This document shows, in pieces, positions 1-37,416 of a DNA stretch of 37,416 bases. The translations under genes were made by a program, and so were the position numbers. The stretch's first letter is position 1, and each line of letters opens with the position of its first letter. This DNA comes from Flavivirga sp. 57AJ16 (GTDB lineage Bacteria; Bacteroidota; Bacteroidia; Flavobacteriales; Flavobacteriaceae), in assembly GCF_028736925.1 (NCBI RefSeq), contig NZ_JAQZAT010000027.1, forward strand, positions 1 through 37,416, read 5' to 3'. Under the pieces are notes generated by a model. That model had not been told where the DNA came from, did not search any database, and worked only from the letters and a program-made list of their open reading frames with translations.

Positions 1-74
1 AACTATTGGCAAGGGTTTTTGCTGTAGTGAACAGAGGGGTACCATATGTTGATACAATGGGATATGCCGCTTAA
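1..74 (+). CDS. Possible 3' end of a transposase-like gene (partial)
   Basis: A reading frame enters from the left edge (codons from position 3) and stops at TAA 72-74. Its last residues read RVFAVVNRGVPYVDTMGYAA. The pattern of basic and aromatic residues followed by a PYV block near the stop recalls the C-terminal end of IS110/IS116/IS902-type transposases, but 23 residues are too few to be sure. A second frame, 46-150, encodes a short basic peptide and may be chance. Confidence 0.3.
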   Translation, partial: LLARVFAVVNRGVPYVDTMGYAA

Positions 75-344
75 GACAATAGAGAAAATTTATGATAAAA
101 AATTTGCTAAAGTCATAGGATACGAAAGGTCATTAAAACTAGCTATTTAAATGGGTTTCGACTGCGCTCAACCTGACAACCAAGACTAAATTATTGATAG
201 CCAGATCAATAATATTATGCTTACATCGAACTCACGTTAAATACTAAAACAAATTCAGTACAGGAAATTCTGGCCCTGATCGCAAGAATGGCAAAACTAA
301 TAGACCATGCGGCATGATTTGATCCTTGTTTTTTTGGATTGAAA
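75..344. other. Gene-free stretch with one dispersed-repeat core
   Basis: No convincing gene is visible. Positions 153-171 contain the motif TTTCGACTGCGCTCAA, which belongs to the same dispersed repeat family as copies near 8428-8442 (opposite orientation), 8490-8508 and 37290-37301. The rest is AT-rich with no clear terminator or promoter. Confidence 0.5.
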
Positions 345-1109
345 TTACGTTACTTGGCAAACATGTTTTTTATAATAACGATTTAACTCGTTGGCATCAG
401 CACCCATCCATTTTTTTAAATAAATTCTAAAATAATAATATTGTAATTTCCAGATACCATTTGTATAGTAGCATCTGGCTGAGGTTATTAACCATTTTTG
501 AATAACAACAAATTGCTTGCGCTCATATAGTCTGGCAATTAGCTCGTTGTCTTCATAAATAGTAAAATCTTCATTATAGCCACCCATGTTATTGAAAAGG
601 GTCGTTGTTATAAATTGACTTTGGTCACCTCCTCGGCAAGCTTTCCATGGCAAACGGGTTAATTGCCCAGCAAGTCTAAGCCACCAGTGGCTACTATTGA
701 ATTTCATTCTAAAGCAACCTGCTTCGTTGCCTTTTTTGACTTCGTTTATAATAAGCGTGTCAAAATTTTTAGGAGGAAACGAATCGGCATGTAAAAAATA
801 AAGAATGTTACCTGTAGCGTGCTTAGCTCCCAGGTTCATTTGTTTGGCACGTCCTTTAGGAGCGTCTATACATGTTATTTTTGCCTCCTCGAATAGGGTC
901 GAGAGGCTTTTTTTAGCGTGTTTTGAACGGGGTCGAAAGGCTTGCATATAGTTTAATACTATTTCCTTTGACCCGTCCGTACTGCCTCCATCCACGATAA
1001 TTATTTCTGATATGTTTTCTCTCGAGGCGTTGTCTAAAAGATGAGCAAGCAGATTACCAATATGATCTGCTTCGTTTAACATAGGGATGACTATTGATAT
1101 GTTATTCAT
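345..1109 (-). CDS. Family 2 glycosyltransferase, rSAM/selenodomain-associated transferase 2 type
   Basis: This 254-residue GT-A-fold glycosyltransferase matches the TIGR04283 type that accompanies ArsS. The N-terminus MNNISIVIPMLNEADHI is the nucleotide-sugar-binding beta strand, DGGSTDG lies at 40-46, KGRAKQMNLGA near 85-95 and the metal-binding FLHADS near 105-110. GGDQSQF and YEDNEL follow in the acceptor half. It is the last gene of the ars operon and its start overlaps the DUF547 gene by 8 bp, so the two are probably translationally coupled. Residues 56-75 form a basic loop that seems extra compared with the usual 25-30 residue spacing in this family, and the DNA there resembles a genomic repeat. 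A role in attaching an arsenosugar to glycerol or a lipid is inferred from context; the substrate is unknown. Confidence 0.85.
   Translation of the reverse strand: MNNISIVIPMLNEADHIGNLLAHLLDNASRENISEIIIVDGGSTDGSKEIVLNYMQAFRPRSKHAKKSLSTLFEEAKITCIDAPKGRAKQMNLGAKHATGNILYFLHADSFPPKNFDTLIINEVKKGNEAGCFRMKFNSSHWWLRLAGQLTRLPWKACRGGDQSQFITTTLFNNMGGYNEDFTIYEDNELIARLYERKQFVVIQKWLITSARCYYTNGIWKLQYYYFRIYLKKWMGADANELNRYYKKHVCQVT
886..952 (-). repeat. Dispersed-repeat-like DNA inside the glycosyltransferase gene
   Basis: On the coding strand this segment contains GCCTTTCGACCCCGTTCAA followed, after an A-run, by GCCTCTCGACCCTATTCGAG, two related units in tandem. The first unit aligns with the complement of the intergenic repeat at 8482-8510, which contains GCCTTTCGGCTCCGCTCAA; I count about 23 of 29 identical positions over the longer match. 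It is in frame and encodes roughly residues 55-75. Confidence 0.6.
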
Positions 1110-1956
1110 TTAAATTCCAGTTATAGGCTTTAAAACTCTTTTTTGCTTTATGGGAAATGGTGACTTCGGAATATTGATTTAGAAAGTCAATTAACGAACC
1201 TGATTGTTTAAAATCGTTAGCAAACCAGTGAAATATTTTTGATAGCTTTAGGCTGCTTTGAGATATATCATTTCTTTTTTTATCAGCTAAGAATACTTTG
1301 GTAGCATGTGTTAATTGGTCATTTATGTTTGATGGGGTAAAGGCTTCGTTTTGTAGTTTAGGGCAAGAAATGGAAGCACAAACAATAGCAAAATGAATTC
1401 TTGGTTCTTCCATTTTACGTAAAATTTGGTGTTCGATCTCATTTAAATGGTACCATTTTTTGCCAAGTTTCCAAAAGCGTTGCTCCCAAGGTTTTTTAAT
1501 GTCTTTAATACTTTTAATGGGATAATGACGTAAGATTAAATCGATGGTCATGGCATTATAAGCATTGATCCAATAGGCGAGTTTATCATCCTTTGTCCTG
1601 AAATCCTGAGGTGTATGTTCTCCTAAATAGGTCATATAGCTTATTAATTCGTTTCGGTTGGATTTAAAGGCTTTGTAGTCAACAAGACCTTTATTTGAAA
1701 CATGTTTTTGTAATAGTGTGTTCCAGGCTGAATGGTCAATAGTTTCAACTGGCTTTGTTTTTTCTGATACTTCTTTTGTCTTTTGCTCGATTGAGCCTTC
1801 TTCCAAACAGACAATATCCTTTTCTTTATTTATAAGGCTGTCAACCTTAACAGGTTCAGGTTGCTCCATGTTTTTTGAAGTGTTTTCTGTAACACGTTTA
1901 GTTCCGGAGCAAGGCCATAAGGTTATTATTGCTAATAAAATTATAATATACTTCAT
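1102..1956 (-). CDS. DUF547 domain protein, secreted or lipid-anchored
   Basis: This 284-residue protein starts with a signal peptide (MKYIIILLAIITLWPCSG). Cys16 could be a lipidation site, although WPC is a poor lipobox. A charged linker runs to about residue 75, and a DUF547 domain follows at about 85-230 with the family blocks AYWINAYNAMTI (127-138) and CASISCPKL (193-201). The DUF547 fold resembles transglutaminase/papain-like proteins, but its biochemical role is not settled. The gene is 503 bp downstream of arsM and overlaps the glycosyltransferase by 8 bp. DUF547 genes recur beside arsS in Flavobacteriaceae, so I take it as an accessory of the arsenosugar locus acting outside the cytoplasm. 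Confidence 0.85.
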   Translation of the reverse strand: MKYIIILLAIITLWPCSGTKRVTENTSKNMEQPEPVKVDSLINKEKDIVCLEEGSIEQKTKEVSEKTKPVETIDHSAWNTLLQKHVSNKGLVDYKAFKSNRNELISYMTYLGEHTPQDFRTKDDKLAYWINAYNAMTIDLILRHYPIKSIKDIKKPWEQRFWKLGKKWYHLNEIEHQILRKMEEPRIHFAIVCASISCPKLQNEAFTPSNINDQLTHATKVFLADKKRNDISQSSLKLSKIFHWFANDFKQSGSLIDFLNQYSEVTISHKAKKSFKAYNWNLNE

Positions 1957-2459
1957 ATAGCGTGTTTTTTTAAGAACTTAATTCTAAAACCTCACCTTTG
2001 TAGGCATCTAGATTATTGTTAACTGTCGTTTCTGTGATTGTTTTTGGCTTTTATCATTAACACTATTACTGTAAGCTAAAAAAAGCAATTAGAGAAGAAT
2101 AAAAGCATTAAAATAGTCGTAATTGTATTTTTAATACGATACTTTTGACGATATAAATTAAAAATTCTTACTACAAAGTATAAATTTTAAATGCCAAAAA
2201 TAATGAATACGTCAAGGTGATATAATACTTGTATGTTTTAAGTTCATAATGATTGTAAAACGCTAAAAGGATGCATCAATATGTTGTAAGGACAATTTCA
2301 TCAATTGTTTTCTCATATGTCCTTGGCCCAAGTTAAAAATAGTATTGTCGGATTTGACTGTTCCTTCGGTCCTGAATAAAATATTGGAATCAGCATTGGG
2401 GAAAATTATTTTTGGAACAATAGTGCCGTGAGGATTTCTATTAGGTTATTTTATAATAA
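1957..2459. other. 503-bp gap within the ars gene set
   Basis: No complete gene is seen. The minus strand from 2445 down to a TAG at 2263-2265 is open for 60 codons and reads protein-like (for example NTIFNLGQGHMRKQLMKLSL), but it has no start near its beginning and follows an in-frame TAA. It may be a decayed gene end or chance. The remainder (1957-2262) is AT-rich with no structure I can name. Confidence 0.4.
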
Positions 2460-3431
2460 TCAACAACACCCACCACCATCATAATGGTATGTGGATTCTG
2501 AAATATAAATATCGTCTCTATTTAATGCTTTTAATGCCTTTGCTGTTTTATCACAAATGGCCAAAGGCTGATTTTTTAATAGTACATGTCCTGCCTTGTC
2601 ATCAAAATAATCTTCACCTCCGTAGTAAATAGCTGCTTTACCAGTAAAAACACAAGGGCCATCTGCTGGCATAGGGTCTTTTATTGCTGCCACCTCTATA
2701 GATTCTATATAAATTAACTCATTGGTTGGGTAATTTTTAGGATCTAGTATTCTATAGGGTTTCCTAGCTCTAATTTCAACCGTGCCAAAACCCGCATCTG
2801 TTAATGCTTTTGCATATTCGGCAATTGGTAAACTGCCACTTAAGCACAAAGCGCGTAGTCTTTCGTCGTTACGTAAGGTATCATTCATAGGTTGCTCACA
2901 TGTGGGATCGCTCATGACCAACCGACCATGAGGTTTTAAAACGCGATACATTTCTGCGATGGCTTTTTTTAAATCGTCTGCCTTGAAAATATTAAATAAA
3001 CAGTTTTGGGCCGCCACATCAATACTGTTATCTTCTACAGGGAGATTCATGGCATCTCCTTTTTTAAGATCTACAAACTCACTTTTAAACCAATCGTTCT
3101 GAGCTTCGGCCTCAACAAAATTTTTACGTGAGGCTTCTAACATTTCATCAACGATATCGACACCAACCACACCTCCTTTTTGGCGATTAAAATAGGCGAA
3201 TTGTAACAATTCCATACCGCCACCAACACCAACATAAAGCATCTTTGGGTTGTTGGTTAAATCGCGAGCATGAACGGTGCTTCCACAGCCATAGTTCATT
3301 TCCTGCATGATTTTAGGTATTTTTAACCCTGGGAGCTCCCAGATAGGGTTTGTGGTACAGCATAACCCAACATCGGGCATTAAAGCTGCTTCTTTGTAAA
3401 CATCGTGAGTGGTTTCTAAATAATTGCTCAT
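2460..3431 (-). CDS. arsM: Arsenite S-adenosylmethionine methyltransferase, arsenosugar type
   Basis: This 323-residue class I methyltransferase should methylate arsenite with SAM to mono- and dimethylated trivalent arsenic, the substrate for ArsS. The SAM motif is YVGVGGGME (66-74), with an acidic GVDIVDEML strand near 89-98. Cysteines that could bind As(III) are Cys24-Cys25, Cys49, Cys144, Cys178, Cys196 and Cys260, and the protein ends in GGGCC. The 144/196 spacing resembles that of the conserved pair in characterised ArsM enzymes. The first 60 residues (MSNYLETTHDVYKEAALMPD, then CCTTNPIW) match the form paired with ArsS rather than the stand-alone detoxifying form. It is transcribed 157 bp after the phosphorylase gene through a repeat-filled leader. 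Confidence 0.88.
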   Translation of the reverse strand: MSNYLETTHDVYKEAALMPDVGLCCTTNPIWELPGLKIPKIMQEMNYGCGSTVHARDLTNNPKMLYVGVGGGMELLQFAYFNRQKGGVVGVDIVDEMLEASRKNFVEAEAQNDWFKSEFVDLKKGDAMNLPVEDNSIDVAAQNCLFNIFKADDLKKAIAEMYRVLKPHGRLVMSDPTCEQPMNDTLRNDERLRALCLSGSLPIAEYAKALTDAGFGTVEIRARKPYRILDPKNYPTNELIYIESIEVAAIKDPMPADGPCVFTGKAAIYYGGEDYFDDKAGHVLLKNQPLAICDKTAKALKALNRDDIYISESTYHYDGGGCC

Positions 3432-3592
3432 GGTTTCAGTGTTCGGTGTTCAGTATTCAGTGTTCGGTGTTCAGTGTTCGGTGTTCGGTGTTCGGTATTC
3501 AGTGTTCAGTGTTTCGGTTTCAACTTCAACTTCGATTTCGATTTCAGTGTTCAGTGTTTCGGTTTCAACTTCAATTTCATTTTCAATTTCAA
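3432..3592 (-). repeat. Heptanucleotide- and hexanucleotide-phased array between pnp and arsM
   Basis: Nearly the whole intergenic region is simple repeats. On the coding strand it has GAAATT/GAAGTT-type hexamers followed by a run of seven-base units of the form ACACTGA, ACACCGA and ATACTGA. A 30-40 bp block (CCGAAACACTGAACACTGAA plus flanks) occurs twice. The array touches the arsM start codon on one side and the pnp stop on the other, so it forms the arsM leader; no Shine-Dalgarno sequence is visible. Confidence 0.85.
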
Positions 3593-4401
3593 AGCGTCTT
3601 AATAAGTTCTTTAAACAAGGTTATCATATCCGGTTCTGCTTTTGCCGCATTTTCAATGATATCCGAGATATTAACGGGTTCTAAGTTATCTGGGTCGCAT
3701 TCATCTGTTAAAACTGACACGGCTGCTGCTTTTAATTTTAAATGATTTGCTACAATAATTTCAGGTACGGTACTCATGCCAACAGCATCTGCCCCGATAA
3801 TTTTTAGCATACGGTATTCTGCTTTTGTTTCTAATTGGGGGCCTACTACGCTTGCATACACCCCTTTATGCAGTTTAATATGGTTTGCTTTAGCTATACT
3901 TTCAAATTTTGAATTGATTTCGGCGTTATAAGGAGCGCTCATATCTGTAAAGCGTTCTCCCAGTTTTTCAACACCTTTAAATGCTAAAGGAGAGCTGCCC
4001 TGCAAATTAATATGATCGTCAATAATCATTAATTCGCCTTTGTTAAAGTTTAAATTAATGGCTCCTGCGGCATTGGAAACCAATAGTGTTTTGATGCCTA
4101 ACTTTTCCATAATGCGAACAGGGTAGGTGACATCTTGTAACGTGTAGCCTTCATACAAGTGAAAGCGTCCCTGCATGACCATCACTTTTTTGCTGGCAAG
4201 TTCACCATAAATTAATTTTCCTTTATGGAACTCGACCGTTGCTGTTGGGAAGTTGGGAATATGATTATAACTCACTTCTTTTATAATGTCTATTTCGTTG
4301 ATGAGCTGCCCTAACCCTGTGCCTAGTATGATACCAATTTCAGGGGCTTTAAAACCTTTGTCTTGTAAGTATTCAGTGGTTTCGTTTATGTATTTAATCA
4401 T
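3589..4401 (-). CDS. Purine nucleoside phosphorylase
   Basis: This 270-residue protein is a trimeric-type (family I) purine nucleoside phosphorylase, which splits purine nucleosides with phosphate into base and ribose-1-phosphate. The phosphate-binding GTGLG lies at about 27-31, followed by GRFHLYEG, SNAAGAIN, the base-pocket block VGPQLETKAE and the ADAVGMSTVPE segment. Length is normal. It sits between the CofC-like gene (47-bp gap) and arsM in the ars operon. The placement suggests that it removes adenine from the arsenic-containing nucleoside made by ArsS; this is inference, and ordinary purine salvage would look the same in sequence. Confidence 0.88.
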   Translation of the reverse strand: MIKYINETTEYLQDKGFKAPEIGIILGTGLGQLINEIDIIKEVSYNHIPNFPTATVEFHKGKLIYGELASKKVMVMQGRFHLYEGYTLQDVTYPVRIMEKLGIKTLLVSNAAGAINLNFNKGELMIIDDHINLQGSSPLAFKGVEKLGERFTDMSAPYNAEINSKFESIAKANHIKLHKGVYASVVGPQLETKAEYRMLKIIGADAVGMSTVPEIIVANHLKLKAAAVSVLTDECDPDNLEPVNISDIIENAAKAEPDMITLFKELIKTL

Positions 4402-4448
4402 TTTATATTTTTTGAAATTAATTTAAAAAAAAATGTTATGTTATGAAT

Positions 4449-5084
4449 TTATACGTTATCAATTAAGGATTTTACCTTTAATTGAAGCGTTTCATTGTGC
4501 TGGTAGAATGATGAGTTTTCTAAATCTTCAAAAGTATCAATATCATTTAATGCTTCTAGTAAAGTATAAGATATATTTTCTTTATTTAATTCTTTGAGAG
4601 TTGCTTCCAATAAATGAGATTCGCTCCAGGGCTTATTATTAAATATAGAACGGTGCATTTTTGTCATTCCTACTAAGTAATAGCCACCATCCATAGCAGG
4701 TCCGAAAACAACTTCGTTATTGTTTAGGGCATGGAGTCCATTTTCTATATGTACGGAGCTAATATCGGGCAAGTCGGAGCCTATGAGTACAATGCGTTCA
4801 TAACCATCCTCAAACCCTTTTGTGAAAGCGTTTTGCATACGTTCACCTAAATTTTTGCCTACCTGAATCGTTTTGTAGTCGTTTTTCCATTTGGTATTAA
4901 CTACCGCATCAGAAAAATAGATGCGTTTATCTGTCGGTATATTTTTAGTAGCAAGCTCGGTAACTTTAACCAATTCACTATAAACATGAAAAGCCCCTTG
5001 ATTGCCAATGGTTTTGGCAAGCCTTGTTTTTACCTTGCCTAATTTTATATTTTTAACAAAAACAATAATAAGTGCTTTACTCAT
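4449..5084 (-). CDS. CofC-like nucleotidyltransferase-fold protein, rSAM/selenodomain-associated transferase 1 type
   Basis: This 211-residue DUF2064 protein matches the TIGR04282 type that accompanies ArsS. The N-terminus ALIIVFVKNIKLGKVKTRLA carries the lysine/arginine-rich nucleotide-binding loop seen in CofC- and MobA-like enzymes. LIGSDLPD (about 101-108) provides the metal-binding aspartates and FGPAMDGGYYLVGM is the family signature. It overlaps the rhodanese gene by 8 bp, indicating coupled translation. Relatives transfer a nucleotidyl group to a phosphorylated acceptor. In this operon a sugar-1-phosphate from the phosphorylase would be a suitable acceptor, but no activity is known to me for this branch. 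Confidence 0.82.
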   Translation of the reverse strand: MSKALIIVFVKNIKLGKVKTRLAKTIGNQGAFHVYSELVKVTELATKNIPTDKRIYFSDAVVNTKWKNDYKTIQVGKNLGERMQNAFTKGFEDGYERIVLIGSDLPDISSVHIENGLHALNNNEVVFGPAMDGGYYLVGMTKMHRSIFNNKPWSESHLLEATLKELNKENISYTLLEALNDIDTFEDLENSSFYQHNETLQLKVKSLIDNV

Positions 5085-5571
5085 ATACTTTTATGCCTTT
5101 TTTTACCCATTTTCCCCATACTTCGGAAAAAGCATGAATGCTATCTGTTTCTTTTTCTACTAAATTATAAATAGGTAAATCATTATTTTTCCATTCAAAA
5201 ATGCCGCCGTATAAATTTTCTACATTATTATAGCCTGCTTTTTTAAGGTTGCCTGCAATGGAATCGGAGCGTATTCCCAAGGAGCAGTAAACAACTATTT
5301 TGGCGTTTTTATTAGGGATTCTTTTTTGAATGTTGCTCACTTTAAATTTATTATACCCAACATGAATGGCATTTTTTAGATGGCTTACTTGGTATTCGGA
5401 CCATGCTCTGGCATCTAAAAGTATGGGTGGTGTTGTTTGCTTTTTTAATTGTTTCACATAAATATACGGAACCCTTTCTTTACTGTGTTCTTTTAATAAA
5501 GATTTAAGATCGTTTTGAGAAAATCCTGAAGTAATAAAGCTTATAAATATGTAAAAAGGTACTTTGTTCAT
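5077..5571 (-). CDS. Secreted rhodanese-like protein
   Basis: This 164-residue protein has a short signal peptide (MNKVPFYIFISFITSGFSQ) and one rhodanese domain at about 35-137. LLDARAWSEYQVSHLKNAIH is the entry motif, and the active-site loop is CSLGIRS with Cys96 as the persulfide-carrying residue; a shortened GG-F-EW block ends the domain. It begins 2 nt after the arsS stop and overlaps the next gene, so it belongs firmly to the ars operon. Rhodaneses move sulfur through a cysteine persulfide. A periplasmic role, perhaps in thiolating or handling arsenic species, is only inferred. Confidence 0.85.
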   Translation of the reverse strand: MNKVPFYIFISFITSGFSQNDLKSLLKEHSKERVPYIYVKQLKKQTTPPILLDARAWSEYQVSHLKNAIHVGYNKFKVSNIQKRIPNKNAKIVVYCSLGIRSDSIAGNLKKAGYNNVENLYGGIFEWKNNDLPIYNLVEKETDSIHAFSEVWGKWVKKGIKVYE

Positions 5572-5573
5572 AA

Positions 5574-6629
5574 TTAAGCGACAACACCTTGACAGCTACT
5601 TCCTGCTCCAGCAGTACAACCATAACAGTGTTGGGAAATAACAATGTGACGACCTTCTAGAAGCGCTTCGTTATATTCCGAGATATGTTTTACTTTGCTG
5701 TTTACTGGTAATTCTAACATTTGGTTGAAATCACAGTCAAATAAATAACCGTCCCAGCTAACAGATAATGTATTTGTACACATCACATTAGCAACAGCAG
5801 CTGGATTATATGCTTCGACTAAAGCATACATGTAATCTTCATAATTTTCGGAAGCAATTAAGTAATCCAAAAATCTACTGATGGGTAAATTTGTTATGGC
5901 AAATAAATTATGAAACTGAATATTAAAATCTTCTTTTAATGCCTTTTTAAAATCCTTTTCCATGGCGGCTTGGTCTCCTGGTAAAAAAGCACCAGATGGA
6001 TTATAGACTAAATCCAATCGCAGGTCGCTATCTGGTATACCGTACCCTATAGCATTTAATTCCTGTAGTGCTTTTATAGACTTGTCAAAAACCCCATCCC
6101 CACGTTGTTTGTCTGTTTTTCCGCGAGTCCAATGTGGCATCGAGGATACGACATGTACATGGTGCTTTTTAAAGAATTCGGGTAAATCGTAATATTTTTT
6201 ATGTGCTCTTATTATAGTTAGGTTAGAGCGTACAATAAAATCTTTAATACCGGCTTTGGCAGCTTCTTCTACAAACCATCTAAAGTTAGGGTTCATTTCT
6301 GGGGCACCACCGGTTAAGTCTAGGGTATGGGCACCGGTCTTTTTAATAACGTCCAAACACTGTAGCATGGTTTCCTTGGTCATGATCTCCTTGCGATCGG
6401 GCCCCGCATCTACATGGCAATGCTCACAAACCTGATTGCACATATAGCCGACATTAATTTGTAAAATCTCTAGTTTCTTAGCTTTTAGAGGGAATTGTTT
6501 TGTCTCGGAAATTTTATTTTTAAACGTAGGGAGCTCCCCATTTTGAAATATACCATTTGATAGGATTTCCAATTGGCGGTTACTTTGTGCCAAATCGCTT
6601 TCGCGTTTGTGTAAGGACTTTGTTGCCAT
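5574..6629 (-). CDS. arsS: Arsenosugar biosynthesis radical SAM protein ArsS
   Basis: This 351-residue radical SAM enzyme has the cluster motif CNQVCEHC (Cys64, Cys68, Cys71), LTGGAPEMNP as the SAM-binding GGE-like strand and a C-terminal cysteine-rich tail: FDCDF near 296, then HCYGCTAGAGSSCQG with Cys335, Cys338 and Cys346. This is the TIGR04167 architecture. Characterised ArsS joins dimethylarsenic to the 5'-deoxyadenosyl radical, giving 5'-deoxy-5'-dimethylarsinoyl-adenosine. Some homologs carry selenocysteine in the tail; here all tail positions are cysteine and no in-frame TGA is used. The start at 6629 is supported by conservation with three duplicated upstream copies of the first codons. 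It is followed at 2 nt by the rhodanese gene. Confidence 0.9.
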   Translation of the reverse strand: MATKSLHKRESDLAQSNRQLEILSNGIFQNGELPTFKNKISETKQFPLKAKKLEILQINVGYMCNQVCEHCHVDAGPDRKEIMTKETMLQCLDVIKKTGAHTLDLTGGAPEMNPNFRWFVEEAAKAGIKDFIVRSNLTIIRAHKKYYDLPEFFKKHHVHVVSSMPHWTRGKTDKQRGDGVFDKSIKALQELNAIGYGIPDSDLRLDLVYNPSGAFLPGDQAAMEKDFKKALKEDFNIQFHNLFAITNLPISRFLDYLIASENYEDYMYALVEAYNPAAVANVMCTNTLSVSWDGYLFDCDFNQMLELPVNSKVKHISEYNEALLEGRHIVISQHCYGCTAGAGSSCQGVVA

Positions 6630-7330
6630 ATTACGATTTAAGAATTACGATTTAAGAATTACGAGTTGTGAATTACGAATTAATATATGGATGTGAAATC
6701 CAAAATCGTAAATCGTTTTACATTTCAAGTTTAAATCACTTTCTCGTTTATGTAAGGACTTTGTTGCCATATTTTGATTTAAGAATTAAGAATTAAGAAT
6801 TAAGAATTACGAATTAAGAGTTATGGATTACGAATTAATATATGGATGTGAAATCCAAAATCATAAATCCAAAATCCAAAATCTAATATCGTAAATCCAA
6901 AATCAAAAATCGTAAATCGTAAATCGTTTTGCATTTCAAGTTTAAATCACTTTCGCATTTATGTAAGGACTTTGTTGCCATATTTTGATTTAAGATTTAA
7001 GAATTAAGAATTAAGAATTAAGAGTTATGGATTACGAATTAATATATGGATGTGAAATCCAAAATCATAAATCCAAAATCATAAATCTAATATCGTAAAT
7101 CAAAAATCAAAAATCGTAAATCGTAAATCGTTTTGCATTTCAAGTTTAAATCACTTTCGCATTTATGTAAGGACTTTGTTGCCATATTTTGATTTAAGAT
7201 TTAAGAATTAAGAATTACGAATTAATATATGGATGTGAAATCCAAAATCGTAAATCCAAAATCATAAATCTAATATCGTAAATCAAAAATCATAAATCGT
7301 AAATCGTTTTACATTTCCAATTTATTCACT
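6592..7330 (-). repeat. Four-copy tandem duplication between the peroxidase-like gene and arsS
   Basis: The region repeats a unit of 204-210 bp. Each unit runs from the last codons of the peroxidase-like gene through the intergenic sequence into the first codons of arsS. Start-like ATG codons on the minus strand end at 6629 (real), 6770, 6981 and 7185, each followed by codons for MATKSLHK. The copies join the gene end and gene start at a shared GAAAGTGA-like sequence. Between the ends lie seven-base-phased units such as GATTTAC, GATTTTG and TTAATTC. The first copy is shorter (145 bp). Confidence 0.9.
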
Positions 7331-7644
7331 TTATTCATCATTTGCACACCATGAACCAATGTTGCGCCACTTTTTATAGCGGCTCCAACATGCAGTGCTT
7401 CCATCATTTCTTCCTTGGTAATACCACGCTGTAATCCGTCTTTTGTATAGGCATCGATACAGTAAGGACATTGTTCTGTATGGGAAACGGCTAATGCGAT
7501 TAAGGACTTTTCACGAGCTGTGAGTGCACCTTCTTCAAAAACTTTTCCGTAGTATTCAAAAAATTTATCACCTAGTTCTTGATTCCATTCACTTATTTTT
7601 CCAAACTTTTTAAGATCTGCTGGATCGTAATACGTTTTTTGCAT
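7309..7644 (-). CDS. ArsS-associated AhpD-like (carboxymuconolactone decarboxylase family) protein
   Basis: This 111-residue protein is an AhpD/CMD-fold protein with the redox motif EQCPYC (Cys59, Cys62) and the block LTAREKSLIALAVSHTEQCP. It matches the small peroxidase-like family (TIGR04169) found beside ArsS. Classical AhpD has a histidine four residues after the second cysteine; here that position is Tyr66, while His55 lies upstream. It is the first gene of the operon, separated from arsS only by the tandem duplication. The role is probably thiol-disulfide or peroxide chemistry on arsenic intermediates, which is inference; only the fold and the association are supported. Confidence 0.85.
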   Translation of the reverse strand: MQKTYYDPADLKKFGKISEWNQELGDKFFEYYGKVFEEGALTAREKSLIALAVSHTEQCPYCIDAYTKDGLQRGITKEEMMEALHVGAAIKSGATLVHGVQMMNKVNKLEM

Positions 7645-7714
7645 AAAATTTAATTTTCACTAAAGATAAAAATCTATTAAGGTTCTGTCGAAAAATTTAA
7701 AAATACTTAACAAA

Positions 7715-7757
7715 AAAGTTCAACTATTATTTTGGTAAAAAATAATAGTTGAACTTT
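7715..7757 (-). terminator. Perfect 19-bp stem-loop upstream of the ars operon
   Basis: The arms 7715-7733 and 7739-7757 are perfectly complementary (AAAGTTCAACTATTATTTT and its complement) around a 5-nt loop. On the minus strand the stem is followed by TTTTTTG, as in an intrinsic terminator. It lies about 70 bp before the first ars gene, so it either ends transcription coming from the acyl-CoA dehydrogenase side or acts as a leader attenuator. The stem is AT-rich. Confidence 0.55.
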
Positions 7758-8063
7758 ATGGTCTTTAATTTGATATGAGTGTGAAAAGATAAACGAAACC
7801 CGCTCGGGAAACCTACCATGGGATTACAAAATTTCACTAATTAATGAATAGATGGATAAGGTTTTATATTATCCTTATTTTCTGTACAAAAAAAGCTTTT
7901 TGGTACTGAATAAATAGTGTTTAGAAGACTTCCTGTTAATTTATCTTGATGAACCCTCCTAAATTTCGATTTTATCGAAATTATCCTCCCTTTTGAAAAG
8001 TGAGGAGCAGGTCTGATTTATATTTTCGTGTACTATTTTAAATTTGAGTGTCATTTTAATGTA

Positions 8064-8226
8064 ATACCAATTAAGAATTAAAATACGCAATTCAAACTCA
8101 TTCATTAATTCGTTTTATCACTTTACTCATCATTTCCATAGCTTAGGCTACGCAAATAACACGCAGCAGGCAAAAACAAATAAGCAATGTCGTTTTCAGT
8201 AGCTCATTTTAATTCATAATTGGTAT
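8064..8226. mobile_element. MITE-like element with 21-bp terminal inverted repeats
   Basis: The ends 8064-8084 and 8206-8226 are inverted repeats with one mismatch; the left end begins ATACCAATTAAGAATTAAAA. The 163-bp body has no coding capacity. A related right end (AGCTCATTTTAAATAATAAT and following bases) recurs at 8606-8633, and a related left end (ATACCAATTATG) starts at 8229, so a second, larger relative may occupy 8229-8633. No clear target duplication is seen. Confidence 0.55.
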
Positions 8227-8374
8227 AATACCAATTATGACTCAAAACAACCCCTATAATTAGTTTAGTTCACTATCTTTCATTTTAAAAATAGGAGTTC
8301 ATGAATCTTCGATTACAATTTCGCTCATATTTCAATATAAAACATGAGCTCAGCTCGACTGGGTATAAAACCAT

Positions 8375-8554
8375 AACAAAGGCTCAATGTCATTAAGTTA
8401 AGGAAATTTGTTCTTTATTTGTCACATTGAGCGCAGTCGAAATGCTAATAAAAACTAGAACTCCAATAGGTCTTCGACTTTAGCCTGTCTTGAGCGGAGC
8501 CGAAAGGCTCAGACTGACATTACGGCCTTAACTTAATGACATTGAACAAAGGCT
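8375..8554. mobile_element. MITE-like insertion with 19-bp TIRs and 10-bp target duplication
   Basis: The element proper is 8385-8544 (160 bp). Its termini CAATGTCATTAAGTTAAGG (8385-8403) and the exact complement at 8526-8544 are perfect. The flanks 8375-8384 and 8545-8554 are the identical 10-mer AACAAAGGCT, the expected mark of transposition. There is no open frame inside; the body contains the motifs CATTGAGCGCAGTCGAAATG and CTTGAGCGGAGCCGAAAGG. Positions 8382-8438 are identical to 37245-37301. Confidence 0.75.
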
Positions 8555-8661
8555 ATGATTGAATTTTCTATCTTATCTGATCAAAATATAATTCAAATTA
8601 TTTATAGCTCATTTTAAATAATAATTGGTGTAAGATGGCACTCCTCATAAATTTAACTACC

Positions 8662-8859
8662 GTGAGTACACAAAAAAAGCACAAAAAAAAGATTGGACAC
8701 GAATGGCACAAATTTTCACTAATTATTCTGTCTATTGACAGGATTTCAAGCCTATATAGACTAGGGATTCATATTCATGCAGAGTCCAATCTATACCATA
8801 AAGTATTGGATTCGTGTGAATTTGTGCCATTCGTGTCTTTTTTAAAGATGTGTACACAC
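8662..8859. repeat. Long imperfect palindrome
   Basis: Arms 8696-8719 and 8814-8837 share GACACGAATGGCACAAATT and its complement, with a few mismatches inward. An outer pair, GTGAGTACACA at 8662-8672 and TGTGTACACAC at 8849-8859, is also nearly complementary. Poly-A and poly-T runs lie between the arms. The apparent frame across it is a by-product of the palindrome. Confidence 0.6.
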
Positions 8860-9014
8860 TAGATAAATTTAAGAGGAGAGGAATTCCAATTTTAAACTTA
8901 AAATTGGAAGAAAGATGAGTTCAACACTAGGCCCTATCTGATACTTATCTTCAAGCGATTATTGTACACTTAAACTTAATCATTTTCGTTAATTAGTCAA
9001 TCTATCAACAGATT

Positions 9015-10157
9015 TTACTCTCTTATAAGACTTCTTGAGATGACAATTTTCTGTATTTCTGAAGTCCCCTCGTAAATCTGTGTGATTTTTGCATCACGCA
9101 TAAGGCGTTCTACATGATATTCTTTTACAAAACCATTGCCGCCATGTATTTGTACGGCTTCAACAGTATGTTCCATGGCAACTTTAGAGGCATAAAGCTT
9201 AGCCATAGCACTGGATTTGTCATAATTATTGCCCTGGTCTTTATCCCAGGCAGCTTTCATGACCAAGTGGCGGGCTGCTTCAATTTCGGTATACATATCG
9301 GCTAACTTAAAAGCAATCGCTTGATGGTTGCATATTTCTGTACCAAAGGCTTTTCGCTCTTTCGAGTATTTTAAAGCTAGTTCGTAAGCGCCTGAGGCAA
9401 TTCCTAAGGCTTGTGAGGCAATTCCAATACGTCCGCCAGATAAGGTTTTCATAGCGAACCTAAACCCAGAGCCGTCAGGGCCTATTCTATTTTCTTTAGG
9501 AACTTTTACATCGTTAAATTGTAAAGTATGTGTGTCGCTTCCGCGAATACCTAGTTTATCTTCTTTTGGACCAATATGAAATCCCTCTGTTCCCTTTTCA
9601 AGAATAAAGGCATTAATACCATGAGAACCTTTGTCTTTATCGGTTTGCGCTATTACCAGGTATACATCTGCACTTCCGCCATTGGTAATCCAGTTTTTTG
9701 TACCATTAATCAAGTAGTGATCGCCTTTGTCGATAGCAGTAGTTTTTTGTGAAGTAGCATCACTCCCCGCTTCTGGCTCACTTAAACAAAAAGCTCCAAG
9801 GAACTCACCCGTAGCCAATTTTGTTAAATATTTTTGTTTTTGTTCTTCAGACCCATAAGTTTCTAACCCATAACAAACCAATGAATTATTTACGGAAACC
9901 ATCACAGAGGCAGAAGCATCGATTTTTGATAATTCCTCCATGATAAGAACATAGGAGATGGCATCCATGCCACTACCACCGTACTTAGGGTCTACCATAA
10001 TGCCCATAAACCCTAGTTTTCCCATTTTCTTTACTAATTCATTTGGAAATTTTTGCTTATTATCGCGTTCAATAACACCAGGGAGTAATTCGGTTTGTGC
10101 AAAATCACGAGCAGCATCGCGTATCATGATATGTTCCTCTGAAAGATTAAAATCCAT
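9015..10157 (-). CDS. Short-chain acyl-CoA dehydrogenase
   Basis: This 380-residue flavoprotein oxidises acyl-CoA to 2-enoyl-CoA in the cytosol and passes electrons to electron-transfer flavoprotein. All three domains are complete: the N-terminal helical domain (1-120), the beta domain with CLSEPEAGSD (about 129-138) and WITNGG, and the C-terminal helical domain with RKAFG and QIHGGNG. The catalytic base is Glu363 in YEGTSEIQ, placed as in butyryl-CoA dehydrogenase. The protein belongs to the butyryl/short-chain group, but acyl length cannot be fixed from sequence. It is divergent from anmK across 94 bp and not linked to the ars operon. Confidence 0.92.
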   Translation of the reverse strand: MDFNLSEEHIMIRDAARDFAQTELLPGVIERDNKQKFPNELVKKMGKLGFMGIMVDPKYGGSGMDAISYVLIMEELSKIDASASVMVSVNNSLVCYGLETYGSEEQKQKYLTKLATGEFLGAFCLSEPEAGSDATSQKTTAIDKGDHYLINGTKNWITNGGSADVYLVIAQTDKDKGSHGINAFILEKGTEGFHIGPKEDKLGIRGSDTHTLQFNDVKVPKENRIGPDGSGFRFAMKTLSGGRIGIASQALGIASGAYELALKYSKERKAFGTEICNHQAIAFKLADMYTEIEAARHLVMKAAWDKDQGNNYDKSSAMAKLYASKVAMEHTVEAVQIHGGNGFVKEYHVERLMRDAKITQIYEGTSEIQKIVISRSLIRE

Positions 10158-10196
10158 AATTCTTCAATTTATTGTTGATTTGATAAAAAATATGTA

Positions 10197-10204
10197 CAAA
10201 TATA
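10197..10204 (-). promoter_or_regulatory. Probable -7 box for the acyl-CoA dehydrogenase gene
   Basis: On the minus strand this reads TATATTTG, a full match to the Bacteroidota TAnnTTTG box, about 40 bp before the start codon at 10157. A weak -33 candidate (ATTGA, 10224-10228) lies at an acceptable distance. Confidence 0.45.
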
Positions 10205-10251
10205 GCTTTTTGGTGTCATATTTTCAATAAGGATTATTATTTTTACATAAT

Positions 10252-11316
10252 ATGATAAAAAATAAGTATAAGGTGATTGGTGTTATGTCTGGGACCTCGT
10301 TAGATGGGGTGGACATTGTTTATGTAGCTTTTGAATTGGATGATGTATGGCGTTTTAGAATGATAGATTTTGAGACAGTTAGTTACAGTTCGGATTGGGA
10401 AAGCATACTTAGCAATCTAGTTTCGTACAATACTACTGAATTACAACGAATAGATGACCATTATACTAATTACCTATCGCATATTATAAAAGATTTCATT
10501 AATAAAAATGGTATCAAGGATATTGATGCTATTTGTTCGCATGGGCATACCGCTTTACATCAACCAGATAGTGGTATGACATATCAAATAGGCAATCAGC
10601 CAATTATTGCACGATTATTGAACGAAACGGTGGTTTGTGATTTTAGAGTTCAAGATGTTGAGCTTCAAGGACAAGGTGCGCCATTGGTTCCAATAGGCGA
10701 TAAATTGCTATTTTCTGAATATGATTTTTGTTTGAATTTGGGAGGGTTTGCAAATATTTCCACCGAGTTGAATAATAAGAGAATTGCTTATGATGTCTGT
10801 CCGGTAAACATCGTTTTAAACCACTATACTAAATTAATTGGGTTTGATTATGATGATGGCGGCAAAATGGCGGCAACAGGAAATGTGAATAATGAATTGC
10901 TTGATAAATTAAATGACCTTGCATTTTACAAAGAAGATTGCCCTAAATCTTTAGGTCTTGAATGGGTCAATAAAAATATGCTTCCTCTAATTGATGCTTT
11001 CCAATTAAAGACAAAAGATATTCTAAAAACTTTTGTTGAGCATGTTGCTATACAGATAGTTAAGGAAATAAATAAAAAGGAGCACGGTTCTGTTCTCGTT
11101 ACTGGGGGAGGTGCCTATAATCATTATTTAATAAGTAAACTTAAAGAGTATTCGCAGCATCACATTATAATACCTTCAAATGAGGTTGTGGAATTTAAAG
11201 AGGCGTTGATTTTTGGGCTTCTAGGTGTGCTTAAATTAAGAAACGAAGTTAACTGTTTAAAAAGTGTTACAGGAGCCACAAAAGATCACAGTTCCGGAAA
11301 AATATTTCTACCTTAA
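10252..11316 (+). CDS. anmK: Anhydro-N-acetylmuramic acid kinase
   Basis: This 354-residue kinase opens the 1,6-anhydro ring of anhMurNAc and phosphorylates it to MurNAc-6-phosphate in cell-wall recycling. The ATP-binding phosphate loop is GVMSGTSLDGVD (about 9-20); CSHGHTALHQP, GQGAPLVPIGD (catalytic aspartate at its end) and LNLGGFANIS follow, and VTGGGAYN sits near the C-terminus. The length fits AnmK, slightly shorter than the enterobacterial enzyme. Transcription starts in the 94-bp divergent region with the acyl-CoA dehydrogenase gene, and the gene ends at a stem-loop terminator. Confidence 0.93.
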   Translation: MIKNKYKVIGVMSGTSLDGVDIVYVAFELDDVWRFRMIDFETVSYSSDWESILSNLVSYNTTELQRIDDHYTNYLSHIIKDFINKNGIKDIDAICSHGHTALHQPDSGMTYQIGNQPIIARLLNETVVCDFRVQDVELQGQGAPLVPIGDKLLFSEYDFCLNLGGFANISTELNNKRIAYDVCPVNIVLNHYTKLIGFDYDDGGKMAATGNVNNELLDKLNDLAFYKEDCPKSLGLEWVNKNMLPLIDAFQLKTKDILKTFVEHVAIQIVKEINKKEHGSVLVTGGGAYNHYLISKLKEYSQHHIIIPSNEVVEFKEALIFGLLGVLKLRNEVNCLKSVTGATKDHSSGKIFLP

Positions 11317-11323
11317 AAATAAT

Positions 11324-11355
11324 AAAAAACTAATTTTAAAGGATTTTAGTTTTTT
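11324..11355 (+). terminator. Stem-loop terminator after anmK
   Basis: AAAAAACTAA (11324-11333) pairs with TTAGTTTTTT (11346-11355) around a 12-nt loop. The stem is AT-rich and can work on either strand. Confidence 0.5.
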
Positions 11356-11362
11356 ATATTTG
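11355..11362 (+). promoter_or_regulatory. Probable -7 promoter box for the amino-acid dehydrogenase gene
   Basis: TATATTTG matches the Bacteroidota TAnnTTTG box and directly follows the anmK terminator, 110 bp before the dehydrogenase start. No good TTTG box is visible at the usual distance upstream, so the call is tentative. Confidence 0.4.
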
Positions 11363-11471
11363 TTGCAATAATAATTTAAATCATTTTCTCATGACTCAGC
11401 TTTAGCTACGCTTAATAAAAACTCTAAAAAATTAAATGTAAGCCATACGTGAATCAACTTAAAAATAGAAA

Positions 11472-12698
11472 ATGAAAGAATTATTAAAAAAATTTGAAAA
11501 TAAAGTTCCAGAAATAGTTTTTAATTGGAAAGATACAGAGACATATGCAGAGGGATGGACTGTTATAAACTCTTTGCGGGGAGGAGCAGCCGGAGGAGGA
11601 ACACGCATGCGAAATGGTCTGGATATGAATGAAGTTTTATCCTTGGCCAAAACGATGGAGATCAAATTTACAGTTTCGGGCCCTGCCATAGGGGGCGCGA
11701 AATCGGGCATAAATTTTGATCCAAGTGATCCTCGAAAAAAGGAGGTTTTAGAACGGTGGTATGCTGCCGTATCCCCATTATTAAAAAGTTATTATGGAAC
11801 AGGGGGCGATTTAAATGTAGATGAAATACATGAAGTGATTCCAATTACAGAAGAGAGTGGTGTATGGCATCCCCAAGAAGGTGTCTTTAATGGCCATTTT
11901 AAACCAACTGAAGCAGATAAGATAAATAGAATAGGGCAGTTGAGACATGGGGTTATCAAAGTCATAGAAAGTGCTAATTATTCTCCCGATGTAGCAAGAA
12001 AGTATACGGTAGCAGATATGATTACTGGTTTTGGTGTTGCCGAAGCAGTTAAACAGTACTATCATATTTATGGAGGGGCTGTTAAAGGTAAGCGAGCAGT
12101 GATTCAAGGTTTTGGAAATGTGGGCGCAGCTGCAGCTTTTTACTTGTCACAAATGGGGGCTAAAGTTGTTGGGATTATTGATATTGCTGGAGGTTTAATT
12201 AATGAAAAAGGATTTACTTTTGAAGAAATAACCAGTTTATTTCTTGCAAAAAAAGGGAATACATTAGTAAGTGATGATTTAATTCCTTTTGAAGAAGCCA
12301 ATCAAAAGATCTGGTCTATAAAAACAGAGATTTTTGCACCTTGTGCAGCATCACGTTTAATCACACTTCACCAAATAGATCAAATGATCGATAATGGTTT
12401 AGAAGTTATTTCCTGTGGGGCAAATGTCCCTTTTGCCGATAAAGAGATCTTCTTTGGGCCTATTATGGAACATATCGATTATAAAGTGAGTTTAATCCCA
12501 GATTTTATTTCTAATTGCGGAATGGCCCGTGTCTTTGCATATTTTATGGAACGCAAAGTACAGATGACGGATGACGCCATATTTAATGATACATCAAATA
12601 TAATAAGAGAAGCACTACAAAAAGTGTATAGCAAAAGCGAATTAAAAACAGAGATCAGTGCAACAGCATTTGAAATTGCGCTCAATCAATTAATATAA
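11472..12698 (+). CDS. Glu/Leu/Phe/Val family amino-acid dehydrogenase
   Basis: This 408-residue NAD(P)-dependent dehydrogenase catalyses oxidative deamination of an amino acid, or the reverse. The dimerisation domain (about 20-160) carries the glycine-rich GGAAGGGTRMR, Lys65, GGAKSGINFDP with Lys77 as the catalytic lysine, and GTGGDLNVDE. The Rossmann domain carries GFGNVG (213-218). The sequence shows the family but not the substrate; glutamate and branched-chain amino acids are both possible. The nhaD gene begins 10 nt downstream, so the two are probably co-transcribed. Confidence 0.88.
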   Translation: MKELLKKFENKVPEIVFNWKDTETYAEGWTVINSLRGGAAGGGTRMRNGLDMNEVLSLAKTMEIKFTVSGPAIGGAKSGINFDPSDPRKKEVLERWYAAVSPLLKSYYGTGGDLNVDEIHEVIPITEESGVWHPQEGVFNGHFKPTEADKINRIGQLRHGVIKVIESANYSPDVARKYTVADMITGFGVAEAVKQYYHIYGGAVKGKRAVIQGFGNVGAAAAFYLSQMGAKVVGIIDIAGGLINEKGFTFEEITSLFLAKKGNTLVSDDLIPFEEANQKIWSIKTEIFAPCAASRLITLHQIDQMIDNGLEVISCGANVPFADKEIFFGPIMEHIDYKVSLIPDFISNCGMARVFAYFMERKVQMTDDAIFNDTSNIIREALQKVYSKSELKTEISATAFEIALNQLI

Positions 12699-12708
12699 TA
12701 TTTTATAT

Positions 12709-14100
12709 ATGGAAGCAACAATTATTTTAGTATTTGTAATGGGGTATTTGGCCATTACTTTAGAGCATAGTATTAAAATTGATAAACTTATACCGGCATT
12801 GGTCATGATGGCTATTTGTTGGGCATTAATTGCATTAGGTTTAGAAAGCTTCCCGGAGTGGTTTGATTCATCAAAACATGCTTTATTAGACAGTTTTGGA
12901 ACGTTTTCTTTAGAAGAAAAGACACATCTTATGGAAGAAACCTTACTGCATCATTTAGGTAAGACATCAGAAATATTGGTGTTTCTTTTAGGGGCCATGA
13001 CCATTGTTGAAATCATTGATTATTTTGATGGCTTTTCTACTATTAAAGATTTTATAAAGACCAAGAAGAAAACTAAGATTTTATGGATTTTCTCTATTTT
13101 AGCGTTTGTTCTTTCTGCTATCATAGATAATCTTACCGCTACTATTGTACTTATTTCAATACTTCAAAAAATCGTAAAAGATAGAAGTGTGCGTATTTGG
13201 TTTGCAGGTTTAATTATTATTGCGGCCAATGCTGGAGGGGCGTGGTCGCCTATTGGGGATGTAACCACTACAATGTTATGGATTGGCAAAAAAGTAACAA
13301 CAGGTCATTTAATAGGTTATTTGTTTGTGCCTTCTTTATTGTGTATGGCCGTACCGGCATTAATAGCGTCTTTTTTACCGGCATTTAAAGGCGATTTGAA
13401 TATCGAAGAGGTTGAGGAGAAAAAGAAGTCAAAGTTTAGTAGCACCATGCTTTACCTTGGCTTGGGAGCTATTGTGTTTGTTCCAATATTTAAGATGATA
13501 ACCCATTTACCACCATATGTAGGTATGATGCTATCATTAGGTGTCGTGGCTATTTTTGCCGAAATATATAGTAGTTCTAAATTTAGTATGACAGAGTTTG
13601 GGTCTCAAGAAAGCGATGCACATGCGCACCACAGTCCCGTACATTATTCCCTCTCAAAAATAGAATTACCAAGTATTTTGTTCTTCTTGGGTATATTAAT
13701 GGCAGTGGCAGCTTTAGAGTCTTTAGGGATTTTGTTTAGCTTTGCATCATCCTTGCAGGAATCAATGCCGGCATTGGGTACCGAAATGCATGCGAGTGGC
13801 GTGTCGGATTTAGTTGTATTGTTATTGGGTGTAGGGTCTGCAGTTATAGATAATGTGCCATTAGTGGCTGCCAGTTTAGGAATGTTTTCAGAACCATTAG
13901 ATCATGAATTATGGCATTTCATAGCTTTTTCGGCAGGAACAGGCGGTAGTATGTTAATTATAGGATCTGCAGCAGGCGTTGTCGCTATGGGCATGGAAAA
14001 AATAGATTTTTTCTGGTACTTAAAAAAGATTTCATGGTTAGCTTTAATTGGTTTTCTTGTAGGCTCTGCGGCTTTTATGGTGACCAGAACCATTTTTTAA
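12709..14100 (+). CDS. nhaD: NhaD-type sodium:proton antiporter
   Basis: This 463-residue inner-membrane protein belongs to the ion-transporter superfamily and should exchange Na+ for H+. About a dozen hydrophobic segments are visible. The two pseudo-symmetric signature loops are IIDNLTATIVL (about 143-153) and VIDNVPLVAA (about 382-391), with GGAWSPIGDVTTTMLW near 180-195 and GTGGSMLIIGSAAG near 410. A His-rich cytosolic stretch (DAHAHHSPVH) lies in the central loop. It follows the amino-acid dehydrogenase at 10 nt. NhaD fits a marine, sodium-exposed organism. Confidence 0.9.
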   Translation: MEATIILVFVMGYLAITLEHSIKIDKLIPALVMMAICWALIALGLESFPEWFDSSKHALLDSFGTFSLEEKTHLMEETLLHHLGKTSEILVFLLGAMTIVEIIDYFDGFSTIKDFIKTKKKTKILWIFSILAFVLSAIIDNLTATIVLISILQKIVKDRSVRIWFAGLIIIAANAGGAWSPIGDVTTTMLWIGKKVTTGHLIGYLFVPSLLCMAVPALIASFLPAFKGDLNIEEVEEKKKSKFSSTMLYLGLGAIVFVPIFKMITHLPPYVGMMLSLGVVAIFAEIYSSSKFSMTEFGSQESDAHAHHSPVHYSLSKIELPSILFFLGILMAVAALESLGILFSFASSLQESMPALGTEMHASGVSDLVVLLLGVGSAVIDNVPLVAASLGMFSEPLDHELWHFIAFSAGTGGSMLIIGSAAGVVAMGMEKIDFFWYLKKISWLALIGFLVGSAAFMVTRTIF

Positions 14101-14185
14101 TACGGATTGCGCATTGGAAAATCCCCGCTTGCCAGACGAGCAGGTATTACAAATTAAAAAGACTTTATATTATACAGAAACCTAT

Positions 14186-14205
14186 AAAAAAACCTTGGTT
14201 TTTTT
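14186..14205 (+). terminator. Palindromic terminator after nhaD
   Basis: AAAAAAACC (14186-14194) and GGTTTTTTT (14197-14205) are perfectly complementary around TT. This gives a tight hairpin with a U-run, 86 bp after the nhaD stop. Confidence 0.6.
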
Positions 14206-14415
14206 GTGAGGTTAATCTTCGTGATAAGGTTTAAGTGCTTAATATGGGTTTAATTAAAGAAGTATTCCTCGATTTTCATCCAAATTTCAAATAAAATTAT
14301 CATTTTCGTAAAATCAAAGATTTGCGAATGCTGTATTAAAATAAATACTAATTAAGTAAAGCAGGAATTCGGGCAAAAAGTATTTTTGCATACTTTAGTA
14401 GAAAAAGAAACGTTA

Positions 14416-14423
14416 TACATTTG
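14416..14423 (+). promoter_or_regulatory. -7 box for the exbB-exbD-tonB operon
   Basis: TACATTTG matches TAnnTTTG exactly, 18 bp before the exbB ATG. The nearest perfect TTTG box (14385-14388) is farther away than usual (27-bp spacer); TTTA at 14394 has better spacing. Confidence 0.5.
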
Positions 14424-14440
14424 CAATAAATTTAAATTAT

Positions 14441-15142
14441 ATGCTTAATACATTATTACAAACCACACAAGAGGGGGCCGAAGTGCTTACCGACGAAGAA
14501 TCAGTTGAAAAAACACTTTCAATTATAGAATTAATAAGCAGCGGAGGAGTTGCAGGACAGATTATTATTGCTGTTCTTTTTATATTACTTGTTGGGGCTA
14601 CTTATATTTATTTTGAACGTATTTTTGCTATAAAGGCCGCTTCGCAAGTGGATTCAAATTTTATGAATCAAATTAAAGACCATGTGAGTAATGGAAAAAT
14701 TGATTCGGCTCAAATGTTATGTGCTCAAGTAAATACTCCAGTTTCTAGATTAATTGGGAAAGGCATTTCAAGAATAGGAAAACCTCTTGCCGATATTAAT
14801 ACAGCCATTGAAAATGCTGGGCGCTTGGAAATTTATGGCTTAGAAAAAAATGTGAGTATTTTGGCAACGATCTCTGGGGCTGGGCCTATGATCGGATTTC
14901 TTGGAACGGTTATTGGTATGATATTGGCAATATTCGAACTAGCCAATGCAGGTGGAACGATACAGATGGATGTTTTGGCAAGTGGATTGTATACGGCCAT
15001 GACAACTACCGTTGCAGGGTTAATTGTAGGTATTGTTGCTTACATTGCGTATAATCATTTGGTAGTAAAGACAGATAAAGTAGTATACCAGATGGAAGCT
15101 AATTCTTTAGAGTTCCTAGACCATTTAAACGAGCCTACGTAA
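14441..15142 (+). CDS. exbB: MotA/TolQ/ExbB proton channel family protein
   Basis: This 233-residue inner-membrane subunit forms the proton channel that drives TonB. Membrane helix 1 lies at about 38-58 (IIIAVLFILLVGATYIYFE); helices 2 and 3 lie in the C-terminal half, with the family motif ISGAGPMIGFLGTVIGMI and TAMTTTVAGLIVGIVAYIAY. The N-terminal 35 residues are a non-cleaved periplasmic extension typical of Bacteroidota ExbB. It is followed 1 nt later by exbD, so the two are coupled. With two SusC porins nearby, TonB energisation is a sensible role, although TolQ-like use cannot be excluded. Confidence 0.88.
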   Translation: MLNTLLQTTQEGAEVLTDEESVEKTLSIIELISSGGVAGQIIIAVLFILLVGATYIYFERIFAIKAASQVDSNFMNQIKDHVSNGKIDSAQMLCAQVNTPVSRLIGKGISRIGKPLADINTAIENAGRLEIYGLEKNVSILATISGAGPMIGFLGTVIGMILAIFELANAGGTIQMDVLASGLYTAMTTTVAGLIVGIVAYIAYNHLVVKTDKVVYQMEANSLEFLDHLNEPT

Positions 15143-15143
15143 T

Positions 15144-15536
15144 ATGAATTTTAGAGGAAGAAATAAAGTAACACCAGAATTCAATATGTCTTCAATGACA
15201 GATATTGTATTCTTGCTTTTAATATTTTTTATGATTGCTTCTACGCTGGTAACAACTAATGCCATTGATATTTTATTGCCAAAAGCAAGTGGGAAAACAG
15301 AGAATAAGAAATCAGTAGCAGTAAGCATCAAAAAAGATCTGACCTATTATATAGACCAGAAACGTGTTGGGGAAAGTGTGTTGGAAAATGAATTGCTAGC
15401 AGCTTTATCTTCACAAGAAAAACCAACGATTGTTTTAAGAGCGGAGAAATCGGTTCCTGTGGAGAATGTGGTAAAGGTTATGGATATAGCTAATAGAAAT
15501 AAGTTTAAAGTCATATTAGCGGTAAAACCTAAATGA
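15144..15536 (+). CDS. exbD: ExbD/TolR family biopolymer transport protein
   Basis: This 130-residue single-pass protein carries the membrane helix MSSMTDIVFLLLIFFMIAST, in which Asp20 is the conserved proton-carrying aspartate of ExbD/TolR. A short basic cytosolic N-terminus (NFRGRNK) precedes it, and a periplasmic domain of about 90 residues follows. It begins 1 nt after exbB and ends 13 nt before the tonB-like gene. It forms the channel complex with ExbB. Confidence 0.9.
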   Translation: MNFRGRNKVTPEFNMSSMTDIVFLLLIFFMIASTLVTTNAIDILLPKASGKTENKKSVAVSIKKDLTYYIDQKRVGESVLENELLAALSSQEKPTIVLRAEKSVPVENVVKVMDIANRNKFKVILAVKPK

Positions 15537-15549
15537 AAATTATTATTTA

Positions 15550-16401
15550 ATGAAGAAATACTTCAAGACCAAACATGAAAAAAATTCAGCAAAATTAACA
15601 GCATTAATTGCCGTTATTTTGTTGCTATTGTTGTTTGTGGTAGGCACTCCTTATATGGATCCTCCAGAAGAGTATGGGGTTGCTGTAAATTTTGGAAACA
15701 CAGATTTTGGTAAAGGAAGGGTGCAACCGTTAAAGCCTGTAAAGTCTGAGCCCCGAAAAATAGAACAACCGCCCCAACCGGATGTTTCTAAAACAGAACC
15801 AACAAAAGCTTCTCAGACTAAGGAAGAAGTATTGACACAGGAAAACGCTGAATCCATAGCTATAAAAAAACAAAAGCAGGCCGAAGCGAAAGCGAAAGCC
15901 ATTGCAGATGCTAAAGCAAAAGCGGAAGCCGACAGAATTGCTAAAGAGAAACGGGAACAAGAGGAGAAAAAGAAAAAATTAGATGCCTTAATAGGTGGGG
16001 TAAGTAAATCTGAAGGAAGTGAGACAGGTAGTGAAGGCAACGACAATAAAGCAGGGGACAAGGGACAATTAGACGGTAACCCTTATGCACCGAGTTATTT
16101 TGGTGGTCGAGGAACAGGGAGTGGTGGTGTTGGTTACGGATTAAATGGAAGAGGTACGGCTACTTATAAGAAACTAAAGCAAGATTGTAATGAATCAGGG
16201 CTTGTTATAGTCAAGATTATTGTAAATAATAGCGGAAATGTCATAGAAGCGGTTCCAGGAGTTAAAGGGACTACCAATACAGCACCATGTTTATTGGAAC
16301 CGGCAAAAAAAATAGCATTATCCCATAAGTGGCGGGCAGACTCTAAAGCTCCCGCAAAACAAATCGGTTTTGTGAAAGTAAACTTTAAACTAGGACAGTA
16401 G
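15550..16401 (+). CDS. tonB: TonB-like energy transducer
   Basis: This 283-residue protein has a membrane anchor at about 16-36 (LTALIAVILLLLLFVVGTPY), a proline/lysine-rich stretch (PLKPVKSEPRKIEQPPQP), a lysine- and alanine-rich coiled region at about 95-145, a glycine-rich linker (GGRGTGSGGVGYGLNGRG) and a C-terminal TonB-like domain containing GLVIVKIIVNNSGNVIEAV. That order is classic for TonB, which spans the periplasm and pulls on outer-membrane receptors. Two cysteines in the terminal domain (DCNESG, APCLLE) may form a disulfide. It is the third gene of the operon with exbB and exbD. Confidence 0.85.
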   Translation: MKKYFKTKHEKNSAKLTALIAVILLLLLFVVGTPYMDPPEEYGVAVNFGNTDFGKGRVQPLKPVKSEPRKIEQPPQPDVSKTEPTKASQTKEEVLTQENAESIAIKKQKQAEAKAKAIADAKAKAEADRIAKEKREQEEKKKKLDALIGGVSKSEGSETGSEGNDNKAGDKGQLDGNPYAPSYFGGRGTGSGGVGYGLNGRGTATYKKLKQDCNESGLVIVKIIVNNSGNVIEAVPGVKGTTNTAPCLLEPAKKIALSHKWRADSKAPAKQIGFVKVNFKLGQ

Positions 16402-16588
16402 TTAATCCAATTAAACTTAAACTGGCTCATACAAATGATTCACTCAATCAAGTTGAGCACAGGTCTTTTTAGCTTATTTGTTGTTAAAAAATGTAACCGT
16501 AACAAATGCTATACTTAAATTTTCCGTCTAGACTAATCTAAAAACAACTCAATTTATTTATGTGTAATTTTAAAATTTATTTGGTATA

Positions 16589-17806
16589 ATGACGTATCAA
16601 GATACACTTGATTGGATGTTTTCTCAATTACCAATGTACCAACGACAAGGTAAGTCGGCATTCAGAAAAGATTTATCGAATACCTTGATACTAGCAGACT
16701 ATTTAAATAATCCCGAGCGAAATTTTAAATCCATACATATTGCCGGGACTAATGGTAAAGGTTCTACGAGCCATATGTTGGCATCTGTTTTACAAGAAGC
16801 TGGATATAGGGTTGGATTATATACGTCACCACATTTAAAAGATTTTAGGGAGCGTATTAGAATAAATGGTCATGTGGTAAGTAAACAATTTGTAACAGCG
16901 TTTATAAAGCAAAATAAGACGTTTTTTGAAGTGAATTCTTTGTCGTTTTTTGAAATGACCGTAGGTATGGCTTTTGAATATTTTTCAATAGAAAAAGTTG
17001 ATATCGCTGTTATAGAAGTTGGCTTGGGAGGTCGTTTAGATTCAACAAACATTATTATTCCTGAAGTTTCGGTAATAACCAATATAGGATTAGACCATAC
17101 TCAGTTTTTAGGGAATTCACTTGAAGCCATTGCTTTTGAAAAAGGAGGCATTATAAAGCGGAATATACCAGTCGTGATTGGAGAGACCCAAGAAGAAACG
17201 GTTTCGGTTTTTAAGGATTTGGCGAGTAAGAATAATGCTAAGATAGTATTTGCAGATCAAGAGATTATTAAAATGTATGACTCGGATCTGTTAGGAACCT
17301 ATCAATCCAAAAATATTAAAACAGTTATTCAAGCTGTTAAAGAGTTGAAAATTAAAGGATTTAAAGTATCTGAACGGCATTTAAAAAAAGGTTTACTCAA
17401 AACAGTTGAAAATACAGGGTTATTGGGACGATGGCAGGTAATAAATGAAAGTCCTAAAGCGGTGTGCGATACAGGACATAATAGAGAAGGCTTAAGTTAT
17501 GTTATGAATCAGGTACATAATGAAAACTATAAGGCGCTGCATATTGTCTTAGGTTTTGTTAATGATAAAGATTTAAGCTCTATTATCGATTTATTTCCTA
17601 AAAAGGCTACTTATTATTTTTGCAAACCTAATATACCACGAGGTTTAAAAGCCGATGTGTTGAAACGTATTTTTAATGGGCATAGGTTGAAAGGGGATGT
17701 TTATGATTCTGTGACTGAGGCATATATGAGTGCTTTAAGAAAAGCTGACCTAAATGACTTTATACTTATTGGAGGTAGTACATTTGTAGTAGCAGAAATA
17801 ATTTAA
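16589..17806 (+). CDS. folC: Folylpolyglutamate synthase / dihydrofolate synthase
   Basis: This 405-residue Mur-ligase-family enzyme adds glutamate to dihydropteroate or folates with ATP. The P-loop is GTNGKGST (53-60), followed by YTSPHLKDFRERIRING and the Mur-ligase signature around EVGLGGRLDSTN. VITNIGLDHTQFLG (omega-loop and Mg-binding histidine) and the C-terminal substrate half with CDTGHNREGL follow. Length is normal. It lies 187 bp after tonB and 62 bp before the tRNA gene, in the same direction, and appears to be a separate transcription unit. Confidence 0.93.
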   Translation: MTYQDTLDWMFSQLPMYQRQGKSAFRKDLSNTLILADYLNNPERNFKSIHIAGTNGKGSTSHMLASVLQEAGYRVGLYTSPHLKDFRERIRINGHVVSKQFVTAFIKQNKTFFEVNSLSFFEMTVGMAFEYFSIEKVDIAVIEVGLGGRLDSTNIIIPEVSVITNIGLDHTQFLGNSLEAIAFEKGGIIKRNIPVVIGETQEETVSVFKDLASKNNAKIVFADQEIIKMYDSDLLGTYQSKNIKTVIQAVKELKIKGFKVSERHLKKGLLKTVENTGLLGRWQVINESPKAVCDTGHNREGLSYVMNQVHNENYKALHIVLGFVNDKDLSSIIDLFPKKATYYFCKPNIPRGLKADVLKRIFNGHRLKGDVYDSVTEAYMSALRKADLNDFILIGGSTFVVAEII

Positions 17807-17824
17807 ATTTTTATTAAAAAAGTT

Positions 17825-17854
17825 TTTGCAATATTAAAAACTCCGTTATATTTG
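17825..17854 (+). promoter_or_regulatory. Promoter of tRNA-Val
   Basis: TTTG at 17825-17828 and TATATTTG at 17847-17854 match the Bacteroidota -33 and -7 boxes with an 18-bp spacer. The tRNA begins 15 bp after the -7 box. Confidence 0.65.
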
Positions 17855-17868
17855 CAGTCCAATTTAGA

Positions 17869-17943
17869 GGGCGCGTAGCTCAGTTGGTTCAGAGCACTTG
17901 GTTTACACCCAAGGGGTCAGGGGTTCGAATCCCTTCGCGCCCA
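17869..17943 (+). tRNA. tRNA-Val (anticodon UAC)
   Basis: The cloverleaf is complete. The acceptor arm GGGCGCG pairs with CGCGCCC, and the D arm contains GCTCAGTTGGTTCAGAGC. The anticodon stem is CTTGG/CCAAG with loop TTTACAC, giving anticodon TAC. The T arm is GGGGTTCGAATCCC. The discriminator is A and CCA is not encoded. A terminator hairpin follows at once. Confidence 0.95.
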
Positions 17944-17947
17944 CAAA

Positions 17948-17974
17948 AAGCTTCCGGTGACGGAGGCTTTTTTT
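17948..17974 (+). terminator. Intrinsic terminator of tRNA-Val
   Basis: AAGCTTCCG (17948-17956) pairs with CGGAGGCTT (17961-17969) with one wobble pair, loop GTGA, followed by a T-run to 17974. The nuclease gene's earliest ATG lies immediately after the T-run. Confidence 0.85.
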
Positions 17975-17986
17975 ATGCTACCTATC

Positions 17987-18232
17987 ATGGGATATCACGT
18001 TTACATATTATATTCGGAAAGCCTGGACAGGTACTACGTGGGCTCTACCAAAGATGTCAACACCCGTCTAGAAAAGCATTTATCGAACCATAAGGGATTC
18101 ACTTCAAAAGCAAAGGATTGGGAGCTGAAGTACCAGGAGCCTTTTTCATCCCGCACAGAAGCTTTAAAACGAGAGCAGCAAATCAAGAAATGGAAAAGCA
18201 GAAAGATGATAGAAAGAATAGTAAAATCATAA
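17987..18232 (+). CDS. GIY-YIG family nuclease
   Basis: This is a single GIY-YIG domain of about 81 residues. It contains HVYILYSESLDRYYVGST (the split YIL...YVG signature), Arg in VNTRLEKH as the catalytic arginine, GFTSKAKDWEL, and Glu in SRTEALKREQQIKKWKSR as the metal-binding glutamate. It resembles the stand-alone UPF0213/URI-like proteins common in Bacteroidota. I chose the ATG at 17987 because the longer frame (GTG 17957) runs through the tRNA terminator hairpin; ATG 17975 is also possible. Its 3' end overlaps the convergent sigma-factor gene by 6 bp. The cellular role is unknown. Confidence 0.8.
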   Translation: MGYHVYILYSESLDRYYVGSTKDVNTRLEKHLSNHKGFTSKAKDWELKYQEPFSSRTEALKREQQIKKWKSRKMIERIVKS

Positions 18233-18835
18233 CTTCTTACGCATCAAAGAAGATTTAGGCCAACCAAAGATTAAGAATAAGAAACCTTGAACCTTATCCC
18301 TTAATTTCTCTCGTAGTATAGTAAAAGCTTTTGCCATATGGTTTTCAACGGTGTTGACAGATATATTTCGGTATTCTGCAATTTCATTATAGGTTAAACC
18401 GTCTCGCTTACTTAATAAAAAGGTTTCTTTGCATTTACGAGGTAGATGTTCAATTTCACGCTCTATAATGGTCTTTAGGTTTTGAGTATCTTGTTTCTCT
18501 TGGGCTTCATAAACAGTATCTAATCCCTCAATATATTTCTTTTCCAAAGCTGTAACAGCAGTATGCTTTCTGTAATAATCTACAAATTCATTGTAAACAG
18601 ATTTATAAAGGTAGTTCTTAATAGAAATATTGGCGTCCAACTTGTCTCTACGCTTCCATAACCTTACGATAACATTTTGAACAATATCTTCACTTTCAAA
18701 ACTATCTCTAGTCAGATTACTAGCATAATTACAAAGCCTTGTATAATAAAAATCCACCAGAAAAGTGTATGCAGATTCATCACCTTTAATAAGGTGTTCT
18801 ACAAGATTATTTTCATTTATATCAACCTTTTTCAA
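18227..18835 (-). CDS. ECF RNA polymerase sigma factor (FecI-like), locus 1
   Basis: This 202-residue sigma-70-family factor of the extracytoplasmic-function class has region 2 at about 25-90 (DIVQNVIVRLWKRRDKL as the core-binding segment) and region 4 at about 125-178, with the helix-turn-helix YNEIAEYRNISVNTVENHM. No region 3 is present. It matches the Bacteroidota ECF family that pairs with FecR and SusC. It is divergent from fecR across 105 bp, so it is expected to be held by FecR until the STN domain of SusC signals substrate. The C-terminal tail after region 4 (VQGFLFLIFGWPKSSL) is unusually hydrophobic. Confidence 0.9.
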   Translation of the reverse strand: MKKVDINENNLVEHLIKGDESAYTFLVDFYYTRLCNYASNLTRDSFESEDIVQNVIVRLWKRRDKLDANISIKNYLYKSVYNEFVDYYRKHTAVTALEKKYIEGLDTVYEAQEKQDTQNLKTIIEREIEHLPRKCKETFLLSKRDGLTYNEIAEYRNISVNTVENHMAKAFTILREKLRDKVQGFLFLIFGWPKSSLMRKKL

Positions 18836-18940
18836 TGAATCAAATAATGATAATTTAATGTAAACTTAAATTTTTTTTAATAAAAAATGGTGGTGGAGCA
18901 ATTCAACATCGTTATAAAGATATAAAAGTTATCAAATAAA

Positions 18941-20122
18941 ATGAGTAAAGACATTGAAAATCTGATTGTAAAATTCTTGCTAAAAGAAGCCAGTTTTGAT
19001 GAACTTCAGCAACTTGAACTTTGGATTAATAATCCAAAAAACGAAACAATGTTTTCAGAGTATATTAAAACCAATGCTTCTATAAATAATGTTATGAATC
19101 AATATGACAAGAATAAAGCAAAAGAAAATATTATTAAACGCATAAGGCAAGAAAAGAAGTCTGTATCATTGTACAAAAGACCTTGGTTTAAATACGCAGC
19201 TGCAGCAGTCCTTGTTATTGCATTAGCATCAACGTATTTCTTAAGAGACCAGATTTTTGGAAACCAAATAGAGCAAACAACGCCTATCATCGTTAACAAC
19301 CAAATCGAACCTGGCACCGAAAAAGCAACGCTTACTTTAGAAACTGGAGAAATAGTAGCATTAGAAAAAGGCACAACATATCAAACTCAAAACGCAGTGA
19401 GCAACGGCGGACAAATCACATATAATGATAATACTTCACTTGAATTAGTCTATAACTATCTAACAATCCCAAGAGGAGGGCAGTTTCAAATGACCCTTTC
19501 AGATGGTACCAAGGTTTGGTTGAACTCGGAGAGCCAACTAAAATACCCTGTAAGTTTTGCCGACGGCAAAAGCCGCCAGGTAGAACTTGTTTACGGAGAG
19601 GCTTATTTCGATGTATCACCAAGCACAGAGCATAATGGTTCAGATTTCAAAGTATTTAATAATAATCAGGAAGTTAAGGTATTAGGTACTGAGTTCAACA
19701 TCAAAGCTTATAAAGGTGAAACCAATATCTACACTACGTTGGTAGAAGGAAAAGTAAATGTCACCGCAATGTCATCCAGAGGAAGCGAGGTACGAGCGAC
19801 GAAGGATCTTGTCCCGGGGCAGCAGGCTACATTAAATATAAATAATAATCAATTGGCAATTAGTAATGTAAATGTCAATCGGGAAATTGCTTGGATTAAT
19901 GGAGAGTTCATGTTGGAACATAAAACCTTAAAAGAGATAATGAAGGTATTATCGCGTTGGTACGATATGGATGTAACATTTGCTAATGAAGAACTAGGAG
20001 AGATCAGATTTGTTGGTGTTTTAGGTAAAGATCAAACCATAGTAGAAATACTAAACACAATCAAAATCTTTGGAGTCATCAACGACTACGAAATAAACAA
20101 CAAACAAGTATTGCTAAAATAA
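18941..20122 (+). CDS. FecR family anti-sigma factor, locus 1
   Basis: This 393-residue membrane regulator has a cytosolic sigma-binding part (1-80), a membrane helix at about 84-101 (YAAAAVLVIALASTYFL), a periplasmic FecR domain at about 175-275 (LPRGGQF-like IPRGGQFQMTLSDGTKVWLN, YGEAYFDVSP, LGTEFNIKAY) and a DUF4974 domain at about 320-393 (LKEIMKVLSRWYDMDVTF). It transmits a signal from the SusC STN domain to the sigma factor. Residues 277-291 are encoded by repeat-like DNA, and the loop there is seven residues longer than in the paralog at 28504-29688. It is first in the operon with susC after a 237-bp leader. Confidence 0.9.
   Translation: MSKDIENLIVKFLLKEASFDELQQLELWINNPKNETMFSEYIKTNASINNVMNQYDKNKAKENIIKRIRQEKKSVSLYKRPWFKYAAAAVLVIALASTYFLRDQIFGNQIEQTTPIIVNNQIEPGTEKATLTLETGEIVALEKGTTYQTQNAVSNGGQITYNDNTSLELVYNYLTIPRGGQFQMTLSDGTKVWLNSESQLKYPVSFADGKSRQVELVYGEAYFDVSPSTEHNGSDFKVFNNNQEVKVLGTEFNIKAYKGETNIYTTLVEGKVNVTAMSSRGSEVRATKDLVPGQQATLNINNNQLAISNVNVNREIAWINGEFMLEHKTLKEIMKVLSRWYDMDVTFANEELGEIRFVGVLGKDQTIVEILNTIKIFGVINDYEINNKQVLLK
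19769..19815 (+). repeat. Dispersed-repeat-like DNA inside fecR of locus 1
   Basis: The segment ATGTCATCCAGAGGAAGCGA followed by GGTACGAGCGACGAAGGATC looks like an intergenic GTCAT...GGAGCGA...GGATCTC repeat of Bacteroidota, is visibly richer in G and C than its surroundings, and is read in frame as MSSRGSEVRATKDLV. The equivalent loop of the paralogous FecR is shorter and lacks it. Confidence 0.55.
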
Positions 20123-20125
20123 TTT

Positions 20126-20205
20126 GTCATTGCGATTACACGAAAGAAAGGACTTCTTTCTTGAGGTTACATAGCTAAGCTAACGACGTGGCAATCTCAA
20201 GAATA
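20126..20205 (+). repeat. Degenerate GTCATTGCGA...GCAATCTC repeat after fecR, locus 1
   Basis: The stretch starts GTCATTGCGA and ends GCAATCTCAAG, the two ends of a repeat type often seen in Bacteroidota intergenic DNA. It contains a 7-bp hairpin AAGAAAG-GACTT-CTTTCTT (20144-20162). A weaker counterpart lies at the same place in locus 2 (29692-29757). Confidence 0.5.
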
Positions 20206-20231
20206 ATATAAAAATTGACTAACAACCTAAA

Positions 20232-20327
20232 ACCAAAATATATGAAGATATAACTACAAAGAAAAAAGGGAGAAAAGTTTATCCGTCGAAAGTCAAACCT
20301 TATCCCCCTAGATACATTAATTAATTA
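20232..20327 (+). promoter_or_regulatory. Conserved susC leader, locus 1
   Basis: Between fecR and susC, two blocks are shared with locus 2: AAAATATATGAAGA (20236-20249) and TATCCCCCTA followed by ATTAATTAATT (20301-20326). A third shared block, CACACAAATTTATGGAA, spans the susC start. A mini-ORF of three codons (ATG AAG ATA TAA, 20242-20253) lies in the first block. This suggests a promoter or 5' leader with regulatory function. Confidence 0.5.
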
Positions 20328-20359
20328 AAAAATTTAACTAATCAAATACACACAAATTT

Positions 20360-23300
20360 ATGGAAATTAAATTAACCAATGTCGCATTTCTCCACAGAAA
20401 ACGACTTTTAATGATCTTTATGAGAACATTCATTTTCTTATTGTGCACCACAGTATTCAGTTTCAATGTAGAAACCACGTTGGCACAGGAAAAAGTTACG
20501 ATTGATGCCGATAAGGTAGTAACCGTAGATGAAGTGTTTGAAATCATTATTGACCAAACAAAATACCGTTTCATGTACCCTGAAGACTTATTCAAGGATA
20601 TGCCAAAAGTACAATTGAAGAAGGGTACGATTAGAATGGATAAGCTTATCAACCAAACTATTTCTTTTGGTAGCTTCAATGTAGTGTTAGCAGAAAACTA
20701 CACCATTCTTATTAAGGAAGCTAAAACCCAACAACAAATTAAGGTTACAGGTCAAGTAACCGACGAGTCCAACCAGCCCATTCCCGGTGCTACGGTCTTA
20801 ATTAAAGGCACAACTAAAGGTACGGCAACAGACTTTGATGGTACTTATAGCATTACAGTACCTAACCCAGAAAACGTATTGGTGTTCTCTGCTTTAGGTT
20901 TTGAAACCCAAGAAATAACAGTAGGGAATCAAAATACTATAAATGTTTCCTTTAAGGAAGATATCAGTGAATTGGATCAAGTGACGATTAATGCAGGATA
21001 TTATAAGACTTCTGAAAAATTGAGAACTGGTAATATTTCAAGTATAACTAAAAAAGAAATAGAACTACAGCCAGTATCTAACCCAATTGCAGTATTACAA
21101 GGAAGAATGCCTGGGGTCAATGTTACTCAAACTAGTGGATTGCCTGGTGCAGGATTTGATATACAGATAAGAGGGCAAAATAGTATTGCTGCAGGTAATG
21201 ACCCATTATATATTGTAGATGGAGTTCCTTTTGCATCCGAACCAATCAATTATTTACAAACATCAGGTATTCTTGGTGGAACAATTAGTCCGTTAAATGG
21301 TATAAATCCTGCAGATATTGAAAAAATAGAAGTATTAAAGGATTCAGATGCAACTTCTATTTATGGTTCCCGAGGAGCTAATGGGGTAGTGCTTATCACC
21401 ACTAAAAAAGGAGTGTCTGGTAAAGCAAAATTAAATATACATTTTAATACTAGTATGGGACGCGTTACCCAGTTTTTGGATATGTTAGAAACTCCACAAT
21501 ATTTGGAAATGAGGCGTGAAGCTTTTGTGAATGATGGTAGAACTCCAGGTACAAGCGATTATGACGTAAATGGAACATGGGACCAAAACCGATATACAGA
21601 TTGGCAAAAGGAGTTGATTGGTGGTACTGCATATAGAACTATGGGACAAGTATCTGTATCAGGTGGTAGCAATAACACGCGATATTTAATGAGTGGTACA
21701 TACCAAAAAGAGACTACTGTTTTTCCGGGAGAGACTGGTTATAAGAAAGGTAGTGTTTTATTAAACTTGGATCATAATTCTGAAGATGGAAGATTTAACA
21801 TACATTTTTCTGGTAATTATGTGGTAGACGACAATAATCTACCTGCAGCAGATCTCACTCGGGTTTCACTTAACTTGGCTCCCAATGCACCTGCATTATA
21901 TGACGATCAAGGCGAGCTAAATTGGGAAAATAATACATGGAACAACCCACTTGCAGATTTGGAAAGTCGCTTTTCATCCAATTCAAAGACTTTGATAACG
22001 AATAGCGTGATTTCTTATGCCATACTTGAAGACCTGACTATCAAAGCTAATCTTGGTTATACGGATTCCCAGATGAAAGACAGTAGAATCTTACCCTCGA
22101 CGAGATACAATCCATTTTATGGTGCAGATAGTAGGTATTCTTCAGTTTATCAAGGTACAGCATCCCGTACTTCTTGGATAGTTGAACCCCAATTACAGTG
22201 GAAAAAAGATATTGGAGCTTTAAAATTAGATGTATTATTAGGAGGTACTTTCCAACAACAGAAACAGGAACAATTAGGACTTTATGGCTCGGATTATCCA
22301 AGTAATGAGCTTTTGGACAATATTTCTGCTGCATCTACCCTTATCATTAATTTGGATTCTGATTCAGAATATAATTACCAAGCTGTTTTTGGTAGAATTA
22401 ATCTAAATTATAATCAAAAATATATTCTGAACTTTACAGGAAGACGTGATGGTTCTTCACGTTTTGGTACAAATAGACAGTTTGCTAATTTTGGAGCAGT
22501 TGGTGCAGCATGGCTGTTTTCAGAAGAGCGTTTCATTAAGGAGTCTTTTCCTATAATTAGTTATGGTAAATTAAGAGGTAGCTATGGTACGACTGGGAAT
22601 GACAAAATTGGTGATTATCAATTTTTAGAAACCTACAGTCTTGGAAGCACTAATTATGATGGTGTAACTGTATTAAGTCCTTCCCGCCTCTTCAATCCTA
22701 ATTTTGGATGGGAACGTAATGAAAAGTTAGAAATAGGTTTGGAACTTGGTCTTTGGAATGATAAGGTTTTATTATCAAGTAGCTACTATCGCAATCGATC
22801 TTCCAACCAACTAGTGGGCATTCCCATGCCAGGTACAACAGGGTTTAATAGTCTTCAGGCGAATTTAGATGCAACAGTACAGAATACAGGATTAGAAATT
22901 GAAGCCAGTTCTAGATTGGTTAACACCGACAAAATTCGTTGGAACATATCACTGAATTTAAGTTTTCCTGAAAATGAATTACTTTCTTTTCCTGGCCTAG
23001 AAGCTTCAACGTATGCGAATAGGCTTGTTGTTGGGTACCCCTTGGACATTAGAAAAATGTATTTCAGTACAGGTGTAGATCCCGCAACTGGTATTTACCA
23101 GTTTAGGGACTATGATCAGGATGGTAATATTTCGTCACCCAATGATAAGCAATATATAGCAGATTTTAATCCCGAGTTTTATGGTGGTTTGTCCAACAAT
23201 TTTAGCATAGGTTCATTCGAGGTGGATTTCCTTTTTCAGTTCACAAAACAACAAAATTTGAATTATCTATTCAATTCGGGATTTTCTGGCTCTATGGCAA

Positions 23301-23641
23301 ACAGACCAGTCGATGTATTGGATCGATGGAGGCAAGATGGAGACAGTGCGACTTCACAGATATATACCACAGGTAGCAATTCCCAAGCGGTATCCGCTTT
23401 TTTCAGATATAGTGATAGCAATAAGGCTGTATCGGATACTTCTTATATAAGACTAAAAACGATGTCTATTGGTTATAACGTGCCCTCGAGATATATGAAA
23501 GGGATGAATTGTAGAGTCTATTTACAAGGTCAGAATTTATTAACCTGGACCTCATATAAATGGGGTGATCCTGAATTTGTTGGAGGCGGAAGATTGCCAC
23601 AATTAAGACAATTTACCTTAGGGACTCAAATTACATTTTAA
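20360..23641 (+). CDS. SusC/RagA-family TonB-dependent outer-membrane porin, locus 1
   Basis: This 1093-residue outer-membrane transporter has a signal peptide (IFLLCTTVFSFNVETTLAQ, to about 43), an STN signalling domain (about 45-118), a carboxypeptidase-regulatory-like beta-sandwich (about 127-200; GATVLIKGTTKGTATDFDG), a plug (about 215-335; IRGQNSIAAGNDPLYIVDGV, IYGSRGANGVVLITTKKG) and a 22-strand barrel ending in phenylalanine (TLGTQITF). The STN domain means it senses substrate and signals to FecR. It works with the SusD lipoprotein encoded 18 bp downstream, which acts as its lid. The start is fixed by the leader block shared with the paralog. Confidence 0.93.
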   Translation: MEIKLTNVAFLHRKRLLMIFMRTFIFLLCTTVFSFNVETTLAQEKVTIDADKVVTVDEVFEIIIDQTKYRFMYPEDLFKDMPKVQLKKGTIRMDKLINQTISFGSFNVVLAENYTILIKEAKTQQQIKVTGQVTDESNQPIPGATVLIKGTTKGTATDFDGTYSITVPNPENVLVFSALGFETQEITVGNQNTINVSFKEDISELDQVTINAGYYKTSEKLRTGNISSITKKEIELQPVSNPIAVLQGRMPGVNVTQTSGLPGAGFDIQIRGQNSIAAGNDPLYIVDGVPFASEPINYLQTSGILGGTISPLNGINPADIEKIEVLKDSDATSIYGSRGANGVVLITTKKGVSGKAKLNIHFNTSMGRVTQFLDMLETPQYLEMRREAFVNDGRTPGTSDYDVNGTWDQNRYTDWQKELIGGTAYRTMGQVSVSGGSNNTRYLMSGTYQKETTVFPGETGYKKGSVLLNLDHNSEDGRFNIHFSGNYVVDDNNLPAADLTRVSLNLAPNAPALYDDQGELNWENNTWNNPLADLESRFSSNSKTLITNSVISYAILEDLTIKANLGYTDSQMKDSRILPSTRYNPFYGADSRYSSVYQGTASRTSWIVEPQLQWKKDIGALKLDVLLGGTFQQQKQEQLGLYGSDYPSNELLDNISAASTLIINLDSDSEYNYQAVFGRINLNYNQKYILNFTGRRDGSSRFGTNRQFANFGAVGAAWLFSEERFIKESFPIISYGKLRGSYGTTGNDKIGDYQFLETYSLGSTNYDGVTVLSPSRLFNPNFGWERNEKLEIGLELGLWNDKVLLSSSYYRNRSSNQLVGIPMPGTTGFNSLQANLDATVQNTGLEIEASSRLVNTDKIRWNISLNLSFPENELLSFPGLEASTYANRLVVGYPLDIRKMYFSTGVDPATGIYQFRDYDQDGNISSPNDKQYIADFNPEFYGGLSNNFSIGSFEVDFLFQFTKQQNLNYLFNSGFSGSMANRPVDVLDRWRQDGDSATSQIYTTGSNSQAVSAFFRYSDSNKAVSDTSYIRLKTMSIGYNVPSRYMKGMNCRVYLQGQNLLTWTSYKWGDPEFVGGGRLPQLRQFTLGTQITF

Positions 23642-23659
23642 AAAAAACTTAACATTATT

Positions 23660-25048
23660 ATGAAAATACAACAAACTTTACGTAGTTTTTATTTATTGGG
23701 ATGCTTGATTATTCTTGCTGGTTGCACTGATTTTTTGGATACCGATTTACCATCTTCACAATTGACAGGGGAAGCCGTTTTTAAAGATCGGGCTACTGCG
23801 ACTGCAGCTGTAGCAAATATATATGCAGGTTTAAGGGACCAGACCTTGATTACTGGAAAGACCCGTGGCATAGGAAATCTTTTAGGGCTTTATTCAGATG
23901 AGTTGGATTATTATGGCTCCAATATTGGGACTCTTTATAATTTTAGTAACCATACGGTTTTGGCTACAGAATCAGAAGTGGCTGTCATATGGAATGATAG
24001 TTATAACTTGGTTTATGCCTGTAATTCCGTGTTGGAAGGGCTAGATGGCAATGATGCTATACCAGAAAGCGATAAAACACAATTACAAGGTGAAGCTCTA
24101 TTTCTTCGTGGTTTTATTCATTTTTATTTAAACCAACTTTTTGGAGATATACCTTATATAATCCAAACAGATTATAATCAAAATGCTATTACAGGAAAAT
24201 TAGCAAGTACCGAAATTTATGAACATTTGGTTTCAGATTTAGAAGAGGCTATAAGCTTGCTGCCTGAAACTTATACTAGTAGTGACAGAGTTCGTGTAAA
24301 CCAATTTGCTGCTATGGCCTTTTTGGCGCGGGTACAGCTCTATTTTGGCAATTGGGAAGCATCCTTGTCCCTATGCAATACCATTTTGGATAGGACTGAC
24401 TTTTATATTTGGGAAGAGGATTTGGATAATGTATTTTTGAAAGGAAGTAAGAGTACATTATGGCAATTAAAACCAATATCCCAGGGAGGTAATACATATG
24501 AAGGGCAAACTTTTATTTTTGAAACAGGACCTCCAAATAATATAGGAGTCCTTTCTCAATCCTTTATGGATGGCTTTGCCTCTGATGATCAACGTGCAGA
24601 CCAATGGACAAGGAGTATTACAGATGGTAGTTCTGTTTGGTTTCATCCATATAAATATAAGTTACGTAGTGTTACTGGAAGTTCTATGGAACATTCTGTG
24701 GTCCTACGTTTGGCGGAACTGTATTTAATTAGAGCTGAAGCGCGCCTGCATTTAGGAGATTTGGAAGGAGCGATGACTGATTTGAATAAAACCCGTAATC
24801 GTGCTGGCCTTTCCGATGTGGAGAATTTGGCAATGTCCGATATTTCGGATGCCATTTTGATAGAAAGGCGATATGAGCTTTTTACGGAATATGGTCATCG
24901 TTGGTTTGATCTCAAGCGAAACCAAAAAGCAGGAGAGGTGCTTGCTCCTATACAACCCAATTGGCAAGAAAATCATGTGTTATTCCCAATCCCAGAAACA
25001 GAACTTTTGGCAAACCCTAACCTAAACCCACAAAATGATGGCTATTAA
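23660..25048 (+). CDS. SusD/RagB-family outer-membrane lipoprotein, locus 1
   Basis: This 462-residue surface lipoprotein has lipobox LAGC with Cys22 as the lipidated residue. The N-terminal SusD-like domain carries ATATAAVANIYAGLRD, and TPR-like helices include LFLRGFIHFYLNQLFGDIPY. The C-terminal RagB/SusD domain has LRLAELYLIRAEARLHLGDL and the family end HRWFDLKR...LFPIPETEL...NPNLNPQNDGY. It captures substrate and closes over SusC. The downstream peptidase gene starts 14 bp inside its 3' end. Confidence 0.93.
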   Translation: MKIQQTLRSFYLLGCLIILAGCTDFLDTDLPSSQLTGEAVFKDRATATAAVANIYAGLRDQTLITGKTRGIGNLLGLYSDELDYYGSNIGTLYNFSNHTVLATESEVAVIWNDSYNLVYACNSVLEGLDGNDAIPESDKTQLQGEALFLRGFIHFYLNQLFGDIPYIIQTDYNQNAITGKLASTEIYEHLVSDLEEAISLLPETYTSSDRVRVNQFAAMAFLARVQLYFGNWEASLSLCNTILDRTDFYIWEEDLDNVFLKGSKSTLWQLKPISQGGNTYEGQTFIFETGPPNNIGVLSQSFMDGFASDDQRADQWTRSITDGSSVWFHPYKYKLRSVTGSSMEHSVVLRLAELYLIRAEARLHLGDLEGAMTDLNKTRNRAGLSDVENLAMSDISDAILIERRYELFTEYGHRWFDLKRNQKAGEVLAPIQPNWQENHVLFPIPETELLANPNLNPQNDGY

Positions 25049-27719
25049 ATTTAGTGTTAAAATCTATAGGGGTATGTATAACCAAAATACAGCACTTTGC
25101 TTTTTAAATAAGAAATGTGGTTATATCTTTTTATTTATTTTGATGTTATCAGCCTACCCATCTTGGGGACAGGCAACACCCAAAAAAAAACTAACTCCAA
25201 ACGACTATCATCGTTGGAGTACATTGTTCATTCCTCAAATATCTGATGACGGACAATGGGTTTCCTATACAAAACAGTACGATTATGGGCAGGATACGCT
25301 TTTTATAAGTTCTACAGATGGCAATACCAAGTATTTCTATCCTGGAGATGGTTTCTTAAAGTTCAGCCCCAAGGGTAGTAAAGCTCTAGTCCTAGATAAT
25401 TCGGTGTTGCAGATACAAGATCTCCTAGATGGAACTGTAGAAAAGGTTCCATCGGTCTTGAGTTACGAAATGATACAAGATGGTGTAAGTGTTCTGATCA
25501 GAAAAGTGGGAGACAAAAACTCTGGCCAGCATCTCTCCATAAAACACCTAAATACTGGAAACACCTATGATTTAACTGAAGTCAACATCTATACCATATC
25601 ATCAAAAGGTAATAAGCTTCTTTACAGCAAAAGGATTGGTGAAAGTTACAACCTCTATTTGTTAGATATGGCATCACATCCATATCAACCTGTTTTGTTG
25701 CGCACGTCTGTTGAACCATTTAAAAAGCTGACATGGGGTTCGTCTGGCAATAGCTTTGCGTTTCTGGAACAAGAAAGTTCTTCTGTGAACAATTTAGATC
25801 TGTGTTTCTATAAAATTGATGACCAACAATGGTTTCGTTTAAATCAAGAAAGTATCTTCTATAAAGATAGTCAGTTGAAATTGGCTGATTATCGATTGGT
25901 TATTGCACCAGACGATTCAAAAGTCTTATTTGGGGTAAAACCGTTGGTCGGTAATAATCAAATTAAAGATGATCTTGTTGAGATATGGCATGGTAAGGAT
26001 AAAATCATTCATCCAAGGAGAGAGAGTTTAGGTTTGGTAGGGGACCAAGTTCGCGATTGGATGTGGTGGCCAAAAAAACAAAAAGCCATTAAGCTTGAAA
26101 CGAAAAACCATCCCGAATCTGTACCCGCACCAGATTTTAATTATGCAGTCGTTTATAACTTATGGGATAATGAACCACGGTTCAAGAGGGATTTTGAAAT
26201 GAACATATACATCAAAGAATTGCCAAGTGGTAAAAACCATTTGCTTGCCGAGAATATAGAAAGTTATGGTGGAAGGTATATAAAATTTTCAGACGATGCG
26301 CGTTTTATTAAATATTTTAAAAATGGCCATTGGTGGGTCTATAATACCAAAAATCAATCGTATGTCAATTTAACTGAAAATTTGGATGGTAGGTTTTCTT
26401 TTTTGGATTATGGCAATGTCGAAGATGAGGTTCCCTATGGGAGTCCTGGTTGGAACCATGAATTGAATATGGTTCTAATCTATGATGAATACGACCTTTG
26501 GCAGGTTTCGTTGGATGGAAAAAGAAGTAAACGATTAACTAATGGTAGGGAAAAGGGCATCAGATATAGAGTTTGTGATGCCACCTTTGAACCCAGTACG
26601 GCCGGTTACTTTTCCAATTTTACGGATAATAGACTTGATGTGGATAAGGGTTTAGTCCTTGAAGCGCAAGGGGACGATATAAGTTCGGGCTACTTTTATT
26701 TGGATCCCGATAAGGGATTGCAAGCGTTGGTTTATGGACCTAAAAGGGTTTATAATCTAAAAAGAGCTAAAAATTCACAGGACTATATTTATCTTGAGGA
26801 GTCCTTTGAAGAACCAACTAGACTTGTCCATTTTAAAAAAGGAAATACCCCAAACACCATTGCTAACCCCAATGCATTCCAGTTCAAATATGCTTGGGGT
26901 AGATCCAAGTTGATAAATTACCAAAACAAAAATGGTGAGAACATACAGGGTGTGTTGATTTATCCTTCAGATTATGAGCCCGGTCAAACCTACCCTATGG
27001 TAGTACATATTTATGAAGAGCAAAAGCATAAACTACATAAAGCTGTAATCCCATCGGAATATGATAAATTGAATCCGACAGTTTTTGCCGCGAACGGTTA
27101 TTTTTTTCTTTATCCTGATATCAAATATGATATAGGGAGTCCTGGTAATAGTGCATTGGACTGTGTAACATCTGCTGTTAATAAGGTTGTCGATATGGGC
27201 TTGGTAGATCCTAAAAGGGTCGGTCTCTATGGCGCCTCTTTTGGTGGTTTTGAAACGACATATATTATTTCCCAAACAGATATTTTTGCAACGGCCATAG
27301 CTGGTGTAGCTGTGACTGATTTTGTTCGTAGTTATCTATCCATAAGTGAGTCAGAAGATTGGGATAATGCGTGGCGCTATGAACACCATCAGTTTAGGAT
27401 GGGTAAAAGTTTTACAGAGAACTTTAAAAATTTTATTGACAACTCTCCCATTCACCATGTACATTCAATAAATACACCTTTGCTGGGATGGGTTGGTAAA
27501 GCTGACCGTAACGTACATTGGACACAGAGTGTAGAACTATACCTAGCATTAAGACGATTGAAAAAAGAGCATATACTTTTAGTCTATCCTAAAGAAAAAC
27601 ATTCTATTAGGGATAAGGAGAAGCAGAAGGATCTGGCCCAACGTGTTAATGAGTGGTTGGATCACTATTTAAAGAGGTATCCAAAGAAAGAATGGATGGA
27701 GAAAGGGTGGAAGGAGTGA
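25035..27719 (+). CDS. S9-family (prolyl oligopeptidase type) serine peptidase, exported
   Basis: This 894-residue protein (counted from ATG 25035) combines an N-terminal beta-propeller-like half with a C-terminal alpha/beta-hydrolase. The catalytic triad is readable: Ser735 in GASFGG, Asp824 in GKADRNVHW and His856 in KEKHSI, with family-typical spacing. The signal peptide is GYIFLFILMLSAYPSWGQA; starting at ATG 25074 (MYNQNT) gives a more normal signal peptide, and I keep the longer frame only because it overlaps susD and could be coupled. S9 enzymes cleave oligopeptides. Being last in a SusCD operon, it probably trims captured peptides in the periplasm or at the surface. Confidence 0.9.
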   Translation: MMAIKFSVKIYRGMYNQNTALCFLNKKCGYIFLFILMLSAYPSWGQATPKKKLTPNDYHRWSTLFIPQISDDGQWVSYTKQYDYGQDTLFISSTDGNTKYFYPGDGFLKFSPKGSKALVLDNSVLQIQDLLDGTVEKVPSVLSYEMIQDGVSVLIRKVGDKNSGQHLSIKHLNTGNTYDLTEVNIYTISSKGNKLLYSKRIGESYNLYLLDMASHPYQPVLLRTSVEPFKKLTWGSSGNSFAFLEQESSSVNNLDLCFYKIDDQQWFRLNQESIFYKDSQLKLADYRLVIAPDDSKVLFGVKPLVGNNQIKDDLVEIWHGKDKIIHPRRESLGLVGDQVRDWMWWPKKQKAIKLETKNHPESVPAPDFNYAVVYNLWDNEPRFKRDFEMNIYIKELPSGKNHLLAENIESYGGRYIKFSDDARFIKYFKNGHWWVYNTKNQSYVNLTENLDGRFSFLDYGNVEDEVPYGSPGWNHELNMVLIYDEYDLWQVSLDGKRSKRLTNGREKGIRYRVCDATFEPSTAGYFSNFTDNRLDVDKGLVLEAQGDDISSGYFYLDPDKGLQALVYGPKRVYNLKRAKNSQDYIYLEESFEEPTRLVHFKKGNTPNTIANPNAFQFKYAWGRSKLINYQNKNGENIQGVLIYPSDYEPGQTYPMVVHIYEEQKHKLHKAVIPSEYDKLNPTVFAANGYFFLYPDIKYDIGSPGNSALDCVTSAVNKVVDMGLVDPKRVGLYGASFGGFETTYIISQTDIFATAIAGVAVTDFVRSYLSISESEDWDNAWRYEHHQFRMGKSFTENFKNFIDNSPIHHVHSINTPLLGWVGKADRNVHWTQSVELYLALRRLKKEHILLVYPKEKHSIRDKEKQKDLAQRVNEWLDHYLKRYPKKEWMEKGWKE

Positions 27720-27772
27720 TATAGAATAAATCATTAGATTTTTTTACACTAAAACAGAATTTACATAGACAT

Positions 27773-28318
27773 TTAAACAAACAACAACAAATAATAGGTG
27801 TCTTTTAACAATTCCCGTAATTTCCTAAATGCATTTCGTTTGGTTGTACGCACCGTATTTTCAGAGATTTGCATTTTAATGGCAATTTCGGGGTTTTTTA
27901 TGCCTTGCAAAGACAGTTCTATTATTTCTCTTTGACGGTCAGGTAAACTGGCAATAGCCTGATGAACAATAGCAAAAGTTTCTTGATTAATGATATTTTT
28001 TTTCAAAAAAGATTCAGATTTCAAAGCCCTTAAAGATTCAAGATCCGTACTCTTTTTAGACCGCTTTAAAACATTGATACACTGGTTACGTGTAATGACA
28101 TACAAAAAGCTTTTTACACCTTGTATGGTATCGAATTCCTCACGTTTGTTCCAATACTTCACTAAAGATTCTTGAGCGACATCCTCACTTAAATCAGTTG
28201 ATTTTAAAAAGGTCTTTGCAAATGAGCAAAGTATAGGATAGAAGTCATTAAAGAATTCCTTAAAGACAATTTCGTCCCCTTGCTGTATATAACTTATAAT
28301 ATTTTCCTTTTTGATCAT
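27773..28318 (-). CDS. ECF RNA polymerase sigma factor (FecI-like), locus 2
   Basis: This 181-residue ECF factor has region 2 at about 20-85 (DLSEDVAQESLVKYWNKREE) and region 4 at about 120-172, with helix-turn-helix NPEIAIKMQISENTVRTTKR. It is convergent with the S9 peptidase gene (53-bp gap) and divergent from fecR of locus 2 across 185 bp. Sequence outside the conserved helices differs clearly from the locus 1 sigma factor, so the two probably read different promoters. Confidence 0.9.
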   Translation of the reverse strand: MIKKENIISYIQQGDEIVFKEFFNDFYPILCSFAKTFLKSTDLSEDVAQESLVKYWNKREEFDTIQGVKSFLYVITRNQCINVLKRSKKSTDLESLRALKSESFLKKNIINQETFAIVHQAIASLPDRQREIIELSLQGIKNPEIAIKMQISENTVRTTKRNAFRKLRELLKDTYYLLLFV

Positions 28319-28503
28319 CCCTCACTTTACAACGGTAAATATATAAAAAAAGACAAACAGAAAATGTTTCAAGTAATTATGTCTTAAATTTATAGGTAGA
28401 CGGTAGATTGAAGTTGAAATTAAAAAATATTTCACAGATCAATACCACAAGTCTGCATTTCGTTTGTATTTAAGTTAAGTACATATTACAAAAACGTTAT
28501 AGA

Positions 28504-29688
28504 ATGTTTAAGAAAGAGCATTATTTACATGTAGCAAAGCTCATTGCCAATGAGATAAACGGATCCATCAGCGAATCTGATAAAGCGACTTTAGCTGATT
28601 GGCTTGAGGAATCTGAAGATAATAAAATGATTTATAAAGCGATTATGGAAGAAGGTTGGTATCAATCCATTGTTGAAGAAATCGAAGTTTTTGATATCGA
28701 TAAGGGTTGGCAAAAGGTGCAAGGTAGAATCCATTCTAAAGCCAAAGTCATGAAACTATTCCCAAGAGTTTATAAATATATAGCGGCAGTTCTTGTGGTT
28801 GGATTATTAATCACAGGATATATATTTAAAGACAATTGGTTTAGCACTACACAGAATAACAAGCCAATCATCGTCAACAACCAAATTAAAACGGGTAGCA
28901 ATAAAGCAACCTTAACTTTTGAGGACGGTACTCAAGTTATTTTAGAAAAGGGAACGACGTTACAAATGAACAATATGACGAGTAACGGTGAGGAGATTAT
29001 CTATACAGACAATAAAAAACCCTCAGAGGATATAGAATACAATGTGATTACCATTCCACGTGGAGGTCAATTCTTTATAAAGTTAAATGACGGCACGCAA
29101 GTTTGGTTGAACTCGGAGTCACAATTAAGATATCCTGTTAATTTCATAGATGGGGAAACCAGGCAAGTGGATTTGGTTTATGGTGAAGCCTATTTTGATG
29201 TGTCACCTAGTACAGAACATAAAGGTTTAGACTTTAAAGTGTATCATGATCAACAGGAAGTTCAAGTATTGGGAACAGAATTCAATATCAAAGCCTATAA
29301 AGACGAAACCAATGTCTATACAACGCTTGCAGAGGGGAAAGTAGCCATAAATTATAATAACAAAACCCAACTTCTAGACCCAGGAGAACAGTCTATATTG
29401 GATAGCAATACAAATGTGCTCAAAATTACCAATGTAGATGTTAAGATAGAAACAGCTTGGAAAGAAGGCGATTTCAACTTTATTCAAGGCAAGTCATTAA
29501 AAGAGATCATGAAAATATTATCAAGATGGTATGATTTCGATATCATTTTTGAAAATGAATCATTAGAAGATGTAAGGTTTAAAGGTATACTAGGGAAAAA
29601 CCAAAATGTCGAAGAAATACTTTCTGCCATTAAATCCACATCAATCAACAATTACGAAATAAACAATAAAACAATAATATTAAAATAA
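28504..29688 (+). CDS. FecR family anti-sigma factor, locus 2
   Basis: This 394-residue paralog of the locus 1 FecR has a cytosolic helical part (1-90), a membrane helix at about 97-113 (IAAVLVVGLLITGYIF), a FecR domain (IPRGGQFFIKLNDGTQVWLN, VYGEAYFDVSPSTEH, LGTEFNIKAY) and a DUF4974 domain (LKEIMKILSRWYDFDIIF). The periplasmic parts of the two FecR proteins are strikingly alike while the cytosolic sigma-binding parts are not, which fits duplication followed by divergence of sigma partners. It precedes susC by 237 bp, exactly as in locus 1. Confidence 0.9.
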   Translation: MFKKEHYLHVAKLIANEINGSISESDKATLADWLEESEDNKMIYKAIMEEGWYQSIVEEIEVFDIDKGWQKVQGRIHSKAKVMKLFPRVYKYIAAVLVVGLLITGYIFKDNWFSTTQNNKPIIVNNQIKTGSNKATLTFEDGTQVILEKGTTLQMNNMTSNGEEIIYTDNKKPSEDIEYNVITIPRGGQFFIKLNDGTQVWLNSESQLRYPVNFIDGETRQVDLVYGEAYFDVSPSTEHKGLDFKVYHDQQEVQVLGTEFNIKAYKDETNVYTTLAEGKVAINYNNKTQLLDPGEQSILDSNTNVLKITNVDVKIETAWKEGDFNFIQGKSLKEIMKILSRWYDFDIIFENESLEDVRFKGILGKNQNVEEILSAIKSTSINNYEINNKTIILK

Positions 29689-29691
29689 AAT

Positions 29692-29757
29692 GTCTTTGCA
29701 AGGTGCAAGGTAAACCTACATTGAGCCTAGTCAAAATAATATGACAATCTCAAGAAT
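29692..29757 (+). repeat. Degenerate repeat after fecR, locus 2
   Basis: The stretch begins GTCTTTGCAAGG and ends GACAATCTCAAG, a decayed form of the GTCATTGCGAGG...GCAATCTC repeat at the matching site of locus 1. It also contains CATTGAGCCTAGTCAAAA, a decayed CATTGAGCGCAGTCGAAA core. Confidence 0.4.
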
Positions 29758-29780
29758 TAAACGAAAATTAAGTAATAATA

Positions 29781-29896
29781 ACCAAAACTAAAATATATGA
29801 AGAAAAAATACATCTGTGACTAAAACAAAAGGAGGATTATAGTTTTTACCTGGACAGTGCTGACTATATCCCCCTAAATCGTATTAATTAATTAAA
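29781..29896 (+). promoter_or_regulatory. Conserved susC leader, locus 2
   Basis: It carries AAAATATATGAAGA (29790-29803), TATCCCCCTA (29867-29876) and ATTAATTAATT as in locus 1, with CACACAAATTTATGGAA across the susC start. The mini-ORF here is eight codons (MKKKYICD, 29797-29823). A purine-rich AAAGGAGGA lies at 29828-29836 without a start codon at the proper distance. Confidence 0.5.
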
Positions 29897-29925
29897 TCAT
29901 TAACTAACTAATAACACACAAATTT

Positions 29926-32900
29926 ATGGAAATAATATTAACAAACTCTGGTTTCTTTACAAGAAAACAGATTCTAAAGTTTATGATGAAAACATTTATT
30001 TTCTTATGCTGTTTGTCGGTATTTAGCTTAACTCCGGTAGATGTAATATCGCAAAATTCTAAAATTAAAATAGAAGCTGATAAAACATTAACAGTTGACG
30101 AAGTGTTCTACCTCATTATGAACCAAACAGATTATAAATTTATTTATGAAGAAGATATTTTCAAGGACTTTCCAAAAGTTCAGGTAAGAAAAGGAACAAT
30201 CAGCACAAGTAAATTGTTAAACGAAAGTTTATCGAATGGTAATTTAAATGTCGTCTTAACAAAAGATAATACCATACTCATTAAAGAAGCTAATTCTCAA
30301 CAACAGCAACAAGTTTCGGGTAAAGTAACAGACGAAAAAGGCATGCCAGTGGCTGGTGCAACAGTGTTAATAAAAGGTACAACCAAAGGAACTGCAACCG
30401 ATTTTGATGGCTCATATGCCATTACCGTTCCTAATCCTGAAAATGTTTTGGTATTTTCAGCTTTGGGGTTTGCTTCGCAGGAAATTACAGTAGGTAGCCA
30501 ATCAGTTATTAATGTAACTTTTATAGAAGAATCCACACAACTAGGAGAAATAGTACTAAATGCAGGCTATTATGAAACATCCCAAAGAGAAACCACTGGA
30601 AGTATAGCCAAACTAGATGCTAAAGCCATAGAAAAACAACCAGTAAGTAACCCAATTGCAGCTATGCAAGGCTATTTATCAGGTGTTAATATAACCCAAT
30701 CTACTGGAGTTCCCGGTGGGGGTTATGAAATTGAAATTAGGGGTCAAAATTTTATAAATGGTATTACCGATCCATTGTTTATTGTAGATGGTGTTCCATT
30801 CAGCTCTCAATCATTGGGATCTAATGATGTATCTCGGCAAATACATAACGGAGGCATAAGTCCACTGAATGCATTTAATCCGAACGACATCGAAAGTATA
30901 GAAGTATTAAAAGATGCTGATGCTACCGCTATCTATGGATCTCGAGGCGCAAATGGCGTTGTATTAATTTCTACCAAAAAAGGTAAGGAAGGAAAAACAC
31001 GGTTTCAAGCTAATTTGAGTAGCACATTAGGCCAGGTATCCAATTTTTTAGATTTGATGAATACCGAGCAGTATCTTGAAATACGAAGAGAAGGTGTTGC
31101 AAATGATGGTTACGCATCTTTTTTAGAAAACCCTGCTTTTGACTCTTTTTGGCCTGATATTAAACTCTGGGATAATAGCCACTATACGGATTGGCAAAAG
31201 GAACTTATAGGAGGTACTGCTTACAAACATAATGGGCAATTATCTGTTTCTGGAGGTAATGCGCAAACCCAATTTCTAATAAGCGGAGCATATCAAAAGG
31301 AGACAACAGTTTTTCCAGGTAATGCAAATTATAAAAAGGCAACTGTAAATAGCAATATTAATCATCAATCCAGTGATAATCGGTTTAGAATAATTTTGTC
31401 TACAATTTATAGTAATGAAAAACATAAGCTGCCTAGAACCGATTTAACAAATCAGGCTTACACTTTGGCACCTAACGCACCTGAATTATATGATGAGGAA
31501 GGGAACTTAAATTGGGAAAATAATACTTGGGATAATCCTTTGGCTTCATTAGAAGAAGAATACCATTCAAAAATTAATACTTTATTGGCTAATGCTGTAG
31601 TGTCTTATAAGGTATTACCCAATCTTGAAATAAAATCTAGTTTAGGGTTTAACACCTATAGGTTAGATTCATACAGAATACTTCCAAGTACAGCAAGGAA
31701 CCCAAGGTTTAATTCTACTCCCCAAAATTATTCTTCAATAACTACAAATAACTCTGATCGTCAGTCATGGATAGTAGAACCACAATTAAATTGGAAAAAA
31801 GAATGGCGTAATATTAAACTGGATATATTAATTGGAACAACATTTCAAAATGAAATCGCACAACAATTTGTTCAAAGAGGTAGAGGATTTCCTAGTAATG
31901 ACCTCATAAATAATTTAGCAGCTGCTGAAACATTGGAAGTTCTTCAGGATACAGACAGTGAATATAATTATCAGGCATTTTTTGGAAGATTAAATTTGAA
32001 TCTTTATGGAAAGTACATATTAAATATTACAGGTCGTAGAGATGGGTCATCTAGATTTGGTCCTGGGAAACAGTTTGGTAATTTTGGTGCTGCTGGATTT
32101 GCTTGGCTGTTTTCAGAAGAAGATATTTTTACTGATAGCTCTATAATCAGTTTTGGAAAGCTACGAGCAAGTTACGGTACTACAGGTAGTGATAATATTG
32201 GAGATTATAGGTTCTTGGACACTTACACTGTTACGGGAGATGATTATGACGGCACAACCATTTTAGAGCCAACAGGTATATTCAATCCTTTGTTTGCTTG
32301 GGAGGAGAATAAAAAATTGGAAGTTGGTTTGGAACTTGGATTTTTAAATGACCGAATTTTACTCAATACAGGTTGGTATCAGAATAGATCTTCAAATCAA
32401 CTCGTTGGAATACCATTAGCAGCAACAACAGGATTTTCAGAGTTAACGGGTAATTTTGATGCAACTGTTGAGAACACGGGGTTTGAAGTCGATTTACGTA
32501 CAATCAATATTCAAAAAGGAGACTTTAGATGGACAACCACCTTTAACATATCAGTACCAAAGAATAAATTGGTAAAATTTGATGGTTTGGAAACATCCAC
32601 TTTTGCTGATCAATATATTATAGGAAAACCTTTAACAATTGTAAAACTGTATAATGCTTTGGGCGTTGACCCTGAAACTGGAGCTTATCAATTTGAAGAT
32701 TACAATGATGATGGCGTTATAAGTAGACCTGAAGATAACCAATGGGTTGAAGATAGGGCACCTAAATTTTATGGTGGCTTGGGTAATACCTTAAGTTACA
32801 AAAATTTAAGCCTTGATTTTTTCTTCCAGTTTAAAAAGCAAAAGGCATACAATGAGTTACGTTTTCAGGCAGTGCCAGGATATCCAAGAAACGCTACCAC

Positions 32901-33228
32901 AAGTTTATTAGATAGATGGCAACAACCTGGGGATACAAATCCTATTCAAATGGCTACTGCTGGTCTAAATATCGGTGGCGTAGATTCAAATGGACTTCAA
33001 GGGACAAGTAATGCAGCTTTTACTGACGCTTCATTTATTCGTTTGCGTAACATATCATTAAATTATAAAGTACCAGATTTAAATAATGGTCTTGATATAA
33101 ATGTGTATTTACAGGGTCAAAACCTGGTAACATTTACAAACTATACAGGTCCAGATCCTGAACAACCATTAAGTAACCGTTTACCACAATTGAGACAGAT
33201 TACCCTGGGACTTCAATTAGGCTTTTAA
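29926..33228 (+). CDS. SusC/RagA-family TonB-dependent outer-membrane porin, locus 2
   Basis: This 1100-residue paralog of the locus 1 porin has the same order: signal peptide (FIFLCCLSVFSLTPVDVISQ), STN domain (about 48-120), carboxypeptidase-regulatory-like domain (about 130-205), plug (GQNFINGITDPLFIVDGVPF; IYGSRGANGVVLISTKKG) and barrel ending TLGLQLGF. Similarity to the other SusC is high throughout and nearly exact in the beta-sandwich (TVLIKGTTKGTATDFDG, ITVPNPENVLVFSALGF). The plug and some barrel loops differ (extra residues after NDGYASFLENPAF), so the cargo probably differs. SusD begins 18 bp downstream. Confidence 0.93.
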   Translation: MEIILTNSGFFTRKQILKFMMKTFIFLCCLSVFSLTPVDVISQNSKIKIEADKTLTVDEVFYLIMNQTDYKFIYEEDIFKDFPKVQVRKGTISTSKLLNESLSNGNLNVVLTKDNTILIKEANSQQQQQVSGKVTDEKGMPVAGATVLIKGTTKGTATDFDGSYAITVPNPENVLVFSALGFASQEITVGSQSVINVTFIEESTQLGEIVLNAGYYETSQRETTGSIAKLDAKAIEKQPVSNPIAAMQGYLSGVNITQSTGVPGGGYEIEIRGQNFINGITDPLFIVDGVPFSSQSLGSNDVSRQIHNGGISPLNAFNPNDIESIEVLKDADATAIYGSRGANGVVLISTKKGKEGKTRFQANLSSTLGQVSNFLDLMNTEQYLEIRREGVANDGYASFLENPAFDSFWPDIKLWDNSHYTDWQKELIGGTAYKHNGQLSVSGGNAQTQFLISGAYQKETTVFPGNANYKKATVNSNINHQSSDNRFRIILSTIYSNEKHKLPRTDLTNQAYTLAPNAPELYDEEGNLNWENNTWDNPLASLEEEYHSKINTLLANAVVSYKVLPNLEIKSSLGFNTYRLDSYRILPSTARNPRFNSTPQNYSSITTNNSDRQSWIVEPQLNWKKEWRNIKLDILIGTTFQNEIAQQFVQRGRGFPSNDLINNLAAAETLEVLQDTDSEYNYQAFFGRLNLNLYGKYILNITGRRDGSSRFGPGKQFGNFGAAGFAWLFSEEDIFTDSSIISFGKLRASYGTTGSDNIGDYRFLDTYTVTGDDYDGTTILEPTGIFNPLFAWEENKKLEVGLELGFLNDRILLNTGWYQNRSSNQLVGIPLAATTGFSELTGNFDATVENTGFEVDLRTINIQKGDFRWTTTFNISVPKNKLVKFDGLETSTFADQYIIGKPLTIVKLYNALGVDPETGAYQFEDYNDDGVISRPEDNQWVEDRAPKFYGGLGNTLSYKNLSLDFFFQFKKQKAYNELRFQAVPGYPRNATTSLLDRWQQPGDTNPIQMATAGLNIGGVDSNGLQGTSNAAFTDASFIRLRNISLNYKVPDLNNGLDINVYLQGQNLVTFTNYTGPDPEQPLSNRLPQLRQITLGLQLGF

Positions 33229-33246
33229 CTTTAAAAAAATGATATT

Positions 33247-34677
33247 ATGAAAAACTTTATAAATATAATTCATACAAATAGGTCGCAATATAATCGTTTT
33301 AAATATAGATTTAAAAATTTTAGAATATTCACCCTTCTCTGTTATATTATAACTTTAATTGGTTGTTCTGACTTTGTAGAGGTAGACCCACCTAAAAATA
33401 CATTGGTTTCAGAAACTGTTTTTAAAGAGGCATCTACCGTAAAATCTGCTTTAGCCAATGTTTATTTTAAAATGAGAGAAGAAGGTATGGTGTCTGGTAA
33501 TTTTGGGTTAGGCCTTTTAATGAGTTCCTATAGTGATGAACTAGATTATTATCAAAATAATTCTTATTTAAAAATATATAATCATACCTTAACAAGTTCT
33601 GATGAGACAGCATTAAGTTTGTGGACTCACGCATATAATATTATTTATTCGGTTAATGATATTATAAATGGAGTTAATAATTCAGGTGCTTTAACGGTTG
33701 CAGAGCAAGAAGAATTTAAAGGACAAGCATTATTTGTTAGAGGATTCATGCATAGTTTATTGGTTGAACTTTATGGAGATGTTCCTTACATAACGACGAC
33801 CAATTATTTAGAAAACAATGTTGTAGAGCGTATGCCTCAAAATTCGGTATATGAAAATATTATTTCAGATCTTAATAATGCAATCAACTTACTGGATGAT
33901 ACGGATACTAGTGGAGAGAATGTTATACCTAATAAATCAGCTGCAGAAGCTTTATTGGCCAGAGTTTATTTGTATACTGAAAACTGGGAAATGGCAGAAA
34001 CCATAGCTTCAGAAGTTATTAGTAAATACAATTTGGAGTTAGATATAACTAAAGTTTTTTTAAAAGAATCTCCAGAAACAATATGGCAATTTAAGCCAAA
34101 TAGTACTACTCATAATAATACATATGAAGCAATTTGGTTAATCATTCAGACCATTCCAGGGCAAAATTATGCATTAACAAATAATTTATTAGCAGCTTTT
34201 GAGTTAGGAGATTTAAGACGTTCTAACTGGGTAGGTAGTGCAACTAGTTCAGACGGGTTGACAACCTTGCAATATGCTTATAAGTATAGAGCATATGTAA
34301 CAGAAACTCAATCCTTGGAATACTCCATTGTTTTTCGTTTAGCTGAACAGTATTTAATAAGAGCTGAAGCAAGGGCACATCAAGGAAATATTTCCGGTGC
34401 CCAACAAGATTTAAATGCTATAAGGAATAGAGCAGGATTAGCTAATACAACTGCTACAACAGAAAACGATTTATTAGAGGCGATACTTCAAGAACGTCAT
34501 GTAGAGTTATTCACAGAGTATGGACACCGTTGGTTCGATTTAAAAAGAACAGGCAAAGCAAGTGAAGTGTTAAGCCCAATTAAAATTAATTGGAGGGATA
34601 CTGATATATTATTCCCTATTCCAGCAAATGAAATACAACTCAATTCAAACCTAAAGCCTCAAAATCCGGGTTACTAA
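33247..34677 (+). CDS. SusD/RagB-family outer-membrane lipoprotein, locus 2
   Basis: This 476-residue lipoprotein has lipobox LIGC with Cys40. The signal peptide has an unusually long basic N-region (MKNFINIIHTNRSQYNRFKY and more) with no internal methionine to shorten it. Domain landmarks are VKSALANVYFKMREEG, LFVRGFMHSLLVELYGDVPY, FRLAEQYLIRAEARAHQGN and the typical end HRWFDLKRTGKASEVLSPIK...NSNLKPQNPGY. It is the substrate-binding lid of the locus 2 SusC. A strong hairpin separates it from the metalloprotease gene. Confidence 0.92.
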   Translation: MKNFINIIHTNRSQYNRFKYRFKNFRIFTLLCYIITLIGCSDFVEVDPPKNTLVSETVFKEASTVKSALANVYFKMREEGMVSGNFGLGLLMSSYSDELDYYQNNSYLKIYNHTLTSSDETALSLWTHAYNIIYSVNDIINGVNNSGALTVAEQEEFKGQALFVRGFMHSLLVELYGDVPYITTTNYLENNVVERMPQNSVYENIISDLNNAINLLDDTDTSGENVIPNKSAAEALLARVYLYTENWEMAETIASEVISKYNLELDITKVFLKESPETIWQFKPNSTTHNNTYEAIWLIIQTIPGQNYALTNNLLAAFELGDLRRSNWVGSATSSDGLTTLQYAYKYRAYVTETQSLEYSIVFRLAEQYLIRAEARAHQGNISGAQQDLNAIRNRAGLANTTATTENDLLEAILQERHVELFTEYGHRWFDLKRTGKASEVLSPIKINWRDTDILFPIPANEIQLNSNLKPQNPGY

Positions 34678-34696
34678 TTAATCAATAAAAATACCA

Positions 34697-34735
34697 TGTT
34701 TGGCTTAATCCCAAGATTTTGGGATAGGCTAAACA
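34697..34735 (+). terminator. Strong intercistronic hairpin between susD and the metalloprotease gene
   Basis: TGTTTGGCTTAATCCCAA (34697-34714) pairs with TTGGGATAGGCTAAACA (34719-34735) around GATT, with two G-U pairs and one bulged A. No T-run follows, so it is more likely a processing, stabilising or partial-termination element than a full intrinsic terminator. Confidence 0.6.
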
Positions 34736-34759
34736 GGTAACTTAATTTAAGACTTTATC

Positions 34760-37072
34760 ATGAAGAATTTCATTTTAATCTGCTTTTCATTGGTATATAC
34801 TTTTGGTTATACTGTCAGTAATGAAAATATATCAGAAAATAATAGAGCAACAAAAAAGGTAGTTGAAAAAAGACCTTTTATTACATCAAAAATGTCGAAT
34901 GGGCACCTGTACCTTCAAATTCCAAAATCCATAATAAGTAAATCTATATTATTATCGAGAATAGATACTAAATTTCATCAGTATGAATCCAAACAAATTG
35001 TATTTATAAAATCTGCTGAAAATATAATTATCGAAGAACGTATGGCTTGGTCCGAGACGGGAATTTGGATCCCTTTGGATGTTGAGATTGGATTAGAAAA
35101 AAGAATTCTTGGAATACTTCCAATAGTGAAAAATGAGTATGATGAAGACATATTTAGTATTAATGCAACTAATTTTTTTATAAACAGTAAAGTGTCCTGG
35201 CGATGGGATTCAGGTAACGTAAACACAAGCTTATCCAGAATTGAAAGTATCAAAGATTTGGATCAGGAGCATATTATAAAAACTGTTATTAGTTCAGTAA
35301 GAAGAGATAATGAATATCTAGAGAACGTTTATTATAGCTTTTATAATTTGCAAGAACCAATGGAGCCAAGGGGTTTTGACTATCGTATGGGATTTTTTCA
35401 TGAAGACTATAATAATGATACTAAAATAAGTGGTGGAACCAAAAATTATATTGCGAGTATTAGTAGGTGGAAATTAAAAAAGAAATATCCAGATCAAAAA
35501 GTTAGTATACCTATTAAACCAATAACATTTATTATACCACCAAATATTCCTAAAAAATGGAGACCCTATGTGAAAGCTGGTATTGAAGAGTGGTTGCCGG
35601 CTTTTGAAGCAGCAGGATTTAAAAATGCGATAGTTGTTAGGGAGGTAGATAGCTTAAGTGATTGGGATAACTATAGTTTGAGTAATTCTATTATAAGATG
35701 GGGTAATGGTAGTGATAATACAAGAAAATATGATGTATCAGGAGGGGGTGGAACAGTATCCAGTGTTGTTGACATAAGGTCTGGTGAGATTATAAAATCA
35801 GATATTTTTATTTCTTCCTTTAATGAGGGTAGAGTAGAAAAATACTTTATTCGTTGTGCTCCATTAGATATAAGAGCTTTAAGTTATCCTTATCCAGAAA
35901 CCTTACAGGGTGAAACTCTTCAATACGTTGTAGCTCATGAAGCTGGACATAGTTTCGGTATTAAGGATGCTAGTTTTGGTGAATATACATATCCCGTTGA
36001 TAAAATGGGAGATACTGCTTGGTTAAAGCAAATGGGGTATACACCAACCGTTATGAATTATGCGCGCTATAACAATATCGCACAACCAAAGGATAGCGTT
36101 CCTCCATTATTATTAATGCCAAAAGTTGGTCCAACAGATTTATATATGATAAAATGGGGGTATACAGAATTTCCTCCCAATACATCATTGGAAGAAAAAG
36201 AAGTGGAATTGGAAAACATTATACGGTTACAAGACTCTATTCCTTGGTATCGATATAACCATAATCCCTATGAAGTTGTAGGCCCTTCTGCAACTAGTGA
36301 GATTTTAGAAACTAATGACCCTGTAAAAAGCACGCAATTAGCTTTGAAAAATATAGAACGTGTTATGAAAATACTACCACAGGTAAATAAAGAGCAACTG
36401 GACAATGCAAGGTTAGAACGTCTTTACGATAAAACGCTGGATTTATGGTACCAGCACATGAGACATGTTATATCCTTAATAGGAGGGTACGAGATATTCT
36501 ACAAGGCAATGGATCAACCAGGTAACATGTACACACCTATTCCATTAGAATCCCAAGAAGAAGCCCTTGGATTTATTGTTGAACATGCATTCGATCCTCC
36601 AAATTGGCTTGTAAATTCTGATTTCTTAACAGGCATTAAATACTCTGTTTACCCAGATGAGATCGTTTCTTTACAGGAAAGATTGCTGCAGGAATTGTTA
36701 CGCCCCCAAAGAATGAAAAGGTTTGAGTATATGCAAACTATTGATGGGTATGAAGAAATAGCAAACAAATATTTGTCAAAATTACAGTCAGGGTTGTTTA
36801 GAGAGTTGTATAATGAATCAAAAGTAAAACCCAGAAATCAAGAGATTCAACTCAAATACATTGATGAACTTACCTCAAGAATAGAACAAGAAAGTAATTT
36901 TTCTGAAGCTAGTAAAAAAGCTTGGTTGCATGATGCCTATACAAAAGGTTTAATGATGCAACAATTGATGTTTCTCAAAAACGATATCGAAAGAGAGATT
37001 AAAAAGAATAAAGACTCCAGTTCATTAGGGCATTGGAAGTTATGCCTAAATAAATTAAATGAAGTATTATAA
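34760..37072 (+). CDS. Exported zinc-dependent metalloprotease (DUF5117/DUF4953 type)
   Basis: This 770-residue protein has signal peptide MKNFILICFSLVYTFGYTVS. The N-terminal part (about 60-210; YLQIPKSIISKSILLSRIDT, FFINSKVSWRW) fits DUF5117. The catalytic core has HEAGHSFGIKD (His393, Glu394, His397, Asp403), an HExxHxxGxxD zinc site, with a Met-turn in TVMNYAR (Met432), so it is metzincin-like. The C-terminal half (DUF4953-type) is helical, with RNQEIQLKYIDELTSRIEQE. It follows susD by 82 bp, past the hairpin. It probably degrades proteins or large peptides for the locus 2 SusCD. Confidence 0.88.
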   Translation: MKNFILICFSLVYTFGYTVSNENISENNRATKKVVEKRPFITSKMSNGHLYLQIPKSIISKSILLSRIDTKFHQYESKQIVFIKSAENIIIEERMAWSETGIWIPLDVEIGLEKRILGILPIVKNEYDEDIFSINATNFFINSKVSWRWDSGNVNTSLSRIESIKDLDQEHIIKTVISSVRRDNEYLENVYYSFYNLQEPMEPRGFDYRMGFFHEDYNNDTKISGGTKNYIASISRWKLKKKYPDQKVSIPIKPITFIIPPNIPKKWRPYVKAGIEEWLPAFEAAGFKNAIVVREVDSLSDWDNYSLSNSIIRWGNGSDNTRKYDVSGGGGTVSSVVDIRSGEIIKSDIFISSFNEGRVEKYFIRCAPLDIRALSYPYPETLQGETLQYVVAHEAGHSFGIKDASFGEYTYPVDKMGDTAWLKQMGYTPTVMNYARYNNIAQPKDSVPPLLLMPKVGPTDLYMIKWGYTEFPPNTSLEEKEVELENIIRLQDSIPWYRYNHNPYEVVGPSATSEILETNDPVKSTQLALKNIERVMKILPQVNKEQLDNARLERLYDKTLDLWYQHMRHVISLIGGYEIFYKAMDQPGNMYTPIPLESQEEALGFIVEHAFDPPNWLVNSDFLTGIKYSVYPDEIVSLQERLLQELLRPQRMKRFEYMQTIDGYEEIANKYLSKLQSGLFRELYNESKVKPRNQEIQLKYIDELTSRIEQESNFSEASKKAWLHDAYTKGLMMQQLMFLKNDIEREIKKNKDSSSLGHWKLCLNKLNEVL

Positions 37073-37416
37073 TCAAGATAACCCTGCATAAAAATATATG
37101 TAAACTTTGTTTCATATTGTTTTTGAATTAGTCATTCTAAAGTAGAATTATTTTGAATTTATACCAGATGTTAATAGAATGTATGCTAAAAGGAAATAAT
37201 GATTTTTTTCATTATAGGAATTATAAAAATAAAGTATAGCCGTAGCTCAATGTCATTAAGTTAAGGAAATTTGTTCTTTATTTGTCACATTGAGCGCAGT
37301 CCTTTAGATTTGTATAATAGATTATATCTATAATGATGATGATGATTAAAGAGGGGGTGCAGGGGGAGACTCATAGCTAATAAAAATGTTAATAACTTTG
37401 AATTGATGAATAAATA
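37073..37416. other. Gene-free right end of the window
   Basis: No gene is visible. It contains the 57-bp repeat copy at 37245-37301 and an ATG-rich simple stretch (TAATGATGATGATGATT, 37331-37347). The next gene lies beyond the edge. Confidence 0.6.
37245..37301 (+). repeat. 57-bp exact copy of the left part of the MITE at 8375-8554
   Basis: Positions 37245-37301 are identical to 8382-8438, beginning with GCTCAATGTCATTAAGTTAA and ending with TTGAGCGCAGTC. The left terminal repeat is intact, but the right half and right terminal repeat are absent, so this is a truncated or solo-end copy. Confidence 0.85.

Follow-up and report, generated by a model that had tools for sequence, protein, structure and literature searches.

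Which enzymes complete the synthesis of an arsenosugar once ArsS has acted? Arsenic is widely present in marine algae as arsenosugars, and the reactions of ArsM and ArsS are known from other organisms; to our knowledge, none of the enzymes past ArsS has been established. ArsM-ArsS arsenosugar biosynthesis has reportedly been approached by gene work in Synechocystis. The question is raised here by a gene cluster from a marine Flavivirga of the Flavobacteriaceae, contained in a stretch of 37,416 nucleotides that was analysed as a whole and is referred to as the window. The operon type is already known, and five of the cluster's proteins are named "arsenosugar biosynthesis" by NCBIfam. The work on ArsS of Cheng et al. 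(2021) is cited in PMC12159101, the accessible portion of which gives no steps past ArsS, and a genome paper, in the part available, does no more than name two genes as "arsenosugar biosynthesis glycosyltransferase" (PMC13077682). A literature search that covered few subscription-journal papers found none in which purine nucleoside phosphorylase (PNP), S-methyl-5'-thioadenosine phosphorylase (MTAP) or TIGR04282 is connected with arsenosugar synthesis, which is not proof of absence. The linkage data presented below point to specific candidate enzymes for three arsenosugar steps, in a defined order.

Content and layout of the gene cluster

The cluster comprises eight genes between positions 345 and 7644, running from the gene for a peroxidase-like protein to that for the TIGR04283 protein. 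Every gene named in the preliminary description of this DNA was found there on the minus strand, with profile scores over the cut-offs (Table 1). ArsS and ArsM both exceed the cut-offs of arsenosugar families (TIGR04167 and NF038099), which places the cluster among the arsenosugar operons. They belong to the same families as the proteins of the known ArsM-ArsS system and are expected to use the same substrates, whereas PNP, the rhodanese, TIGR04282, DUF547 and TIGR04283 are additions in the window. The TIGR04283 protein also matches PF00535 (73.2 versus 23.3) and, with its own family cut-off exceeded, is a member of GT2.

Table 1. Features of the cluster, with profile scores and cut-offs.
Feature	Position	Strand	Evidence or remark
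TIGR04283 family GT2 glycosyltransferase	345..1109	-	TIGR04283 218.9 bits, cut-off 182
DUF547 protein	1102..1956	-	PF04784; Pfam match only
ArsM, arsenosugar-type arsenite methyltransferase	2460..3431	-	NF038099 574.1 bits, cut-off 400
Tandem repeats of 7/21/45 nt, PNP-ArsM gap	3432..3591		
PNP, family I	3589..4401	-	NF006054 336.8 bits, cut-off 218
TIGR04282 / DUF2064, predicted CofC-like nucleotidyltransferase fold	4449..5084	-	TIGR04282 191.3 bits, cut-off 134
Rhodanese-domain protein NF045521 ("rhoda_near_glyco")	5077..5571	-	194.3 bits, cut-off 145
ArsS radical SAM enzyme	5574..6629	-	TIGR04167 439.4 bits, cut-off 300
Tandem repeat of ~204 nt, about three copies	6630..7305		Includes copies of the arsS 5' end
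AhpD-like arsenosugar-associated peroxidase-like protein	7309..7644	-	TIGR04169 192 bits, cut-off 120

Although it occupies a single strand, the cluster is not one tight unit. The genes for ArsS, the rhodanese, TIGR04282 and PNP lie at most 47 nt apart or overlap; the rhodanese and TIGR04282 genes overlap by 8 nt, as do those for DUF547 and the TIGR04283 glycosyltransferase. Elsewhere there are gaps of 679 nt between the peroxidase and ArsS genes and of 157 nt between those for PNP and ArsM, both with repeats, and of 503 nt between the ArsM and DUF547 genes. A search of the window with a flavobacterial promoter consensus gave 6 matches against 3.7 expected, none of them upstream of the operon genes.

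Linkage of the phosphorylase to TIGR04282

Linkage was surveyed in 100 Flavobacteriaceae genomes. PNP and TIGR04282 are present in all 73 that bear ArsS and, wherever both occur (76 genomes), they lie less than 2 kb apart. In 10 of the 73, ArsS is more than 300 kb off or on another contig, which in draft genomes need not mean distant, and PNP is still beside TIGR04282. It is to TIGR04282 rather than to ArsS that PNP is tightly linked. Fisher's test gave values of 1.7e-8 for ArsS with PNP and 1.1e-17 for ArsS with TIGR04282; these are uncorrected for relatedness, and they are confounded because some of the genomes scored negative are small or incomplete. Correction of the TIGR04282-ArsS association on the PNP tree left three supported independent pairs (p 0.25; seven pairs on the best tree), which is too thin a base for a test. 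The arrangement was then compared over 108 loci that pair PNP with a strong TIGR04282, each with a different PNP sequence. Both genes are on the same strand in 107 of these loci and TIGR04282 is upstream in 102, with a median gap of -4 nt, and therefore the arrangement is more than chance. Among 110 PNP+TIGR04282 loci, a rhodanese is encoded less than 7 kb from PNP in 91 and DUF547 in 68. DUF547 is also annotated at plasmid loci of Hymenobacter, Acinetobacter and Burkholderia and is a recurrent member of the module.

A different picture was obtained outside this family. Of 395 genomes, 156 exceeded the ArsS cut-off, from which 100 loci were picked by hand for spread and not at random; several arsS loci are truncated by contig ends, and the set is not wholly independent, since L113 and L222, on contigs of equal length, probably come from one genome. 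No PNP- or MTAP-like reading frame was found at the 83 arsS loci of the same phylum outside Flavobacteriaceae. Forty-six phylum loci lack a strong TIGR04282 near arsS and were followed genome-wide (45, plus G134); in none of the 45 genomes looked at outside Flavobacteriaceae is PNP less than 2 kb from TIGR04282. The preliminary description had tied PNP to arsS. Within Flavobacteriaceae their co-occurrence is indeed far from random and PNP is linked to pathway genes, but the association is absent from arsS loci elsewhere in the phylum, and ArsS proves separable from the pair that PNP forms with TIGR04282.

Beyond the phylum the survey covered plasmid records, in which six genera have ArsS and 47 of 52 records are from Burkholderia. 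On plasmids of Burkholderia, Cupriavidus and Acinetobacter an MTA phosphorylase, in place of PNP, lies beside TIGR04282 or less than 2.3 kb away. Three of these proteins reach the TIGR01694 cut-off of 274.85 bits, with scores of 312.1, 314.8 and, barely, 275.3 in Cupriavidus. MTAP is a second phosphorylase family coupled to TIGR04282. No phosphorylase was seen in the ArsS-positive plasmid stretches shown for Hymenobacter, Pseudanabaena and Thiodictyon, and many genera, such as Azospirillum, Mycetohabitans and Sphingomonas, carry a plasmid MTAP without TIGR04282. Viral contigs scanned with the ArsS of Acinetobacter gave no match.

Predicted enzyme classes of TIGR04282 and PNP

The TIGR04282 protein contains a GKVKTRLA loop together with GSDLP and GPAMDGGYYLVG stretches. 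Its predicted model (pLDDT 93.2) has 7p97 and Rv2983 as the nearest characterised folds, both nucleotidyltransferases. The protein thus combines a predicted nucleotidyltransferase fold with a G-K-x-K-T-R-L-type loop, which we take to be the NTP-binding loop, and the CofC-like fold put forward in the preliminary description is supported; a loop of this type is missing from a TIGR04282 paralogue, "type B". The score against TIGR03552, the profile for CofC (2-phospho-L-lactate guanylyltransferase), is below the cut-off (37.6 versus 105 bits), and identity to CofC / FbiD (2-phospholactate or PEP guanylyltransferase) and to 3-phosphoglycerate guanylyltransferase is ~14-17 %. These nearest characterised enzymes use three-carbon phosphates, not sugar-1-phosphates. 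In NCBIfam, "TIGR04282/TIGR04283 family arsenosugar biosynthesis glycosyltransferase" is the name of the families whose cut-offs the two window proteins exceed. Since the TIGR04282 member resembles a nucleotidyltransferase more than a glycosyltransferase, this name is possibly wrong for it, and the motif and model suggest that the annotation should become nucleotidyltransferase. TIGR04282 is also seen fused to a glycosyltransferase.

The window PNP exceeds the TIGR01697 cut-off (288.4 versus 197.1) and, with its NF006054 match, is a clear member of family I, as is 4lna of Spirosoma linguale. It scores below the inosine/guanosine-specific equivalog TIGR01700 (285.5 versus a cut-off of 293.35 bits) and far under the MTAP equivalog TIGR01694 (91 versus 274.85 bits), and differs from the enzyme of the proteobacterial loci. 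A PF01048 search of its own genome gave two matches, the window PNP and a protein unlike it, C45. By eye, C45 has the appearance of a uridine phosphorylase-type protein. As the sole family-I PNP found in the genome, the window enzyme presumably serves ordinary purine salvage too.

In PNP, Asp243 or a hydrophobic residue at 257 would favour 6-amino or 5'-modified nucleosides. Asp at the position of human Asn243 was considered as a signature of an adenosine-type PNP and dropped; it is also present in 13 of 13 PNPs from TIGR04282-less loci and in 4lna and 8swt. The window PNP differs from the human enzyme in having an aliphatic residue in place of His257. Of the 110 alignment rows that represent TIGR04282 loci, three of which are copies of the window PNP, 6 have a gap at this position (numbered by motif) and the other 104 all have an aliphatic residue there, as do 8 of 13 other PNPs. 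As a signature it is weak and confounded by descent, and the contact of His257 with the 5'-OH is described as not strongly persistent in the accessible part of PMC4308819.

A proposed route and its alternatives

From gene content, linkage and the predicted fold of TIGR04282, we infer the later reactions, and what each enzyme acts on, as follows. ArsM would provide dimethylarsenic, which ArsS would couple to 5'-deoxyadenosine. With phosphate, PNP may convert the resulting dimethylarsinoyl-deoxyadenosine to adenine and the alpha-1-phosphate of 5-deoxy-5-dimethylarsinoyl-ribose; TIGR04282 would use an NTP to turn this sugar-1-phosphate into a nucleotide sugar, and TIGR04283, as an inverting GT2 enzyme, would in the last step transfer the sugar to an acceptor, either glycerol or a glycerol lipid, yielding a beta-riboside as in nature. 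The anomers would be consistent with this route. The phosphorylase may have been recruited from salvage metabolism: Flavobacteriaceae would use PNP, some Proteobacteria MTA phosphorylase, and other organisms an unlinked housekeeping enzyme. That the operon makes arsenosugars by phosphorolysis, activation and transfer is the reading toward which we lean, by a little; it is well motivated and testable, partly supported and not proven. The same ordering had been suggested in the preliminary description. The linkage of PNP and MTAP and the predicted fold of TIGR04282 speak for it. Against it, PNP is missing from the 83 arsS loci of the phylum outside Flavobacteriaceae, it is kept in genomes that lack ArsS, and the module also occurs free of ArsS.

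The latter occurrence concerns three near-complete genomes (G182, G411 and G429), which keep rhodanese-TIGR04282-PNP-TIGR04283 and have neither ArsS nor an arsenosugar ArsM. More tentatively, PNP or MTAP with TIGR04282 may constitute a general route from nucleoside via the 1-phosphate to nucleotide sugar, in which case TIGR04282 is misnamed and, given these three genomes, arsenosugar synthesis would be its main and not its only use. There the module would glycosylate something with plain or other 5'-modified ribose. We know of no description of NDP-pentose synthesis from nucleosides via the 1-phosphate.

An unlikely alternative to the three-step route is that the phosphorylase is for salvage only. 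It would clear the nucleosides that arise as ArsM and ArsS consume SAM (stray 5'-deoxyadenosine, and adenosine derived from SAH) and recover adenine, while arsenoribose would be freed and joined to glycerol in some different way. MTAP is a usual remover of such SAM-derived by-products. The uniqueness of the family-I PNP in its genome agrees with such a role, as does the retention of PNP in 12 genomes with neither ArsS nor TIGR04282. However, in the 10 split clusters PNP has remained beside TIGR04282 and is parted from ArsS, in four of them (G441, G466, G471 and G403) the PNP stretch is without ArsM as well, and in G182, G411 and G429 the module persists without ArsS or an arsenosugar ArsM.

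There is a smaller chance that TIGR04282 activates the aglycone side, for example glycerol-3-phosphate or phosphoglycerate, while PNP separately frees a sugar-1-phosphate or hydrolysis frees arsenoribose. The closest characterised structures (3-phosphoglycerate guanylyltransferase and Rv2983/FbiD) do take three-carbon phosphates, and glycerol and phosphate arsenosugars are among the natural ones, according to the available part of PMC10456119. This would leave unexplained the coupling of TIGR04282 to two phosphorylases and its fusion to a glycosyltransferase.

It is more doubtful still that the pair is a historical accident, PNP having arrived beside TIGR04282 in a Flavobacteriaceae ancestor with the order never broken. 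The restriction of the adjacency to this family, among the phylum genomes looked at, would fit. Against this, ArsS itself is distant or on another contig in the 10 split genomes, the commonest non-module neighbour is found at only 30 of the 110 PNP+TIGR04282 loci, and the acyl-CoA dehydrogenase and anhydro-MurNAc kinase genes that flank the cluster in the window are at 10 each. In genomes that lack TIGR04282, the DNA read around PNP contains none of the remaining module genes, and MTAP repeats the TIGR04282 pattern elsewhere. Finally, it is very improbable that PNP aids arsenate reduction through nucleoside arsenolysis to a thiol-reduced ribose-1-arsenate, perhaps with participation of the rhodanese. 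Arsenate reduction by PNP in the presence of dithiols has been reported in vitro (Gregus 2002 and Radabaugh 2002, as cited in the part of PMC12608789 available), but such a function would predict linkage to ArsM, ArsS or arsenate handling and not to TIGR04282, and the module occurs without ArsS and the arsenosugar ArsM.

The arsenosugar gene cluster and its repeats

The arsenosugar gene cluster claimed in the preliminary description was confirmed, with NCBIfam names over their cut-offs and the DUF547 protein named from Pfam. The window makes up contig 20 of a genome of 4.9 Mb (completeness 99.94 %), and its ArsS is 95 % identical to those of an uncultured Flavobacteriaceae bacterium and of Flavivirga rizhaonensis. 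The operon type is already known: both TIGR04282 and TIGR04283 carry the NCBIfam label "arsenosugar biosynthesis glycosyltransferase", and PMC12159101 cites the adenosylating step, by a radical SAM enzyme, as established.

Genes of the window cluster, with an ECF-type sigma factor gene of the same window
Product	Position	Strand	Transcription order	Basis or remark
Peroxidase-like protein	7644-7309	minus	first	TIGR04169, over cut-off
ArsS	6629-5574	minus	second	TIGR04167, over cut-off
Rhodanese	5571-5077	minus	third	NF045521, over cut-off
TIGR04282 protein	5084-4449	minus	fourth	NCBIfam, over cut-off
PNP (family-I purine nucleoside phosphorylase)	4401-3589	minus	fifth	
Arsenosugar-type ArsM	3431-2460	minus	sixth	NF038099, over cut-off
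DUF547 protein	1956-1102	minus	seventh	Pfam
TIGR04283 protein	1109-345	minus	eighth	NCBIfam, over cut-off
ECF-type sigma factor	27773-28318	minus		between the two FecR-SusC sets

The genes are closely packed from ArsS through PNP, and tandem repeats occupy two other intergenic gaps. Upstream of arsS (6630-7305) about three units of ~204 nt stand in tandem; they contain copies of the 5' end of arsS, start codon included, and are interleaved with arrays of a 7-nt repeat. The PNP-ArsM gap (3432-3591) holds another array, of 7/21/45-nt repeats.

Linkage of the phosphorylase to TIGR04282 and to ArsS

In a phylum-wide survey of 395 genomes, 156 had ArsS over the cut-off, and 100 arsS loci, mostly of about 20 kb and hand-picked for spread, were read. 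PNP lay inside 13 of the 17 loci from Flavobacteriaceae, the window's own family, and inside none of the 83 others. All 118 matches to a query for MTA phosphorylase (MTAP) among the ORFs of the whole set of loci were ORFs already called PNP. Genome-wide follow-up placed PNP beside TIGR04282 in 3/3 Flavobacteriaceae genomes and in none of 39, then none of a further 6, from outside the family; 34 of these 45 carried a pair of PNP matches, neither of them as close as 2 kb to TIGR04282. Among the genomes of the phylum looked at, the PNP-TIGR04282 pattern is confined to this one family.

We then surveyed 100 Flavobacteriaceae genomes from 99 genera with the window PNP, ArsS and TIGR04282 as queries, which were present in 88, 73 and 78 genomes respectively. 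All 73 ArsS-positive genomes had both PNP and TIGR04282. The 27 ArsS-negative genomes comprised 12 with PNP alone, 3 with PNP adjoining TIGR04282, 2 with TIGR04282 alone and 10 with neither. The distance from PNP to ArsS was at most 2 kb in 48 of the 73 genomes and at most 15 kb in another 15; in 5 it exceeded 300 kb, and in 5 the two genes were on separate contigs. PNP lay within 2 kb of TIGR04282, by contrast, in all 76 genomes having both; TIGR04282 is therefore the conserved partner of the phosphorylase. The earlier expectation that PNP is placed non-randomly relative to arsS thus holds in Flavobacteriaceae and not for the 83 loci read elsewhere in the phylum, and the closer partner of PNP is TIGR04282.

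Reading of 40 additional stretches resolved two units, peroxidase-ArsS and rhodanese-TIGR04282-PNP-(ArsM)-DUF547-TIGR04283, with occasional members absent; 63/73 genomes have the two units no more than 15 kb apart. The PNP stretches of the 12 genomes with PNP and no TIGR04282 held no further module gene. The 110 PNP+TIGR04282 loci include two duplicate retrievals of the window locus; once these are set aside, 108 remain. The two genes share their orientation in 107 of them, 102 have TIGR04282 on the upstream side, and in 87 the genes overlap or stand less than 60 nt apart. The most frequent non-module neighbour within 7 kb occurred at 30/110 loci.

Three compared genomes (G182, G411 and G429, the last lacking DUF547 on its short contig) have the second unit; a search at E 1e-40 found no ArsS in them, and no ArsM reached the arsenosugar cut-off. 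This means either that arsenic is not the sole use of the module or that ArsS was lost while the remainder lingers. Three others (G441, G466 and G471) have ArsS and no ArsM over that cut-off, G471 showing weaker ArsM-like matches. A Roseomonas haemaphysalidis plasmid locus, with no annotated ArsS, carries TIGR04282, DUF547, two radical SAM proteins, a phosphate/phosphonate ABC transporter and a metallophosphoesterase, and may be another sign of TIGR04282 use beyond arsenosugar synthesis.

A second phosphorylase and the proposed route

Among 72,556 plasmid records, 52 contain ArsS; they come from six genera, Burkholderia accounting for 47 of the records. In Burkholderia glumae BGR1, MTAP, TIGR04283 and TIGR04282 are contiguous, with arsS about 6 kb off; in Cupriavidus sp. 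KK10 an unannotated MTAP directly follows TIGR04282, with ArsS 3.6 kb off; in Acinetobacter portensis mtnP is on the opposite strand, 2.2 kb from TIGR04282. These three MTAPs reach the TIGR01694 cut-off (that of Cupriavidus barely) and the window PNP does not. No phosphorylase was found within the stretches read of the Hymenobacter, Pseudanabaena, Candidatus Thiodictyon and Roseomonas plasmids, and MTAP without TIGR04282 is found on plasmids of many genera. With PNP in Flavobacteriaceae and MTAP in three plasmid genera, two phosphorylase families are therefore placed near TIGR04282. The usual substrate of MTAP is a 5'-modified adenosine, which is the kind of compound that ArsS makes. In our view this recurrence, noticed post hoc in three genera, is the strongest individual point in favour of phosphorolysis.

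Nucleosides are beta anomers; nucleotidyl transfer retains the anomer and GT2 enzymes invert it. Nucleoside phosphorylases yield alpha-1-phosphates (PMC7226091) and arsenosugars are listed as beta-ribosides (PMC10456119). The proposed route would lead from beta-nucleoside to alpha-1-phosphate, through nucleotidyl transfer with retention, and by GT2 inversion to a beta-riboside, a chain that fits the proposed enzyme order and falls short of proof. PMC10456119 also has the adenosyl residue lost in a proposed route to one algal arsenolipid.

Against these points, no family-I PNP other than that of the window was found in the genome, so salvage alone accounts for the presence of this PNP and only its position needs explanation. 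The characterised proteins closest to TIGR04282 act on three-carbon phosphates, and a tree-aware association test was underpowered. The Asp243 signature of PNP (human numbering) is not specific and was discarded as evidence. The phosphorolysis-activation-transfer proposal of the preliminary description finds partial support, in an improved form: the unit worth testing is the phosphorylase-TIGR04282 pair. We lean slightly towards the full route, which no paper found in the literature searched states.

Neighbouring genes

In Flavobacteriaceae genome G425, one PNP lies near TIGR04282 and ArsS (locus L201, contig C1); another (contig C15), 47 % identical to the window PNP and with His at human position 257, is in a stretch without TIGR04282. 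The pair offers a natural comparison for substrate preference. A fatty-acid-hydroxylase (PF04116)/sterol-desaturase family protein, as at L012:5128-6009, occurs at 30/110 PNP+TIGR04282 loci and, in different phyla, in the A. portensis and Candidatus Thiodictyon plasmid loci; its recurrence may mean that the end product is lipid-linked.

Of the 194 arsS loci read, 33 (e.g. L004, L222, L223, L213, L214 and L216), or 32/192 by different ArsS sequences, have ArsS joined to a same-strand cassette of SusC, SusD, a sodium:solute-symporter-like protein (slightly below the Pfam cut-off) and a metallophosphoesterase. The cassette is absent from the window. A TIGR04282 paralogue without the NTP loop (type B) accompanies 31 of the 33, and the cassette suggests import of a sugar- or phosphate-bearing substrate tied to arsenosugar metabolism.

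Elsewhere in the window, a 408-aa protein (11472-12698) resembles, by eye, a Glu/Leu/Phe-type dehydrogenase and matched no NCBIfam model at 1e-30. At 14441-16401, ExbB/ExbD genes precede an unnamed 283-aa protein. The stretch 18941-34677 holds two FecR-like genes, each with a SusC-type receptor after it; in the first set a SusD-like protein and S9 peptidase follow as well.
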